DNA of 64,000 nt. Source: a virus. The stretch lies in IMG/VR virus record IMGVR_UViG_3300004448_000085, positions 17,019-81,018 of that record; one strand, 5' to 3'. Below the pieces are notes generated by a model. That model was not told the origin of the DNA, searched no databases, and saw only the letters and a program-made list of their open reading frames with translations. Positions 1-64,000 of this stretch are shown in pieces. The position numbers and the translations under genes are program-made. The first letter of the stretch is position 1. Every line of letters starts with the position of its first letter.

Positions 1-11
1 CTCACCTGAAA

Positions 12-197
12 ATGAAGTCTGTTCAAGCAAAGGCAGTTTTGGCTTTCATTGATGAGAAAGATAAAACTCGTAAGCAAGAACTTAAGCGCTTAGTGCGATA
101 CGAGAATTGGAAAGATGACAAAAGAAAATCTCGTGCTTTGTTAGATGGTTGGGGAATTGATATGGACACTATTGGAAAATACAGGGAGGGGCTATGA
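12..197 (+). CDS. Small basic hypothetical protein upstream of portal
   Basis: A 61-aa, lysine/arginine-rich, probably helical protein that I do not recognise. It starts at ATG 12 and its stop overlaps the portal start (CTATGATGG), so the two are translationally coupled. Lying directly before the portal, it could be a terminase-associated or DNA-binding protein, since terminase genes normally sit upstream of the portal; the large subunit would be outside the window. A TGA at 7-9 may be the stop of the preceding gene. Function is not assigned. Confidence 0.6.
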   Translation: MKSVQAKAVLAFIDEKDKTRKQELKRLVRYENWKDDKRKSRALLDGWGIDMDTIGKYREGL

Positions 198-1975
198 TGG
201 CTGAGGAAAATCAAAGTATTGTCAGTCGTTTTCTCTCTACACTGAGCAGCCCGTTCAGGCGAAGGACTACACCTCAACCGCAAATGCCTCTGTATACTAC
301 TGGTATACAAGAGCCAGTTTTAGCACAAGGTATCACTCTACCAGCACTTTATGCTGTGTCAAATGAGAATCTTATTCTTAGAACCGTTATTACAAAACTC
401 GGTCAAGAAGTATTCCGTAGGGGTTACTACTGGGAAAAGAAGTTTCGTATGAAATGTCTTGAATGTGAAGAAGAGTTTCAACACGAAGTTGATGAATGTC
501 CTACTTGCGGCGGAGATGTTCGTAAACCCGACCCTGACCAAATACTATACGGTAAGTGGTTACTACAACAAGAAAACTCTATGGAACAAAGTTTCATGCA
601 AATCCTTCATGAAATTGAGCGTGACTTGAACATCGTAGACGATGCGTTTATGTTAATGATTAAAGAATACTATGTTGATGAAAAGACTGGTGAAGTTCAG
701 TTTTACAGAGTTAAAGAACTCATTCGTGGTGACCCTATTTTTATGCGAATTATTGCTGACAAGCGTGGAGTCCGTGGTGGGCGATACAAGATTTGTCGTA
801 TTCATCGTAGCGAAATTGCATATCCGGGGCAAGAGCCAAAATGTAAGATATGCGGCGCTCGTTTAGTTGATGCTCATTATGTCAATATGGCTGGCTCAGG
901 TAAAAATCAATACTTCATGAAAGGAGAAGTCATTCACCTTTCAAAATACAATCCGGGTAAACTCTACGGGCGTGCTCCAGTAAATACTCTATGGCGACAA
1001 GCCATGACACTCACTGCTATGGATAATTACATTTACACAGCCTATCAAAAGCGTAGGATTCCCAAGGGTATAGTCAGCGTGACTACAGATAATCTTGAGT
1101 CAATGAAGTCTTTTTGGAAAGGCGTTGATGAAAAGATGGAGCGTGACCCTCACTACATTCCTAAAGTTGGTATTGAATCCGCTTCAGGTCGTGGTGGTGT
1201 AAACTGGGTTAAGTTCATGGACACACTTGAAGAAATGCAATACATAGCGGTTCGTGATGAAATACGAAATCGTATTGCCGCTTTCTATGGTGTTTCTTCT
1301 ATTTTTATGATTGATAACGGTAAATCGGGAGGGTTAAACAATGAAGGGTTACAGATTCTTGTTACAAATCGTGCAGTTGAATACGGACAGAAAGTGTATA
1401 CAGATGTTTTGTTTCCTCGTATGCTTCGTGAGTTTGATGTTACCGATTGGAAACTTACTCTCTATCCTAACGAAGAAGAAGACGAGATTACAAGACTTCG
1501 CCGTGATGAAATGGAGGTCAATCTTGCACAAAGAATGCAAATGCTTGGGTATGAACCTGAGTTACTTGAAGAAGGTGACAGAGATGTTCGTTTCAGTTAC
1601 CGCAAGAAACCACCTCAACCACCTCAACCCGAAGGACAACCGCCTCAGCAACAGAAGCCGGGTGCTATGCCTCCTCCACAAGCGGGAGGCGGTATGCCTC
1701 CAAGACAAGCCATGCCTCCTCCACAAGCGGGAGGCGGTATGCCCCCTCAAATGATGCAAGGTGGTAGAATGCCTCCTCAGATGATGCCTCCGTCACAACC
1801 CGGTGGAGAAGGAATGGGTATTCGGACTCCACGCTCACCAGCAAGACCTGAACAAAGAAGTAGTATGGGTTCGGGTTCACCAATGAGTAGCGTTCAGCAA
1901 AGAGGAGCAGCGCCCAACATACAACAACAAAACTCACAAAGAATCCAAGATAGTAGACGGCCTCGTGGTGCGTAA
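194..1975 (+). CDS. Portal protein with two zinc-ribbon insertions
   Basis: A 593-aa protein that should form the dodecameric portal ring at the capsid vertex for DNA packaging and ejection. The recognisable portal core is at about residues 240-470: a KYNPGKLYGRAPVNTLW segment, a long helix, an RDEIRNRIAAFYGVSS segment, and a mixed alpha/beta tail, all typical of HK97/SPP1-type portals. Unusually there are two metal-binding modules in the N-terminal half: C88/C91/C102/C105 and C201/H204/C217/C220. The C-terminus (about 470-593) is a Pro/Gln/Met/Gly-rich, probably disordered tail with repeats. Start may be ATG 194 or ATG 197; a GGGAGGGG Shine-Dalgarno precedes both. It is followed by the protease and capsid genes as expected for a head module. 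Confidence 0.85.
   Translation: MMAEENQSIVSRFLSTLSSPFRRRTTPQPQMPLYTTGIQEPVLAQGITLPALYAVSNENLILRTVITKLGQEVFRRGYYWEKKFRMKCLECEEEFQHEVDECPTCGGDVRKPDPDQILYGKWLLQQENSMEQSFMQILHEIERDLNIVDDAFMLMIKEYYVDEKTGEVQFYRVKELIRGDPIFMRIIADKRGVRGGRYKICRIHRSEIAYPGQEPKCKICGARLVDAHYVNMAGSGKNQYFMKGEVIHLSKYNPGKLYGRAPVNTLWRQAMTLTAMDNYIYTAYQKRRIPKGIVSVTTDNLESMKSFWKGVDEKMERDPHYIPKVGIESASGRGGVNWVKFMDTLEEMQYIAVRDEIRNRIAAFYGVSSIFMIDNGKSGGLNNEGLQILVTNRAVEYGQKVYTDVLFPRMLREFDVTDWKLTLYPNEEEDEITRLRRDEMEVNLAQRMQMLGYEPELLEEGDRDVRFSYRKKPPQPPQPEGQPPQQQKPGAMPPPQAGGGMPPRQAMPPPQAGGGMPPQMMQGGRMPPQMMPPSQPGGEGMGIRTPRSPARPEQRSSMGSGSPMSSVQQRGAAPNIQQQNSQRIQDSRRPRGA
1667..1743 (+). repeat. Two 32-bp direct repeats in the portal C-terminal tail
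   Basis: Two copies of a 32-bp sequence, at 1667-1698 and 1712-1743 (period 45 bp), are identical at the nucleotide level. They encode the repeated MPPPQAGGGMP units of the portal's low-complexity tail. The lack of silent differences suggests a recent tandem duplication. Confidence 0.85.
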
Positions 1976-2020
1976 GGCTATTTAGGGTGGTATTACTACG
2001 ACTGCAATAGAGGCGATACT

Positions 2021-2374
2021 ATGGACTTACTCAAGATGAATCCAATGGCACGAAAATTAACTGTTCATACAGATGCTTTTAACAAAGCATTAGAGAGCAG
2101 TGACCCGTTTGCAGCACAGCAACATCTAAATGAAATTATGAAGTTTGCTGGATATTTGAATGAAGATATTCATTCCGCTGTTGTTAAAGCAGAATCAGAA
2201 CTTACTACTGTAGTTCAACCCGGAGAAGCAACCATTCTCAAAATGAGCAAGACAGGAGCGAAGTTTGATGTCTCTCAGCGAAGCGATGTCCTACCCGGCA
2301 CAATTATGTCTGCACGCACTGGTAATGGTATGCGTAAACACTTCGGAACTTTTGGTCGCTACTCCCCTAAGTGA
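2021..2374 (+). CDS. Hypothetical head-module protein
   Basis: A 117-aa protein with a helical N-terminal half (HTDAFNKALESSDPFAAQQ region) and a Gly/Arg-containing C-terminus. No family recognised. GAGGCGATACT-ATG gives a plausible ribosome site, and the stop overlaps the next reading frame. Its position between portal and protease suggests a minor head or packaging role; this is inference from context only. Confidence 0.6.
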   Translation: MDLLKMNPMARKLTVHTDAFNKALESSDPFAAQQHLNEIMKFAGYLNEDIHSAVVKAESELTTVVQPGEATILKMSKTGAKFDVSQRSDVLPGTIMSARTGNGMRKHFGTFGRYSPK

Positions 2375-2385
2375 AGGTGTCTTAC

Positions 2386-2733
2386 ATGACTGATGAATCT
2401 GTTGCAGAGCGTTTAATGAACACTCTAATTTCTAAAATGGAAACAATGGATGGTGACTTACAGATACTTAAAGCGGAGAATCAACAACTTCGTAATGCAG
2501 TAAGTGACCCCATTTCTATGCTACGCAAAGCAGGTTTTGTTCCCACTTCTACTCCACTAAGCCAAGATGTATCTACAGATGCATTTAGAGGTGATATTGG
2601 AGTTGAAAATCAAATGGACTCAGCATTACTTAAGAGTCAAAATGAATACTCAAACAATGATATTCATTTGATGTCTTGGGATGAGATACATGAAATGGCT
2701 GAACAAGCCAAAGGAACAGAGGTGATACAATGA
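2386..2733 (+). CDS. Hypothetical protein with short coiled coil
   Basis: About 115 aa from ATG 2386; an in-frame GTG at 2371 overlapping the previous stop is an alternative start. Residues about 5-35 (ERLMNTLISKMETMDGD onward) look like a short coiled coil, and the C-terminus ends in an acidic helix containing MSWDEIHEMAEQAKG. A similar MSWEEVHQLAGG peptide occurs at the C-terminus of the protease/scaffold protein at 9121, which hints at a shared head-assembly motif. No family recognised. Confidence 0.6.
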   Translation: MTDESVAERLMNTLISKMETMDGDLQILKAENQQLRNAVSDPISMLRKAGFVPTSTPLSQDVSTDAFRGDIGVENQMDSALLKSQNEYSNNDIHLMSWDEIHEMAEQAKGTEVIQ

Positions 2734-2918
2734 GGCCCATACCATCCCCAATAGGAAAATCAGTTATTGATATAATGAACAAGGCACAAACCATGATTGA
2801 GCGTATTGATGTTCTTTCTAAAGCAAAGAAGTGCAAAGACTGCGGTGATGGTAAGTGCAACTGCAAAGACTGTCCTGAATGTGGTTCTAAAATGAACAAG
2901 ATGGGTTGCATAAAATGA
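2730..2918 (+). CDS. Small cysteine-rich putative zinc-binding protein
   Basis: A 62-aa protein with an N-terminal helix and a dense cysteine cluster CKDCGDGKCNCKDCPECG, which suggests a compact Zn knuckle or ribbon. The start ATG overlaps the previous stop by ATGA coupling. It is the second metal-binding element near the portal. Function unknown. Confidence 0.6.
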   Translation: MRPIPSPIGKSVIDIMNKAQTMIERIDVLSKAKKCKDCGDGKCNCKDCPECGSKMNKMGCIK

Positions 2919-3637
2919 ACTGTGGTGGCAACAAAATGGCTAAAGGTAGCGATGGCGGGACATTCACCATTGGAGATGCACAGAAAAGAAACGCTGGTCA
3001 GTCTCCTGAAGATAGAGAAGAAACAGACTACTCACGAGCACCCGGCGAAGATTATGATAGGACAATGCGTGAATATGATGAAGCAGAGGCTAATGAAAAA
3101 CCAATGTCAATGCGTGAAGATACTACTACAGCGAGAACTTTACCTCTTAGCGAAGGCCCATCTCGTGAGCAAAAGCGTGGAGAGCAAGGTCGTGGGGTTG
3201 CGGTTAAAAAGCCGGGATTCCGTAGTGATGAACCTATGCCTTTGAGCGATGAATCAGCATCAGGAAGACCTGAAGAAGTGAATGCTGAAAGAAGTCGTAG
3301 AAAAGATGAACGGAATGCCAGTAATAAAAAGAGTATCTTTGGGCATAGGCAAGCAAGGCGAGTGGCTAAATCCGAAAGTGGAGCACAGCCGGGATTCAAT
3401 ACTTCATTTGACACTAAGCCTCAAGACATCGCATTTGTCTCAGAAAGCGGTGGTCAAACACGAAACGCTTACTACACTACCAATCAACATTTGCTTGATT
3501 CAGATGATGTGGCTAACAAAGGTGCAACCTCTGTTTCAGTCAGTCTTGAAAAACTTGCATCTATGCTGAATCCACATGAAGGTGGTGGGGCAAGTCGTCT
3601 TGATGACGGCGGGGTTCTGAAAAACAACCCCAATTAA
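2915..3637 (+). CDS. Hydrophilic, probably disordered head-module protein
   Basis: A 240-aa protein starting at ATG 2915 (ATGA overlap with the previous gene); an internal ATG at 2936 preceded by GGTGG is an alternative. It is rich in Glu, Arg, Ser, Asp and Gly with no hydrophobic core over most of its length, so it is likely intrinsically disordered. The last 60 residues are somewhat more ordered. No family recognised. It could be a scaffold or internal head protein given its place, but that is inference. Confidence 0.6.
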   Translation: MNCGGNKMAKGSDGGTFTIGDAQKRNAGQSPEDREETDYSRAPGEDYDRTMREYDEAEANEKPMSMREDTTTARTLPLSEGPSREQKRGEQGRGVAVKKPGFRSDEPMPLSDESASGRPEEVNAERSRRKDERNASNKKSIFGHRQARRVAKSESGAQPGFNTSFDTKPQDIAFVSESGGQTRNAYYTTNQHLLDSDDVANKGATSVSVSLEKLASMLNPHEGGGASRLDDGGVLKNNPN

Positions 3638-3649
3638 GGGGTGTTTTGA

Positions 3650-6600
3650 ATGAGAGAATCACCATCGGATTGGTATTACAGAAGTCGTAATGACCTTCTT
3701 AAGTCAATTTTTGATGGTCTTGACTTGGATAACAGTCTTGGTAATTTCTATTTTGCTAAGATGAACTTAGAAAATCACAACGAAACTATACCACAGACTC
3801 CGCTGGATGATGTGTGTTATTCAATCCTAAAAGAAAAACAAAGAAAGCATCGTTTTGATAAAAAAACAACAGGTGCTACTTTCGTAAGAGGCGCTGAGAT
3901 GAAACTCGGTGACCACCCATGGCAAAATAGAATGAAAGAAAGACCTTTACACGAAGTAGCCTCTTCATTCCCTCATGCTGAGTTCGCTCAAGGACAACAT
4001 TACCCTGAGTCACATCCTCATCATAAGAAACACCATGTTCTCCGTCAAAAAAATACCATAACTCAAAGGTCGGCTATGACTGAAAAGTTAAGACGGTTCT
4101 ACTTACCATCAAAACCCGGTGGTGAAAGTATGTCTCTTCGGCATAAAATGGCTGAAATAGGTAAAGAGCGTCTTGAAGAAAAAAAGAATAACCCAGCGGT
4201 AGTTGGTAAACTTCGTTATGATACAGAATTGGGTAAAGAAGTGAGGCATCATAATTTTCTTGGCCCTTTGAATGACCACTATCAACACGACATTTATGAA
4301 AATAATTTTCAACAGTGGATGACTCAAAATCGTGACCTTGAAAAAGAAATGATTGACAAGTTTCCAAAACCAGCGGAACATGAACATGCTTTGAGACTAA
4401 AGCACTTTGAAGACGCAGCCGATGGTTGGGAGAGCGACCAATATCATAGTGAAGCGCTTGACCCAAAGGCTAAGATGAGTGAGCAAGAGATTCAAGACCA
4501 CATTTATTCGGGTAAACCTGAGAGCGAACTTGAACCATTAAATCTCAAAGAAAGTTTAGGTCACGAAGGTTACTTGTATGGTTTAGAGTTTTTGAATCCA
4601 CTTGATAGGCATAATGTCATCCAACATCTACACGAAAAAGGCAGTGACCATGCTAACGCTCAAAATATAGAGTTGGGTAATAATGGTGTAATTAGCGCTG
4701 GTCGCATCAAAAGAAATCTTGCTCAAAGATTTACTGGTGAGTTTGACCACTACATGCGACCTCAACACCTACATGGTGCTAATGTCAAAAAGCACTATGA
4801 AACTGTAGACGATATTCCTGATGGTGAAAGTAGATACATGAAATCATCTTTGCTAAAGGCTATGCAAGAAACACCATTTGATGCTAAAAACGAAGGAACT
4901 ACTTCAGTCTATCAAAATCTTCTTGAGGAGTATAACGAGTTATTACATGAACACCGTGACAGTATGGAGCAAGGAACTTACGAAGATAATGATGAAAGCG
5001 CTTTACAACATCTACCGATAAAGGGAATGATGCAGGGGCGCAAAATAGCAAAGGGTCATGATAACCCGGAAAGCGTTTTGGGTGAACTAAAAATCCTTGA
5101 CGAAAAACCATACGAGCATGTTGATTTAGAAACAATGTTGGGCTTAATGGGATATAATGCTGATTTGACAGAAATGGAGTCACACCCACTACTTCATGGA
5201 TATGAAGGCCCACTTGTGAGCCAAGAAAAAGTTCGTCAAGTCATAAAAAAGGCAAAGGAAATGTCAGAGGTTGAAAGGCAACAAAAGCCAATTCGTATGC
5301 ATGACTCCTTTCATCATGTAGGAAAGAACGGGCCTGACCTCGCTGATATTCCTGAAGATGAAAAGGAACATTGGCTGACTGATGAAGATAACAATGTCAT
5401 GGGTCTTGGTGCTCCATTTGCTGAAGACTTTCACCATCAAGGTGGTATGGGTAGAAATGTGTTGCATAAATTAGAGATGATGCATGAAAGTCTACCTAAA
5501 GATGAAGATGGCTTTTCAATAATGGGTAAAACCGAAGGAGACAGATTCATTCCTAATCCAAAAACAGTAGGTCTTTGGGGTCGTTATATTCCTTCTTTGT
5601 ATTCTAAAGAGACAAGAGAACACGCAGGTCATCACGGTATTTCTTCTCTTTGGGATGCGGCTAACCATCGTGGAATGACAAAAGTGAGAAACACAAAGAA
5701 CATGCCATTCCGTCAAAAAACATCGCTTATTGGTGGTTACTCAAATAAAGTTAGATACATGAATGACGATGAGCGTAAAGCGTATTTCAACGGCCCAGCC
5801 AATAGAAGTGCCATTAGTGCAGACAATTATTTTAACGCAAACCCAATCAACGCTCTTGGTGGTATCGGACTTAAAGCAACTCAATCACTAAACAATGCAA
5901 AGCATTCTCATCGTTTGGCTACCGCTGGTGGTAGACTTCATCCACCACATGCCCCAATGGAAAAGAAAAGTTGGCTTAGCAAAAAAGAACTTGGTGCTAA
6001 TACCATACTGAGTCACAATAATAACAACAAGGAATTGTTTAGTATCTTTCAGGGGCATAAGAAAAAGAAAAAGAAAGATATACCGTTATCCGCTGAAGCC
6101 GAAGATGAACTTGAGGCTTTAGAGCATGAGTATGATGAAATCAGTAATCAAATGATGGACTTTGAAGAAAGTAGCGATGAGTATGCGAGATTGAATCTTC
6201 GCTTGCACGAAATAGCAAGCCAAGAAGAAGAAATTGAAGCAAAGTCGCAACCTGACGAAAAAAATACATTTGACCAAGTTACTAATAACGCTGAAATCAA
6301 AGACCAACATGACCATGCTGCTATCTTAAAAATGGCTCAAAAAATGAAACCTGCGTTTGAAAAAGCAGACCCTGATGCTTTTAATCCTGAGTTCCCTGAC
6401 AAGTTCTTAGCCAACACTTCTCGTTTGATGCGTGACGCTAACATGGCTTTGTTAAGACTACCACACTCGGCTCACGGTCTACATACTCATGGATATGGTG
6501 AAGTTATGGAGGAACACAAAAGTGCCAGTGAGTTGTTATCCGATGGTGAAAATGTAGTATCTCCTCATCACACAATTGCCAGCGTCTTAGGTTCTGCTGG

Positions 6601-9079
6601 TAAAGAAATCTTACCAACTCACTCTCAAGCAAAGGTTCGCTCACTTCTTAACTTACCTGATGACGACGCTCACAATAACATGATTGATAGATTACTTGAA
6701 GGAATGGATGCACCTGTTAAAGTTCTCCGACATGGAGATTTATTGGGTGCTGGTGTAAGTTATGCTGGAGAAGAAGCAAACTCTATATTCACAACTGATG
6801 ACCACCATGAAGCAATTGAATCTATTCTTCGTGGACACATAAACACTCGCCCCTCCGCTAAAGAAGACCCTACAAAGCGAGCAATAGCGGATAGAAAGTT
6901 TGGAGGAGTTTTCCGTGAAAAATACGGTAAATCTCTCGGTCAATTAGAACAATTGTTCCGACCTACTCAACAATCACAACTTGACACACATGGTTTATCT
7001 CGTCTTCAATTATCTCACCGCAAAGGCAATTACGGTAAAAAAATGAACGCCATTGGTAGTCTAAAGGGTAACATGAACGCCCCAGTTAATGACGCAAAAA
7101 GTAGAGTTCATGACCTTTACATGTTTGACCCAACTAAGGCTAAGACAATGGAAAAGGTAGTCGCACCTTCTACAAGAGCGAAAAAAGCACAATGGACTCA
7201 GCAACCGATTCACCCCGCCAATAGTCAGGGGGCATCCGTTCAAGACATGTTTATTTCAGGTGGTATGGATAGCGGTTATGAGATGACACCGAGCGTTGGT
7301 ATGGAGTTCCCCGGTAACAAAACCGCTATGGCTGGAACAAATACAGAATCACAATTTTTACATTCTATTCCTCAAGAAACTATGACCCAACTTCATGGAG
7401 AAGAATCTGTTAATCAGGTTCTATCATCGGGTTATCAAGTTCCTGTTGCTACTACAAATATGAACAGAGTTGATGCTACTGGTTTACCTTCTAACCTTAG
7501 TGCTCAAGCAATTTCAAAGAACGACCCTACTGAAACTCTAATGGCTTTAATGAATCCTGATGCTTTGTTAAAAGGCGATAAAGGTAGACCTCCACCCATT
7601 CTCCCTATGCATCGTATCTTTTCTTTGAAAGATTTTGAAGCACTTAGAGGGTTTAGCGGTGACTGGGTAGTATCTGCTTTCTATGACGGACAGCGTATGA
7701 TGGTTATTCGTAAAGGTAGTCGCTTTACTGCTTATGATGAAAACAATGAAGCAGTGCCTCTAAATGAAGATGACAAAAAACAACTCAAAGCGGTCAATGA
7801 TAAGAATTACACTATTGATGTAGTGCGAATGGATAATGACTTACATATCATTGACATTATTGATTATGACGATACTGATGTCGCTGACATGACTGTTCGT
7901 GAAAGACTCAAAGTATTGAGAGGCCAGTTTGACAGTCACGAGCATGTCTTTGTCCCCGGCCCATACGATACTCGTATGACAGAAGAAGGTGGGTTAGAAT
8001 CTACCGTTAAGAGTTTACAAGAAACACATAAGCAACTATTGTTGCGTGATGCTAAGTCTACATACATGCGTGGTGAGCGTAGACACCCCAAGTGGTTCTT
8101 ACTCCGTGGGAATAAGAATGTCAGTTTTATTATCTTAGATGTCCGAGGTAAAGGGCCATACACATACCGATTAGGAGCAGGGCCACTTGATTCAGAAGGA
8201 TTTGGTAACCGAGGTGTAGAATACGAAGGTAAACAGTATCTTGATGTTGGGACTGTAAAAAGTCCAAAGCCATTCAAAGAAGGAGATACTGTTTCAATTT
8301 CTGTTTCAGGGGTTAAAAAGCGGAATCGTGATGGTAAAACAATCTACGATGTAACTTCTTCAAAAATTGTAGGAGAGGCTGATTCGGAAAGTCCAGCAAG
8401 TCTTGAGACACTATCTCTTTTGGCTAAATCTCACCCTGTTATTCATGTTCCTTATGATATAACCCTCAAAGAAAATCAAATATCCATCAATTTTGAAGGG
8501 TTAGACGAAGTAATTTACAAGTCAGAATCCAGTCATACTGGAAATTGGGCGCACTCACCTAAGTCTGTTATGGGCGAGTTGAGCCAGTCCGATTACACTT
8601 TACAGTTAGCCGAAAGCGTTAGACCGCTATGGAATCAGGCTGTTTCTTTAATGATAAAAGGAGTAGAACCTGACCATTCAATGGACAAGCCAAAAGATAG
8701 AAAGCGAAGTGAGAAAGAATCCGCTGGTGTCATTGAGGCTGAAAGCGAAGACAATATCTTGAAGCCAAATACAAAGGCTATGCTCAAAACAATTACTCGT
8801 ATTGCTGACCTAACAGAGCGCCTTGATAGTTTGGCTAAAGAAAAAATGACTGGTGGGCCGGGTAGAGGTGGCTTAGGAATTGATGTTGGTAGTGCTATTG
8901 AATCCCCAAGAGGGCCAACCAGCCTTACCAGCGAAGAAAGTGTCCCTGATTGGGACATGATTGAGCGCCCAACCGAAGACCCCGAAGCAGAATACGACTC
9001 AGTTACGCAAAGGCGCTTAAAACAGAAAAATGCTAAGCAGTCCCCTACTTATGAAGCAGAATCGGATTATGAGGCTTAG
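3650..9079 (+). CDS. 1,809-aa virion-module protein with inactive DNA-ligase-like domain
   Basis: A very long hydrophilic protein, unusually rich in His, Glu, Asp and Lys over its first ~1,250 residues, with few hydrophobic segments. Residues about 1317-1573 resemble an ATP-dependent ligase core. The motif I region reads AFYDGQRMMV where ligases have KxDGxR, so the nucleotidyl-accepting Lys is Phe1344. The motif III region reads TIDVVRMDNDLHIIDIIDYD where DGEL is expected. Motif IV-like EGGLES and motif V-like WFLLR follow, and then an OB-like segment (YLDVGTVKSPKPFKEGDTV). The fold match looks real to me but key catalytic residues are gone, so this should be a non-catalytic DNA- or nucleotide-binding module. 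Its position between portal and prohead protease suggests a minor or internal head protein. The C-terminus (1640-1809) is acidic and probably disordered. An ATG at 3650 follows GGGGTG. Confidence 0.7.
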   Translation: MRESPSDWYYRSRNDLLKSIFDGLDLDNSLGNFYFAKMNLENHNETIPQTPLDDVCYSILKEKQRKHRFDKKTTGATFVRGAEMKLGDHPWQNRMKERPLHEVASSFPHAEFAQGQHYPESHPHHKKHHVLRQKNTITQRSAMTEKLRRFYLPSKPGGESMSLRHKMAEIGKERLEEKKNNPAVVGKLRYDTELGKEVRHHNFLGPLNDHYQHDIYENNFQQWMTQNRDLEKEMIDKFPKPAEHEHALRLKHFEDAADGWESDQYHSEALDPKAKMSEQEIQDHIYSGKPESELEPLNLKESLGHEGYLYGLEFLNPLDRHNVIQHLHEKGSDHANAQNIELGNNGVISAGRIKRNLAQRFTGEFDHYMRPQHLHGANVKKHYETVDDIPDGESRYMKSSLLKAMQETPFDAKNEGTTSVYQNLLEEYNELLHEHRDSMEQGTYEDNDESALQHLPIKGMMQGRKIAKGHDNPESVLGELKILDEKPYEHVDLETMLGLMGYNADLTEMESHPLLHGYEGPLVSQEKVRQVIKKAKEMSEVERQQKPIRMHDSFHHVGKNGPDLADIPEDEKEHWLTDEDNNVMGLGAPFAEDFHHQGGMGRNVLHKLEMMHESLPKDEDGFSIMGKTEGDRFIPNPKTVGLWGRYIPSLYSKETREHAGHHGISSLWDAANHRGMTKVRNTKNMPFRQKTSLIGGYSNKVRYMNDDERKAYFNGPANRSAISADNYFNANPINALGGIGLKATQSLNNAKHSHRLATAGGRLHPPHAPMEKKSWLSKKELGANTILSHNNNNKELFSIFQGHKKKKKKDIPLSAEAEDELEALEHEYDEISNQMMDFEESSDEYARLNLRLHEIASQEEEIEAKSQPDEKNTFDQVTNNAEIKDQHDHAAILKMAQKMKPAFEKADPDAFNPEFPDKFLANTSRLMRDANMALLRLPHSAHGLHTHGYGEVMEEHKSASELLSDGENVVSPHHTIASVLGSAGKEILPTHSQAKVRSLLNLPDDDAHNNMIDRLLEGMDAPVKVLRHGDLLGAGVSYAGEEANSIFTTDDHHEAIESILRGHINTRPSAKEDPTKRAIADRKFGGVFREKYGKSLGQLEQLFRPTQQSQLDTHGLSRLQLSHRKGNYGKKMNAIGSLKGNMNAPVNDAKSRVHDLYMFDPTKAKTMEKVVAPSTRAKKAQWTQQPIHPANSQGASVQDMFISGGMDSGYEMTPSVGMEFPGNKTAMAGTNTESQFLHSIPQETMTQLHGEESVNQVLSSGYQVPVATTNMNRVDATGLPSNLSAQAISKNDPTETLMALMNPDALLKGDKGRPPPILPMHRIFSLKDFEALRGFSGDWVVSAFYDGQRMMVIRKGSRFTAYDENNEAVPLNEDDKKQLKAVNDKNYTIDVVRMDNDLHIIDIIDYDDTDVADMTVRERLKVLRGQFDSHEHVFVPGPYDTRMTEEGGLESTVKSLQETHKQLLLRDAKSTYMRGERRHPKWFLLRGNKNVSFIILDVRGKGPYTYRLGAGPLDSEGFGNRGVEYEGKQYLDVGTVKSPKPFKEGDTVSISVSGVKKRNRDGKTIYDVTSSKIVGEADSESPASLETLSLLAKSHPVIHVPYDITLKENQISINFEGLDEVIYKSESSHTGNWAHSPKSVMGELSQSDYTLQLAESVRPLWNQAVSLMIKGVEPDHSMDKPKDRKRSEKESAGVIEAESEDNILKPNTKAMLKTITRIADLTERLDSLAKEKMTGGPGRGGLGIDVGSAIESPRGPTSLTSEESVPDWDMIERPTEDPEAEYDSVTQRRLKQKNAKQSPTYEAESDYEA

Positions 9080-9120
9080 AGTTTTATTCATATAGGTGAA
9101 CAGACAGAAAGGGAATTAGT

Positions 9121-10479
9121 GTGTTACGAACTCAGCGCAGAAACATCTCGCTCCTCAAAGCAGGGAGCGACCTCATTGTTGCAGGTTATGCATCAGTAGA
9201 ATTAGTTGATAAGCAAGGGGACTTAATTACACGCACAGCACTAAAAGACGCATTCAAAAAATACATGAGCGACCCAAAATATAGAAATGTTCAATTAGCA
9301 CACTCAAATATACAAGTCGGAGAAGTAATAACAAATTATACAGATAACCAAGGGAGGATGTGGAAAAGCGAAGTAGACGATGCCGGAATGTTTGTAGTAG
9401 TAAAATTACGAAATGACATTGAAAAGGCACGAGAAGTAGCATCCGAAATACGAAAAGGCAATTTGGCTGGATTTAGTATAGGTGGACAAGCATTCAAAAG
9501 AGTAAACAAAAGCGACACCACACACGGCTCATATCAAGAAATCTCAAAATTAGAACTACACGAAATAACAATCTGTGAAAAAGGAATTAACCCCGAAGCA
9601 ACATTCAACATACTAAAACAAGACAAAAACAAGGTGAACAAAATGACTGATGAAGTAATGGAACAAATGAACGATGTATTGAGCCGCTTAGAAGGCCGAC
9701 TGGACTCTATGGAGAAAGGAGAACTACCCCCTGCGCTACAAGCCGCTATGGACAAGAAAAAGGGCAAGGGCGACGACAAAGAATCCAAAGATGACAAGAA
9801 AGAAATGAAAGATGATGACAAAGACGACAAAGAAAAGTCTGAGTTCTCTGATGTCATTACATCTGAATATCTTGACTGGATGGAAAACACTCTCAAATCC
9901 GCTGGTGTGAACACTGGTGCTGCACGACAACACTTTGATGGTGTCGCAAAAGCAAACCTCGGTTCTACGCCTGAATCAATTGGCGATGGTGCTGATTACT
10001 TTGCTGGACAAGTTAAGGGTCGTGCTCAAGAAGGAGGCAACCCATCTACTAACGCAATCGCTCGCACAACTGGCGGCGGTGGCAAGAAAGATGTCGCAAA
10101 GTCTGACTTCATTACAGGACACGGCATTGATTCACACCGAATTGAAGAAGCATACGGAGTTTTCAAGGCTGCAAAGCAAGAAGAAGAGTTCCGTAAGTCT
10201 CTTGAACACAACTTTGAGGGTCGCTTTGCACAAGAAACTCACGAAGAAATCTCAAAAGCACAAGCACAAAACTTTGATGCTCGTGCTCCTCTTGATGAAG
10301 TCATGAAGGCTCTTGGAGCACTCAATGACCGAATTGACAACTTTTCAAACGGTAACGGCGAAATGATTGCTAAATCCGTTTCAACACCTGCTCTTGAAGT
10401 GCCAAGCACACAAGACTTGGCTAACATGAGTTGGGAAGAAGTTCACCAACTGGCTGGAGGGCTATACCGCAGCGAGTGA
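9121..10479 (+). CDS. Prohead maturation protease fused to scaffold-like C-terminal domain
   Basis: A 452-aa protein with GTG start. Residues 1-170 match the HK97/XkdF-like prohead serine protease: a VAGYASVELVDKQGDLI strand, catalytic His61 in QLAHSNIQVGEV, Ser119 in GFSIGG, and an ELHEITICEKGINPEA segment. Residues 175-452 are a Lys/Asp/Glu-rich, coiled-coil-like region typical of a scaffold or delta domain. It should cleave itself, scaffold and capsid N-termini during head maturation. It lies directly before the capsid gene. The codon usage changes at about residue 175: the protease part prefers A-ending codons, the rest looks like neighbouring genes. See the separate internal-start entry. 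Confidence 0.82.
   Translation: MLRTQRRNISLLKAGSDLIVAGYASVELVDKQGDLITRTALKDAFKKYMSDPKYRNVQLAHSNIQVGEVITNYTDNQGRMWKSEVDDAGMFVVVKLRNDIEKAREVASEIRKGNLAGFSIGGQAFKRVNKSDTTHGSYQEISKLELHEITICEKGINPEATFNILKQDKNKVNKMTDEVMEQMNDVLSRLEGRLDSMEKGELPPALQAAMDKKKGKGDDKESKDDKKEMKDDDKDDKEKSEFSDVITSEYLDWMENTLKSAGVNTGAARQHFDGVAKANLGSTPESIGDGADYFAGQVKGRAQEGGNPSTNAIARTTGGGGKKDVAKSDFITGHGIDSHRIEEAYGVFKAAKQEEEFRKSLEHNFEGRFAQETHEEISKAQAQNFDARAPLDEVMKALGALNDRIDNFSNGNGEMIAKSVSTPALEVPSTQDLANMSWEEVHQLAGGLYRSE
9643..10479 (+). CDS. Probable nested scaffold protein (internal in-frame start)
   Basis: Inside the protease gene, ATG 9643 (residue 175) is preceded by AAGGTGAACAAA, a Shine-Dalgarno with ideal spacing. The codon style switches at this point. 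Translation from here would give a 278-aa acidic/basic, coiled-coil-like protein without the protease domain, in the same arrangement as the phage lambda protease gene C with the nested scaffold Nu3. Known family logic and sequence signals agree; actual use of the start is inferred. Confidence 0.5.
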   Translation: MTDEVMEQMNDVLSRLEGRLDSMEKGELPPALQAAMDKKKGKGDDKESKDDKKEMKDDDKDDKEKSEFSDVITSEYLDWMENTLKSAGVNTGAARQHFDGVAKANLGSTPESIGDGADYFAGQVKGRAQEGGNPSTNAIARTTGGGGKKDVAKSDFITGHGIDSHRIEEAYGVFKAAKQEEEFRKSLEHNFEGRFAQETHEEISKAQAQNFDARAPLDEVMKALGALNDRIDNFSNGNGEMIAKSVSTPALEVPSTQDLANMSWEEVHQLAGGLYRSE

Positions 10480-10493
10480 AAACTCACAAAACA

Positions 10494-10515
10494 ACAAAAA
10501 AAAATATGGAGATGA
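10494..10515 (+). promoter_or_regulatory. A-tract leader before the major capsid gene
   Basis: A short A9 tract followed by TATGGAGATGA lies before the capsid ATG at 10522. Almost the same sequence with A8 recurs before the next gene at 11702-11722. It contains a GGAGATGA ribosome site; the A-tract could also serve as a late promoter element. Confidence 0.4.
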
Positions 10516-10521
10516 AATGAA

Positions 10522-11691
10522 ATGGCACGAAATTATGTAAGAACAGTCAGCGACATGGAGCGATACTACTACGGAGCAGGTAACTCAATGGGTTACACCT
10601 ACACTGGTAGCGAACTTCTAAAATCGGATTCACCAATGCTCAGCACAACTGCTGGAACATACCAAGCAATCTACGGGCGCAAGGTATGGTCACAATTGAA
10701 CCAAGAGTTCAACGCATTCTCAATTCTACCTAAGAAACCATGGGAACGCAGTGGATGGCGAGTCATTACCGACAAGCCAAACGCTGGTGTTGTTCACGGT
10801 GGTATTGCAGAGAACGGCACACTGCCTGAAACTGTTAAACCTGTTTTCCAACATGTTGCTGCAAAGCCTAAGACAATCGCTCACTCTTTTGATGTCAGCG
10901 AAGTCGCTGTTTTCCTTGCTGACAAGGATGACGGTATGGGTGACATGCGCTCAGTTCTCAAAGAAGAAATGGGTAAGCACCACGCAGAAATGGTAAACAA
11001 GATGCTTCTCATTGATTCTGATACCGCTGCTGGTAACAACTTTGAATCACTTGACCGAATCACTGCTGGTGACGGCGCTGGCGCAGGTGTTACTGGTCTA
11101 AGGACTGCTGGCGGAAACGAGCATGTAGACGCTGCTTCTAAGTTGGACATCTACAGCATCGCTCGTGCAACCAACGCTTGGGCTAACGCTGAAGTGAACT
11201 GTGCTGCTGATGCTCAGGCTGCAAACCAGCGTGTTCTTTCTCTTGACCACTTGGACACCATTTTCCAGCAAGTTTGGGAGCGTGGTGGTAATCCAAAGGT
11301 CATTCTAACTGGATATGACACTTTGATGCGTCTTCAACAACTTCTACAAGCGCAACAGCGTTTCATGGAGGAAAAGCGTGTGACCCCTACCTACAACGGT
11401 GTTAAGGGTGTTCCGGGCATTGAAGCAGGTTTCATTGTCGCTACCTACAACGGTGTGCCAATCATTCCTACCAAGGACATGAAGAAAGACGGTCTAAGCC
11501 GTATGTATCTCCTTGATACTGACTACATGTATTTCAGCACTGCGATTCCTACACAATACTTTGAATCCGGTATTGAAACTGGTGACCCATTCGCAATCAA
11601 CCGCCTCGGTCAAGAGGGACTTTACCGAACAATGGGTGAAGTATGGACAACTTTCTTTGGAGCACAAGCGAGCATTCGTGACTTGAAGTGA
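10522..11691 (+). CDS. Major capsid protein (HK97-fold type)
   Basis: A 389-aa protein directly downstream of the prohead protease, in the usual order and size range for HK97-fold capsid proteins. The N-terminal ~40 residues look like an arm, followed by mixed alpha/beta sequence with features typical of the family: the ENGTLPETVKPVFQHVAAKPKTIAHSF strand pair that resembles the E-loop/P-domain region, a long spine-like helix around DMRSVLKEEMGKHHAEMVNKM, and a C-terminal domain with GVPIIPTKDM. The family assignment rests on context and pattern rather than one diagnostic motif. A strong GGAGATGA site precedes it, consistent with high expression. Confidence 0.8.
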   Translation: MARNYVRTVSDMERYYYGAGNSMGYTYTGSELLKSDSPMLSTTAGTYQAIYGRKVWSQLNQEFNAFSILPKKPWERSGWRVITDKPNAGVVHGGIAENGTLPETVKPVFQHVAAKPKTIAHSFDVSEVAVFLADKDDGMGDMRSVLKEEMGKHHAEMVNKMLLIDSDTAAGNNFESLDRITAGDGAGAGVTGLRTAGGNEHVDAASKLDIYSIARATNAWANAEVNCAADAQAANQRVLSLDHLDTIFQQVWERGGNPKVILTGYDTLMRLQQLLQAQQRFMEEKRVTPTYNGVKGVPGIEAGFIVATYNGVPIIPTKDMKKDGLSRMYLLDTDYMYFSTAIPTQYFESGIETGDPFAINRLGQEGLYRTMGEVWTTFFGAQASIRDLK

Positions 11692-11701
11692 GGACACAAA
11701 A

Positions 11702-11722
11702 ACAAAAAAAATATGGAGATGA
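11702..11722 (+). promoter_or_regulatory. Second A-tract leader, duplicate of the one before the capsid gene
   Basis: An A8 tract then TATGGAGATGA, nearly identical to 10494-10515, immediately before ATG 11729. The two copies bracket the capsid gene, suggesting shared high-level expression of capsid and the following protein. Confidence 0.4.
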
Positions 11723-11728
11723 TTTGAT

Positions 11729-12121
11729 ATGGCAACAGAACTAACGATTACAGGAACAGCAACAGCAACCCTTGTGGGTAACTGGGAACTACGAGCAGGG
11801 TCAGCAGACACTTCCGAGTGGCTTGACGGCGCAGCAGATGTTTCATACCCCGGCGGTGGGCCGGGAACTTTCAACGCTTCTAACAGCGATGGAGCAAACG
11901 GCTACGACCCAGCACCTAAGATGGCATTGTTTAATGTCACTGGTGGCGGTGACGGCGAAACAATCATTCTTGGAGGAGCAACAGCAATTCTAAGCGTTAT
12001 GGCAACAGACGCTGGTGCAGGAGCAGTAGCAGTCGGAGCATCCTTTACTGGAGTGACTGCAACTCTTCAATACTTGAGTGGCGCAGCGAATGTCACATCT
12101 GTAATGATACTTTACAACTGA
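11729..12121 (+). CDS. Putative capsid decoration/stabilisation protein
   Basis: A 130-aa protein rich in Ala, Gly, Thr and Val with alternating beta-type sequence and no charged clusters. It sits right after the capsid gene and shares the same A-tract/GGAGATGA leader, which suggests stoichiometric expression with the capsid. Decoration proteins are often found here, but no sequence motif proves it. Confidence 0.55.
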   Translation: MATELTITGTATATLVGNWELRAGSADTSEWLDGAADVSYPGGGPGTFNASNSDGANGYDPAPKMALFNVTGGGDGETIILGGATAILSVMATDAGAGAVAVGASFTGVTATLQYLSGAANVTSVMILYN

Positions 12122-12131
12122 GGTGCTTTAA

Positions 12132-12527
12132 GTGCCTACAGTAACATACACTGGTCGCTCTTGGTCTACAGGAAACATTGACCCTACGCACCCTGATTTC
12201 ATTAGGCATCAGCCTCGTGAAGTTACAACCGCTTGGTTGGATAAGTATGCGTTTAGACTTGGTGCAGACTACACAATTGAAGGTTACAAAGCCTCTAAAA
12301 TTGCTGACTCTAAATCTGACTTGAGTGGTGTCCCCGATTCAACATGGGGTCGTGCTGACATCGCAAAGTGGCTTTCAAACTACGACATCAAGCCAAAAGG
12401 CTACGCAACAAAAACCACTCTTCTTTCACTCGTGGAGACTGTAATGAGTCCCGATGGTGTAGAAGAAACTGAGGCTCTTGTTGAAGAGAGTCTTGCAGAA
12501 GAAGAAACAACAGGAGATGAAGAATAA
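12132..12527 (+). CDS. Head protein with SAP/HeH-like C-terminal motif
   Basis: A 131-aa protein with GTG start after GAGGTG. Residues about 75-108 (ADIAKWLSNYDIKPKGYATK and following) resemble the helix-extended-helix of SAP/HeH domains, which bind DNA or act as small protein-interaction modules. The C-terminus is a run of Glu. A related SAP motif occurs in the protein at 18084. Probably a head-completion or structural component. Confidence 0.5.
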   Translation: MPTVTYTGRSWSTGNIDPTHPDFIRHQPREVTTAWLDKYAFRLGADYTIEGYKASKIADSKSDLSGVPDSTWGRADIAKWLSNYDIKPKGYATKTTLLSLVETVMSPDGVEETEALVEESLAEEETTGDEE

Positions 12528-12844
12528 TGGCAGTAACTATTGACCCACGACCAACCTACTTTGGTGACCGAATGATTGTAACAGGCTCATACGCCGCAAC
12601 AGATACGAGTATAGTCCTCACAGGTCTACTTGCTGAAATTGATGGTGTTATTGTAAACCCGACAGCAGGGAATCTTGGTAAGATTAAGGAGATTGATATT
12701 GCTGGTGGCACTACTTACGCCGCAGTTGATGGAACTTTCCCTGACATCGCAACCTTTTCCGGCTCTACTATCTCAGTTGCACCATTCTTGGTTGGACATC
12801 AAACCACTGGTGGAACTTTTGTCGCAATTGGTCGTCGCTCTTGA
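12527..12844 (+). CDS. Small beta-rich hypothetical structural protein
   Basis: A 105-aa protein with beta-type composition (Gly, Thr, Ile, Val). Its ATG overlaps the previous stop (TAATG). It ends with a VAIGRRS tail. Not recognised; likely a small head or vertex protein from context. Confidence 0.55.
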   Translation: MAVTIDPRPTYFGDRMIVTGSYAATDTSIVLTGLLAEIDGVIVNPTAGNLGKIKEIDIAGGTTYAAVDGTFPDIATFSGSTISVAPFLVGHQTTGGTFVAIGRRS

Positions 12845-12855
12845 GGTGACGAGAG

Positions 12856-13029
12856 ATGACAACGACTGTATCAATTCTTGGGCCTTTTCCGCCGAAGGAT
12901 TTCAATGATTCAACCACAACTACTGCTGTAGCAACTGCTATCAGCACCGCTATAGGTGGTAACACTTGTGTATCGTGCGACCCACATCTTATTCTTGGTA
13001 ACATTTACATATTTGTCACTACCAGTTGA
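12856..13029 (+). CDS. 57-aa hypothetical protein
   Basis: An open frame from ATG 12856 to TGA 13029 preceded by GAGGTGACGAG. It encodes a Thr/Ala/Ile-rich peptide with a central CVSC pair and a beta-type C-terminus (LILGNIYIFVTTS). It fills the gap between two genes exactly, with good ribosome site, so I accept it as real. Function unknown. Confidence 0.5.
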   Translation: MTTTVSILGPFPPKDFNDSTTTTAVATAISTAIGGNTCVSCDPHLILGNIYIFVTTS

Positions 13030-13044
13030 GTGTGAGGAGTATGT

Positions 13045-13344
13045 ATGTCGTTAGCCGAGCAATCAATTGACCTGAGCGATATTGAGCGTTTTCAAAAACA
13101 AGGCATTCGTTCCGACGCACAGACTCTACTCGGTAAAGTTATTGACGAAGAAAACCCACTCAAGGGTATTACTTCACAACAGCGTAAGCGTAATCTTGAG
13201 GCCAGCGATGTTTTGAACATCGGCTCAGGCACTCGTTGCCAACATTGTGGTATGCTTCATTTTATGTGGCGAGAAACATGTGGTAGTTGTGATAAACCAA
13301 TGGAATACAACCTTGCTTCTATAGACGAGGAGGCGAGAGCATGA
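13045..13344 (+). CDS. Small zinc-ribbon protein
   Basis: A 99-aa protein with a helical N-terminus and a C-terminal CxxC...CxxC ribbon (CQHCGMLHFMWRETCGSC). SD is GTGAGGAG before ATG 13045. It overlaps the next short gene by ATGA. One of several metal-binding proteins in the head module; function unknown. Confidence 0.6.
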   Translation: MSLAEQSIDLSDIERFQKQGIRSDAQTLLGKVIDEENPLKGITSQQRKRNLEASDVLNIGSGTRCQHCGMLHFMWRETCGSCDKPMEYNLASIDEEARA

Positions 13345-13457
13345 CCCGTTGCACATTCCTTGATACTTGGTTTGATGTTGAGTCAAAAAAAGTTGATGAG
13401 GATGAAAAAGAAACCAAGAAGTGTTTTGTAACGGGGGATGAAAAGAAGTGCCAATAG
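13341..13457 (+). CDS. 38-aa acidic/basic short protein
   Basis: Short frame from ATG 13341 (ATGA overlap with the previous gene) to TAG 13457, running into the start of the connector gene (GTG 13448). The peptide is highly charged with three Cys (C4, C28, C37). The coupling on both sides supports translation, but the gene is very short. Confidence 0.4.
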   Translation: MTRCTFLDTWFDVESKKVDEDEKETKKCFVTGDEKKCQ

Positions 13458-15034
13458 TATTCAATCCCGGTGAGGCTGAAACACGCCCACTTGACCCTTC
13501 GGCTATTGTCTATACCACTGCACAGAAAGTTGCAGATTTCCTCTCAATAGGCCCACAGGAAGCCGTTTTAGTCAGTGCTGACAGCACTGCTAACGCAGTA
13601 TTTGTTACTGGTGCTGATTACAGAACTGTGGGATTTCAAAAAGATGACACCATTCTAATTTACTCCGACGCTGACCCATTGGGAACAGAGAGAGTCATAA
13701 CATCAATTGGTAGCAGCGCCAGTGGGGTTCAACTCAATTTTGCTGATGTTATCACTGCTGCTGATTATCAAGCAGCCGATAACGCCTATGTTCAAAACAC
13801 AGCATCGTTTACCAACGGCAAAACTCGTGGTATGAAGCGCTCAGTTGTTGAGGCTCGTATCAAAGAGGCTCAAGATAAGATTGACAATCTAACACACAAC
13901 GCTTGGCGACCTTATCTCGTGAGTGCTGAATACATCAATTTTGATACTTACAAACCATACCGCCGACGATACTATACGGATTATGTCGGCACAGCACCCC
14001 TCCTTTTCAGGAATATCCAGCAAATCCTTCGCCTTGAACTATGGCAGGGTGACGATTACAGAGAGATTGCTACCTCTGAGGCTCGTATCAAAATGCCTGA
14101 AGATGTCAGAGCACTCTCAGGCTCTATCGTGGTGTCATCGGGTAACGGTGCTGCTGCTACACTAACAATAGGAACTGGTTCTACACAGTGGCGTGCTGAC
14201 TTTGACGCTGCTACTACCGCACAGAATCTTGCTGACCTCATTAACAAAGAAGACAGAGTATCTAAAGCAGCATTGGCTTTTACTCCACCATACACACTGG
14301 AGGGTTCTACAGAAAATGTAGCACTCAATAACGAGTTCCTCGCTACCGCTAACTCCGATTACGGAACTGGACAAGTAAAGATGACATCCATGCGTGCAGG
14401 TAAAGGTGGTGAATCTTGTTCTATTGTGTCTACTGATGACAACATTCAGTTCTCTCAAGTTTCTACACATAGCACCGCCTTTGTCAGTTACGATGGTAGC
14501 GCAGCACCTACTGTAATCAATGTTGTAAATACTGGCGGTTTTACTCACGCTGGTGTAGCAGTAGACGCAAGTGGTGATGTATTCCAGTATACAAATAAAA
14601 CTCTTACATCGTTTACAGGATGCACCATCGTAGATACAGGAACAAGTTCTACATTAAGTGATATTACAGGAACAATTACTCAAAACACCATGAGGATTGA
14701 CCTTCAAGGTGGTAGTAACTTAGGCGACAACGCACGATTGCGTGACTGGTGGCTTGACCATGAAATGGGTGTCATTTACTTCAACAACTCTTATCCTTTC
14801 TTTGAATGGAATGCAATTAAGTGCTCTTACATCTATGGTGAGCGTTATCTTGAGAAGGCTATAGAAGAGGCTGCTACAAAGATGGTGGCTTGTGATGTCT
14901 TGATGTCGGATGACAGAAGCGTTCTAATTCCTGAAGGCACACAAAATGTAGACTTGACTTCTAAGATTCAATTATTGAAGTCTGAAGTTGATTCTATCTT
15001 AGCCCGTTATATTGAAATTATTGTCTTTGAGTGA
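13448..15034 (+). CDS. Head-tail connector/adaptor protein with large insertion
   Basis: A 528-aa protein with GTG start after GGGGGATG. N-terminal (about 120-165) and C-terminal (about 470-525) helices frame a connector-like fold: RIKEAQDKIDNLTHNAWRP and ERYLEKAIEEAATKMVACDV resemble gp6/gp15-type adaptors, including a loop DDRSVLIPEG. Between them lies a beta-rich insertion (about 210-440, Ser/Thr/Gly-rich), making it three to four times longer than usual adaptors. It should join the portal to the tail neck. Position after capsid genes and before neck genes fits. Confidence 0.6.
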   Translation: MPIVFNPGEAETRPLDPSAIVYTTAQKVADFLSIGPQEAVLVSADSTANAVFVTGADYRTVGFQKDDTILIYSDADPLGTERVITSIGSSASGVQLNFADVITAADYQAADNAYVQNTASFTNGKTRGMKRSVVEARIKEAQDKIDNLTHNAWRPYLVSAEYINFDTYKPYRRRYYTDYVGTAPLLFRNIQQILRLELWQGDDYREIATSEARIKMPEDVRALSGSIVVSSGNGAAATLTIGTGSTQWRADFDAATTAQNLADLINKEDRVSKAALAFTPPYTLEGSTENVALNNEFLATANSDYGTGQVKMTSMRAGKGGESCSIVSTDDNIQFSQVSTHSTAFVSYDGSAAPTVINVVNTGGFTHAGVAVDASGDVFQYTNKTLTSFTGCTIVDTGTSSTLSDITGTITQNTMRIDLQGGSNLGDNARLRDWWLDHEMGVIYFNNSYPFFEWNAIKCSYIYGERYLEKAIEEAATKMVACDVLMSDDRSVLIPEGTQNVDLTSKIQLLKSEVDSILARYIEIIVFE

Positions 15035-15040
15035 TGCGTT

Positions 15041-15382
15041 ATGGTAAGTGGGCCTCAAGATGAGTTTTTGGAGATGCTGACCGCTGAGTTATCAGACCCA
15101 AAATATCAAGAGGAACTCCGAATGGTTATCACCCAAAGACCTGAAAACTACAGAAACAAGGTAGAAGCACAGGAATTAGGGATGGAAAACATCATGAAAA
15201 CTGAAGAAGGCTACCGACAAAACAACAAACCAGCGCCTCAAGGAGCAATTGATGCTGCCTTAAAGCGTGCTGATGAGCGTATGCTTCGTGAATCACCATT
15301 ACTTCAAGAGAAAAAACTCAAGTTTTCAGGCGGGATGTTAGTCCCCGACATGACAAAATACAAGAAAATGAAGGCGGAGTGA
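15041..15382 (+). CDS. Hypothetical helical protein of the neck region
   Basis: A 113-aa charged, helical protein with many Glu, Lys and Gln. It lies between the connector and a neck-type protein and is separated by only a few bases from each. Not recognised. Confidence 0.55.
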   Translation: MVSGPQDEFLEMLTAELSDPKYQEELRMVITQRPENYRNKVEAQELGMENIMKTEEGYRQNNKPAPQGAIDAALKRADERMLRESPLLQEKKLKFSGGMLVPDMTKYKKMKAE

Positions 15383-15386
15383 TAAC

Positions 15387-15833
15387 ATGGTTGCTACATT
15401 TACTGAATCTCTTGATATGGTTGTCTCCACATTGGAGAACTGGAATCGTGGTAACACTGGAAACATCAAACCAGTCATCGCTGACATCGCCACAGTAGGT
15501 GCTGAGCGAGGAAAAAGGATTGATTTATCCCGCCATGATTACATCTTATGTTATGAGACGGCGCATAACGAAGAAGCCCCTGAATTATTCTATGATTTTG
15601 TCACAACTCGTCTAAATATCACGGTAGACGCTCGCACAGCCAAGGGGAGAAAACATCTTCAGGCTATGGAAAACGAGATACGCCGCCTCATTCACTCTGT
15701 AAGAAAAGGGGATGGTGTGAACTTTGACCGTATGGTATACAAGACTCGCACTGACCTCTCCGATAGGTCAAAGGTTTTATTTCGGATGACCTTTCAGATA
15801 GAAGTAGTTATCTTTGCGGAGTTAGTGCCTTGA
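15387..15833 (+). CDS. Putative tail-completion/neck protein
   Basis: A 148-aa alpha/beta protein after AAGGCGGAGTGAT. Its size, the pattern of beta strands (RIDLSRHDYILCYE, TRLNITVDART, FQIEVVIFAE) and its place just before the tail tube match tail-terminator or neck proteins of siphovirus-type modules. Assignment is by context and pattern. Confidence 0.5.
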   Translation: MVATFTESLDMVVSTLENWNRGNTGNIKPVIADIATVGAERGKRIDLSRHDYILCYETAHNEEAPELFYDFVTTRLNITVDARTAKGRKHLQAMENEIRRLIHSVRKGDGVNFDRMVYKTRTDLSDRSKVLFRMTFQIEVVIFAELVP

Positions 15834-15844
15834 GTTGAACGGAC

Positions 15845-18073
15845 ATGCCATCTACAGTATACAAAGGAGATTTGACCGAGGTTGCCTTCGGTCACGAGAC
15901 AGGATTGAAACTACCACATGGGTATGCGGGGTCGTTCAAGTTTACTCACGCAAGTAAAAGTGATTCAGCAAATACCAGTGTAATTAAGTTCACAGGAGGC
16001 GATGCTTCTACTCCTTGTGTTGGTGGTCTTTTACTCTACCCAGTCGGTATGCTGGTTGGATGTAGGCTTTCTATTATTGGTAAGGGTGATTTTGGCGCTG
16101 ATGATTCTCACGATACTGGGCGCACATACACAATTATGGAGCATAAAAATCACAGCACTAATAAAACTGAACTCACCGTTACACCTGCTTTGAAAACAGG
16201 ACTTGTTGATTCAAACACTAATGATACTTTGATTATTTCTTCTTTTGGAACTCCTACTTTTGACGCAAACATGGGTGGGTGGAATGTCACAGCAGCGAGC
16301 AGTAGTGAGCGTGTGCTTACTGACCAATTCCTCGGTCTTGCAGCCACTCTTACACTACCTGAAACAAAGGTAGACCTCAAGCGATACCATATCGTGGGAC
16401 TTGGCCGTGATACGGCAATTCAAGTGCCGGGTCGTTTCCTAAATGAAGGTGGTTCATTTGAGGTCAATCTACACAATCCTCGTTGGTTGTATTACGCTCT
16501 TGGTATGGAGTCTGTTTCAGTTGGTGACCAATTTGATAGTTTAATCGCTACTGATAGAACACTCGCAGCAGCAACTTCAATCGGTGAGACTTTAGTGACT
16601 TTGGATAATTCTTCTGTTCAGTTTAACTTCCCCGGTGTAATTACTGGTATTTCACTAACAAACGCTGGAACAGGTTATCCTAACGGTGCTACAACCGCTG
16701 TCCCTAACCCTACAGGTGGAACTGGGTCGGGTGCTACATTTAACGCAGTTGAGAGCACAGGTAGTGGTGGAATCCTTGATTCTGCTACTATCACCGCAGG
16801 TGGAACTGGGTATAAAATCGGAGATGTAATTACACTCGCTGCGGTTGGTGGTGGAGACGCTACTGTAACTGTCACTAACACAGATGCTGCTTCAAATGTT
16901 CGTGCTGGTGACTATGTTTTGTTCAAAGATGCTAACTTAGAAGACATCATTACTTACAGTAACGCTGGCACTTTAGGTGCTGACAAAGCCTTCGGTGTAA
17001 GTGGTATCGGTGGTGAAGATTACTTTGACCAAACTCAAAAACAAGAGATTCGTCGTATCGCCGCTATCAATGGAACAAACATTTGGCTTGACGATGCTCT
17101 TTGTTTCCCTCACGCCACAAGCACTCCTTTGAGATTCATTCGTTTTGACGATGATGGAACTGCTTCAACTGGTAGCCCTCATCGTGCTGCAACAGGAGCA
17201 CTTACTCGTGGTGTTACACGATGTTTGTATTCTCGCAGTAGCGTTCCTTCGTTTGCGGTAGAAGTAAGTATTCGCCGCCGAGATGTTGAAGGCTCTGTTG
17301 CTGATGTCACTGACGGCGGAGTTTCTGACCCGAAGCAACTCACTCGTGTCTACAAGGGATGTAAAGTCAAGGACTTCTCCTTGACAGCCGATACAGATGC
17401 TGCTCTTCGTATGAGCGTAAACTTTGATTCAGCGCTATGCTACACAGATACTGGTCGTCTTGAAACCAGCGGGTCTGCAACTAATTATTCAAGTGGAACA
17501 AAAGGTGACCGATACATGGCTCATCGTATGTTTGAAGAAAACAATACAGACGCTGAAAGAAAAGCAACTGGTATTGAAAAAGGCACACAGAAGCCATACA
17601 TGTTCTACAACGGAACTGTAACTATTGCTGGTGTTACACTCGGACAAGTTGTTTCCTTTACCATCACTGGTAACACTGGAGTTCAACAATTCTACACTAT
17701 CAATGGTGCTGCTATTACTGACAACGAAACAGACCAAATCCCATTCGGTGGTGCTCGTAACGCTTCTCTTGCTGTAGAAGGTAAGACAGAGTATACAATG
17801 GACTGTGAAATTATTGTTGATGACCCAGTGTTCTATCACAAGGTTCGTAGAGCAGTAGACCACGAGGCTTCTACTGCTAATCAGATTCGTTTGTCTTTTA
17901 CCAAGCCGGGAACAGCGGGTAGTCGTGAGAGCATTGACATCTTGTTAGATGACTTCTACATCACAGAAGCGCCGCTACCAATCCCTGAAGACAAAGGTGT
18001 TATCAAAGCACCATTGAAGATTCTACCAAAGGCCATGCGTGTGGTCGCAACAGACACGCTACTACACTCTTGA
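15845..18073 (+). CDS. Major tail tube protein with inserted beta domain
   Basis: A 742-aa protein placed directly before the tail-chaperone genes and tape measure, which is the standard tail-tube position. It starts with a short beta segment and ends with a long conserved-looking beta region (IRLSFTKPGTAGSRESIDIL, then the APLPIPEDKGVIKAPLKI tail). It is two to three times the usual size. Residues about 266-346 form a Gly/Thr-rich inserted module with GTGYPNG and GGTGYKIGDVITL, of a type also present three times in the giant protein at 21841. Immunoglobulin-like insertions are common in tail tubes; whether this one is Ig-like is unknown. Confidence 0.65.
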   Translation: MPSTVYKGDLTEVAFGHETGLKLPHGYAGSFKFTHASKSDSANTSVIKFTGGDASTPCVGGLLLYPVGMLVGCRLSIIGKGDFGADDSHDTGRTYTIMEHKNHSTNKTELTVTPALKTGLVDSNTNDTLIISSFGTPTFDANMGGWNVTAASSSERVLTDQFLGLAATLTLPETKVDLKRYHIVGLGRDTAIQVPGRFLNEGGSFEVNLHNPRWLYYALGMESVSVGDQFDSLIATDRTLAAATSIGETLVTLDNSSVQFNFPGVITGISLTNAGTGYPNGATTAVPNPTGGTGSGATFNAVESTGSGGILDSATITAGGTGYKIGDVITLAAVGGGDATVTVTNTDAASNVRAGDYVLFKDANLEDIITYSNAGTLGADKAFGVSGIGGEDYFDQTQKQEIRRIAAINGTNIWLDDALCFPHATSTPLRFIRFDDDGTASTGSPHRAATGALTRGVTRCLYSRSSVPSFAVEVSIRRRDVEGSVADVTDGGVSDPKQLTRVYKGCKVKDFSLTADTDAALRMSVNFDSALCYTDTGRLETSGSATNYSSGTKGDRYMAHRMFEENNTDAERKATGIEKGTQKPYMFYNGTVTIAGVTLGQVVSFTITGNTGVQQFYTINGAAITDNETDQIPFGGARNASLAVEGKTEYTMDCEIIVDDPVFYHKVRRAVDHEASTANQIRLSFTKPGTAGSRESIDILLDDFYITEAPLPIPEDKGVIKAPLKILPKAMRVVATDTLLHS

Positions 18074-18083
18074 GGCGACTATC

Positions 18084-18629
18084 ATGCTTACACCATCCAT
18101 CAGAGCCAATCATTACAACAAATTATCTCACGACGAGTATGCTCATTGGTATGCATCGCAAGTGGGTGTTACTGAGGGAGACATTGTTAGCGCTGGTAAA
18201 AAGGGTTCACTGCATCTCATTGAAAAGGCAGTTGATGCACTTTTGCAGCCAGTGGTCGTAGAAGAGGTCATTGATGTGCTACCTGAAGAGGTATTTGAAG
18301 CAGCATCAGAACTTGTTACACCTGAAGACATTGGTGACAGTGAAGATTTTCCAACAGAACTTACTTATGACGCTATGACCGTCAAAGAATTAAAGGCACT
18401 TTGTAAAGAGCGTGGGCTACCAGTCTACGGCACAAAGGCAGAACTCGCACTACGCTTGAAGCGTGATGACGAGGGTATATCCGAGTCCCCGACAGAAACT
18501 GAAGCCCCTGCTGAAGAAGCGGCTGCTGAAGAAGAGTCGGACATCCCCGCTGACGAAGCGGCTATGACCAATGGTGAGACAGATGACAACAGTGATACAA
18601 AACAAGAACCTACTAATGAGACGGAATGA
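18084..18629 (+). CDS. SAP-domain protein of the tail module
   Basis: A 181-aa protein; ATG 18084 follows GAGGCG. Residues about 94-124 (YDAMTVKELKALCKERGL, then YGTKAELALRLK) are a clear SAP motif, normally a DNA- or chromatin-binding helix-extended-helix. The N-terminal part is helical, and the C-terminus is an acidic Glu/Ala/Asp/Thr run. It sits between tail tube and tail chaperones. Its role in a tail module is unclear; it may act in assembly. Confidence 0.6.
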   Translation: MLTPSIRANHYNKLSHDEYAHWYASQVGVTEGDIVSAGKKGSLHLIEKAVDALLQPVVVEEVIDVLPEEVFEAASELVTPEDIGDSEDFPTELTYDAMTVKELKALCKERGLPVYGTKAELALRLKRDDEGISESPTETEAPAEEAAAEEESDIPADEAAMTNGETDDNSDTKQEPTNETE

Positions 18630-18957
18630 CGAACAGAAACACGAAATCGGTGTAGACCCCGATGACCCTGATGTGGTCATGGAGGTTTGGATTCGTGATG
18701 TTTCTTTCTTTGACATTCAAAAAGCGGCTCAAGAAATGTTCAATATCTCAAAAACTGGTGAAATGTCTCTAAATCTTGAAGGCTATTACAAATACGCATT
18801 CACAAACTGGGTAGTGCGAACTAACCCTAATCTTTCTACTGATGAACTCATGAAACTCAAAGGCTATGTTGGTGAGCAAATCTCTGCATTATTGCCAAGT
18901 CCAAACGAACTTGGAGAGATGATGTCAGGGGGGTTTACCAAAGGCGGGAACAAGTGA
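18616..18957 (+). CDS. Putative tail assembly chaperone, first frame
   Basis: About 113 aa from ATG 18616, which overlaps the previous stop; ATG 18571 is a possible earlier start. Small acidic/helical protein located between tail tube and tape measure, where gpG-type chaperones lie. Near its end is an in-frame GGGGGG run (18928-18933). A -1 slip there would enter the frame of the next gene, which is open through the junction. See findings. Confidence 0.5.
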   Translation: MRRNDEQKHEIGVDPDDPDVVMEVWIRDVSFFDIQKAAQEMFNISKTGEMSLNLEGYYKYAFTNWVVRTNPNLSTDELMKLKGYVGEQISALLPSPNELGEMMSGGFTKGGNK

Positions 18958-19232
18958 TTGAGAGTTTTCTCAGTCGCAAAGTTATCAACACCCCTGCCGA
19001 ATTAGAACTCTCTCTTGAAATGAAAGCATACATAGTAGCAAAACATTACAGTATATCAATCAAAGAGGTGCAAGAAATGACTCCACAACAGTTCTACCAA
19101 TCTTACACATGGGCTATTGTGGGTCGCAAAGAAGAAGAGAAGGCAAACAAAAGAGCCAATCAGTCTTCAAAAAGTGGTAGCCGAGAAACGGTTTCTCTTG
19201 ACTACGATTTCTTAAACACGGAGGATTTCTGA
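18954..19232 (+). CDS. Putative tail assembly chaperone, second frame
   Basis: A 92-aa frame starting at GTG 18954 with GTGA overlap to the previous stop, or alternatively read as a -1 frameshift extension of it. Helical N-terminal half (NTPAELELSLEMKAYIVAKH) and basic C-terminus. The stop overlaps the tape-measure start. The layout is that of lambda gpG/gpGT. Confidence 0.5.
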   Translation: MIESFLSRKVINTPAELELSLEMKAYIVAKHYSISIKEVQEMTPQQFYQSYTWAIVGRKEEEKANKRANQSSKSGSRETVSLDYDFLNTEDF

Positions 19233-20548
19233 TGGTAGCACTGGCTGGCCTGACCGTAGCCCTTAGTGGGTTGTCAAGCGGAGCAGGTGCAGTCTCAGGT
19301 ATCTTTGGTGCTCTTGGTGGTATTTTCGGTGCTGCTATATCAGCAGTTACTGGTGCTTTTGGTTCTGCAATCGCATTTATCAAAGAGAAGTTTCAGGTAG
19401 TGAAAGACTGGTTTGATGAAAATATCAAGCCAGTTTTTGACGAATTATGGGCTGTCGCTGAGCCAATCATACAGACAATCGCTGATTTTGTATCAGACAC
19501 ATTGGGTTTAGCGTTTGATGGTCTAAAAATTGCATGGGACTTGTTAATGACAGGCTTAGATTTGGCTTGGAATGAAGTCATAGTTCCTCTATGGGATTTG
19601 GTAGGCCCAGTTATCCAAGTAGGTTTAGACCTGTTAGGGGTAACATGGGGTTTGCTAATGGATGCTATGAAATTAGCATGGGACAATATCATCGTTCCTC
19701 TTTGGGATTTAGTCGGCCCAGTTGTTGAAATTGGTATATCCGCTATTGGTTTAGCATGGGATGGACTCATGTATGGTATGGAGTTGATTTGGAACAATGT
19801 CATTAAACCACTTTGGGATTTAGTCGGCCCACCAATTGAGGCTGGTATAGGACTCATAGGAACTGCATGGGATGGCCTCATGGATGGTATGGAAGTGATT
19901 TGGAACAGTGTCGTTAAACCTCTTTGGGACACTGTAGGCCCACCAATTGAAACTGGTATAAGCGCTATAAAAAGCGCATGGGACTTACTCGTTGGTGGAA
20001 TGGAAACAGTTTGGGATAACACCATTGGCGCTCTATGGGATAAAGTAGGGCCGGGTATGGAGGCCGGGATAGGCGCAATCAAACTCGTATGGGATGAACT
20101 CGGAGATGCTTTTGACTGGGTATGGTCAAACATTCTCAAACCAATTTTTGATGCCTTTGAATATGTTCTTGACTTAATATGGGGAGTCTTAGAACCAGTT
20201 GTTGATGCTATCATGGACTTGGTAAGCGCTGGTGGTGAACTCATTGGTGCTGGATTAGACATGCTCGGATTCGCAGAAGGTGGTGTAGTGAGTGGCCCTG
20301 AATCGGGTTACCCAGTTATGCTTCACGGAACAGAAGCCGTTGTGCCTCTATCGGGTGGTCGCTCTATTCCTGTAGAACTTGAAGGCGGTGGCGGTGGTGG
20401 AGGCGGAAACACTTACAACATTACCATCAATCCTTCAGGTATGACAGACCGAACTGACAAGCGTGAGTTCGCAAGAAAAATGAGTAGCGCCATTCAGCAA
20501 GAGATTGCTCGTGCAAGCGGTGGCTCAACAATGAGGTCGGGTAGATGA
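19232..20548 (+). CDS. Tape measure protein with 37-residue tandem repeats
   Basis: A 438-aa protein with an N-terminal hydrophobic Gly/Ala-rich region (1-60), then about six tandem repeats of roughly 37 residues with the pattern AWDxLMxGMExxWxxxxxPLWDxVGPxIExGI (residues ~105-320), and a C-terminus with AEGGVVSGPESGYPVMLHG typical of tape-measure tails, then Gly8 and a small basic domain. Tape measures set tail length; a length of this size predicts a fairly short tail. The repeat is an unusual, Trp-rich version. Preceded by chaperone genes and followed by the distal tail gene, as expected. Confidence 0.75.
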   Translation: MVALAGLTVALSGLSSGAGAVSGIFGALGGIFGAAISAVTGAFGSAIAFIKEKFQVVKDWFDENIKPVFDELWAVAEPIIQTIADFVSDTLGLAFDGLKIAWDLLMTGLDLAWNEVIVPLWDLVGPVIQVGLDLLGVTWGLLMDAMKLAWDNIIVPLWDLVGPVVEIGISAIGLAWDGLMYGMELIWNNVIKPLWDLVGPPIEAGIGLIGTAWDGLMDGMEVIWNSVVKPLWDTVGPPIETGISAIKSAWDLLVGGMETVWDNTIGALWDKVGPGMEAGIGAIKLVWDELGDAFDWVWSNILKPIFDAFEYVLDLIWGVLEPVVDAIMDLVSAGGELIGAGLDMLGFAEGGVVSGPESGYPVMLHGTEAVVPLSGGRSIPVELEGGGGGGGGNTYNITINPSGMTDRTDKREFARKMSSAIQQEIARASGGSTMRSGR

Positions 20549-21831
20549 GTGACGGCTACGGAACACCTATTCGCCTTCACTTTGATGCTGGTCATCTTAA
20601 TGGGATATTCGGTCTTGGTGCTGATGTTTTCCCTCCGATGGAACTTCAGGCTCTTTCTATTGCTCTCAGTGTAGAGCGTAAAGTGGGTGGTATGCCTTTA
20701 CCTATTATGGGTGGAAAAAGAATGGGGATTGATTTGAACATGGTTAATTCTACTATTGTCATTGAAGGTATCTTTACCGATGATGATGTGAATAGAAGAA
20801 ACACAGCGGCTACTGGTGCAAACGCACAAATAGATTTTGCTGTCAATCACTCTGACTTATCATCAGTTGGAAAGTTTACTCAAGTGCCAAACTCTATATT
20901 TGAAAACCTCGCCACTGGTGCTTCAAAACTCACATTACTTGATAAACATGATAACTCAAACAAAATAATCTATTTTGCTACCAATGACCTTTCATCATCG
21001 GCATCTTTAGATTACTCAAATCCGGGTGTTTCAAATGTAAACACAGATAGTGGGACTACAACAATTTTCATACATCCTACTAACTACCTTACCCCTGCTC
21101 AAATGGCAGCGTCTGTTGTTACAGCGTTAGGTGCAAGTCATCTTAATTCTTCTATCTCAGCCGTAGCGTCTACATCAGAGTTTGTCCCCGCTGCTGGCTC
21201 TTCAAAACTCACACTCACACAAACCACCACTGGTAAAATGACAAGGCTTGACACTGTATTTTTTACTAACAGTTCGTCTTACAACCCTTATCATCTGTCT
21301 TTCACAGGAGGCTCAAGTGCCTCTACCAGCAGTCCAAAGTCGGGTGGAGACAAAGTGCAAGACTTGTATGGGATTCTACACAACACAGACCGAGGCACTG
21401 CTGCTATAATAGTAGGAGCAATAATGGGTGCTGCTGCTGTTGCTGTCACCGCTGCAACAGGTGGTGCTGCTGCTGGTGCTTTAGCAGCAGGTGCTGGTGC
21501 GGGTGGTGGTGCTGGATTACTTTTAGGTATGAAGAGCATGTTCAACGGTGATTATCCTATTGGAATACAGATTCCCTATAACTCAATGATTACTGCTGAC
21601 AATGGTAAAAAGTATGCTATTCGTAACTTTTTGATACGCACAGGTATTTTCAAATCAACAAATGATAAAATATCTGATTTTAACGAGCGCGATGCTAATG
21701 TAGAGTTTGACACTGGTGACGACACAACGGGTATTCAAGGCACTATTCAAAAGTTGGACATTGGCTACAACGCTGGAGAGCAGCACTACACATACCAAAT
21801 GGTCTTTGCACCAATTGACATGATTATTTGA
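20545..21831 (+). CDS. Distal tail protein with glycine-zipper hydrophobic segment
   Basis: A 428-aa protein whose ATG overlaps the tape measure stop (ATGA). The N-terminal part (LHFDAGHLNGIFGLGADVF) and C-terminal part (QHYTYQMVFAPIDMII) look like a split beta domain of distal-tail or LysM-less hub type. In the middle, at about residues 288-335, is a long Ala/Gly-rich hydrophobic stretch (AAIIVGAIMGAAAVAVTAAT and on), which could insert in a membrane. It sits between tape measure and the giant tail protein, so it is likely a tail-tip component. Confidence 0.55.
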   Translation: MSDGYGTPIRLHFDAGHLNGIFGLGADVFPPMELQALSIALSVERKVGGMPLPIMGGKRMGIDLNMVNSTIVIEGIFTDDDVNRRNTAATGANAQIDFAVNHSDLSSVGKFTQVPNSIFENLATGASKLTLLDKHDNSNKIIYFATNDLSSSASLDYSNPGVSNVNTDSGTTTIFIHPTNYLTPAQMAASVVTALGASHLNSSISAVASTSEFVPAAGSSKLTLTQTTTGKMTRLDTVFFTNSSSYNPYHLSFTGGSSASTSSPKSGGDKVQDLYGILHNTDRGTAAIIVGAIMGAAAVAVTAATGGAAAGALAAGAGAGGGAGLLLGMKSMFNGDYPIGIQIPYNSMITADNGKKYAIRNFLIRTGIFKSTNDKISDFNERDANVEFDTGDDTTGIQGTIQKLDIGYNAGEQHYTYQMVFAPIDMII

Positions 21832-21840
21832 GGTGAAAAA

Positions 21841-24800
21841 ATGCCTATCATGTTACAATCCAACCACGCTTTGCTGTTTGATGGTGTAAGCGATGGTGTA
21901 ATTATCCCCCAAGGTAGTTTCAGTAGAATTGGACAAGACTACGATGATACTCACAAGAGTTCTTCTGATGTTATATCTACAAACTACGGTGACGGTGTTA
22001 TCGCTGACGCTTTGGGTGGTGGCCTCGGAATAGAAGCATGGGTAGTCCCTGACTGTGGTGGCGTGATTCTCATGAAAGAGGGTCAATTCAAACTGAGCAT
22101 GGGGACTGTAGACACTCCCGGCCCAATTGAGTTTGAAGCAAACATAGACTCCTCTGTTGGTAAGATGAAAGTATTGCTACGAACAGCCCTACCTGAGACA
22201 AACAACTACGATGGTCATGTATATCCAGTGAACACATTTGGTGGGTTAGATGATTCGTATAACCGCTTTGATGCTGGTAAAGATAAAGCAACATCGTTAT
22301 CACTTAGTCAAAGACCCTTGTATCACATTGTTGTTGGTCTAAACAAAGGTAGTGTTCAAATCTATGTAAACGGGGATTTAGTTGCACAGCAAATGATTCC
22401 CTCTGATGCTAAACTGACTAAAAATAACTCACATGTTTTCATTGGAGGTAAAGGTGGCGACTTTAGAGGTATCATTGAATGCATTCATGTTACTGCTCAG
22501 TTCAATAATGAAATGAAGTCTCGTAACCCTGCGTTAGCGGGAGATAATACAATCTCTCTGTTTAGGTTTGAAGAACCAGTGACTCCGTTGAAAGATGTCT
22601 ACACTATTACCAGCACCTCAGCAGAGAGCAATCTCACTGCCCTTGTTATTGGGTCTACTAACGCACAGGCTTTGGCTAACTCTTTGACTGGGAAAACGGT
22701 CACAGACAGTTCTGTTGATTTTACAGTCTCTCCTTACTCCACTGGTGTGTATTCAGTTATTGACCGATACACAAACCCCGGCACTACACAAAACCATCTC
22801 GTTCCTCATGTTCCTTACAATCTCCTCATTAACCCCGGCTCAATCAATCAGACCACTAAGAAGCCTAATCAAAAACCACCTGAGCGTGTGAGGCTTCATA
22901 GCATAGACATCAACAATGGTAAATTATTGGTGTCAAGTGTCCACTTAGATTTCAAAACAACTACCAATGTAAACGGACTGCGCCCTATTCTTCATTCAAC
23001 TCACATCGCAGGGAACGGGGCAAACTCGTTTGTAGTTATCTCGGCTGACTCTTTAATTGAAAACGGCACAGGTCGGCCTTACCAACCTCCTCATCTTGCT
23101 ACACAACTGATTGATAGAGCAGGTCAAATGTTAATTGACGAAGGTAAGTTTGAGCAACATGCTATGGTGTATTCCAGTCGCATGGCTACAACCACTGTTG
23201 ATACAGAAAACCCATTCGCTGTAGTGTGGCCTACAGACTTAGATGAGTCGTTTCAAGTAGGTCATTCGGGTCGTCACATACTGAACCATGTTGATGGTCA
23301 CCATTACTTGAGAAACATGCCTCGTGCTAATGAAGAAGGACTTGACCAACAGGCTGGTAACTCGGATATTCTAACCTTAATGTATGACGAAAGAACAAGA
23401 GGAATCAAAGATTTATTCCCAATTAACTCAAGAGTAGATTACTACCGTGATGTGGCACAATTTGAAATCACTGATGTGGTGAACTCAAGCGCTGTTCATG
23501 AAGTTGTAAACAACGGACTTAGTGGTGCGAGTAGAAAACTCATATCCATTGGTGGGGTGAGCACAAGTGCTGCTGATTTTGACCCATTCCCATTCCTTCT
23601 CAAAGGGCCAGCACCTTTGACATTAGATGCTATTGATTCTAACCTTCGCAAGTTTCACCTACACCCATCCAGTAAGAGTAGAGTAGCGTTGTTACATGTC
23701 CCTACTCTCGCTACTCGTGGGCTTGCTCCTTATGTTGAAGTTCACTACAACGCTATAGATTTTACAGGTGCTTCAATGAGTAAAACTTCACCTATGCTTA
23801 TGGTGGAAAAAACAGTCCCAGCGAGTAATGTTTCTGTTTCAGGCGGTGGGTATGTTTACGATGACATAGCAACTGATGTTGCTGCTGGTAACGCAACACT
23901 TTACGCCGCTGGTGGTTACATAGATGTTGGTAAATCAAAAGAAGGAAACTTAGGCTCAGTTAATTTCAGTCACTCCCTCGTCGGTGACAACAGCGAAGGA
24001 TTTGAGGCTGATGTTGAATTAGATGAGCGACTCACGCCTCAAAACTTTACAGCCACTGGTGATATTGGTAATAACACACCACAGAATGTCAATGCTTCTC
24101 ATACATCAAAAGCCGACCACGACTCAGTATTTCATCGCCTCTTTATGGAGAGAGTAGAGGTTAAGGGCGGGGCTAACATCACAGAAGAGTTTGCTCGTAG
24201 AGTTCCGCATAAAGTTCAGGGTAGCCCAAGTGCGGGGCAATTTGACGAGGGTATCACTTCTTCAGCCTCTGCTATACATGAGTTCTTTGACATCATTGAC
24301 AATGTTGAAGTTTCAAATCAACTAAGTTCTAATCACCGTTTCTATGTTCAACCCTCTGACAGAAGAAGAACAAACCAACTGCAATATGTTTACTCTACCA
24401 AAGACAGAGAAGAGAGCAATATCGCCTGTGTAATGTTCTTGATGGGTCGCACAAAATTGCGTGGCGTAGAAGAAGTTGAAAGCGATGAAGGTCGTTTTAC
24501 AGCAGTAAACTGCGTAGGACTTTCTGATGTAGCAGCAACCCGTAGCATCAATGAATTAGGCTCAGGTAGCCCTGACTCGCATGTAGTCAAAGAAATAGAC
24601 CCTAACGCCCCTGTGGTGAGTGTAACGCTCGGTGGCGTGGGCCAAGGAGCATTTGACACTAAACCTTCTTTTGACCGCAGCACACTGGCACACCTACCAT
24701 ATAGCACTCGTAGAGGATTCTCATGTCTTGCTACCAAGATAAGAGTAGATAGGAACTCAATTAACAATACTCAATTTATTGAAGTATCGCCTCTAAACAA

Positions 24801-27800
24801 CGAGTCTGAAGATTTGAAAAGTTGGGGGACATATCCATTCCCTGAAATCGGGCGTATATATCTTAAAAATGGAGCAAACGCAGAATACAGTAGTAAAACT
24901 GGTGTTTGCTTTAATTTTGTAGATTCTAACCTTTCAACAAGAAGATACATACTACCAAACAACACCGTAGTGACTACATTCCAAGAGTGGGTTGTTGGTA
25001 GTGGTCTTTGCACCAATGCTAACGCTCTCACTGGGACACAAAATCAAGACTTTCCTCTTGGTGAAGTAATCATGGGAGACGGTCACTTCTTTGTAGAAAA
25101 CCTACAATCAGATGGTAGCACTGTGAATGACAGAATGTTTCAATCAATGGACAATGTATCACATGATTATCAACTTGGCACTCAGTTTGCTTCTACTCGT
25201 GCGTTAGTTGAAATCCCTCTCTTCAAAGGACAGTTCTTTGCTAACAAGTTTGAGAACAGTTACCCCAGCCCCGACAATTCTTTGAAACTACACATTGACC
25301 CTACTATGACGGCTCATACATGGAATCCTTCTCCAGTTGGTCGTAGATACCAAGACCTGCCTCCAGCAGATAGAAGCGCATTTGGTGCTTATGCTAAGAG
25401 CATCCTTACCGACAACAAAAACAATCAATCTAACATTGTCAATTTTGAAACTACCGATGCTGCTTACAAAGTTTATGTAAGCAATCCAAAAGTTTTCCCC
25501 GCTGGTGTAACTACTGGGGCTGTTTACTTCAATGTAGATAATGTAGTGTTGTATCGTAGGGCATTCTTACCTTCGGGAGAGTGGTGTATTTACTCTAACG
25601 ACCCAACTGTAGACGGGTATCTGAATGTAGTAAAACAAACATCTTTTGTTTCTGAAAACTTTGTTAGTGAAATTACAGATAACGGTATTGGTCTACCACT
25701 TTTAATTGGTAATGCATACGACTCAGAAGTTTTAGTTCCTCTAAAGGGTGACGCTCTTAACTCCGCTGCTGACTTTGAAGACAGAAGCGAGTATTACTAT
25801 GACCAAGCGAGTGTGAAAACGCAAGGTGGTAACATTGACTACGGACTACGACAATATGTGAGTGCTGTAGAGTTCAAGGCTGGGCCTCTTTCTAATCCTC
25901 ACGCAGCAAAAACACAAACCCGCAGAGCCAGTGGGACTATTCTCAATGTTGAACCTATTATGAATGGTTCTGTTTACACAGGTTACGCTCACTTAATCAT
26001 GAGTCAAGAAGATGTAGAATTGTTCCCAAATGTAGATAATCCACCTTCGTTTGTTAATGCTGCCTTGTATACTTGGGAGATAGGTCATGCTCATTACACT
26101 TTAGAAGCAGCGGGTAATACCTTTGTCTTCTTCGGAGAAGGTAACAGAGTTAAAGTCGGAGGGGGTATCGCTGCTGATGACAGTTTATCAAGTATCATTG
26201 TTAGGACTAAAGAAAGTTCAACCACCCCATCATACCTTAAAAACGCTACATTGAAGGGGGAACAGGCTGTATTAGTGTCAAAGGGTTTTGATACTCATTT
26301 TGCATCAGATAAATACAACATAGCCTTGAATGACAATCTTAATTTGTCAAACTCAGCAAGACCTCTTCACTACTCTGCTTCTTGGAAAATTACCCAAAGA
26401 CAAAACACAACAGCGTTCACAATAACAACTACTACAAGAAGTGAACTTGTTCAAGCAAACACTCTTCATTTGAATCTTCAAGTTGGAGATTATGTTTACG
26501 CCGAAGAGTGTCGTGGGACAAGTGACTCTATTCGCTCTATTTTGTTAGGTCAAGTAACCGATATTCAAGAGAACGCAGTTCATTTCAATCCAGCCGATGC
26601 GACAGCGGATTCTTGGATTTATCTTGAATCAGCCATTCCAGCCGATAATCAAACAGCGTTTGATGACGCTCTTTCAAATGCAGCAGGTAGTGCTGACATC
26701 AATGTTTTCCTAAGAGTCGGTTGTCAAGACATTATGAAGAATGACGATGCTGCTTTATTAAACAGAACTTGGGTATATCCATTTGCTCAAGGTGGTTTAC
26801 GAAGTGGTGACACAGTTTGGTCAAACATGACTTACAACAACCCACACGCTGTTCAGGGATTATTCGCTAAGAGTAGAGGTGTGTTTAACGAGGCTTTAGT
26901 GTGGCGTGGATTCAACGGTGGTAAAGGATTGCTAAATGATAATCCTCGTGATTCAATACCGCTTGAAAACTTCTTAATTGGGGATTCATGTATAGAGACT
27001 GCTCGTAACTTTGTTCAACATGTCAATAAAACAATTGAACTAAATTACACAAATCTTGGTATTTCTTCTCCACCTAAAGTTGCTTACCTTGACCCATATC
27101 TTGCTACAGAAGGACATGCTCGTGTGCTTCTCTATGATGTAGCACATGACCGTGAGTTCATCGCATTTCAAGATATTCACATGCAAGTTCAAACCTCACC
27201 AAAAGCCGCTGAGTTAGGCTTTGAAAGGCTATCATCGTCACTCAATGTAGCAGATGGAACAGATGAAATTGACTTGGGTAATTATTCAATCAAATACAAC
27301 GGTGGTGCTCAAAACCCATACATTACTCAAATAGATGTAGCAAACGGTTTCCCTTCGCAGAACAAATACATCAGAAGTAATCAACACTCTAACTTCATGG
27401 AGAGTGCTTACGCACACAACTTAGCCAACAGTATGGCAAATGAAATGTTAGAGCCAGTCAAAGGAATAGTAACAAGAATTGAACCATTAGGTGGTAACAA
27501 CATAATGCTGCGACAACAAGGAACTGGTTACCCATCAGGCACAACTACGGGGGTCGCTACTACAAGTATCTCAAGTCCCGGCGCAAGTGGTCTTGTAGTA
27601 ACTATCAGCACTACTCAAGGCCAAATACACACAGTAACAGTTACTGCGGGTGGTAGTGGTTACAAAAACTCAAGAACAAATGCGCCATCTTTAGTTCGTA
27701 TTGGCGGTGGTAACAATGATTGTGTAATGCAGGTATTTACCACTGATACATCTCTAATCAACACACTCACTGCTATGAGTCAAAGCATGATATATGGTAA

Positions 27801-30800
27801 AGCACACGGACATTTTATTCATACTGGTTATCACACTGGTGGGCCTTTGGCTAAGAAAAGAAGCATAGGTGACAGCCTTCTTTCAAGAACAAACAACGCT
27901 ACAGTGATTCCTTACTATGCTAACAAAGTTCATCAGCAAACAAGAAAGTTGTTTTCTTCTAACAACGAATTGGTTAAGGCTTTAATGCAGCATCGTGTAA
28001 AATTACCAAAGGTTCTGACTCTTAAAGCAGGTGGGGCTACATACAATAACGGTGATTTCAGGAATGTAAGAACAACTACTGACGGTAAAGGTAGCGGTAT
28101 GACCGTAAATGTAACAATAAGCGGTAACGCAGTTGCGAGTGCCACAGTAAATCGTCAGGGAGACAGTCTGTATAAAAACGGAGATACAATCTTTATCGGT
28201 GACAGAGGTATCAATGTTTTACCTACTGCTACCGCAACAGTAGGTGGTGACGGGCTTGGTAGTTTTGCTTTAGCCATTAACAACACCAATGAAGAAATAT
28301 CTACATTGTTTGATACTCCTGATGGAACTCGTGTAATACCCGCTTTCCTTGCGTTAAAGGGTATACGCTCTGAGACTCTTGACTTATCATCACATGATGA
28401 AACAAGATTAAAACATCTACCTCATTGGAATCAGATGGACTTTACTCGTAGATTAACTATTGACCTCGGTGAAGTTGCTGTAAAAGATGGTATTACAAAT
28501 GTAGAAGCGGCTGCTAATGAAGTAGTGAGAATGATTAACCAAGCGGGTGCAAAGAAAGGGCGCACACACTCTGCGAGAAACAATAAGCAATACCCAGTAA
28601 GAGTAGTTGGTGAATCTGATTTTGCAGCAACTGGTTCAACGCATGACCCTGCTGTATGGTGGGATGAAGACAAAGCCTTCGCTTCACATGACAAAGGAAC
28701 ACACATGGGATATGTTCGTGCTCACATAGGTAGAGTTGTTCAAGACGCTGATGGTAACGAAGAAGGGTTCTCAATTATTATTCACAGCACAGTTCCGGGT
28801 GCTACTGGTCGTAACTTCGCTGTTTGGTTAGACAACAGTAAGGGACAAGTGCCTTACAAACCTGAGTTCCTTATTGGTCACGGTGGGCGCTTCAGAACAT
28901 TTTGGTGTATGCCTAACGAACTTAGCGGAGAAAACATGCACCCTGCACCTATGCCGTTGAATAAACACGGTAGACCTTTTGCACCTATTACATCTCTTAA
29001 CCAGTATACATTCCCCGACGAATCTACTCAAAGAGTGGTGTCAGTTGCTGATTTTGCGAATAATGATAGCAATTCAATCACACCAAAACTAAGAGCAGTA
29101 TCGGCTATGAGTGGTGCAGGTCAATCACACAATACCCTAAACACAGAATCTTTAGAGATTAAAGGTCACAATAGTTCTTTTACTCAAGGTCTACGAACAG
29201 GAACACACGCTATAGCGAGAATGAACTTTGGTGGAATAGTCTCAGCGGGTATACCGGGTTTTGCCCCCGATGCTGGTAACTGGGGCTTTGGTAGAAAGGG
29301 AGATACTCGCTTTACAAATGATTATGGAAAACTGACTAAGATTTCATACACAGAACCACCGTCTACATACACTGGTCATGTGCCTACAAAAGACACATTC
29401 CCCGATAACATAGGAGAATCTTCAATTTATGGTCTACAACTCAAAGACCACAGAGGAGAGGCACATGGTATCAGGTATATTTACAAAAATATGGGTGAAG
29501 ATTTCACTTTAGACAACACCAACTTACCTCAAACTCTTGACAATGAAATAGCAATTTTCTTTAATCACAAAGACTGCACTCAGGGCGGATTCACCATAGG
29601 AAAACACATGCATGGTATCAGCGACCCTACAGGTAGATTCCCCGGTATACCTGATAACGCAGCATTGGCTAACTGGCAAGGTAACCTATGGAGAGGCGCA
29701 CCTGCTCCTAACGCTTCTTACAACACGGATGTAGTCTATGACCGAAGTGCTCAGACACTGACTGTTACCCCGTATGCTCCTTACGATGCATGTCCTCATC
29801 ACGATGTTTTGGGTTACATGGGTTTCCCCGCTGAGAACGGTGTCATTCATCTTTCCGACCCTTACAACGATATGGGAACTGCTACTGTCACAGCAGGTGG
29901 GACTGGTTACACACCCAATCAAACAAATGTTGCGGGAACTGCTGTGGGTGGTAGTGGTAGCGGGATGACTTTGTTAGTAACTACTCATGCTTCTAACGCT
30001 ATTGTAACAGCGGTTACAATCACATCTCTTGGTGAAGGAGGTTACCTCCATGGTGAAACCTTGTCAGTAACAAGTGCGGGTGGTGTAAATGCTGAGTTTA
30101 CACTTGATACTCCTCTCATGGGTAACTGGGGTAACATGCTTAGTTACACCCACCGAACAAAAAATGACATTACCGGGACTCATGTATTTCATGGAGTAAC
30201 TGGAGATACATACATTTCAAAACATCGTATTCACACTCACAGCAACACTGCACCAAAAATTGAGCGTGGAACTTTCATAGTAGGTGAAACAACTGAGGCT
30301 ACATCGGCGCTCATCACCCCTGTTGCTAACTGGACTACTCTCGTAACAGACGAGTTGATGGCCGCTGTTACTGAGTTTGCTATCAATTTATCAGACCCTA
30401 ACAAGCCCGAAGGCCATTTCTTTGATTGCACTGAGATGTATGCCTCAGACGGTAAAACATTTGGAGAATGGGGTCTTACAGAAGAGTCAATTAAAGTTCG
30501 TGCTTACAACACTAAAAACAACATTCAACCAATATCGGATTTCTTCTCCGCCTCATTATCTCAAGATATGGGAATCAAAGCAAGTCACATTGAATATGGA
30601 GAAGTCCAAAGCGTAGCATACACAAACAATGGCGTAGTGATAAGTGGAGACGGCACACGACCAGTAAGTGATGATTTGATTGAAGATGGTAGAAGTGTAG
30701 CCTGTGGTTACATCCCTTCTACTGTTTTACAAATTGCTACTAAAGGAAAAGGGTTCAACGCTAACAGCGCTACACCTAACATTGTAGATTCTGAAAATAA

Positions 30801-33800
30801 CCCAATTGATACCGAGACATGGCGTAAGAACTTAATTGGTGAAAACTTCACTGAAAATAGCGGTGACTTAATTCTACCAAATCTTGACAATCCTACACTT
30901 CACATGAGTAACATTCATTCTTCTTCTATGATGTTTACTCATACCACTAAAGAAATATGGCATTTTTGTAAACCCGCTGGCTATGAGACTACAGTTGTTC
31001 ACAACGAAAACGGACAAAGTTACGACTACACACGAATAGACTCTTTCGGAAACAGAACACCTATCACTTACGGTATGGAAACGGCGATTGTAGAAAGTCA
31101 AAATCTAAACTCCGGTGGCGATGTTTCGGAAAGAACATTCAAACAACTTACCGATGCAAACTTAAGAAGTGAAGACTGGCCTTCATCAGCCCCAAGCGAG
31201 ACAACATTTATTATCCAAAAATACGCTGATAAAAAAGCGTATTTGTTTGCGGGTAAGCGCTCTTTGGGTAGCGTTCATTCTCAACCAATCATACACTTTA
31301 CAGGCGCTCGTGATAGCCCTGACAATTATGTGCCACTTTACTTTGGTGGTGGCTTTAGCGGTGCTACAATAGACATCAATGATGGGACTAAGAATGATTA
31401 CTCTGAACATAATACTCACCCATACGCCAATGGCCCAACAGGTTCAGCGGGTATTCAAAACGCCAACGAGATTTTGTCATCATTCTCTACCTTAGACTGC
31501 AACGCTATCATGGCCTTTTTCCCTGCTACTGCTTTGTTAAACCAGCATCGTGGTAGTATCAATCCACCAGTTTACAACAAGGATAACATATTGTCTTCTG
31601 ACATCAAGCGTGGAGCACATACTCCAAGCAACATACATCCTGATGCTGCTCCATATACTGCTGGAGTTCACATGCAAGTGCCATCTCCTATGGTAGTGCG
31701 GTTCGCACATCCTACTGCTCGGTATAACGACCATCGTGATGGTATAGAAAACAAGACAACCTACATTATCTTCGGGCCGGGGCAAGCATTCCCACTCACA
31801 CGAGAGGTAGCGTCTCCAATTAACACCTTTGAGCCGCATCCGGGTCACGCCATAAGCACTGGTAATACATGGTCAAAAGTTCCTAACATGACGAGTAGTA
31901 GACCGTTCTTACCAAATCACATTCAAAATAGCACAGGTGAGTATATGCCTGAGCGTGCTGCTACACAATTGGCTAAACACCGTTTCCACTATCGTCAAGT
32001 GCTAAACTGGGAAGCACCAGTCGGTATACCCGACACTGTATTTTTGAGAGAGCGACCTGAAACTGGGCGAAACTATGGTAACTCATTTACACACCAAGCA
32101 TTTAATTTCTACACTACAGCAAGTAATTTTTCAGATGATGTTGCTAAAGCCTATGCTGTTACACAACCAAGTCGCCATGCCATGTTCTATGGTGGTGGTA
32201 TGGTAAAGAATGCAGACTTGTGTTGGCACATGGATAACGGTAATCACCCCGGCGGTTCGTGGATGGATAATCAAATTACCATGAACCCACCAAGAGAAAG
32301 TGATAGCCTACGAGTAGCACTTGCGTCTGCTACCACTCAGATTAACAAAACTGCGTTTAGAGTTGCGGGAACTGTGGCTACAAGAATGCTTTACTCTAAC
32401 GATGACTCTAATTCACCTAACTTCGCAGCAGAAACATTAGTTCATGGTGATGTAGACCACGAATACATCATAGTAGATGCCACTCGCTGTCAAAACGGAG
32501 AAGAGTTGGCTTGCCTCTTCGGTGCAGCCATCAATACATTCCCCGGTAAAGGCGCACTGAAAGCCATTGGTGGGACATTCATGCCATCTATGGGTAACTC
32601 ATCTCGTCAAGACCGCTATGGTTGGATTAAGGCTCTTTCAACAGCAATTCCAGCAACTGCTACAAACTCGTTTACGGGTCTTGTGTATGGTAATAAGCAA
32701 ACCGCTGTTGATGGAATCACAGGTCATGCTAATGTTGGAGATTATGGTTATTCAAATCAATTTGTGTCAAATACCCCACAAGTAACGGCCAGCGCTCCCA
32801 GCAAATTAGGCGACTGTTTTATTGACTTGAGAATTGATGGGCTACTCACTTTGGGTGCTAAGTCGTTGGCTAATCGTATACCTGCATCGGGTTGGTTAAG
32901 AACAGAAGCAGAGCACGCTTACGGAGGTAGTGTTGATGCTGCTGTTAAATCATCAGCATGGAGTCCTTATCACAGTCGTGTTTTCTACGCCAACGGTGAT
33001 GATTTGTATGCAAGATTTTACCTTGCTAACAATAAAAATACTGGATTAAAAGCGTTTGAAAGTGGAGAGACTTGGAGAACATACGCATTAAACGCTGCTG
33101 CCTTAAATGCTGGTGGTGGGTCAAACATCGCAGGTGTAACCCTACCACACCCTGCTCCTTCTTTGAACAGCGAAGTATGGATTTGGAGTAAAGCACCTAC
33201 TATTTTCGTAGATAACTCAGGTGGTAACAGATTTTCAACTAAGGGTATAGGAGCACCTCACTTCAGTGGACTTGCTGACGCTATAGACAGAACAAAACCA
33301 GTAGGTGTTGTAGGATGGCATGGTGAGCGTTATTCACATCTTAATTCTTTACAAGTGACTGGAGGTGGAACTACAAGTTTCAGTGCAGGGCTTGGTGCAT
33401 GGCACTCAATGTTAGGTTTCTCTCCTTACGGTGGGTCGTCATCCTGTGCTACTATTCTTTCTCACTTACCACATATTACACCGTTACCAAACTCTCCTGA
33501 GAGTATGCCTCCTACGGATATTCCGGGTCGCAGTCTTACTAATTTTCCAAGCGCTGATGATGGGGAGTCAGACAATCCTTCTTGGGGTGCTGACGACTCA
33601 GTTGCATTCGGAACTTATGTTGTAGGATGGGCTGATGGTGCTCAGTATAACAATCCACCAACAATGAGGAATACACCTGAGTTACAGAAAGAACTTGTAA
33701 ACCCACAAGGAACATACGCCCGTTCTCTATTAGTGGTAGCACATGAAGGCGAACTTAGCCTGATAGCAAGAAAGGATAGAAACTCATACACGACTACTGG

Positions 33801-36800
33801 TGACTATCTTCTCGCTGGAGGAACAACACAGTGGGATGAAAGATTTCACAATCAAGACCGCTTTATCGCACCAGCAAACGCAGGGCCAAACATTGAGGCT
33901 TTGATTGTTGATAATACATCTCTCCCTACTGTGGCTAATTATGCAGCAGATGGAGGATTAGATGCTGCTCCTTTCAATGCTCAAATACAATTACACGGCT
34001 CAATTTCAGCAGATACGGCTTTGTCTAACGCTGAGCCATGTCGTGCTGAGATAGGTGACTTGTTCTTTGACATTGATAAAAATGTAGGAATTGTAAATCA
34101 CGAATCAGACATAGGTAAGCGTAACCTTTCTACTGATTTTATTACAAGTAGCCCGAATCCAAGTGGAACTATGACTACTAACGATACGCAGTCGCAGATA
34201 TTTTGGGCTGGTGATGTCAATGCTTACGATGTATTGAAGCGTAGTCCTCACAAAAACTTCAGCACCGAACATGTAGTTTGGAAAAGAATGGATGGTGGTA
34301 GTCTCACTTTACCTGCGTCTAACGCTCGTGGTTTAGGCGCAGTGCCGTGGGTAACTCGTGTAGTAGGTGATAACGCCCACACAATGGGTGAGAAACTCTA
34401 TGGGAATGTCAGGTTCTCTTTTGAAACAACAAACTCCGCTATGATGCCTATTCTACAGGCTCAAGAGATTGCTCATCCTCAGTTAGCAAAAGAGCATCCT
34501 ATCGCCTTGCATGGTGTGTTAGAGATTCCTAACGAAGACATTCAGTTTGAAGACATCACAGTAGTAGATGACACAGGGCAAATCCATACTTTAGAAGGTG
34601 GCTCACCGTTAGGTGTTGTCATACGAGCATATAGACCAGCATCAAAGCGTTCAGCAAGTGGTCTACAACCAACACCAGCAAACAGCGGATTTGGGCCTAA
34701 CCTTGAGATTCAACTACCTGACCCCGATAGCATCCCCGGTAACATATTGATTCGCAGTGGATTTGACTCTATTCAAGCCTATCAAAACGAAACCATAGGA
34801 GACGGTGGTATGATTCACCCCGACTTGGGTGCAACACACCTCGGTCACCTCTTTGACAATGTGATAAAAGGGCCAAGAAAAGGGCCAACAATGAACGAAG
34901 TTGGATGGGAGCACATATCTCAAGGAGAATCATTCCCTGATTCTACTCGTGACGGTTGGGTAGAAGGAACTGCTAACAACACACTTCGTAGTTCATACGA
35001 GCAACAAGACAGAGCGTTGTATTTTCATATTACTAAGATGGGTCACACTCACACAGAGAAGTTCCCTACGACTTACACTCACGCCGCTGGTGTAGTCAAT
35101 CAACCTTACACATTCAGTAGTTTAGTAGGCACAACTTTGACTGCTAATACTACAATTGTCCTTAGAGATGATGCTGCATCCCCTACGCCTACTGCGTGTA
35201 TATTTGATGCTGGGTTTGGGACTCAAGAAGTTCTTGATGAGGGTAGTGGTAAGCGTCGTAGATTCCTCCGTATAGCAAACCCAGCAGGTGAAAGCGTTGT
35301 CGTTTCATATCTTGATATTGTCGGCGCTACATTTACTGGAGTAGTTGGGGATATTGACACTGCTCAATTCCTTGCCGACAATGCTAACACTACTCTCACC
35401 ATCACTCCATCATACTATGTCCCTGCTGGTAGCACTCGCATATTTGCAGCACGCCGTTTGCGTGACCACGCTGAAGTGAGTGGTAACAGTCCTGATATGG
35501 CTCACACAGAATACTTTACTGGTGATTCACAAACGACTATTCACTCAAGATACAGTAGACCACAACTCACTCCTATGCCTATACCTCGTATGGGTCATCA
35601 CTTCGTCAATGCTACTATGCCTATGATGCCGGGTCATTGGGCGCACCCTTCGTATCAAGGGCTTTACGAAAGGAGTAACTCTGACAAACTTGCTAAGTTG
35701 CGTGATGAAGATTATACGACACTGGCTACTCATCTTGAAGAAGTAGACGGGACAACGAACAATCAAACAACAGTTAGTTCCGCTGTAACTAAGCGTATTT
35801 TCCCTCTTAACCCATCATTGAGAGTTGGTTCGCTAACTGCTAACCCATCAGGGCCAAGTGATATTCACGGTGGAGGATTTACTCTGATGTTTGAGACTAA
35901 AATCAAGTATGATGGTTACGGTATACTCGCATCAAAAGGTGATGCTGGGGGCATAAACAAGGCTGGTGGTCATTCCATTGTCCTTGAGGCCGCTGCTAAC
36001 TACACTCAGACTAATCATTTCCCCGACCCTGCCGAAGTAGGAGCATATCAAATTGTTATTCAACCAAACCTTCGCCCTCATCAAGTCGCTGGTTTCCATT
36101 TGAATAACTCTTCAGTAACTACTCTACCGGATTCTACTCCCGCAAACAATGTCTCTGCTCTTACTGCTCAGCAAGTCAATCTCGTCGTGGGTATAAAATA
36201 TGACGAAGAACGACACGCATCACTAACAAATGCTGCAAATGTAGGAGCAGTAACACTCGTCTTAGCAGAAGCAACAATTGCTGATGTAAGGGGTTGTGAG
36301 ATATTCCTCAACGAAGTGATTCTTGACCACGAGCCTGACCACGGTAGCCAGTTCACCAATGTCCCACCGATGCTGCTTTATAATCCACTTGGGGTTCAGG
36401 GTAGTGAAAGTCCTTCGTTTACTCGTAGAGGTCACCCATACCATCCTACTACATCTGAAATTACATTCAAAGACGCTACACCGGGGCATACTACAAGCAT
36501 TCCTTGGTGGAGTATCATGCACAAAGACACACCGAATGAACCAAGTTCTGTAGGATTTAGACATCTCGCTCTGTATCGTATTGATAATTACTACGAGTTT
36601 TGCCGAGCAAGTTATGGAGCAGTCGCTGCTCAACTTACTCTCGCTGGCTACCCAAGCATCTACCCCGACATCTACTCTAAGATTATGGAGAATGTTAGCC
36701 TAACCCCGACTTGTAAAGTTGTAGGGACACACTCTTCTACAAATGCTATACAAGTTGATGATGCTTCACTGTTCCCTGAAATACCGTATTACAATCAAAA

Positions 36801-39800
36801 ACTACAGTATATTGACGATGCATCGGGGGAAACTGTATCGTTTAGTTACACAACCCGGCAAGGTTTGACTCATAGTTCGGCAACTATGAATGAGCCTGAT
36901 ATTTTCCATCTCCCAGCAAACGCCACTATTCCTGACGGGACAAAACTCACTTTGTCCAAACCATACTCTACAAAACCAATGAGCGACTTATTCAACAAAG
37001 ACAGCGAGAGTATCTTGACTAAGAATCTTGGACAGACTCTACCCGGAACACGAGACACTAACAGCCTGTTCTTAGGCGATGCATACCTATGTGCTTGGAG
37101 TCCTAATTTGGGTAGACCACATACTTTCTATTCCGATGCGAGTAGAACATGGATTACTGATAATGTAAATCACACCGCTGACAGAGCAGTAAACAAAGCA
37201 GCATACAACAGTATGCCTCAACATTTTGAAACAATTCACTACCACGAAGTAAACTACGCAGCGAGTCATGGGCCGTTTGCTTTGAAGATGAAAACACCTG
37301 TCCCCCCTGAACCATTACCGGGTTACATAGCGAGTCACAACGGTGCTACTCCTACAGTGATAACAATGTCTCAGACAGTTACTGGTGTTACTCAAGGTGA
37401 GATTATCTACAGCGAAGGCCGAGTTCTTGGTAAAGTAAACATTGTTTCAACAAACACAATAACACTATTCACAAAAATACTTGAGACGAACATACCTGTT
37501 GGTGCTGCTACTAACAAGGTGTATGTCCGAGGTAAAGGTATCATTGACACTGCTGCTAATATCCATGCTATGAGTAACTTTTCAGCACAAGGCGGGACAA
37601 GCGCCATGCTCACTAACTTTTGGCCTTGCGGTAGTCGTGGTGGGCCTTTGGTAAGCCGTTTAGATGGGTATGCTATGACATCGGCAGCGTGGCATTTACC
37701 TCAAAGTTACGCTCATGCTGGTGCTACTCAATGGTATGATTCTGATGACGATAGCACCCCTGCTAATTATGCAGCATCAGGTGGGATAGCGACTGCTGCT
37801 TTAAGTTCTACAAGACCATATCCATTCGGTTATCGTTTCGGTCTAAGACAACCGTGGAACAGACCTCAATGGGGTCACTATGGTATGCGAGCATACCAAG
37901 AACATGCTACTCATAATGGGGCGAGCGACTTCGCAGTTGGTTACAAGGCTGGGCCTCTTGTAGAATACGAATCACAAAATTGGATTTACGCTGGGGCGCA
38001 GCCGGGACAAGGCACAAAGGAATTACCCACAACCTATGTTGGTATTCTTGAGCGTCATACTACCGCTGCTGGTATGCTAAACGCAGACAAATACGAGAAT
38101 CAAGTTCGTTACAGCGATGGGCGAAGAATGACAAGAGGATTTGGATGTGCTATACGCACTATTCGTAACGCTTCTACTGTCATCAGAGACTGGTGGGGAG
38201 ACTCTGCTGGTAAGGGTCTAAGTGATTACAAAGATGCAGTTTCGTATTACCTCGTGGACTGGTGGGGTAACACTCGTGGTGAAGATGTTAGGCGTATGCC
38301 TGTTCGCAGTTTTGGTATCAACCCTTCTTGGGATGCTGGGGATGTCTATGAATATGACAGAACCAACAGTAGAACTCCATACGCACGAATATGGAATAAT
38401 AACAAACCTATCTTTAATCTAAAAGGTATCGCTGCTGACTCAGATACATCAACGGGTGATGTTTTGACTTCTCCTACCGCTACGATACCAAGATTCGGTG
38501 GTCGTAAAAACACTGGTAACAACAACAAAGGCAGTTTACTTGTAGATGTGTTTGCTCCTACCAATGCTTTGCGTGTGGGTGATATGGGTAATGGTCGTGG
38601 TGTGAGATACCCTACTCAATTTAATGAAGACATTCTTGTTGAACTAAGCGCTGTATACGAAAATGCAGGTGTAGTGCTTTCAGGTAACACGGCAGAGCCT
38701 ACATTTGGTGAAGGTTTGATACGCCCAAGAGACGACGCACTCCAACCTACTGAAATTGTTAGAGGTATCAGTAGCCGATTAGAAATTGACGAAGACGGTT
38801 TGTTGAAGCCCGAAGCCACTGTGAGTGATAAAGTAGAGACAGTTAGCGGAGTATCGGTGCATAAGGATGCTATCTCACGGTCTTCACCAAGAATTGGTAT
38901 AGATGGAGAAACGCTTGAGTCGCTAACTGGTAGCGATAGTAACATGGTTGCTATCAACTCAGAGGCGCACAGTCTACACACTAACAGAGGTGTAGGTCAG
39001 CGTGTGATTCTACATGGTGGTATGCAGTCAGGCTCTCAAACTCTTGGTGATTACGACCTAACATCACTATCCTTTGCTGCTCAACCTCATGGTGGTGTTA
39101 TGCGGTTTAGCCATACGAGTAACTTCAAACCCATGGGTGGTAACTACATCTTAGAATGTCGTAGTTTTGCTAATCCGTTTAACGACTTAGGATGGGGTAG
39201 GAGTGGAACTCTTGGGTCAAACAAGACAAGCAATCCATATCAAACGACCACTCTTAACCCAACCTCGGCTCAAACAAACAAAACTGATGACGCTGTTAAG
39301 TTCCTTGTTCGCCCTGTTCGTTTGCTTGACAATCAACACATCGCTGTGTTTAGACCTCAACTGGCGTTACACAGCGGGAGTAAACAGTTTGGTAGCACTG
39401 CTTACACAGCAACCGCTGGTGGTAAATACGGACTATATACTTACGAAACTCCGAGTGGTCGTGCTGCAAGCGGCTCATACATGCGTGCTACTAACCCTAA
39501 CACATCAGCACCATATCAACCAGTTTACCTTATTGAGTCCAGTAGCGATACAGTCCCTACATCTAAAGGGCCAAAACTACCGGGAACTGAGGTTACTGGG
39601 TTTGATAAAACAACACTCAAGTCAAGTGTAACGAGACTGGTTATCAGCGAAAACACACTGCAACATTACAGAAGTGATGCTCCAAGAAGAACTGGTCAAG
39701 GTAAAGACTACACAGTGAAACCAAGGTTTAGTCAATCGCTTCACGGTAAGGGGCATAAAGAAGATGTGTCGTTTAATACATCAGACCACAGTGGTGATGC

Positions 39801-39804
39801 ATGA
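21841..39804 (+). CDS. Giant 5,987-aa tail-associated protein
   Basis: One uninterrupted frame of 17,964 bp. Residues ~1-240 contain a LamG/ConA-like jelly roll (GGLGIEAWVVPDCGGVILMK, SLSQRPLYHIVVGLNKG, then a QIYVNGDLV strand). A second LamG-like unit lies at ~4670-4920 (GFTLMFETKIKYDGYGILAS ... VGFRHLALYRIDNYYEF). Three Gly/Thr-rich modules like the one in the tail tube lie at about 1893-1960, 2058-2140 and 2680-2757. The rest is beta-rich, with many Asn, Gly, Thr, His and Tyr and no long coiled coil or transmembrane segment. Position in the tail tip gene cluster and LamG modules point to a host-binding tail fibre or baseplate protein. The ATG follows GAGGTGAAAA. Nothing suggests frameshift or decay. 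Confidence 0.75.
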   Translation: MPIMLQSNHALLFDGVSDGVIIPQGSFSRIGQDYDDTHKSSSDVISTNYGDGVIADALGGGLGIEAWVVPDCGGVILMKEGQFKLSMGTVDTPGPIEFEANIDSSVGKMKVLLRTALPETNNYDGHVYPVNTFGGLDDSYNRFDAGKDKATSLSLSQRPLYHIVVGLNKGSVQIYVNGDLVAQQMIPSDAKLTKNNSHVFIGGKGGDFRGIIECIHVTAQFNNEMKSRNPALAGDNTISLFRFEEPVTPLKDVYTITSTSAESNLTALVIGSTNAQALANSLTGKTVTDSSVDFTVSPYSTGVYSVIDRYTNPGTTQNHLVPHVPYNLLINPGSINQTTKKPNQKPPERVRLHSIDINNGKLLVSSVHLDFKTTTNVNGLRPILHSTHIAGNGANSFVVISADSLIENGTGRPYQPPHLATQLIDRAGQMLIDEGKFEQHAMVYSSRMATTTVDTENPFAVVWPTDLDESFQVGHSGRHILNHVDGHHYLRNMPRANEEGLDQQAGNSDILTLMYDERTRGIKDLFPINSRVDYYRDVAQFEITDVVNSSAVHEVVNNGLSGASRKLISIGGVSTSAADFDPFPFLLKGPAPLTLDAIDSNLRKFHLHPSSKSRVALLHVPTLATRGLAPYVEVHYNAIDFTGASMSKTSPMLMVEKTVPASNVSVSGGGYVYDDIATDVAAGNATLYAAGGYIDVGKSKEGNLGSVNFSHSLVGDNSEGFEADVELDERLTPQNFTATGDIGNNTPQNVNASHTSKADHDSVFHRLFMERVEVKGGANITEEFARRVPHKVQGSPSAGQFDEGITSSASAIHEFFDIIDNVEVSNQLSSNHRFYVQPSDRRRTNQLQYVYSTKDREESNIACVMFLMGRTKLRGVEEVESDEGRFTAVNCVGLSDVAATRSINELGSGSPDSHVVKEIDPNAPVVSVTLGGVGQGAFDTKPSFDRSTLAHLPYSTRRGFSCLATKIRVDRNSINNTQFIEVSPLNNESEDLKSWGTYPFPEIGRIYLKNGANAEYSSKTGVCFNFVDSNLSTRRYILPNNTVVTTFQEWVVGSGLCTNANALTGTQNQDFPLGEVIMGDGHFFVENLQSDGSTVNDRMFQSMDNVSHDYQLGTQFASTRALVEIPLFKGQFFANKFENSYPSPDNSLKLHIDPTMTAHTWNPSPVGRRYQDLPPADRSAFGAYAKSILTDNKNNQSNIVNFETTDAAYKVYVSNPKVFPAGVTTGAVYFNVDNVVLYRRAFLPSGEWCIYSNDPTVDGYLNVVKQTSFVSENFVSEITDNGIGLPLLIGNAYDSEVLVPLKGDALNSAADFEDRSEYYYDQASVKTQGGNIDYGLRQYVSAVEFKAGPLSNPHAAKTQTRRASGTILNVEPIMNGSVYTGYAHLIMSQEDVELFPNVDNPPSFVNAALYTWEIGHAHYTLEAAGNTFVFFGEGNRVKVGGGIAADDSLSSIIVRTKESSTTPSYLKNATLKGEQAVLVSKGFDTHFASDKYNIALNDNLNLSNSARPLHYSASWKITQRQNTTAFTITTTTRSELVQANTLHLNLQVGDYVYAEECRGTSDSIRSILLGQVTDIQENAVHFNPADATADSWIYLESAIPADNQTAFDDALSNAAGSADINVFLRVGCQDIMKNDDAALLNRTWVYPFAQGGLRSGDTVWSNMTYNNPHAVQGLFAKSRGVFNEALVWRGFNGGKGLLNDNPRDSIPLENFLIGDSCIETARNFVQHVNKTIELNYTNLGISSPPKVAYLDPYLATEGHARVLLYDVAHDREFIAFQDIHMQVQTSPKAAELGFERLSSSLNVADGTDEIDLGNYSIKYNGGAQNPYITQIDVANGFPSQNKYIRSNQHSNFMESAYAHNLANSMANEMLEPVKGIVTRIEPLGGNNIMLRQQGTGYPSGTTTGVATTSISSPGASGLVVTISTTQGQIHTVTVTAGGSGYKNSRTNAPSLVRIGGGNNDCVMQVFTTDTSLINTLTAMSQSMIYGKAHGHFIHTGYHTGGPLAKKRSIGDSLLSRTNNATVIPYYANKVHQQTRKLFSSNNELVKALMQHRVKLPKVLTLKAGGATYNNGDFRNVRTTTDGKGSGMTVNVTISGNAVASATVNRQGDSLYKNGDTIFIGDRGINVLPTATATVGGDGLGSFALAINNTNEEISTLFDTPDGTRVIPAFLALKGIRSETLDLSSHDETRLKHLPHWNQMDFTRRLTIDLGEVAVKDGITNVEAAANEVVRMINQAGAKKGRTHSARNNKQYPVRVVGESDFAATGSTHDPAVWWDEDKAFASHDKGTHMGYVRAHIGRVVQDADGNEEGFSIIIHSTVPGATGRNFAVWLDNSKGQVPYKPEFLIGHGGRFRTFWCMPNELSGENMHPAPMPLNKHGRPFAPITSLNQYTFPDESTQRVVSVADFANNDSNSITPKLRAVSAMSGAGQSHNTLNTESLEIKGHNSSFTQGLRTGTHAIARMNFGGIVSAGIPGFAPDAGNWGFGRKGDTRFTNDYGKLTKISYTEPPSTYTGHVPTKDTFPDNIGESSIYGLQLKDHRGEAHGIRYIYKNMGEDFTLDNTNLPQTLDNEIAIFFNHKDCTQGGFTIGKHMHGISDPTGRFPGIPDNAALANWQGNLWRGAPAPNASYNTDVVYDRSAQTLTVTPYAPYDACPHHDVLGYMGFPAENGVIHLSDPYNDMGTATVTAGGTGYTPNQTNVAGTAVGGSGSGMTLLVTTHASNAIVTAVTITSLGEGGYLHGETLSVTSAGGVNAEFTLDTPLMGNWGNMLSYTHRTKNDITGTHVFHGVTGDTYISKHRIHTHSNTAPKIERGTFIVGETTEATSALITPVANWTTLVTDELMAAVTEFAINLSDPNKPEGHFFDCTEMYASDGKTFGEWGLTEESIKVRAYNTKNNIQPISDFFSASLSQDMGIKASHIEYGEVQSVAYTNNGVVISGDGTRPVSDDLIEDGRSVACGYIPSTVLQIATKGKGFNANSATPNIVDSENNPIDTETWRKNLIGENFTENSGDLILPNLDNPTLHMSNIHSSSMMFTHTTKEIWHFCKPAGYETTVVHNENGQSYDYTRIDSFGNRTPITYGMETAIVESQNLNSGGDVSERTFKQLTDANLRSEDWPSSAPSETTFIIQKYADKKAYLFAGKRSLGSVHSQPIIHFTGARDSPDNYVPLYFGGGFSGATIDINDGTKNDYSEHNTHPYANGPTGSAGIQNANEILSSFSTLDCNAIMAFFPATALLNQHRGSINPPVYNKDNILSSDIKRGAHTPSNIHPDAAPYTAGVHMQVPSPMVVRFAHPTARYNDHRDGIENKTTYIIFGPGQAFPLTREVASPINTFEPHPGHAISTGNTWSKVPNMTSSRPFLPNHIQNSTGEYMPERAATQLAKHRFHYRQVLNWEAPVGIPDTVFLRERPETGRNYGNSFTHQAFNFYTTASNFSDDVAKAYAVTQPSRHAMFYGGGMVKNADLCWHMDNGNHPGGSWMDNQITMNPPRESDSLRVALASATTQINKTAFRVAGTVATRMLYSNDDSNSPNFAAETLVHGDVDHEYIIVDATRCQNGEELACLFGAAINTFPGKGALKAIGGTFMPSMGNSSRQDRYGWIKALSTAIPATATNSFTGLVYGNKQTAVDGITGHANVGDYGYSNQFVSNTPQVTASAPSKLGDCFIDLRIDGLLTLGAKSLANRIPASGWLRTEAEHAYGGSVDAAVKSSAWSPYHSRVFYANGDDLYARFYLANNKNTGLKAFESGETWRTYALNAAALNAGGGSNIAGVTLPHPAPSLNSEVWIWSKAPTIFVDNSGGNRFSTKGIGAPHFSGLADAIDRTKPVGVVGWHGERYSHLNSLQVTGGGTTSFSAGLGAWHSMLGFSPYGGSSSCATILSHLPHITPLPNSPESMPPTDIPGRSLTNFPSADDGESDNPSWGADDSVAFGTYVVGWADGAQYNNPPTMRNTPELQKELVNPQGTYARSLLVVAHEGELSLIARKDRNSYTTTGDYLLAGGTTQWDERFHNQDRFIAPANAGPNIEALIVDNTSLPTVANYAADGGLDAAPFNAQIQLHGSISADTALSNAEPCRAEIGDLFFDIDKNVGIVNHESDIGKRNLSTDFITSSPNPSGTMTTNDTQSQIFWAGDVNAYDVLKRSPHKNFSTEHVVWKRMDGGSLTLPASNARGLGAVPWVTRVVGDNAHTMGEKLYGNVRFSFETTNSAMMPILQAQEIAHPQLAKEHPIALHGVLEIPNEDIQFEDITVVDDTGQIHTLEGGSPLGVVIRAYRPASKRSASGLQPTPANSGFGPNLEIQLPDPDSIPGNILIRSGFDSIQAYQNETIGDGGMIHPDLGATHLGHLFDNVIKGPRKGPTMNEVGWEHISQGESFPDSTRDGWVEGTANNTLRSSYEQQDRALYFHITKMGHTHTEKFPTTYTHAAGVVNQPYTFSSLVGTTLTANTTIVLRDDAASPTPTACIFDAGFGTQEVLDEGSGKRRRFLRIANPAGESVVVSYLDIVGATFTGVVGDIDTAQFLADNANTTLTITPSYYVPAGSTRIFAARRLRDHAEVSGNSPDMAHTEYFTGDSQTTIHSRYSRPQLTPMPIPRMGHHFVNATMPMMPGHWAHPSYQGLYERSNSDKLAKLRDEDYTTLATHLEEVDGTTNNQTTVSSAVTKRIFPLNPSLRVGSLTANPSGPSDIHGGGFTLMFETKIKYDGYGILASKGDAGGINKAGGHSIVLEAAANYTQTNHFPDPAEVGAYQIVIQPNLRPHQVAGFHLNNSSVTTLPDSTPANNVSALTAQQVNLVVGIKYDEERHASLTNAANVGAVTLVLAEATIADVRGCEIFLNEVILDHEPDHGSQFTNVPPMLLYNPLGVQGSESPSFTRRGHPYHPTTSEITFKDATPGHTTSIPWWSIMHKDTPNEPSSVGFRHLALYRIDNYYEFCRASYGAVAAQLTLAGYPSIYPDIYSKIMENVSLTPTCKVVGTHSSTNAIQVDDASLFPEIPYYNQKLQYIDDASGETVSFSYTTRQGLTHSSATMNEPDIFHLPANATIPDGTKLTLSKPYSTKPMSDLFNKDSESILTKNLGQTLPGTRDTNSLFLGDAYLCAWSPNLGRPHTFYSDASRTWITDNVNHTADRAVNKAAYNSMPQHFETIHYHEVNYAASHGPFALKMKTPVPPEPLPGYIASHNGATPTVITMSQTVTGVTQGEIIYSEGRVLGKVNIVSTNTITLFTKILETNIPVGAATNKVYVRGKGIIDTAANIHAMSNFSAQGGTSAMLTNFWPCGSRGGPLVSRLDGYAMTSAAWHLPQSYAHAGATQWYDSDDDSTPANYAASGGIATAALSSTRPYPFGYRFGLRQPWNRPQWGHYGMRAYQEHATHNGASDFAVGYKAGPLVEYESQNWIYAGAQPGQGTKELPTTYVGILERHTTAAGMLNADKYENQVRYSDGRRMTRGFGCAIRTIRNASTVIRDWWGDSAGKGLSDYKDAVSYYLVDWWGNTRGEDVRRMPVRSFGINPSWDAGDVYEYDRTNSRTPYARIWNNNKPIFNLKGIAADSDTSTGDVLTSPTATIPRFGGRKNTGNNNKGSLLVDVFAPTNALRVGDMGNGRGVRYPTQFNEDILVELSAVYENAGVVLSGNTAEPTFGEGLIRPRDDALQPTEIVRGISSRLEIDEDGLLKPEATVSDKVETVSGVSVHKDAISRSSPRIGIDGETLESLTGSDSNMVAINSEAHSLHTNRGVGQRVILHGGMQSGSQTLGDYDLTSLSFAAQPHGGVMRFSHTSNFKPMGGNYILECRSFANPFNDLGWGRSGTLGSNKTSNPYQTTTLNPTSAQTNKTDDAVKFLVRPVRLLDNQHIAVFRPQLALHSGSKQFGSTAYTATAGGKYGLYTYETPSGRAASGSYMRATNPNTSAPYQPVYLIESSSDTVPTSKGPKLPGTEVTGFDKTTLKSSVTRLVISENTLQHYRSDAPRRTGQGKDYTVKPRFSQSLHGKGHKEDVSFNTSDHSGDA

Positions 39805-41219
39805 TGCCGCTTCTTAGTTACAGACGAGTCAGCACTGATAACCCGGTGATTATGAAATCTATTCGTAAACCTAAGTTCGTAGATAATGCACTCTACCTTG
39901 GTGAGTATACTGCACAAAGCGATGTGCTAAACAAGGTCACTGTAAAACAGCGCAAGACTGCAACTTACGGTGTTGCTACTTCTCGTGCTTACGACATTAC
40001 TGAGTTACAAGACAGTATGATACTCAAGCAACCTCAAACCCATGGTAGTAACTATCAAGGCTCTGTAGTTTATATGGGGTCGGCAATCACAAGCGATGCG
40101 AATAAGAATAAACCAGTTCTGTTGTATGCTAAAAACGCTACACACGAAAGGCTTCGCCCGTCATCAGTGATGAACAGTGGAGTAGGGACTACTTTCGCTG
40201 TGAAGAATACCAAATCAAAGTCATTTGAAAAACTTGGATTCTCTGCTACTCAAGGACACATAGGACACCCAATTGATGCTGGCTTAAGAACCACGGACTT
40301 GGCTATTCGTTTGAGTAGAGATATTGCTGACTCTTTGACATCAGTGAATATCGCCTTACCAATGAGCGCAAGTAACTCAGAGGTAGACAGGAGAAGACAT
40401 AGCCACGCATTCCTCGGTGCTGATTTTCACGGCATCACTTTGGTAGACGCTTTGCGCTTTATCAGTAGACACGATGGTAGAGTGATTCACTTTGACAGAT
40501 TTGGTAATCTTCTTTATGTTCCGTTCCAATTTGAAGAAGGTAGTAGATTCATAGACCATAACGCACGCACTGGGCCAGCCGTATCAAATCCAATTGAGAA
40601 CATTTCTAACAGAGTGATTGTAGAAGGGTTACCCACTGCTGTGAACGACACTGCATTTGCCGAAGTAAACAACTCTGAAAAACAAACAAGTGGAGATGTG
40701 TTAGAAGAACCACAAGTAGTTGGTGACTTCACTGTTCGTAGTAACGAGCAAGCAAGGGAGATAGGTCGTAACATTCTCAAGGCAAACGCAGTCATGCTTG
40801 GTAATTTAACAAGCGCTGGTCACCCTAATGCGTGGGATTTGCGACCCGGTATGGTGATTGAATACAACGGTGAGCGTAAGATTCTCATTGAAGTGAGACA
40901 TAGAATGGCTCAAAACGCAACTGACCTTGTTTTCCTTAGCGTAGAAAGCGGGGTAGAAGGGGTCTTACAGGGCATTCTCCAAGGCACTAAGAACACAGGG
41001 GCGCAAGAAGATACCATACAACAAATTGTTGAGAAAAATATGGCCTTGTTTGGTGACATAGAAATCATATCAGTAATCATAACAGAAGTCCAAGGACACG
41101 GAACTTCAGGCGATGGTTTCATCATAGGGAGAGGCATGGGTAGAGGTGTGGTCGGTGCTGCTACTGGTGAAACAGTCGGCGGTAGCAAAACAGCAAAGAT
41201 AACACAGAGGGGTGATTAA
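39801..41219 (+). CDS. Putative tail hub/baseplate protein (gpD-like)
   Basis: A 472-aa protein; ATG overlaps the stop of the giant gene. The region at about residues 200-395 (FHGITLVDALRFISRHDGRV, RFGNLLYVPF, SNRVIVEGLP, then WDLRPGMVIEYNG) resembles the late-control D/hub domain of tail-tip complexes, including the WDLRPGM...Y strand found in that family. The C-terminus is Gly-rich. It likely forms the hub beneath the giant fibre protein. Confidence 0.5.
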   Translation: MMPLLSYRRVSTDNPVIMKSIRKPKFVDNALYLGEYTAQSDVLNKVTVKQRKTATYGVATSRAYDITELQDSMILKQPQTHGSNYQGSVVYMGSAITSDANKNKPVLLYAKNATHERLRPSSVMNSGVGTTFAVKNTKSKSFEKLGFSATQGHIGHPIDAGLRTTDLAIRLSRDIADSLTSVNIALPMSASNSEVDRRRHSHAFLGADFHGITLVDALRFISRHDGRVIHFDRFGNLLYVPFQFEEGSRFIDHNARTGPAVSNPIENISNRVIVEGLPTAVNDTAFAEVNNSEKQTSGDVLEEPQVVGDFTVRSNEQAREIGRNILKANAVMLGNLTSAGHPNAWDLRPGMVIEYNGERKILIEVRHRMAQNATDLVFLSVESGVEGVLQGILQGTKNTGAQEDTIQQIVEKNMALFGDIEIISVIITEVQGHGTSGDGFIIGRGMGRGVVGAATGETVGGSKTAKITQRGD

Positions 41220-41564
41220 ATGCCAGTATCAAATCATGTAAGACGGTTACTCATTGATACTATTGCTAACAACATCAATGAGATGGTTGTCGGTTTTGAC
41301 GGTAGCCCTGCTACGAAAAGTGACGGCGCTGCTGGTAGACCTGCACAAATTATCAATCCTACTACTCGTATAGTGAGTGATTCAGCACTCTTAGTTGAAG
41401 GGTTCATACCAGCCACAGAGTCTTTTAATGAGAATCTAAAGGAGGTTTTCATACAGTTTAGAGGAGCACTTAGCACAATACCAATTGCTCGTCACACAAT
41501 CGCATCGTTTAATAAAACAACATCAAACGAGATACGAATACAGATACTAATTGAGGTGAAATAA
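41220..41564 (+). CDS. Small conserved-looking tail protein
   Basis: A 114-aa alpha/beta protein that starts one base after the previous stop and overlaps the next gene start. Strands such as RIVSDSALLVEGFIP and EIRIQILIEVK suggest a compact beta domain. Likely a baseplate or fibre-attachment component by context; not recognised. Confidence 0.5.
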   Translation: MPVSNHVRRLLIDTIANNINEMVVGFDGSPATKSDGAAGRPAQIINPTTRIVSDSALLVEGFIPATESFNENLKEVFIQFRGALSTIPIARHTIASFNKTTSNEIRIQILIEVK

Positions 41565-43891
41565 TGGGTGACAATCCAATATCAGGGCATACAGCGGGAA
41601 CAAACGATGGGCTAAGAGACGGTGACCACATCATATCACCTTCATTGACTAACATCTACGAAGGGTTACACGGTAACGGTGTGCTCAACCCGTATGATAC
41701 AGCGTATGGTAGCCCTACTGGTGACCGCATCACCCCCGCCAATCTACCCGGTGCAATCAGTAGTAGTGTTGCTCACCAAGTTATAATCAAGGCTTGTAGT
41801 GTCATTCTTGACGGAGTGCCTTACAACATTGACAACGGCTCAGGTGGCGATGTCACTATCAACCTTACCAGCGGTGGTGATAAACTCACAGGAACAAGCA
41901 CGACTGTTTTAACAAGCGGTAAAGAATGTCTCTTCGCTATTATAGCAACATCAGAAGGTGCTAAGTTCGTTCAATCTAATGTAGTGACTACTGCGCCCGG
42001 TGTTTATGCTTCTCTTGCTGGTAGTATCGCTGACTCTTACTTGAAAATGGGAGGTGTTAGTAGTGCTCAAAACAAACAAACAATTGTTCTTGCTACAATT
42101 AGGGCTGTATTCAACGGTAGTGCTGCTGCTGCGAATGACCTTAAACTCACGCTATCGGAAATTAACGACAAGCGTGTATTCATTCGCCCATCGCCTTTCT
42201 ATCTATCACCCGTAACTGATGGGAATGTTGGTTCAACAAGCCATTTGAACACACATACTGCTTTGGAGCAAATACACGGTAGTGGAGAACATGGAGACTT
42301 TGGTGCTAACGGTGTGTTATGGATGTCGTATAACGAAGATGACGGGTTACCAAACCTCTACTTCAGCGCTAAGGATGGTTCAAATCGCCACACACATTTG
42401 CTTGGGCCGAATCGCATTAAAACAATTACAGGAATATCAACCCCTCAAACCTTTGACTTTGATGAGGCTCAAGTGTTTGAATGCAACGCAGGTGGTGCGA
42501 TTAACCTCAATCCAGCGGGAACATTCCCGCCCGGTCATACGGTCATTGTCAGTGTGCCAAGTGGTAGTGCTGTAACCTTTGACCAAGGCGGGTTGGGTGC
42601 TGCTTTGACTGCTGGCGATGCTGCTTTATTTGTATACAACGGAACTGCTTGGAAAAAGGTCATGGTCAGCGCAACTTCAACTACAAACGCAAGTGGTATT
42701 GCTGGCTTAGTTCAGTTTTCTGACGGTGCTGGTAACCACTCAAGTGATGCTAAGTTGTTTTGGACTACTGGGACTTCTACACTCACTGTTACTGGTAAAC
42801 TCACAATCACAGGATTGATTGGCTCAGGTGGGCTTCAAATCACACCAGTTGCTGCGAACCCCGGTGTAACTGCTGCTAACACGCTTTGGATGGACAGTGG
42901 TGCGTCTAACGCTTTGAAACATGGAGCAAACACAGTTCTTAACTCAGCATCAAGCGTTGCTGATTTAAGCGATGTAACAGGAGTAGGTTCAGGTATTATC
43001 ATCAGCGGTGCTGAGCGCACTAAACTAACAAACATAGAGACTGCTGCTGATGTCACTGATGCAACGAATGTTAATGCTGCTATCACTGGACATGCTTACA
43101 CAGGAGCAACACTCGCTGCTAACGACAAGGTGCTGATTCAAGATACAGATGACGGTAACGCAGTCAAGACTGTTACTGCTTCTTCTATAGCAGCATTGGG
43201 CGGTGGCGGTGGTGGTGGCTCAAGCATATCAGATGCTGACTCCGATACAAAAATAGATGTTGAGACTTCATCGGATGCTGATACTATATCCATGCACACA
43301 GACGGAACTGAGCGAGTGCTCATTGATACGAATGTCAATCTCGGCGTTGATGTTGATTTGACTTTTGAAGGTTCTACGGCTGTAGGAAACTTTGAGACTA
43401 CACTAACTGTAACGAACCCCACTGCTGATAGAACAATCACTCTACCAAACGCTACAGGCACTGTTGCTTTGACAAGCGGTGTTCCTTCAATAGCAGGGCT
43501 TGTTGATGCAGCAGGTGCGGTTGCTGCTGTCCAAGCCAATTCTACAATAACATTAGCAACTACGGCGACCTTTAGAGCATCAAGAAGCGTTGTTCTACCC
43601 GTTCCCGTTGCGACTCTTAACCTTGATAGAGTAGGTCAAGCGGGAGTGATTGTGTTATGCCCCGGTGGTCAAACAGTCAATTTACCCGACCCCGGTGCGG
43701 CTATGGATGGAGATACCTATGTTATCATCAATGTCAATGCGCCTTCAACGGGAGCGATTACAATTGATAGAAGCGGTTTTGGTGGTCAAAACTTGAACGG
43801 TGCGGCTACGAATGGTTCGCTCCCGGCGCATGAGGCTGTCACTTTAATTTACACAGGCTTAGGAACAGGTTGGTATGGAATAGGATTGTGA
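41564..43891 (+). CDS. Tail fibre protein
   Basis: A 775-aa protein with features typical of marine viral tail fibres: an N-terminal attachment region, repeats of short beta motifs (TVTNPTADRTITLPNATGTV; LFWTTGTSTLTVTGKL), Gly-rich linkers (GGGGGGG at about 545), a trimer-type segment ADLSDVTGVGSGIIISG, and a C-terminal compact beta domain (PGGQTVNLPDPGAAMDG). It is placed at the end of the late operon. Should mediate host attachment together with the giant protein. Confidence 0.7.
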   Translation: MGDNPISGHTAGTNDGLRDGDHIISPSLTNIYEGLHGNGVLNPYDTAYGSPTGDRITPANLPGAISSSVAHQVIIKACSVILDGVPYNIDNGSGGDVTINLTSGGDKLTGTSTTVLTSGKECLFAIIATSEGAKFVQSNVVTTAPGVYASLAGSIADSYLKMGGVSSAQNKQTIVLATIRAVFNGSAAAANDLKLTLSEINDKRVFIRPSPFYLSPVTDGNVGSTSHLNTHTALEQIHGSGEHGDFGANGVLWMSYNEDDGLPNLYFSAKDGSNRHTHLLGPNRIKTITGISTPQTFDFDEAQVFECNAGGAINLNPAGTFPPGHTVIVSVPSGSAVTFDQGGLGAALTAGDAALFVYNGTAWKKVMVSATSTTNASGIAGLVQFSDGAGNHSSDAKLFWTTGTSTLTVTGKLTITGLIGSGGLQITPVAANPGVTAANTLWMDSGASNALKHGANTVLNSASSVADLSDVTGVGSGIIISGAERTKLTNIETAADVTDATNVNAAITGHAYTGATLAANDKVLIQDTDDGNAVKTVTASSIAALGGGGGGGSSISDADSDTKIDVETSSDADTISMHTDGTERVLIDTNVNLGVDVDLTFEGSTAVGNFETTLTVTNPTADRTITLPNATGTVALTSGVPSIAGLVDAAGAVAAVQANSTITLATTATFRASRSVVLPVPVATLNLDRVGQAGVIVLCPGGQTVNLPDPGAAMDGDTYVIINVNAPSTGAITIDRSGFGGQNLNGAATNGSLPAHEAVTLIYTGLGTGWYGIGL

Positions 43892-43895
43892 TACT

Positions 43896-44618
43896 ATGTG
43901 GGGAATGACAGCCATGGCAAAAGGCACTTCTATGAAAGACAAGAAGAAGCGTGCAGCAGGTGGCGGCGGTGGTGGTGGTGCGCCATCAACAGGCACATAC
44001 CCTACTGTTTCCGGCGCAGGTGACATAGGTTGTATGGCATTAGGTCTAAACCCCGCTGGGAATCATTTACATGCGAGTGTGCTGTTGAGAGAATCGTTTG
44101 ATGCGGCAGGGTTTCTTCAAATAACAAACGCCGCAGGTGTAAACATAAACTCTCAAGGTGCGCCCGAAGTTGAAATTGCTGATTTTGTTGCTACGGTGAT
44201 TCAAGGTGAAACGCCCATCAACGGGGCTATTGTGGGTGGTGGAGGCAACCCTATGCAACCCGGTGTTATCTTTACGCAAAACGCTCCCGCTAACGGTGAT
44301 GTGCAACTTATTTTCCGTATAGGGAATGATAATTCAACAGGTGCTTTTGGTGGTGGTGAGTTCGTTGATGTTGCGATGGTTCACAACCCAAACGGCGTTG
44401 TTATATCAAGAATAAATGGTGCGCCCCCTGCTCAAGTTCCTTTAGGACAAGTGCAACTTCAATTTGACCCGGTGACAGCAGGTGATAGAATCATCTTAGA
44501 GTTCAAAATAACAGGTCATTCAAAAACAGGGAACTTCTCATCGGCTGTAATATCTCCGCCGATAGGAGGTTCAACTTTGAAAGTAGGTTCTTGTTATGTT
44601 CAAGTGGTATTCAACTGA
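43896..44618 (+). CDS. Gly-rich tail tip/adhesin-like protein
   Basis: A 240-aa protein; ATG 43896 or the internal ATG 43914 (MAKGTSMKDKKK) may start it. A basic N-terminus is followed by Gly7 and a jelly-roll-like beta domain to the end (strands FVATVIQGE, VQLIFRIGND, KVGSCYVQVVF). Placed after the tail fibre; a fibre tip or receptor-binding role is plausible but unproven. Confidence 0.5.
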   Translation: MWGMTAMAKGTSMKDKKKRAAGGGGGGGAPSTGTYPTVSGAGDIGCMALGLNPAGNHLHASVLLRESFDAAGFLQITNAAGVNINSQGAPEVEIADFVATVIQGETPINGAIVGGGGNPMQPGVIFTQNAPANGDVQLIFRIGNDNSTGAFGGGEFVDVAMVHNPNGVVISRINGAPPAQVPLGQVQLQFDPVTAGDRIILEFKITGHSKTGNFSSAVISPPIGGSTLKVGSCYVQVVFN

Positions 44619-44628
44619 TGTGATAGAA

Positions 44629-44736
44629 TGAGTTTGTGGATATGGTTTGCTCTCTCTTTTATCGCTGGTTTTGTTACCATGTGGTTGGTTACGATACCTG
44701 AAGAAAAGCCGATGTTCATTTTGCTTGACGAGTGAA
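44629..44736 (+). CDS. 35-aa single-span membrane peptide
   Basis: An ATG-to-TGA frame of 36 codons encoding one hydrophobic helix (WIWFALSFIAGFVTMWLV) and a short acidic tail. It is the last + strand frame, ten bases after the preceding stop, and its end overlaps the convergent - strand gene by 21 bp. GTGATAGAATG provides a weak ribosome site. Small membrane proteins at the end of late operons often act in lysis or egress; this is inference. Confidence 0.4.
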
Positions 44737-44892
44737 CACGCCGTCTTGCCAAATGTGACCGCACTCTTTGCAGCACCATAGGCTCAAACGCTCACGCTTA
44801 CCATCAAGGTAGCGTGCTTGTAGTCTACGGGGTATGTGCTCGTGTAGGCAAGCCCTACACTTGACTGTCATCTTGTCTAACAGTCTACCCAT
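44716..44892 (-). CDS. Small zinc-ribbon protein, last gene of the replication arm
   Basis: About 58 aa from ATG 44892 (GGGAGATG upstream; ATG 44901 also possible). Pattern: CRAC-x-H at the N-terminus and WCCKECGHIW near the C-terminus, a two-knuckle zinc ribbon with intervening basic residues. Overlaps the preceding gene's stop. May bind nucleic acid; function unknown. Confidence 0.6.
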   Translation of the reverse strand: MGRLLDKMTVKCRACLHEHIPRRLQARYLDGKRERLSLWCCKECGHIWQDGVFTRQAK

Positions 44893-45427
44893 GTAATACA
44901 TCTCCCAAAGTGTCTATTGGGCGCATCAGTTTATCATCTCTCAACCAAATGTTATCACATATTGTAGTGGTCATTATACCATGTTCCTCAAGGTCTAATG
45001 GGTAATTCCAACCCCTAATCATGACAGTGTTATTGGGTTCAGTTGTAGCCCATACTACCAAGACCTCGTTTTCAATATATTTCTTTAATTGCTTAGGCGG
45101 AATCATTCGCTTTAGATTATCCCAATCGTCTCCTCTAAGACCCTTAACTTCTACACCTCTACCTTTCAAAGTAATATCCGTATTTGAAATATCCTCTTTG
45201 AAATTAGTATCTAATTTTTGGTATAGGCGGGTCAAGAAACACTCTACGGCGACCTCACATCTCGCTCCTACAATAGCGCCCATGAGTCTATTATGAGCGT
45301 ATTCACCAACACCGTTTTGATTATGATAAGCAACAGTGTTTTTCGCATGTTCTCTACACCATTCAAGATGTGAGTCTGTGAGATTTACAATCACTTTATC
45401 ATCGTTATGCTCAATGATTGCTTGCAT
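44885..45427 (-). CDS. Putative PD-(D/E)XK-type nuclease
   Basis: A 180-aa protein starting at ATG 45427, one base after the chaperonin stop (TGATATG); a longer frame upstream overlaps the chaperonin and is rejected. The core NTDITLKGRGVEVKGLRGD has the Asp...Glu-x-Lys arrangement of the PD-(D/E)XK superfamily, with a preceding helix with Glu (GARCEVAVECFLTRLYQKL). It could be a nuclease in replication, repair or host DNA degradation. Family assignment is by motif pattern only. Confidence 0.5.
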   Translation of the reverse strand: MQAIIEHNDDKVIVNLTDSHLEWCREHAKNTVAYHNQNGVGEYAHNRLMGAIVGARCEVAVECFLTRLYQKLDTNFKEDISNTDITLKGRGVEVKGLRGDDWDNLKRMIPPKQLKKYIENEVLVVWATTEPNNTVMIRGWNYPLDLEEHGIMTTTICDNIWLRDDKLMRPIDTLGDVLHG

Positions 45428-45428
45428 A

Positions 45429-46949
45429 TCACTCAGAACCCCTACGACCAATGACATCATCAATTCGTAGGATAGCGTTAGCAACTTCTGTAGCACCACT
45501 GATGGCACTGCGAATAAGCGATGTTGGTTCAAATACTCCGGTCATGGACTTAACCCCTCCGTTTTCTACATCAGGGCCGTAGAACTTACCATCAGTTTGA
45601 TGATTGGCTCTCTTGTGTCTCATCTCTAAGACTGTATCAAGAGCGTCAAACCCTGCATTCTCAGCGATAGTTGCTGGAATGATTTCAAGGGCATCAGCGA
45701 AGGCTTCAATTGCCATTTGCGCTCTACCACCAACGGTAGATGCTTGCTCTCGTAGATGCATAGCAATAGCGAGGTAAGTAGAACCTCCACCGAATCTTAC
45801 CGAGTCACCGTTCTTGATTAGAGAGACGACACCGAGCGCATCATCAAAGCCACGCTGGATTTCATCAAGTGTGGATTGAGTAGCACCGAGTAGAATCAGT
45901 GTGGCTTCTTTGTTCTGTGAGTGCATGAATAGATACGAAATATCGTTGTATGTGTTTCTACTGATGAAAACACTCCCTGTTGTTGATGAAGCATCAGGGA
46001 ACATGTGAATAGGAGCACTTATCTCATTAGCAAGACGGCGCATAGTGCTCTCAGGAACACGCTGCACAACAGAGATACCTTGTTTGCGTAGATAAGCGAT
46101 AGCAGTATCATGAATAGAGTCTCTACATACTACCACATTAGCACCACTACTAACCACGGCCTTAGCCGATGCGAGTAGTTTGTCTCTACCCATGGCCTGA
46201 ACTTGACTGTATGAGTTAGCGTCTTGAACTTGAACGGAAACATTCTCAGTCCCTTTGGTTTCAGTCAGCCCACCGTTGATGAGTAGAAGTTCTACCCCGT
46301 CGTCGTTTGACCAGTTGTTGAACTCATCTCCTCCCCCGATGAAGTCCTTATTGAGAACCACACCTCGGAACAAGTAGGAGTCAGATAGAGAGCCACCGGG
46401 AGCAGCGAGAGTCTTAACTTCACGAGCGTCACCGACTGCTTCAATGGTTTCAACACACAACTGAGCAACTCTGTCCTCCGATGCTTCAAGTGATTTACCA
46501 GTGATAGCGGTTCTTGCTATCGCTCTAAGGTATACATTCATATCATAATCTTCGTGGTTACCTACAGCGTCAGGCATTTCTTCCAAGTATTCAACGGCCA
46601 TGTTTCGTGCGTGAGTGTAACCTTTGTTGATGACATTAGGGTGCAAGCCCTTAGCAAACAAACCTTCGGAGTTGGATAGCAGTTGGCTGGCAAGCACAAC
46701 TGTGCTGGTCGTTCCATCGTATGCATTTGCTTCTTGCATCTTTGATACTTCAACTACCATCTTAGCAGCGGGGTGTGCGGTGTCTACTTCTCGTAGGATA
46801 GTAGCGCCGTCGTTTGTTACGATAACATTACCACCACCGTCTACCATCATCTTGTCCATACCTAATGGCCCAAGTGTCGTTCTTACAGTCTCAGCGATTC
46901 GCTTGACTGCTTCTATGTTTAGCCTCTGTGTCGTATTATTATCACTCAT
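45429..46949 (-). CDS. Group II chaperonin (thermosome/CCT-type) subunit
   Basis: A 506-aa protein matching archaeal thermosome subunits from end to end: TTLGPLGMDKMMVD and NDGATIL near the N-terminus (ATP site), YDGTTSTVVLASQLL (usually GDGTT), GGGSTYLAIAMHLRE, FADALEIIPATIAENAGFD, and the C-terminal ILRIDDVIGRR. It is somewhat shorter than the usual ~540-550 residues. It should form a double-ring ATP-dependent folding machine, probably for viral proteins such as the giant tail protein or capsid, or join the host thermosome. The start overlaps the preceding exonuclease stop by a few bases. A viral-encoded group II chaperonin is rare. Confidence 0.95.
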   Translation of the reverse strand: MSDNNTTQRLNIEAVKRIAETVRTTLGPLGMDKMMVDGGGNVIVTNDGATILREVDTAHPAAKMVVEVSKMQEANAYDGTTSTVVLASQLLSNSEGLFAKGLHPNVINKGYTHARNMAVEYLEEMPDAVGNHEDYDMNVYLRAIARTAITGKSLEASEDRVAQLCVETIEAVGDAREVKTLAAPGGSLSDSYLFRGVVLNKDFIGGGDEFNNWSNDDGVELLLINGGLTETKGTENVSVQVQDANSYSQVQAMGRDKLLASAKAVVSSGANVVVCRDSIHDTAIAYLRKQGISVVQRVPESTMRRLANEISAPIHMFPDASSTTGSVFISRNTYNDISYLFMHSQNKEATLILLGATQSTLDEIQRGFDDALGVVSLIKNGDSVRFGGGSTYLAIAMHLREQASTVGGRAQMAIEAFADALEIIPATIAENAGFDALDTVLEMRHKRANHQTDGKFYGPDVENGGVKSMTGVFEPTSLIRSAISGATEVANAILRIDDVIGRRGSE

Positions 46950-47556
46950 TCCAATCTACCTCAATTTCAACTATAGAACCATTCTCCATGTTACGGCTCT
47001 TCACTATACCATTGTCTACGCCATACATGTAGAGGTCGTAGGTCAATTGGCAATCTTTGAGGCAGTAGTCGGCCACCTCAAGATATTTACCCTCCCGCCA
47101 TGCGACGGGAGCATCACTGCTCTGCATACTCTTTGACAAGTCAAGAGTAGTGCGAGCGAGAGTGTCAAGTGTGGTGTGGACTTTACCCACACCTAATGCT
47201 GCTTTATCAATCAAGAGTTTGGTATCAATGATACTCTCACTCTTGGACATCAAATCACCAGCAGTCCAGCAGTCCAGTGCAGCATTTAGCACTGGTAGGT
47301 CAAACTTGCGAATGTTATGTCCGAGAATCTTACCGCCGTTATCCACATGCTTCTGTAGATGGTCACCAAGAGTGCGAGGGTGTAGAGGGTGGACAGTCGC
47401 ATTAGTCATTTCAATGTCCTCCTTAGAGAATGCGTGACCCTCAGTTCCATCCCATGTGCAAACCACTGTAGGTTCAAACAGGCTATGCTTATCCCAACCA
47501 CCTATCTCCCAAGAGTAGTTCCCAGTTTCAATATCCAATGCCATTATGTCGCTCAT
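46942..47556 (-). CDS. DnaQ-type 3'-5' exonuclease (DEDD/RNase H fold)
   Basis: A 204-aa protein; ATG 47556 is chosen because AAGGAGG lies seven bases upstream, although an in-frame TTG is two codons earlier. Catalytic motifs: Exo I ALDIETG (D8, E10), Exo II GHNIRKFDLP (D86) and Exo III DYCLKDCQ (Tyr164 and Asp168, DEDDy type). Could proofread for the viral polymerase or degrade nucleic acid. Lies between the chaperonin and two tiny genes in the replication operon. Confidence 0.85.
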   Translation of the reverse strand: MSDIMALDIETGNYSWEIGGWDKHSLFEPTVVCTWDGTEGHAFSKEDIEMTNATVHPLHPRTLGDHLQKHVDNGGKILGHNIRKFDLPVLNAALDCWTAGDLMSKSESIIDTKLLIDKAALGVGKVHTTLDTLARTTLDLSKSMQSSDAPVAWREGKYLEVADYCLKDCQLTYDLYMYGVDNGIVKSRNMENGSIVEIEVDWNE

Positions 47557-47558
47557 GT

Positions 47559-47642
47559 TCAAGCCTCCTTGTATTCCCAGTAGATGTATTCGTCTGTCTC
47601 AATTTTGACTATGAGATTGTGCTTGTTGTCATCTTCTGTCAT
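47559..47642 (-). CDS. 27-aa peptide gene
   Basis: ATG 47642 to TGA 47559, encoding MTEDDNKHNLIVKIE and an aromatic tail (YIYWEYKEA). Its start overlaps the stop of the preceding Zn-finger gene by one base (TGATG), and its end carries the SD of the exonuclease gene. Coupling on both sides suggests it may be translated. Confidence 0.35.
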   Translation of the reverse strand: MTEDDNKHNLIVKIETDEYIYWEYKEA

Positions 47643-47806
47643 CAAGCCCACCATCCTACTTTCTTTTGAATCATTCCGTAGTGACCTTCGGCCCTTACTT
47701 CATACCCCATATATTCGGCCCAACACCTCTCACTACAAAAGGATTTGACCCCTACAGGGGTATTATCCGTGAACTTACCATCCTTTTTACACATGGCGCA
47801 CTTCAC
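47642..47806 (-). CDS. 54-aa zinc-finger protein (FCS-like/MYM-like)
   Basis: GTG 47806 to TGA 47642 with AAGGAGG seven bases before the start and GTGA overlap with the helicase stop. The peptide has a four-cysteine pattern KCAMC...SFCSERC, like small TRASH/MYM-type or FCS zinc fingers, and a Trp-rich C-terminus. It is too short for many gene finders. Function unknown; possibly a protein- or DNA-binding accessory. Confidence 0.55.
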   Translation of the reverse strand: MKCAMCKKDGKFTDNTPVGVKSFCSERCWAEYMGYEVRAEGHYGMIQKKVGWWA

Positions 47807-49209
47807 GGTGATGCCTCCTTAACACGAATGTATACAGTGGATTTGTCTTTAGCAGCATCATAGAGATGAGCACCCCACTTTGAGAAGCGACTGAACGCAG
47901 TCCCACGAGTAACTTGTTCACTGATACAATACTGCTTGATGACGGCTGCTTTCTTTCGCCAGCCCTCACCCTTCTTATCCAGTTCAACCGAAGAGACAAC
48001 ATTGTATGCAGCCATCCAATTCTTAGCATGGTTAGCCTTCTCGTTCTGCTTAGCACCGACTTCAACTTCACCTTCAAGCCACAGAATTAGATTCTTGAAC
48101 AGGTCGTAGATAATCTCCTTAGCCATGTCAAGGTGGTCACCAGTGATAACCCAAGCCTCATCCATCATAGCGATGTGAGTAGCAAGGATAACCGAGTAGT
48201 TCTCCATAGCAGGTATGAACGATGCAACAACATTCCCTATTGCGAAGTTGAGTCCGTCTAAGAGAGAATACAAGTCCTCTACCAAGTCATAGGTAGCGAC
48301 ATAGAACGAGTCGTCTGCTGCAAACATCTCGTGCATGACAGACTGGACTGAATCTTCTTGTTCTTCACGAGACATAGCATCCCACTCAGCGAATGAGATT
48401 TCTGTTAGGTTAAGAACACGGTCACGGAGACGCTTCTGTAGACCAGTGAAGTAGTCAATGATTTCGTCGTAGGATAACTTTTGCTTTGGTGTCTTAGTGA
48501 ACGCCCGTTCCATACGCTTCATACTCACACCCATACGCCTCTCCATGTCCCAGTCAGACCAGTAGAGTAAGACACGCTGAAAGATACCCTTTGTCAAGAC
48601 ATACTCTTTCACACCAGCAGGTGGGTAAGTAGTAATCCACAGTGAGACAAGAGATTCAGTCTCAATACGGCGACCACTCAAGTGCTTAACGAGAATGTTT
48701 GAGTTACTACCAATCGGGTTACATGCTGATTGAAGATAGAGAACAGTCTCTTGTGAGTGCTTGCCGGGATTGAGGATGATACTCCCTTCGTCAAAGTTGA
48801 GTGCCTTCTGTCCAGCAAGCATACCTTCTGTTTGAACTGCTACTTGCTCCTTCTTTCCGTTCTCATCCACGACTGTCTCGTTGGTGACACCACCGATTAG
48901 TCCAGCATCTGAGCCTGAAGTATACATGTCCTGTTGAAGTCCACAGTCTTTCAGCACATCACCTACAAACTCCCAAGCAACCGACTTACCAGTTCTTGAT
49001 GGTTGAATCCAAAAGACATGCACACGAGGGTCAAGATGGCTCGCATCCCAAGGTATACGAACAAATGGCGCTGCTATCTGTCCTTGAATGTAGAAGAATG
49101 AAAGCATCGCTGGTATATCATTGTCAATACTGGTTCGGCTGAACCTCTCTACATACCCCTCAAAGAAGGGATATTTCTTCACTGCTAAGTAGTCACTTGC
49201 TTCTCTCAT
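47803..49209 (-). CDS. AAA+ ATPase, probable MCM-like replicative helicase
   Basis: A 468-aa protein with Walker A QPSRTGKS (69-76), Walker B ALNFDEGS (136-143), a sensor-1-like WITTYPP (191-197) and an arginine-finger-like GIFQRVLLYW (208-217). The order is that of AAA+ helicases of the MCM or viral SF3/DUF3987-like type. The C-terminal ~90 residues (AAVIKQYCISEQVTRGTAFS onward) look like a winged helix. No zinc-containing N-domain of cellular MCM is present. It lies beside the primase and nucleases with its own TATA-type promoter, so a replicative helicase is the most likely role; it could also be a different AAA+ motor. Confidence 0.6.
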   Translation of the reverse strand: MREASDYLAVKKYPFFEGYVERFSRTSIDNDIPAMLSFFYIQGQIAAPFVRIPWDASHLDPRVHVFWIQPSRTGKSVAWEFVGDVLKDCGLQQDMYTSGSDAGLIGGVTNETVVDENGKKEQVAVQTEGMLAGQKALNFDEGSIILNPGKHSQETVLYLQSACNPIGSNSNILVKHLSGRRIETESLVSLWITTYPPAGVKEYVLTKGIFQRVLLYWSDWDMERRMGVSMKRMERAFTKTPKQKLSYDEIIDYFTGLQKRLRDRVLNLTEISFAEWDAMSREEQEDSVQSVMHEMFAADDSFYVATYDLVEDLYSLLDGLNFAIGNVVASFIPAMENYSVILATHIAMMDEAWVITGDHLDMAKEIIYDLFKNLILWLEGEVEVGAKQNEKANHAKNWMAAYNVVSSVELDKKGEGWRKKAAVIKQYCISEQVTRGTAFSRFSKWGAHLYDAAKDKSTVYIRVKEASP

Positions 49210-49230
49210 CTTACCACATCTTATTCTTCT

Positions 49231-49251
49231 ATTACTGCTTTATATATCAAC
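49231..49251 (-). promoter_or_regulatory. TATA-type promoter element, copy 1 (helicase)
   Basis: On the - strand the core reads TTGATATATAAAGCAGTAA. The 21-bp element is identical to the copy at 60040-60060. The TATA box lies about 30-37 bases before the helicase ATG at 49209. Confidence 0.65.
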
Positions 49252-49320
49252 TTCAATTTGTATTGTCTAAGTTGTCCGTCGTATTATCCATACAGTATAT
49301 TTACCATCGTAGCATACCCA

Positions 49321-49344
49321 GTCTATAAACATACAAGTATAGAC
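49321..49344. repeat. Inverted repeat in the intergenic region
   Basis: GTCTATA and TATAGAC, 7-bp perfect arms with a 10-base spacer, flanked by the weaker outer pair GTTGTCC/GGACAAC. Could be a protein-binding site or part of an origin. Confidence 0.4.
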
Positions 49345-49441
49345 AGGACAACGGACATGTTGCACAACACAGAGATATGTGTCATAATTTACACAAAATC
49401 AGGCGCTGAAATAGCCGTATAGGGGGTGCTTTGATGCTGCT

Positions 49442-50158
49442 TTAAGAACCCCTCTTGCGCCTGACAGTTCGTTGAATGTGAACTGGTGATTCACTTGTCA
49501 GCACCTCTACAATCAACTGCCTTCTCTTGTCACCCAAGCCCTTGACTTGCTTCAAAGAATCAGGAAAACACATCTCCTCTAAGTTACCACACTTACCAAG
49601 TAAGCGCTCGGCTAACTCAGCACCTACACCGGGGATAGAGAGTAACATGTCTACTCTAACATCGTTTGTAGAGACTCTTCTAATCGCTTGAGCGCCATGT
49701 TTACTGGCTGGTTTGTGTAACTTGTTATGGAGTTTAGTGATGAACATAGCGGCTTCGCTAACATTAGGAGTGAAGAACACTTGGCAATCAAAGTCGGACA
49801 TGATACGAGCAATTGTTCCAGTCAATTCATTTTGAACCCTACTGTGTGTGAGTCTTCTATTCTGAGTCTTAGCGAATGCTACATACTTGGCTATTGAGCC
49901 ATGCACTACAAGAAAGAAGCGCTCGTAGTTTGCATCCATGTTATCCAGTTGTCGCCACAAGTGACCACTATGACTGGATTGGAATAGGTCTGTAACACTC
50001 TTCGCTTCTACACAAGCAGCACCTAAGAGATAGTCACCGACAACAAGTGGTTGCCTAACAACATTCAAACCCTCCTTCTTTGCTCTACGCTCAATTGATT
50101 CACAGAGAGAACCTCTCTCGTTAGAGTCAATGATTAAATCGGGTTTAATAGAAACCAC
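49442..50158 (-). CDS. XPF/ERCC4-family endonuclease with helix-hairpin-helix
   Basis: A 238-aa protein. The nuclease domain (1-150) shows DSNERGS (D11, E14, R15), VVGDYLLGA (D42) and CVEAKSVTD (E51, K53), matching the GDxnERKx3D core with Lys retained. A tandem helix-hairpin-helix follows: MLLSIPGVGAELAERLLG and LKQVKGLGDKRRQLI. No helicase domain is present, as in short crenarchaeal XPF. It probably cleaves branched DNA during replication or recombination. It overlaps the preceding small gene by 14 bp. Confidence 0.88.
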   Translation of the reverse strand: MVSIKPDLIIDSNERGSLCESIERRAKKEGLNVVRQPLVVGDYLLGAACVEAKSVTDLFQSSHSGHLWRQLDNMDANYERFFLVVHGSIAKYVAFAKTQNRRLTHSRVQNELTGTIARIMSDFDCQVFFTPNVSEAAMFITKLHNKLHKPASKHGAQAIRRVSTNDVRVDMLLSIPGVGAELAERLLGKCGNLEEMCFPDSLKQVKGLGDKRRQLIVEVLTSESPVHIQRTVRRKRGS

Positions 50159-50486
50159 CTGCGTGTTTGCTGAAGGAGTGTGTTCTACGCCATGTGGTGT
50201 GTTTGTTATTCACTCTATCACTCACAATCATTTCTCTCTCTTTAAGCATCTTCAACACTGCGTTAATTTGATTGTGAGTTTTAAGTCTGAGTTCGGGTGA
50301 GTGCTTAACCATTTGTTGAACTGTCCTCGGTGTCTCGTCAATGAGTAGTAACAACTCTATGAAAGTAGCATCAAACCACCCCTGTTCGGGTTTGAAAACC
50401 TCTACAGTAGTTGTTGTAGTTTCACTTTTGATGCTGGTTAATATACCACCCTTGTTATGTATTGTGTGTGTTGTTTTCTTACTCAT
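50145..50486 (-). CDS. Small putative winged-helix protein
   Basis: A 113-aa protein; ATG 50486 follows GGTGG. After a Thr-rich N-terminus, residues ~35-90 form three helices and a turn (ATFIELLLLIDETPRTVQQM ... HNQINAVLKMLKEREMIV), like a winged-helix DNA-binding domain. It could be a regulator of the viral early operon or a primase accessory. It lies between primase and XPF with overlaps on both sides. Confidence 0.5.
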   Translation of the reverse strand: MSKKTTHTIHNKGGILTSIKSETTTTTVEVFKPEQGWFDATFIELLLLIDETPRTVQQMVKHSPELRLKTHNQINAVLKMLKEREMIVSDRVNNKHTTWRRTHSFSKHAGGFY

Positions 50487-51600
50487 TGTTACCACCTATA
50501 CTGCCGTCAAAATAGCGGCACTTTCCGACACAAAGCCCATCGTATTCAAGAGTAGCGCACGAGGCTGCTGAGTAACCATTGTTACCAGCACCACCAAAAA
50601 CGATGTTCTCCACTTGTTCACGAGTGACTCGTGCATTGTAATCCACCCACCCTTGTTCTTCTATGATACGGCAAATAAGTTCTACATGCTCTGCTTTCTC
50701 TTCGTTACCTATGGCTGCTACTGGGTAGAACCAGCGGAATCTCGCAGCGAGGTATGTAACGAGATGAAACCTCGCCTTGTGCGTAGGGTTACCCTCACCC
50801 AATGCTGCTTGAGAAAGACAAGGTAGAACAATTGTAGAACCCAAAGTGATGTCGGGTAAGTTCTCTACCTTCTCTACTGTCTTCTTGAATGGGCTTTTAC
50901 GGTCTGCTACTATGATGTGAGTATCTTTTTCACCAATTTCTATGTAACCACTAACTGGTGACTGCGCTCTCTCCATAATATCATCATGCGTCAAGTTGAG
51001 TATTGAGTCACTGTCCATGGGTATACTCCAGCATCCTCTCTTACTGTTGTATGAATTAGGAATGCGTATCATACCCGATGTATCAAAGGCTACAGTGGGG
51101 TCGTTACATGATAGATTGAGTTTCTTATGCCACTGAGTAATCAGTTTCCTACCACCCTCTTTGACTCGTGCTACACTGTAACCATCCGATGGAGTGTGCA
51201 TATCACGAAGAGGAATCCAAAAGTGAAAGCCTCCACCACTGAACCAAACAAAGTGCCGAATGTTTTCATGTAACAAAAAACGATGCAGCCTTTTAACCTG
51301 AGCGTGCATGAACGGAAAATCAACATCAGCACCACGCTGCTTGAAATCCTTACAATCAAAATCCATAACGAAGTGACGGATGATAGGGGTATCGTAATCT
51401 ACTCTGTGGTTTCTTGGAGGCTTAGTCGCACGATAACCATACGCAGTGAAGTATACATTCCCGCTACCGTTCTTACCTTTCCAGTAGCGCTCTAACTCCG
51501 CCCAGTTATTGACGCAGTAACGCCCTCCTTGCTTACCATCGGAGGCTATTTCTAAGACTTCACGAGGAAAGTCCAAAGAGATGAAGCCCATGTAGTTCAC
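50479..51600 (-). CDS. Archaeo-eukaryotic primase, PriS catalytic domain fused to PriL-type Fe-S domain
   Basis: A 373-aa protein, GTG start with GTGA overlap. The catalytic part has VMDFDCKD (D80, D82), SGGGFHFW (S121-H126) and AFDTSGMIRIPNSYN (D173), the three AEP motifs. The C-terminal part (about 255-365) resembles the PriL Fe-S domain: PCLSQAALGEGNPTHKARFH, then CATLEYDGLCVGKC; the four ligands would be C261, C348, C357 and C361. One chain therefore carries both primase functions normally split in two subunits. It should synthesise primers for the viral PolB. Confidence 0.88.
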   Translation of the reverse strand: MNYMGFISLDFPREVLEIASDGKQGGRYCVNNWAELERYWKGKNGSGNVYFTAYGYRATKPPRNHRVDYDTPIIRHFVMDFDCKDFKQRGADVDFPFMHAQVKRLHRFLLHENIRHFVWFSGGGFHFWIPLRDMHTPSDGYSVARVKEGGRKLITQWHKKLNLSCNDPTVAFDTSGMIRIPNSYNSKRGCWSIPMDSDSILNLTHDDIMERAQSPVSGYIEIGEKDTHIIVADRKSPFKKTVEKVENLPDITLGSTIVLPCLSQAALGEGNPTHKARFHLVTYLAARFRWFYPVAAIGNEEKAEHVELICRIIEEQGWVDYNARVTREQVENIVFGGAGNNGYSAASCATLEYDGLCVGKCRYFDGSIGGNNE

Positions 51601-51914
51601 TCCCTTGACTCAAGAATTATTTGTTGTTCCAGTATTTTCCTCTCAACTACAGTGTATGTATCTTCTATCTGTTCCTTTGTCAATTTAGATGGGTGGAGGG
51701 TGATGTAAAAGCAACAGTAACCTGATTCAATATCCTTAGAACCTTCGTAATCACTGAAGTGTTCAAGCAGTGTTCGTTGCGAGGCGACCTTGACTTGAAT
51801 GCGTTTACTGCTCGGCACAAGCGCTGTTTCAACAGTGAACTCATACTGAGTCCACCTTCGCTTAAGCGATAACTCAAACAGTATCGTAATCGTATCTATG
51901 CCTTCTTTATCCAT
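51597..51914 (-). CDS. Hypothetical protein between nuclease and primase
   Basis: A 105-aa alpha/beta protein, ATG 51914 after GAGGTGA. Two long beta segments (DTITILFELSLK; YEFTVETALV) then a C-terminal helix (EDTYTVVERKILEQQIIL). Not recognised. The tight spacing on both sides indicates a role in the replication cassette. Confidence 0.55.
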   Translation of the reverse strand: MDKEGIDTITILFELSLKRRWTQYEFTVETALVPSSKRIQVKVASQRTLLEHFSDYEGSKDIESGYCCFYITLHPSKLTKEQIEDTYTVVERKILEQQIILESRE

Positions 51915-51923
51915 ATCTTCACC

Positions 51924-52907
51924 TCACATATCTTCGGGGTCAATTGCTAACTCACCCATCCATGCTGGACACATCTCCATGAAGTCACAATAAGCGCACT
52001 TCGCTTCAAAAGGTTCAGCGGGAAAGTCGTCTTTCAAGTGTGCATCAACTACACGAACAAGCCTCTTCTCTACGGTCTTAGGAGCATAGCGGCCTCCCGG
52101 CCCTTTTACACTCTCGTAGTCCCACATTGGCCCGTCTCCTCCATTGATACCACCGCCGGGGAATTGCCAACCCCAACCCACTACAGGTAGGAGTTCAATG
52201 TGTGGACTGTGTTCTAACATCATACGATAGAACTGCATTTCAGCACGCATACCAGCACGCTTTCGCCCACCTTTCTCTACCCACTTACCAGTCTTCAACT
52301 CCATTAGAATGATACCGCTGCGGGATTCATCTACAAATACACGGTCAATGAACCCCTTCATGTGAATAGGCACTTCTGTCCCATCACTCGCCACTACTGT
52401 GCGAGTAGCGTGAACTTCAACTTCATTAGCCATAGGTAACCAATCACTTGAGTTATCCTTCATGTGAATGAGCCTCTCTACTTGCCAGTCACTGTATAGA
52501 TTCATCTGTGGTTCTTCACCGTAGATGTAAGGAGTAGGAGGTTTAGGCATAGCCTTACGCATGAGTTTCTTCGCTGACTCAGTAGACCCATCGTTAAGTA
52601 AACCGATGACATCAACAATGTAGTCAGGGGCTTGTTTCCAAAACCACTCTACTGCATCGTGAACATTTGAACCACGAACATGATAGTCTCTCTCTTCTCC
52701 ACGCAAGCCCAGTATGTTTTGAAAGTAATACTGCTTAGGACAGAAATCAAAAGTGCCTACTGAGGACTTGGTGATACGGAGTATCTTGTCATCCATGCTC
52801 GGCATCCAGTTGTAACATGACTTGTCGTAGGAGGCAATCATATCCTTGTGAGTATACTCAGGAGCATCTTCTTCATTCGGATTGAATCTCAGAATCTTCA
52901 CCTCCAA
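51924..52907 (-). CDS. Cas4/RecB-type PD-(D/E)XK exonuclease with Fe-S cluster
   Basis: About 327 aa; starts at TTG 52907 or GTG 52901, both within the GGAGGTGA region, so the exact start is uncertain. Motifs: C56 in FDFCPKQYYF, H83 in GSNVHDAVEW, D188 in GFIDRVF, E203 and K205 in LMELKTGK, Q225/Y227, and a C-terminal CAYC...C (C304, C307, C313). The four Cys would hold a 4Fe-4S cluster as in Cas4 and AddB. No CRISPR is nearby, so it probably processes DNA ends in recombination with the RecA-like ATPase. Confidence 0.88.
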   Translation of the reverse strand: MEVKILRFNPNEEDAPEYTHKDMIASYDKSCYNWMPSMDDKILRITKSSVGTFDFCPKQYYFQNILGLRGEERDYHVRGSNVHDAVEWFWKQAPDYIVDVIGLLNDGSTESAKKLMRKAMPKPPTPYIYGEEPQMNLYSDWQVERLIHMKDNSSDWLPMANEVEVHATRTVVASDGTEVPIHMKGFIDRVFVDESRSGIILMELKTGKWVEKGGRKRAGMRAEMQFYRMMLEHSPHIELLPVVGWGWQFPGGGINGGDGPMWDYESVKGPGGRYAPKTVEKRLVRVVDAHLKDDFPAEPFEAKCAYCDFMEMCPAWMGELAIDPEDM

Positions 52908-53232
52908 ACTTATTCTTTGTGATGGTTACTACAGGGGCTTCGGCTGCTATTGCTTCTTTGTCCATACTCAAACGAAGTAAGATGAAGTAACCTATGAGGT
53001 CTTCAATAACATCTGTGTCGCTTTCCATGTCGGCGTTACCACGAAGGAGTCTACTGAGTTTGTCATCAATCCTTACCCTTAAACCAGCATCAGGCCCAAG
53101 TTGGCTGAACATACGAATAGGGTCAAAAGCGCTATCACCATACTGTTGATTCTTAGCATCAAGTAAGTTCAACACATTTGCTGCTATACGAGCACACTGA
53201 ATCTTAAAAGGCACTTGCTCCTCTTCACTCAT
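52873..53232 (-). CDS. MazG-like all-alpha protein (DUF1599/DUF6378-like)
   Basis: A 119-aa helical protein. NLLDAKNQQYGDSAFDPIRM, IDDKLSRLLRG and TDVIEDLIGYFILLRL match the small all-alpha NTP-pyrophosphohydrolase-like families that occur in phages and are linked with nucleotide modification. It might hydrolyse unwanted NTPs or take part in DNA base modification. ATG 53232 overlaps the preceding gene; a promoter-like element lies upstream inside that gene. Confidence 0.6.
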   Translation of the reverse strand: MSEEEQVPFKIQCARIAANVLNLLDAKNQQYGDSAFDPIRMFSQLGPDAGLRVRIDDKLSRLLRGNADMESDTDVIEDLIGYFILLRLSMDKEAIAAEAPVVTITKNKFGGEDSEIQSE

Positions 53233-53432
53233 TCCTCTTCACCAACCTTAGTTTCACTACTGCTTTTTATATCAACAGAGTTTTTCTTCAGTAGGTTCTT
53301 CAGTTTACCGAGCACACTCTGCTTCTTAGCAGGTGTCTCCAGTGTCATTCCCCATTCATCCAGCGTCGTTTGTCTTGTGTTATCCATTGTCATTCCCCAT
53401 TCATCCAGTGTTGTTTGTCTTTCATTATTCAT
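53229..53432 (-). CDS. Small protein with two tandem PIP-box motifs (putative clamp-binding)
   Basis: A 67-aa protein, ATG 53432 after GAGGTGAACACAA. Residues 5-15 and 20-30 carry RQTTLDEWGMT twice; QTTLDEW fits the archaeal PCNA-interacting pattern Q-x-x-L-x-x-aromatic. A Lys-rich helix follows (KKQSVLGKLKNLLKK), then an acidic tail. It lies right after the PolB gene, with the clamp gene just upstream. It may tether something to PCNA or regulate the clamp. Function is inferred from the motif alone. Confidence 0.6.
   Translation of the reverse strand: MNNERQTTLDEWGMTMDNTRQTTLDEWGMTLETPAKKQSVLGKLKNLLKKNSVDIKSSSETKVGEEE
53256..53276 (-). promoter_or_regulatory. TATA-type promoter element, copy 4 (inside the PIP-box gene)
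   Basis: 19 of 21 positions match the other copies (core TTGATATAAAAAGCAGTAG). It lies within the coding region of the PIP-box gene, 24-44 bases upstream of the MazG-like ATG at 53232, so it may drive the MazG-nuclease-primase block. Confidence 0.45.
53343..53420 (-). repeat. 33-bp direct repeat encoding the tandem PIP boxes
   Basis: Copies at 53343-53375 and 53388-53420, period 45 bp, differing at two positions, both silent in the repeated peptide. A tandem duplication kept under protein-level selection. Confidence 0.75.
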
Positions 53433-53443
53433 TTGTGTTCACC

Positions 53444-55858
53444 TCAAAAATATGACTTGGGTATAGTGTCACCAGCAGCGACATCAAGCCCCCAGTCAAG
53501 GCTCTCGTATATTCGCAGTAGTTTAGATTTAACCATCACACTGAGAACTTTCTCCCAGTCTATGGAGTAGTTCTCCAATTCTGCTTTATCACGGAAAGCA
53601 ACGAAGTCTACCTTCTTGCGCTCTCCGTTGAGAGTATAATAGTCAGGGGTGTCTCCAACGAAACCGTTCACATAAGTCCACGGCACGCTATCACCTTGCC
53701 CCCATCTTTCGTCTTTGGTTTTAGCCACATGTTCATTGTAATACATGGCGGCTTTCGCTGGTGCTGGTAGTGATTTGTAATCCTTGAAGTTCATAGTGAG
53801 TCTTGAAGAGCAAGCCACATCTTCAATTGGTATGTCTCCATTCTTAACAGAGATGCTCACTTCTCTGAGGACATCTGTTACGGTTGTCTCATCAGCACCC
53901 ACGGCAATTAGTTGCATAGCCATGTCTTGAATCTGTTTGGTTAGGCGTGAGGAACTTGATGACTTAATCGCATACCCAGCAATCTTCATCTCACCCTTGC
54001 TTTTCTCAGGCCATACCTTGATACCAAAGTATCGGTTCTTTACAGGAGCAGTAGTCCAGTAGTCAAAGTATGCCTCAAGTTCAACCTCCATCGTTTTGAG
54101 TTGAAGTTTTTCTTGAGCAGTCTTGGTCAAGTGCTCGGCCAACAATTCTGCTTTATCAAAGGGAACTTGGATGAAGGCTGAATCTGTGTGACCATAGAGT
54201 GATTTGTAACCAGCCTCTTCACTTTCAGCCAGTAGATGGTGAATACACTCACGGCCTCTGTGTGTAATAGCAGCAGCGATGTCGTTGTCTACCCACATAC
54301 CCTGAAGGAACTTCATTCCAGTCATCCCATAGAGAGCATTGACGAGGACTTTGACTGCCGTTTGCATCATGTCATACCCCAGTTTCTCATCAGGGTCTGT
54401 GGCTTCACGCATAAGTTTCTTGTATTCAGCACGAAGGGCAAGCATCTCTTCTACAACAGAAGGGAGTAAACCCTTCTCCTTTTGACACCAGTGTGAGCCG
54501 TCTCCCAATGTCTTGATACCTTCACCCGGCCCACTACGCTTAGTCTCGTAGGACAGGTTATCGGAGAGAATGATGTTGGGGTATAGAGAAGCGTAGTCTA
54601 CAATGGCTACACCCTCATGTCTACCGGGAATAGGGTTGGGTATGTGTGCAGCAGTCAATGCTTCACGCTGAACATTCATGGCGCTCTTAGCCTTCTTGTC
54701 AGTCCTTCTACCGATAAGTCCTCTGAAGTATCGGGTGACCTTGTGTGTGCTCCCAAAGGAAACACCACATAGTTGCTGAGTAGCAACGAAGAAGTCAATG
54801 GCGTGAAGTTTCTTGTCAATGTCACGGAGTAGTGTGGTGTCAAGGAGACAGTAATCTACGAAGTCATCCCAGTGTTCACGCCATCCGTTGTGAACAGTCA
54901 TGCCCTCAATCTCCTCAGTGAGTTTACTACCGAGTCCAAGTGACTCTGCTATAGTATTCAACTTGCGGTTAGGTAGTTGTCCACGACCTGATTTTTGCCA
55001 AATGGATTCAAACCCGCTACCCGTTTTCCACCCAGCGGCTGAGTCAAAGCACAACCTACCCTTGATGGGTTGCTGCGTTTCTTTGTAACTATCCTTACCC
55101 TTGAATGGTCTAATCACTTGACCGAGTGGTGAGAGTTGGTCGGGGTCGTTCAACCTACGCATCAAGTGTGGTAGGTCAGCCCACATGATAGCGTGGGCTA
55201 CAAGAATATCAGGGTCACGCTCATGTAGGAAATTGATGAAACCGTCGTGCATGGCTTCTTCACTTGAGTATAGATTCAACTTGTATGTCTCGTCACGAAC
55301 ATCTCTGTGAACTGCTAAATTATCATTCAAGTGAGCATCATCATAAGGACAATTGGTTCGCTCATCAGCCCAAGCAAATACAACAGGAGTGTCAAGGTCG
55401 CTATCCACTACGGCCATGACTGATGTGAAGTCATCCTTAGTGTCCCACTCTAAATCAAAATACCACACACGAGGTTTGAACTCAGGTAGTTTCTTTGGGT
55501 AGAGTTGCAGTAGCACTTGGTCAAGGTAATTCAAGTCTGCTTCATAAGTAGACATCTCATCCTTGATGTCCCAAAGGTCAGTAGGTCTGTCTACCTCAAC
55601 CTTCATCAAAGCCTTCTTGTCAATACCAGTAGCACGAATGTCTCTGCACAACTTAGCACTGGCATGACGAGCAAACATGCGATTGATTTTCCATTCGGGA
55701 GTATCTACAGGAATCCAACAATGCGGCTTTACATACTTCTCATCATGAGGGCCGATGTGCTCTTCTTGCAGTGTCCCGTTGTTATCACGAGTGCGAAGAT
55801 ACAACCACGGAGCAGTGAAGTTATCTGACTCCGTTGGGTAATACCAATCTACAATCAT
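53444..55858 (-). CDS. polB: Family B DNA polymerase
   Basis: An 804-aa replicative polymerase. Exonuclease: YFDLEWD (D135, E137), LVAHAIMWADLPHL (D228; the usual Asn is missing), and DYCLLD (Y336, D340). Polymerase: motif A AIVDYASLYPNII (D421), motif B KVLVNALYGMTG (503-514), motif C YGHTDSAF where the first Asp of the usual DTD is His557 and D559 is kept. Slightly longer than archaeal cellular PolB (~775). It should extend primers from the viral primase with the viral clamp. Lies four bases after the clamp stop. Confidence 0.95.
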   Translation of the reverse strand: MIVDWYYPTESDNFTAPWLYLRTRDNNGTLQEEHIGPHDEKYVKPHCWIPVDTPEWKINRMFARHASAKLCRDIRATGIDKKALMKVEVDRPTDLWDIKDEMSTYEADLNYLDQVLLQLYPKKLPEFKPRVWYFDLEWDTKDDFTSVMAVVDSDLDTPVVFAWADERTNCPYDDAHLNDNLAVHRDVRDETYKLNLYSSEEAMHDGFINFLHERDPDILVAHAIMWADLPHLMRRLNDPDQLSPLGQVIRPFKGKDSYKETQQPIKGRLCFDSAAGWKTGSGFESIWQKSGRGQLPNRKLNTIAESLGLGSKLTEEIEGMTVHNGWREHWDDFVDYCLLDTTLLRDIDKKLHAIDFFVATQQLCGVSFGSTHKVTRYFRGLIGRRTDKKAKSAMNVQREALTAAHIPNPIPGRHEGVAIVDYASLYPNIILSDNLSYETKRSGPGEGIKTLGDGSHWCQKEKGLLPSVVEEMLALRAEYKKLMREATDPDEKLGYDMMQTAVKVLVNALYGMTGMKFLQGMWVDNDIAAAITHRGRECIHHLLAESEEAGYKSLYGHTDSAFIQVPFDKAELLAEHLTKTAQEKLQLKTMEVELEAYFDYWTTAPVKNRYFGIKVWPEKSKGEMKIAGYAIKSSSSSRLTKQIQDMAMQLIAVGADETTVTDVLREVSISVKNGDIPIEDVACSSRLTMNFKDYKSLPAPAKAAMYYNEHVAKTKDERWGQGDSVPWTYVNGFVGDTPDYYTLNGERKKVDFVAFRDKAELENYSIDWEKVLSVMVKSKLLRIYESLDWGLDVAAGDTIPKSYF

Positions 55859-55862
55859 ACCA

Positions 55863-56630
55863 TCACGCCCTTTGGTCTACAATAACAAGTAAGTCATCCT
55901 CTTTCTCAATGGCGAGGATAGTTGCCTCTCCCATGTGTATGGTTGCTTCACCAGCACCAAGCAGGGCGATGTTATCCATCAGCCATGAACCGAATGTAGA
56001 GGCTACACTACCACCAGCAGGGCCAGTGGTGTCACGCAACTCAAGTGTAGTGAACAGTTTAGTCTCATGTCGCTTACCAGCCGAGATGAGAAACTCACCT
56101 TCACTGGCATGTGCAGTGACTTTGAAGATAGGACTACTGTTGAGAATACCCCTCATCTTAGATACAGTAGAGAGTTCATCAAGTGTAATCTTACCCGACA
56201 CACTCAGGTCGCAGTCATGAAACTTAGTCCACTTAGATGCCACGGCAGCGTCAATCAACTTCTCAAATAATACCGCCTTTGAGTGACTGACGATAGTAGA
56301 GGTCGTAGGGATGCTGACCTTTGAAGAACCACATGTGATGTTCAAAGTCTTGGCTGAACCAAGTTGAACTATCCTCACAGTGTCCTCTTTACCAGCCTTC
56401 AAGAACTGACGAACCTTAACGAGTTCACTGATGTCAAGTGTCCCTGCATCAACAACCTCCCCTTGCACCTGTTGCTTCTTCTTGAGATAGTGTGAAATGA
56501 ATGCTACAGTTGTTTGCATCCATCCTACACCATCCTCCACTGTGAACTTGATGTGTAAGTCCTCAGCGTTCTTACCAAAGTCGCTTAGATAGCCAAGTAG
56601 TTGTTTTCTGTTTATGTTAATTTTTGTCAT
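55863..56630 (-). CDS. Putative PCNA-type sliding clamp (divergent)
   Basis: A 255-aa protein of exactly the size of archaeal PCNA, immediately upstream of PolB and near RFC. The beta-alpha-beta pattern fits a two-domain clamp, with a central linker region about 115-135 and a C-terminal segment IEKEDDLLVIVDQRA at the place of the PCNA C-terminal strand. Strict PCNA signatures are weak, so it is a divergent member by context and size. ATG 56630 follows GAGGTGATACT. Confidence 0.6.
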   Translation of the reverse strand: MTKININRKQLLGYLSDFGKNAEDLHIKFTVEDGVGWMQTTVAFISHYLKKKQQVQGEVVDAGTLDISELVKVRQFLKAGKEDTVRIVQLGSAKTLNITCGSSKVSIPTTSTIVSHSKAVLFEKLIDAAVASKWTKFHDCDLSVSGKITLDELSTVSKMRGILNSSPIFKVTAHASEGEFLISAGKRHETKLFTTLELRDTTGPAGGSVASTFGSWLMDNIALLGAGEATIHMGEATILAIEKEDDLLVIVDQRA

Positions 56631-56750
56631 AGTATCACCTCAAGGTGGGGGAAACGGAACGAGGTGAAAGATAGAAACCCCGTTAAGAACAGTGCAAGCA
56701 CTGAGCGAGAAAGTCTTCCGTTTTTTATCCCCCTAAACCCCCATGTTGAA
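56631..56750. promoter_or_regulatory. Intergenic region upstream of the clamp gene with palindrome
   Basis: 120 bp without a credible gene. It holds a perfect palindromic 14-mer CAGTGCAAGCACTG (56690-56703, 6-bp arms), G-runs on the - strand (GGGGGTTTAGGGGGAT, about 56727-56742), and a weak TATA-like GGATAAAAAACGG. Could be a promoter with an operator, or a terminator of the upstream block. Confidence 0.35.
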
Positions 56751-57752
56751 TCAAAGTGTTCCGTCGTAGAGTTCAGGTAGACCATACCACTGTGGCTCTT
56801 TACCTGTCTCTGTAACGAGAGTAGTCCTCTTCTGTCCTTGTAATCGTGCATTGGTTTTGCTCTTGTCAAACCGAACAGTGTATTCGGACTTGACTACTTC
56901 ACCAGTGGCATCATCAAGTGTATCGTTGCGTTCACAGATTAGGATTTGATAGACGAAGTTGTTGCTCGCCTTCTCCCAGTCGGGCCTCCAAGTAGATGAC
57001 CCTTCTTCGTTCTTACCCCAAGAGTAGTTGGTTAGTCGTAGGTGAGTCTCCCAAAAGACACGGACACCAGCCTTGACAAGTCCACGACACAACCCAGTGA
57101 GTTGGTGAAAACGAGTCTTACGGATAGCCCAGTCCCATTGGTGACCGACCTTCTTGTTCCAGTCAGCAGCCTCAATACCATCTTTAGCGATGTTCAAGTC
57201 TACAATACGCATACAGTTGATACACACACTGTCCCACAAATCAACACCAGTCACATGGAATCCCCATAGACGAGGCCCATTGTAGTCAGGGTCACGCTGT
57301 TTCTTAGCGATGTCATTAGCGAACTGTGCTATACCCATAACACGAAGATGAGTGTCGGGATAATTGTAAGCAGTGCTATCACCCTTCATCATAACCCATG
57401 GCTCAAAACATTTAATGTTGTCATTGTCACGATGGAATGCTGACTTGTTAGCAGCGCCTCCGCCTTCAAAGTCCATAATCCACAACTGCATTTCTTTCTC
57501 CTGTTCAGTTCGCTCAGGCATAGCCAACCACTTGGAAAAGGCATCAGTTACGATAGCCGTCTTACCAGTGTTGTCATGCCCTGCTATACCCATGAACAAG
57601 TGAGTCTGTGGAGCATTGTCCATCAAATCAAGTTCCTTCTGTAGAGCAGCGAAGGGGTCAGCGTCGTTACGCTGAACGGCTGGAGTTTCCTCCAGCACCT
57701 TCACTGCCTTTTCTTCTGCTTGTGCTTCTTTTGTTTTTCCGAATCCCGCCAT
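56751..57752 (-). CDS. RecA/RadA-like ATPase, Sak4/AAA_24-type recombinase
   Basis: A 333-aa protein with Walker A GHDNTGKT (58-65) and a Walker B-like LWIMDFEGGG (90-99). The order and the conserved D94/E96 resemble phage Sak4/AAA_24 ATPases, RecA-core proteins used in single-strand annealing. It lies between the clamp and an OB-type candidate, matching a recombination role with the Cas4-type nuclease. GAGGTGA precedes ATG 57752. Confidence 0.7.
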   Translation of the reverse strand: MAGFGKTKEAQAEEKAVKVLEETPAVQRNDADPFAALQKELDLMDNAPQTHLFMGIAGHDNTGKTAIVTDAFSKWLAMPERTEQEKEMQLWIMDFEGGGAANKSAFHRDNDNIKCFEPWVMMKGDSTAYNYPDTHLRVMGIAQFANDIAKKQRDPDYNGPRLWGFHVTGVDLWDSVCINCMRIVDLNIAKDGIEAADWNKKVGHQWDWAIRKTRFHQLTGLCRGLVKAGVRVFWETHLRLTNYSWGKNEEGSSTWRPDWEKASNNFVYQILICERNDTLDDATGEVVKSEYTVRFDKSKTNARLQGQKRTTLVTETGKEPQWYGLPELYDGTL

Positions 57753-57763
57753 TGTAAATCACC

Positions 57764-59101
57764 TCAGTTAAATTGTCCCTCGCCAGTGTCGCCGCCAGTT
57801 TGTCGTCGTCGGATTCTTCGTGAGTCTGCAAAGACACCCATCACCTTGATGCTGGGTATATCTACTCCATCCTTACGCTTCACCGCAACACGACCACAGA
57901 CTAATACTGTGGAGCGTTCTGCAAAGGGAATAAGTTCGTCGTCAGTTCGTGCTGAGAACGGTGTAGTCAAGTCATGGCAAGCACTACCAATCCAGCCCAT
58001 AACATCGGCTGAGTCTTTGCTACCATGCTGGCTTTGAAGAGCAGTAGATGTCAGAGTGATTGAGTAACCTCGCCCATCCTCGTCATACTGATTGTCACGA
58101 GACTCAGTAGACATACGATTGACTGTGCCTTTGGTAAGGACAATCGGGCCACTGCGCCCTTGTTCGCCATTGATTGTGAAGGTTCGGCTACCAGCCTCAA
58201 ACGCTTCAACCAAGTCTTCAAGTGCAGCGAAGTGAGAGTGCAAGTCTCCATCAGTCCAAAACTTGAACGGTCTGAGCAAACCCTTCATACCATCATTTAC
58301 GAAGGCATCAGTATACTCAATCATCTTAGCCATACCCATGCTTGTAGACAAAACATCTTTCCAGTCAGCCTTGGCATTCTCGTTTGGAGGGCGAGCCATG
58401 ATACGACATGGTTCACCAATGAGAACTTCAGCATCAGCATCTTCGCCTTGCATGTCAAGTCGCCATAGTTGAATAGCACCATCGTTGGTGAACTCGTCTT
58501 CAGGAGCGCCCAAGAAGTGGTAGTTGCGACCATTCATGGTCATACCCTTTGGTCGCCCACTCTTGGCAAGCAAACAAATGCGCTCACCATCAGCGACGAA
58601 TGAATGTTCAGGAATCTCTTGCGACGATGTTTCAGTCACAGTAGTTCCGTTGTTTGAAGAAAGCGACCACAGGTTATCCTTCTTGATGAAGTGTCCAACC
58701 ATACCACTGCTGATAGCAGCATTAGGGTCAAGTGTAAAGTCACGCTTAGCACGAGCAACAAGGTTACTACGGCGGTCACGACGCTTCTCATCAACACCGA
58801 CAAAGCATCCGACGAATGGGATAGACCCAGCCATCACCATGCCACCGCTACCACGGTTTCTTGTTTCAATGAACATCTGTTCAGCCCAGTCAATGAGTAG
58901 GTCTTCATCCTCATCAGCAGGGTTGTCACACTGGTGCTCCTTAGCAATCTGCTCAAGGAACTCTGCGACTACTTGTTGGAGGTCTTGCTTAGTGCGTGAG
59001 GCATATTGCCCCAGCCGTTCTAAGACTCCTTCGGGTAGCCCCGTAGTGCTCTGTTCGTCGTTCACTGGCTCATCGTTCATATCTTCGTATTCTTCTGTCA
59101 T
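57764..59101 (-). CDS. Putative OB-fold ssDNA-binding protein (RPA-like candidate)
   Basis: A 445-aa protein; ATG 59101 follows AAAGGAGGTAACTGT and overlaps the RFC stop (ATGA). Acidic helical N-terminus, then beta-rich regions, e.g. GMVMAGSIPFVGCFVGVDEK, RSGPIVLTKGTVNRM and STVLVCGRVAVKRKDG, suggesting several beta-barrels. No clear zinc finger. Placement between RFC and the recombinase fits an ssDNA-binding protein, but there is no diagnostic motif; treat as a candidate. Confidence 0.45.
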   Translation of the reverse strand: MTEEYEDMNDEPVNDEQSTTGLPEGVLERLGQYASRTKQDLQQVVAEFLEQIAKEHQCDNPADEDEDLLIDWAEQMFIETRNRGSGGMVMAGSIPFVGCFVGVDEKRRDRRSNLVARAKRDFTLDPNAAISSGMVGHFIKKDNLWSLSSNNGTTVTETSSQEIPEHSFVADGERICLLAKSGRPKGMTMNGRNYHFLGAPEDEFTNDGAIQLWRLDMQGEDADAEVLIGEPCRIMARPPNENAKADWKDVLSTSMGMAKMIEYTDAFVNDGMKGLLRPFKFWTDGDLHSHFAALEDLVEAFEAGSRTFTINGEQGRSGPIVLTKGTVNRMSTESRDNQYDEDGRGYSITLTSTALQSQHGSKDSADVMGWIGSACHDLTTPFSARTDDELIPFAERSTVLVCGRVAVKRKDGVDIPSIKVMGVFADSRRIRRRQTGGDTGEGQFN

Positions 59102-60027
59102 ACAGTTACCTCCTTTCGTAGTCGTGCTATCAAGCAATCAACAAAGGAATAAGAACCGATAGGCCACTCATACATGTGGGGTATCATATCACCCAGCACA
59201 CTCATGACTGTCCATGTGTTGTCTTCATCCATCTCAAAGAACTCGGTTAGGTTCTCATGGAATGTTCGCATGATGAAGGTAAGTGATAGCCCTCGGTCAA
59301 GCATTGAATAGAATTGCTTTCGCATGTTACCATACTCACCGCTGATAGCAGCAAGTGCGGCCTGTGATGGGTTGCCCCCATCAGATAGTGAAGCCTCTAA
59401 GGATTCAGTGGTATGGTGCATTTCAGCGATAGCGATAGCACTACGCATGTCACCACCAGTGAACTTCATGAGTTTCATGTATGCATTGGTAAAGTCACGA
59501 GGCTCTGTTTTACTGTCACAGAAGATACTCAATAGTCTCTTAGCCCCGTCTTCAGGATTGATAGGCTTGAACTCATACACAAGACACCTGCTTTGGATAG
59601 CAGGTTTGATTTTGCTAATCTCGTTACATGTAAAGATGTAGATAACATTGTCAGCATACTCCTCCATGATGCCCCTTAGAGCATCTTGAGCAGCGGGGGT
59701 GAGGCCGTCAGCCTCGTCTACGATGATACCTCTCCTGTCAGTGCCTACAGCCTTGACAGCGCTCATCTGTTTGAGTTGATTGCGAATGTAGTCAAGCCCT
59801 CTATCATCAGAGGCATTGACAATAATGTAGTTCATGGGGTCAAAGTAGTCGCCCATCTTCTCACGGAGCATAACCTTAGCAGCAGTAGACTTACCAGTGC
59901 CTTGCATACCGTGGAGGAGAACAGCACGAGGCCACTTACCACCATTACGCCAGCCCAGCGCATCGGAGACGAATGCAGTTTGACCTGCTATCTCCTCCAA
60001 TGTCAGTGGCTCAGTGCTGTTCTCCAT
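59098..60027 (-). CDS. rfcS: Clamp loader small subunit (RFC-S)
   Basis: A 309-aa AAA+ protein: EEIAGQ at the N-terminus, Walker A GMQGTGKS (40-47), Walker B GIIVDEADGL (D104, E105), and the SRC arginine-finger motif (146-148). It lacks any large-subunit partner in the window, so it may form a homomeric loader or use the host large subunit. It has its own TATA-type promoter (60040-60060), about 21 bases from the ATG. Confidence 0.93.
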   Translation of the reverse strand: MENSTEPLTLEEIAGQTAFVSDALGWRNGGKWPRAVLLHGMQGTGKSTAAKVMLREKMGDYFDPMNYIIVNASDDRGLDYIRNQLKQMSAVKAVGTDRRGIIVDEADGLTPAAQDALRGIMEEYADNVIYIFTCNEISKIKPAIQSRCLVYEFKPINPEDGAKRLLSIFCDSKTEPRDFTNAYMKLMKFTGGDMRSAIAIAEMHHTTESLEASLSDGGNPSQAALAAISGEYGNMRKQFYSMLDRGLSLTFIMRTFHENLTEFFEMDEDNTWTVMSVLGDMIPHMYEWPIGSYSFVDCLIARLRKEVTV

Positions 60028-60039
60028 GGTATTACCTCT

Positions 60040-60060
60040 ATTACTGCTTTATATATCAAC
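60040..60060 (-). promoter_or_regulatory. TATA-type promoter element, copy 2 (RFC)
   Basis: Identical over 21 bp to the copy at 49231-49251. The TATA box (60048-60055) is centred about 25 bases before the RFC ATG, so transcription could start at or near the start codon. A GAGGTAATACC Shine-Dalgarno-like sequence lies between box and ATG. Confidence 0.7.
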
Positions 60061-60061
60061 T

Positions 60062-60505
60062 TCAGATTGAGTCCTCTTCAAGAGACACTTGTTCGTGCTC
60101 AGCGTCGTATGCTTCAGCCCATGAGAGAAACATCTCATAGTCATTAGGCGGGGGGTTGTCATACACGAATGTCCACATGTGGTAGCCTATGCTATCAGCG
60201 AAGGCATTGAGTATAGGGTATTCTTTATTGAGGGTCTGTAGGAGAAGATGTAGTCTCCCCTGTGCTCTGTTAGATGTGAACCCCTGCATGTCAAACTCGT
60301 GAGCAAGAAAATCACCTATGTCTAACACCTGTTGAATGTAAGGGATAACATGTAGCGATGGTTCTGTCCTCCATGTGACTGAGCGCCTCACTCTGTAGCC
60401 CACCTTTGCTTGTGAGTCTTTACTTACATAGGTGTTGAACTTGAGTTGGCCGAGCATGTAGCCGATACCTATACCGAATCCTGTCTTGTCATCTGTGAGC
60501 ATCAT
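60062..60505 (-). CDS. Hypothetical protein with weak LAGLIDADG-like pattern
   Basis: A 147-aa protein; its ATGATG start overlaps the previous stop. GIGIGYMLGQLKFN resembles a degenerate LAGLIDADG helix, followed by SQAKVGYRVRRSVTWRTEP, PYIQQVLDIGD and LNKEYPIL, which look like the beta strands and later helices of the homing-endonuclease fold. The active-site acid is not conserved, so if related it is inactive or repurposed. A weak call. Confidence 0.35.
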   Translation of the reverse strand: MMLTDDKTGFGIGIGYMLGQLKFNTYVSKDSQAKVGYRVRRSVTWRTEPSLHVIPYIQQVLDIGDFLAHEFDMQGFTSNRAQGRLHLLLQTLNKEYPILNAFADSIGYHMWTFVYDNPPPNDYEMFLSWAEAYDAEHEQVSLEEDSI

Positions 60506-61776
60506 ACCATTCCCCTCTCTACAAGTTCTGTGAATTGAGTGATGTCGGATATACCCAAGTCGTCTCTCCTACGAACCGCAGTGAAGTTAAGGAGTTGCCC
60601 TTTCTCACTGACTCGCACTGCTGCTACTTCTATGACAATACACTCTTCATCCATGTCAGGGTTATATCTCCAGTCGCCTATTACTTCAGTGGAGGCGACG
60701 GTGATGAACTCGTCTACACCATCAATTGCTTGTAGATATGTCGGGCCACTACCCATCGCATCCATCTCGGCTCTAAGGAATACTTTGGTTCGGTCAGCGT
60801 GCATCACATACCCACCAATTGCGTCAGGTTTGAACGAGCCATCCATCGGGATGAGTCTAACACACCTGATTGTATCTTCTTGCAGTGCATTGATTAGGTC
60901 ATCCCAATCCCTGTTGGTTGTCTTCATCGTTTGAGATTGAGTTACCATTCTTTTATCGTAAGTCCACTCAGTAAAGTTATGCTTGTTCGGGTCTACTGTA
61001 TCAAGCACCACAGAGTCTATGACATTCTTATTCACTACCACTACCTCTCTGTATACACCACTGTCTTTTAACCAAGAGTCGTTTACACCTGCTTTGCTTA
61101 TCAGCAACCCGTTTCTGTTACGAGCCTTGTTATCATACACATGTTTGATGTCACCTTCAGGGACAATGACCGCATAGTGATTCTCCAATGGTGGGGCGAG
61201 TGATGTGTATGCTTTCCATCGCATAGGCGCTGGTGACATACCATACTCCCACCATCTCTCCATACCGAGTATGCTTTCCTTTTGATTGTAGATTTTGGCT
61301 ATCATGTTTATGTTCATGTGTGATTGTAGAATGTGAACTGGTAGTGAATGTAAACGAGCGAGTGCTCCGAAGAATGTCCTCTTAGAAATGACTGGCTTTG
61401 AATGCATAGCCCAACGCCATAGCAGTCTCGCCTCTATCTCATTGAACTGCTTTGCTACTTCACTGAACGAACTTTCTACATTGAGTAAGGCACGAACATA
61501 ACCACAGTCATAATCCCTTGAACCGTAGTTAGCACTCTCTGATGCGAGGGTCATCCACGGTTGTTCTTCAGGTAGCATGTCCTTGACTACATCGTAAAAC
61601 GATGCTGCTTCATTAGCGAGCATTCGGATTGGGTCAGCACCCTTCACTGTCGGGTAGAAGAATTGGTAGAGCATGATAGCGTCATCAGCGGTTTCAAGCC
61701 TCGCTAATTGTTTGACTCTATCGCCGCCCAGTCTCAACTGCTCATGTATGTCAGCAAGTAATGCAAACTTGGTCAT
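60502..61776 (-). CDS. Putative divergent DNA ligase-like protein
   Basis: A 424-aa protein; ATG 61776 follows GGAGGTG at good spacing (an in-frame GTG is two codons earlier). The C-terminal half resembles the OB part of ATP-dependent ligases: GGYVMHADRTKVFLRAEMDA, then EECIVIEVAAVRVSEKGQLL and FTAVRRRDDLGISDI, close in pattern to ligase motif VI (EV...G..LRFPRF..iR.Dk). No KxDGxR is visible where motif I is expected, so it is either highly divergent or inactive. It lies upstream of RFC in the replication operon. Confidence 0.45.
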   Translation of the reverse strand: MTKFALLADIHEQLRLGGDRVKQLARLETADDAIMLYQFFYPTVKGADPIRMLANEAASFYDVVKDMLPEEQPWMTLASESANYGSRDYDCGYVRALLNVESSFSEVAKQFNEIEARLLWRWAMHSKPVISKRTFFGALARLHSLPVHILQSHMNINMIAKIYNQKESILGMERWWEYGMSPAPMRWKAYTSLAPPLENHYAVIVPEGDIKHVYDNKARNRNGLLISKAGVNDSWLKDSGVYREVVVVNKNVIDSVVLDTVDPNKHNFTEWTYDKRMVTQSQTMKTTNRDWDDLINALQEDTIRCVRLIPMDGSFKPDAIGGYVMHADRTKVFLRAEMDAMGSGPTYLQAIDGVDEFITVASTEVIGDWRYNPDMDEECIVIEVAAVRVSEKGQLLNFTAVRRRDDLGISDITQFTELVERGMV

Positions 61777-62111
61777 AGCCACACCTCCAGCAAATCACCG
61801 AATTGTTTTTTCCATGTGTTCGGTCTTGGCTGACACCCTACACCGAATATCTTGAGTGTGAGTTCTCTCACTTTGATAGCGCTGGTTTTGATACCTACAC
61901 TCTTAGCGCATAGATACATACAGTCCACCATTAGACCATGAGGGCTACGCTGATTCATCCAACGGTCATCACCTGATACCTTAACTGCTAACGCTTTAGC
62001 AGCAGCATACTGTCCACCTTTCAATCCTATAGCCAACGCTAACTCCATACCTCTATCCACACCAGCATGTGCTGCTACAGACCGAGCCAATATCTCTGCC
62101 TTCTCACTCAT
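61773..62111 (-). CDS. TFB-like single-cyclin-fold protein (putative transcription factor)
   Basis: A 112-aa helical protein. About residues 50-108 (RSPHGLMVDCMYLCAKSVGI, then IKVRELTLKIFGVG) have the spacing and hydrophobic pattern of a cyclin repeat in TFB/TFIIB. There is no zinc ribbon and only one repeat. It could modify transcription of viral genes with the host RNA polymerase. The call is by pattern only. Confidence 0.4.
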   Translation of the reverse strand: MSEKAEILARSVAAHAGVDRGMELALAIGLKGGQYAAAKALAVKVSGDDRWMNQRSPHGLMVDCMYLCAKSVGIKTSAIKVRELTLKIFGVGCQPRPNTWKKQFGDLLEVWL

Positions 62112-62352
62112 CTCCTAACACCTTCTTTCTTGTTATCTTCATGTCTCCGAGCACCCAGCGGAGTCCATAGATGACTCCTTGTAGTCCTTTGAAATCTCTC
62201 ATGTGCTGAACCTTCTGCTCTTTAGTAAGCGAGGTATTCCTCAGTGCAATCAAGTGCTTGTTCTGTTTGCGCTCAGCCTCGTTAAGCATCGTCTCAATGT
62301 CCTCCCAACTACGAGAGTAGGAGAAGTTCTCACTGTCTTGATGGTCGTTCAT
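62104..62352 (-). CDS. Small helical hypothetical protein
   Basis: An 82-aa, charged, helical protein with ATGA-type coupling upstream and an 8-bp overlap with the next gene. Contains a long amphipathic helix (SWEDIETMLNEAERKQNKHL). Not recognised. Confidence 0.5.
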   Translation of the reverse strand: MNDHQDSENFSYSRSWEDIETMLNEAERKQNKHLIALRNTSLTKEQKVQHMRDFKGLQGVIYGLRWVLGDMKITRKKVLGDE

Positions 62353-62915
62353 TCAATCACCACCTCTTGTTTGTTCTCCTTGATAGCGGAGACATCCATC
62401 ATGGCTGTATCTACTGGAGTGACCTTGATGTTGATGAGAGTATCACCAGCACGAGTTGATAGCGTCATGTCCATCAGTTTACTGATAGCCTTGTTCAACG
62501 CTGGAGAATGTTTCTCGTCTTCAATGCTCCACTCCGAATCGTCAGTAAGCATCTGAGCAATATCCTCAATCGCTTTATTGACAACTACACTGTAGTAAGC
62601 AGGGTCTGTATCTTCGGGAACGAAGTTGCGAATAGCCATACTGAGTAAGCGGCTCATCACTTTCTTTTGAGGGAACTTAGAAGGCATACGCTGCTGAACC
62701 TGAGCACATCTTCGGTAGCCTCTACCATGAGTCTTACCTTTGGTGTTCTCTGTGTCTACTTCAATCAGCACTGCTGCTCCAGTATTCATGTCCATGACAT
62801 ACACATGAGGGTCGGCATAGTATTCCTCAGTATCAGTGTGTCTACCCTTCTCCTCTTTGTTTAACACAGAGGCGAGTTTACCCAGTGCCTTTCCTACTCC
62901 ATCAGTCCATTCCAT
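62349..62915 (-). CDS. Hypothetical protein with own promoter
   Basis: A 188-aa protein; ATG 62915 is preceded by GGTGATACT and by the third TATA-type element (62929-62949). Contains a beta segment (PHVYVMDMNTGAAVLIEVD), a basic stretch (GKTHGRGYRRC), and a C-terminal beta strand (TLINIKVTPVDT). Not recognised, but a dedicated promoter and position at the start of an operon suggest an early, regulated gene. Confidence 0.55.
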   Translation of the reverse strand: MEWTDGVGKALGKLASVLNKEEKGRHTDTEEYYADPHVYVMDMNTGAAVLIEVDTENTKGKTHGRGYRRCAQVQQRMPSKFPQKKVMSRLLSMAIRNFVPEDTDPAYYSVVVNKAIEDIAQMLTDDSEWSIEDEKHSPALNKAISKLMDMTLSTRAGDTLINIKVTPVDTAMMDVSAIKENKQEVVIE

Positions 62916-62928
62916 AGTATCACCATTT

Positions 62929-62949
62929 ATTGCTGCTTTATATATCAAC
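62929..62949 (-). promoter_or_regulatory. TATA-type promoter element, copy 3
   Basis: One mismatch to copies 1 and 2 over 21 bp (GCAGCAA instead of GCAGTAA). The TATA box is centred about 26 bases before ATG 62915. Confidence 0.65.
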
Positions 62950-62951
62950 AT

Positions 62952-63488
62952 TCAATCCTTAATCTTCGTGCCTACTGCACTCCTACTGGGTGCTACACTC
63001 CACCCGTTCTTGCTTGCTAAGCGTCGTAAGTCCTTCACCCTTGCAGTAAGAATATCAAGTTCATCTTGAACTTTCTTCTCGGAGGATATAGCACGAGTGT
63101 TTACAGTGGCGAGTAGAGTTTTCATTCTCGCTTCATGCTCGCTCTGCTGCGCTTCAATATCAGCCTTCAGGTCTATGAACTCTTGACTGTGCTCCAATGC
63201 TGCTTTATCAGCAACCACCTTCATGGTAGCGTTGAGTGCTTTGGTGAGACGCTCTTCAATGACAGTAGCAACCGTAGCATCAAACTCCTTCAACTTCTTA
63301 TCCATGCGGTCAAGTTTGTTTAGAATCTGTTTCTTACTAAGTTCGTTGTTAGCAAGGGCTGCGTGAGCATTTCTACTCCTACTGTATACATCACTGTAAA
63401 GACAATCATGACATTGGGTTTCAGTAGAGCCGTTAGATGATTTAGTGAATGTCTTACCACACTTGTTACAAGGTATTGAGTAAGCCAT
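62952..63488 (-). CDS. Zn-ribbon and coiled-coil protein
   Basis: A 178-aa protein; ATG 63488 with AGGAGG upstream and TGATG overlap. N-terminal CNKCGKTF...CHDC zinc ribbon, then a long charged coiled coil (about 45-150), and a small basic C-terminus. Could be a structural or DNA-linked regulator; not recognised. Confidence 0.6.
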   Translation of the reverse strand: MAYSIPCNKCGKTFTKSSNGSTETQCHDCLYSDVYSRSRNAHAALANNELSKKQILNKLDRMDKKLKEFDATVATVIEERLTKALNATMKVVADKAALEHSQEFIDLKADIEAQQSEHEARMKTLLATVNTRAISSEKKVQDELDILTARVKDLRRLASKNGWSVAPSRSAVGTKIKD

Positions 63489-63778
63489 CAAGCACCCCTC
63501 CTGTAGTCACTAACAACTGTGCGAGTGTTCGGTATAGGGGCTGGTCTTTCCATGTCAGGTGACTTACCTACACGGTCACCACCAGCCATACGCCGACTCA
63601 TCTCTTTCTTCATAGTAGTCTTTACTTCTTCACAGTCCTCGCATAGAGGTAGACTCCTTGCGAACTTGTCAGTCATCCACTTCTCATGCCATGACCCTGA
63701 CTGCTTGTTACCACATAGGTATCTGATGCCATCTATGCTTGTGTGTAGCGATGTTGGTTTGTATGTTCTATCGTTCAC
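63488..63778 (-). CDS. Small protein with CxxC pair
   Basis: A 96-aa protein; GTG 63778 is chosen because it forms a GTGA overlap with the preceding stop and follows GGAGGTGACGGC. Contains C at YLCGN and CEDC (possible Zn site with a nearby His) and a basic C-terminus. Not recognised. Confidence 0.5.
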   Translation of the reverse strand: MNDRTYKPTSLHTSIDGIRYLCGNKQSGSWHEKWMTDKFARSLPLCEDCEEVKTTMKKEMSRRMAGGDRVGKSPDMERPAPIPNTRTVVSDYRRGA

Positions 63779-63990
63779 GCCGTCACCTCCACCTTTTGAC
63801 ATCTCTCCCATAGGTAATCCATCGCCCAGTCTATGTCTTCAACTGTGCAAATAATGGGTCTGCCGAAAGTGTCCATGCCGTCATTGTATGTCTTGAACCA
63901 ATCTTTTTCACTACCCTCAATACAGGTGTATTGCATAATGCAAATGTTCAATGCCTGTATTTTTGCTTTTGATTTAGGGAATCTCTTCAC
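63775..63990 (-). CDS. 71-aa hypothetical protein, first gene of the visible operon
   Basis: GTG 63990 preceded by AGGTGACGGC, the same initiation sequence as the next gene. Alpha/beta with aromatic residues (DWAMDYLWERCQ). Not recognised. The operon probably continues upstream beyond the window. Confidence 0.5.
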   Translation of the reverse strand: MKRFPKSKAKIQALNICIMQYTCIEGSEKDWFKTYNDGMDTFGRPIICTVEDIDWAMDYLWERCQKVEVTA

Positions 63991-64000
63991 GCCGTCACCT

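Follow-up and report, generated by a model that had tools for sequence, protein, structure and literature searches.

Magroviruses (Magrovirales) have genomes of ~103 kb that encode a family B DNA polymerase (PolB) and a chaperonin, and in which the tailed-virus genes for head and tail run opposite to the replication module (PMC12999244, PMC10768690). In the available part of a third report, all 18 genomes of the clade 1 magroviruses contain a thermosome (PMC5332604). The accessible portions of these three papers name tail fiber, baseplate and tail genes, and no giant tail-tip gene is named in those portions. For Haloferax tailed virus 1 (HFTV1), the accessible text describes a trimeric hub with tail fibers attached to the N terminus of each subunit; the hub has 953 residues in the PDB entry, the fiber is a separate homotrimer, and no giant protein is described in that text (PMC12494034). 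Haloarcula tailed virus HVTV-1 (Druskaviridae), whose major capsid protein is 33% identical to that of the virus analyzed here, likewise has its tape measure before the tip genes but no giant gene: its genes 132–138, which follow the tape measure, encode proteins of 151–524 aa, and a LamG-like sequence, read by eye, is located in a separate gene (gene 137). The siphophage tail-tip proteins lambda gpJ and T5 pb3 contain the same hub fold that we predict for the neighbor of the giant protein described below, and in these proteins the tip extension is part of the hub chain; the matched chains are of fewer than 1,000 residues, in contrast to the 5,987 aa of the giant.

Here, we analyzed a 64,000-nt window (bases 17019–81018 of an 81,018-base virus record), in which a gene on the + strand, at 21841–39804, encodes a putative tail-tip protein of 5,987 aa (~649 kDa) with known homologs. 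As judged from sequence, the gene content of the window is that of a magrovirus, a tailed virus of Poseidoniales archaea. The portal, protease and capsid proteins match PHROGs head families, and the major capsid and portal proteins are related by sequence to those of tailed archaeal viruses, with 32–33% identity between the capsid and haloarchaeal virus proteins in tblastn. Genes for the family B polymerase, a PD-(D/E)XK nuclease and an ERCC4 nuclease are on the strand opposite the virion module. Between portal and protease, positions 3650–9079 encode a 1,809-aa protein with 4.9% histidine and a weak PHROGs match; a large HVTV-1 gene annotated as zeta toxin precedes the protease of that virus and is like 3650–9079 by position only.

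The tail genes, all on the + strand, encode, in order, the tube, the tape measure, a conserved protein starting at 20545, the giant, a hub, a 114-aa protein and a fiber. The tail-tube-like protein (15845–18073), identified by Pfam and blastp, contains a Phage_tube_2 domain and one copy of a module that it shares with the giant. It is followed by a tape-measure-like protein of 438 aa (19232–20548, PHROGs) and by the protein located between tape measure and giant (20545–21831), which is recognized by its homologs. Downstream of the giant are the predicted central tail hub of 472 aa (39801–41219), whose start overlaps the giant's stop, the small conserved 114-aa tail-module protein (41220–41564, again with homologs) and a variable fiber-like protein of 775 aa (41564–43891). 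The same order is kept by the homologs in three records with a fused giant (G002, G006 and G010) and in one in which the giant is split (G012).

An earlier sequence-only reading had described the giant gene as a single intact frame of 17,964 bp that takes 28% of the window, and both statements hold. The frame starts with an ATG at 21841 and runs through 5,987 codons without an internal stop to the stop codon ending at 39804; the calculated mass of the product is 649 kDa, and the gene would take up ~17% of a genome of ~103 kb. Over the same DNA the longest open stretches are 146 and 61 codons in the other two forward frames and 145 on the reverse strand, and the longest open frame in 50 single-base shuffles of the stretch was 204 codons. 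There are no N bases in the 64,000-nt window, and no tandem array was found inside the gene. We also considered a repeat-built giant adhesin and rejected it, as the protein shows no tandem sequence repeats and only three short modules recur. A separate assembly of a near-identical virus (record G003, 103,294 bp) has its contig break inside the giant gene; identity to the window is 99.5% and 99.8% at its two ends, but window positions 32481–33273 (793 bases of the giant) are not covered, and it therefore provides support for the frame rather than a full second copy. In each of two comparisons, every one of the twelve 500-aa windows of the giant gave a dN/dS of 0.05–0.20, figures that are rough because dS exceeded 1 (saturated) throughout. 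The giant is under purifying selection.

A search for homologs in related virus genomes, which the same reading had proposed, recovered the whole one-frame giant repeatedly. Counting frame lengths from the previous stop, a giant of 5,221–6,140 aa in one frame was found in 22 of the 32 related virus records searched. With the last third of the protein as query, 13 of 13 records matched, 10 of them with one frame of 5,390–6,071 aa; the other three were G003, which is cut by contig ends, and G012 and G013, which have the split form. With the middle part, 18 of 19 further records matched, 12 with one frame of 5,221–6,140 aa. Shorter frames were seen in this search in G016, G017, G024, G027 and G030, which we take to be cut by contig ends, with G030 also interrupted, while G032 belongs to the split lineage. 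A scan with residues 1–1000 of the giant gave 36 loci. In a further scan, with a conserved core (aa 2160–2400), 343 related stretches were found in viral contigs and 80 were kept; 10 of these, all on contigs other than the 32 records, contain a complete giant frame of 5,173–5,366 aa that aligns with known homologs over their whole length, from N to C terminus. Sequence edges are reached on at least one side by 69 of the 80 core-scan loci, and among the eight with a stop at the right end alone, seven finish at the giant's own C terminus, the exception being L216, which has an early interruption. Finally, a scan with the hub found 245 loci, of which 80 were kept, 73 including a piece of the giant and 7 having none in the available sequence; the piece is uninterrupted as far as available in 71 of the 73 (the exceptions are L138 and L140), with the limit that the scans overlap, some of the viruses are near-identical and some samples are perhaps reassemblies, such that the loci are not all independent.

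The four interruptions, in L138, L140, L216 and G030, are probable frameshifts as judged from sequence; in L216, homology runs on across the frame break. They bear on the question of whether the long frame could be an assembly artifact, as they show that single contigs can be interrupted, though none was found in the window. The frame of more than 5,000 aa recurs on separate contigs in the 22 records and 10 loci above, and the giant lacks repeats, which argues against an artifact; misassembly of the giant frame is thus very unlikely.

The window protein and nine full-length homologs align end to end, with conservation at both termini and over most of the chain. Within the chain, variable islands at approximately aa 1401–1600, 1901–2100, 2701–2800 and 3601–3700 alternate with conserved blocks, and in some 100-aa islands the identity is 7–20% in distant homologs. 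The last 1,000 residues show 48–74% identity over 52 homologs. Close to the N terminus, residues 150–217 (22288–22491) form a candidate LamG/concanavalin-like module that matches Pfam Laminin_G_3 with an E value of 8.8e-6, just below the curated cutoff, and Laminin_G_3 was found at E ≤ 0.1 in eight of nine homologous N-terminal thirds (best 5.3e-7). The sequence-only reading had counted two LamG-like units. The N-terminal one is supported by these matches, but Pfam did not confirm a second: neither the middle third nor the last third of the window protein gave a match, nor did aa 4600–4940, the likeliest place for it, and a second LamG was rejected because Pfam found none outside the N-terminal third. 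In the available part of PMC10160649, Laminin_G_3 is reported as an "auxiliary metabolic gene" in four magrovirus groups; some of these assignments may correspond to the putative virion protein described here instead of to a metabolic gene.

Additional blocks are inserted toward the C terminus of some homologs. A block of 171–174 aa is present near aa 5788 (between 39205 and 39206) in 5 of 27 aligned homologs, and one of 151 aa near aa 5446 in 2 of the 27 aligned rows. The G006 block near aa 5788 has a weak LamG match (E 5e-4) that is wholly inside the block and hence in sequence absent from the window, while Pfam found no LamG in the L116 and L135 blocks at this site; among the extra blocks tested for LamG, that of L044 was positive and those of L102, L116 and L135 gave no match.

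The giant was also said to contain three modules shared with the tail tube. Three copies are indeed present, at aa 1886–1971 (27496–27753), 2058–2121 (28012–28203) and 2680–2755 (29878–30105), but only two are tied directly to the tube protein. In blastp, the tube-like protein matched the first and third copies (aa 1888–1971 and 2682–2755), which are also supported by profile comparison; the second copy is linked by profile likeness to copies 1 and 3 and was not matched directly to the tube protein. Beyond these modules, the sole PHROGs match for residues 1–2000 was phrog_438, a baseplate wedge family (E 0.0055). The last two thirds of the giant had no PHROGs match, each third had no match in NCBIfam, and residues 1–3000 and 3001–5987 had none among INPHARED phages. 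Comparison with solved structures by sequence gave nothing credible (one chance match, E 0.14). Prediction of the fold of the last 1,038 residues yielded no usable model, and because of its mean pLDDT of 35.8 it lends no support to the shape of the scaffold that we propose below.

Insight into how the protein is built comes from a distant sister lineage, in which three genes, here termed a, b and c, take the giant's place in the same order. Such homologs, which the sequence-only reading had named as a finding that would count against the single frame, reveal the construction of the protein and do not falsify the frame. The three-gene form was found on five contigs (G012, G013, L155, L157 and L162), among which L157 contains just the end of a and L155 is very similar to G012. 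The products of the three G012 genes are of 925, 1,779 and 3,125 aa, and their blastp matches fall, patchily, in window residues 1–272, 412–3223 and 4144–5971, respectively. The first split boundary thus maps to a zone at aa 273–411 (22657–23073), between the blastp ends of G012 a and b, and the second, between b and c, to aa 3224–4138 (31510–34254) by comparison with the split lineage. The conserved core of module b (aa 2160–2400, 28318–29040) is kept in this lineage. Profile comparison of the split genes with the window recovered a and b with probabilities of 99.6 and 100 but did not recover c, which matches the window in few blastp stretches, the best with an E value of 8e-21 over ~108 residues. 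The a–b junction in G012 and G013 is TGATG, a normal coupled gene boundary, and in L162 the start is just behind the stop. At the start of gene b, G012 has a proline/glutamate-rich repeat stretch (L036:12766–13000) that G013 does not have.

The boundaries between the genes have moved within this lineage. In L161, a and b are fused in one frame of 2,199 aa and c is separate, while contig 3300030060_003308 (L160) contains c as two overlapping pieces. In all four complete c genes (G012, G013, L157 and L162), c ends in a hub domain homologous to the protein encoded at 39801–41219. A tree of the tube protein places L161 basal to the three-gene group (96/95) with the fused group as their sister, which hints that the a–b boundary is a later split; the hint depends on a small number of rows and on an outgroup with a very long branch, and the program issued a warning about meeting long branches. 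Taken at the level of sequence, the giant chain would unite modules a, b and c, which are separate coupled genes in the sister lineage.

That a, b and c can be separate chains, as the split lineage shows, also raises the question of whether the giant is made as a polyprotein and then cleaved to yield a-, b- and c-like pieces; a head-maturation-protease-like protein is encoded at 9121–10479. In the split lineage, a LamG domain stands at the end of b (E 9.1e-8 in G012 and 2.3e-11 in L162), and Pfam found no such domain in the second or last third of the window protein. The pieces therefore end differently from the fused chain, and we consider processing of this kind quite improbable.

The gene that follows the giant encodes the predicted hub. 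Its structure was modeled as a single chain from 31 sequences with middling confidence (mean pLDDT 57, pTM 0.42). In Foldseek, the top 45 PDB matches are all tail or injection-system hubs, VgrG spikes or tip proteins; E is ≤0.001 for 43 of these, and the whole-chain TM-scores are low (0.25–0.32). VIA Z values reached 11.5 over ~200 residues (~158–384), with 10.6 for the phage Mu hub, 10.6 for lambda gpJ and 9.6 for the HFTV1 hub, compared with 6.5 for the first unrelated chain. Hence, within the middling confidence of the model, 39801–41219 is predicted to carry the gp27/gp44/gpJ hub fold. By sequence the likeness is faint: a profile of the hub gave weak matches to solved structures, among them the Chi tail protein (E 0.26), its best match of 28 in HVTV-1, gene 133, was too weak to use, and the Pfam hub family YQBQ matched in the split lineage at E 0.061. 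A scan of cellular genomes with the hub gave 216 pattern matches, none of which was confirmed as a relative, and no link to a host emerged from it.

The sequence-only reading had also proposed a probable key role in host recognition or tail structure, and the genetic context supports the structural part: the giant gene follows the tape measure, its stop overlaps the start of the predicted hub, and its last module is fused to the hub in the sister lineage. A virion location has to be weighed against the alternative that the giant has its role inside infected cells or at their surface, since other sequence often separates it from the hub. Indeed, more than 50 bases, and up to 2.9 kb, are found between giant and hub in 42 of 73 relatives, so the two genes need not adjoin. 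The gap is variable, and in several relatives it contains unidentified frames (e.g., L109:7229–9814 and L111:7885–9974). In each of the four complete cases the last module is joined to the hub, and the giant gene stands among tail genes; both observations argue against a nonvirion protein, which we view as highly improbable. The c–hub fusion of the split lineage, at the hub's N terminus, suggests instead where in the virion a giant would sit and in what number. In the accessible description of HFTV1, fibers attach to the hub N terminus (PMC12494034), the end at which module c is joined by fusion in the split lineage. The giant's C-terminal end would thus sit at the hub's N terminus. Hubs are trimeric in other tailed viruses as well; as the sister lineage makes c and hub as a single chain, a trimeric hub would probably mean three giant chains per virion, ~1.9 MDa in all, a 3:3 ratio of giant to hub that derives from one fusion in one lineage.

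Which protein selects the host is best considered together with the fiber-like protein at 41564–43891. Among 61 homologs of this protein, ranging from 374 to 1,199 aa, mean identity declines from 62% to 8% along the length (with unaligned positions counted as different), a constant N-terminal part being followed by a variable C-terminal part in the classic fiber pattern. The protein has no family match and is named a fiber because of this variation pattern. In L243, two further large unidentified genes follow the fiber-like gene.

The sequence-only reading had favored a role of the giant in host recognition, and one could argue that it determines host range as the main receptor-binding protein: it has a LamG-like N-terminal module, the extra block of one homolog has a weak LamG match, the chain contains variable islands, and the gene occupies a tail position. 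But the two termini and most of the chain are conserved against the nine full-length homologs, dN/dS is 0.05–0.20 at the 500-aa scale, and the adjoining fiber is far more variable in both identity and length. A role in host recognition is partly supported, in that the giant carries a lectin-like module, and the variable islands inside the chain could still touch the host, but a giant that decides host range seems unlikely, and 41564–43891 is, from its sequence, the clearer host-range candidate. We favor, with somewhat better than even confidence, the reading that the giant is a hub-anchored tail-tip (baseplate) scaffold with lectin-like modules and that a separate fiber picks the host. In this magrovirus-like tailed archaeal virus, the giant would be a structural protein of the tail tip into which LamG and other small modules plug at several sites; the plugged-in lectin-like modules would touch glycans of the archaeal surface, and the variable fiber would choose the host. 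Narrow word searches of the open-access literature on magroviruses, giant phage proteins and archaeal-virus Laminin_G_3 returned no description of the giant, which may be drawn or named in other magrovirus papers; we regard it as a tail-tip protein of a known kind rather than of a new kind.

A thermosome-type (group II) chaperonin is encoded on the – strand at 45429–46949, at the border of the virion and replication modules. Its Pfam match is above the cutoff, and NCBIfam thermosome models score 384–409 bits, compared with 77 for the GroEL equivalog, with the thermosome scores falling below the curated cutoffs. When 20 chosen records were searched with PF00118, 16 of 17 fused-giant records matched and none of three split records did, with six of the fused records (G033–G035, G037, G039 and G040) called from partial frames and two (G000 and G003) representing near-identical viruses. 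The one fused-giant record without a match, G011, ends before the gene's place. In the split records G012, G013 and G036, the place between the fiber and the homolog of 47803 is present and carries other genes; these records are fragments, and the chaperonin could therefore lie elsewhere. The difference between fused and split forms amounts to a single contrast on the tree and could be coincidental. The idea that three 649-kDa chains make up a tip of ~2 MDa, and that the chaperonin was gained or kept to fold the fused giant, is accordingly one to which we give little credence.

Together, these viruses present a natural fused and split series of one tail-tip string: a, b and c+hub as three genes, a+b followed by c, and a+b+c followed by a separate hub. 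Such a series lets contacts and copy numbers be predicted for viruses that are known from metagenomes only. The separate variable fiber provides a host-range gene to study, and the possible link to the chaperonin offers a testable reason for the presence of a chaperonin in ocean viruses.
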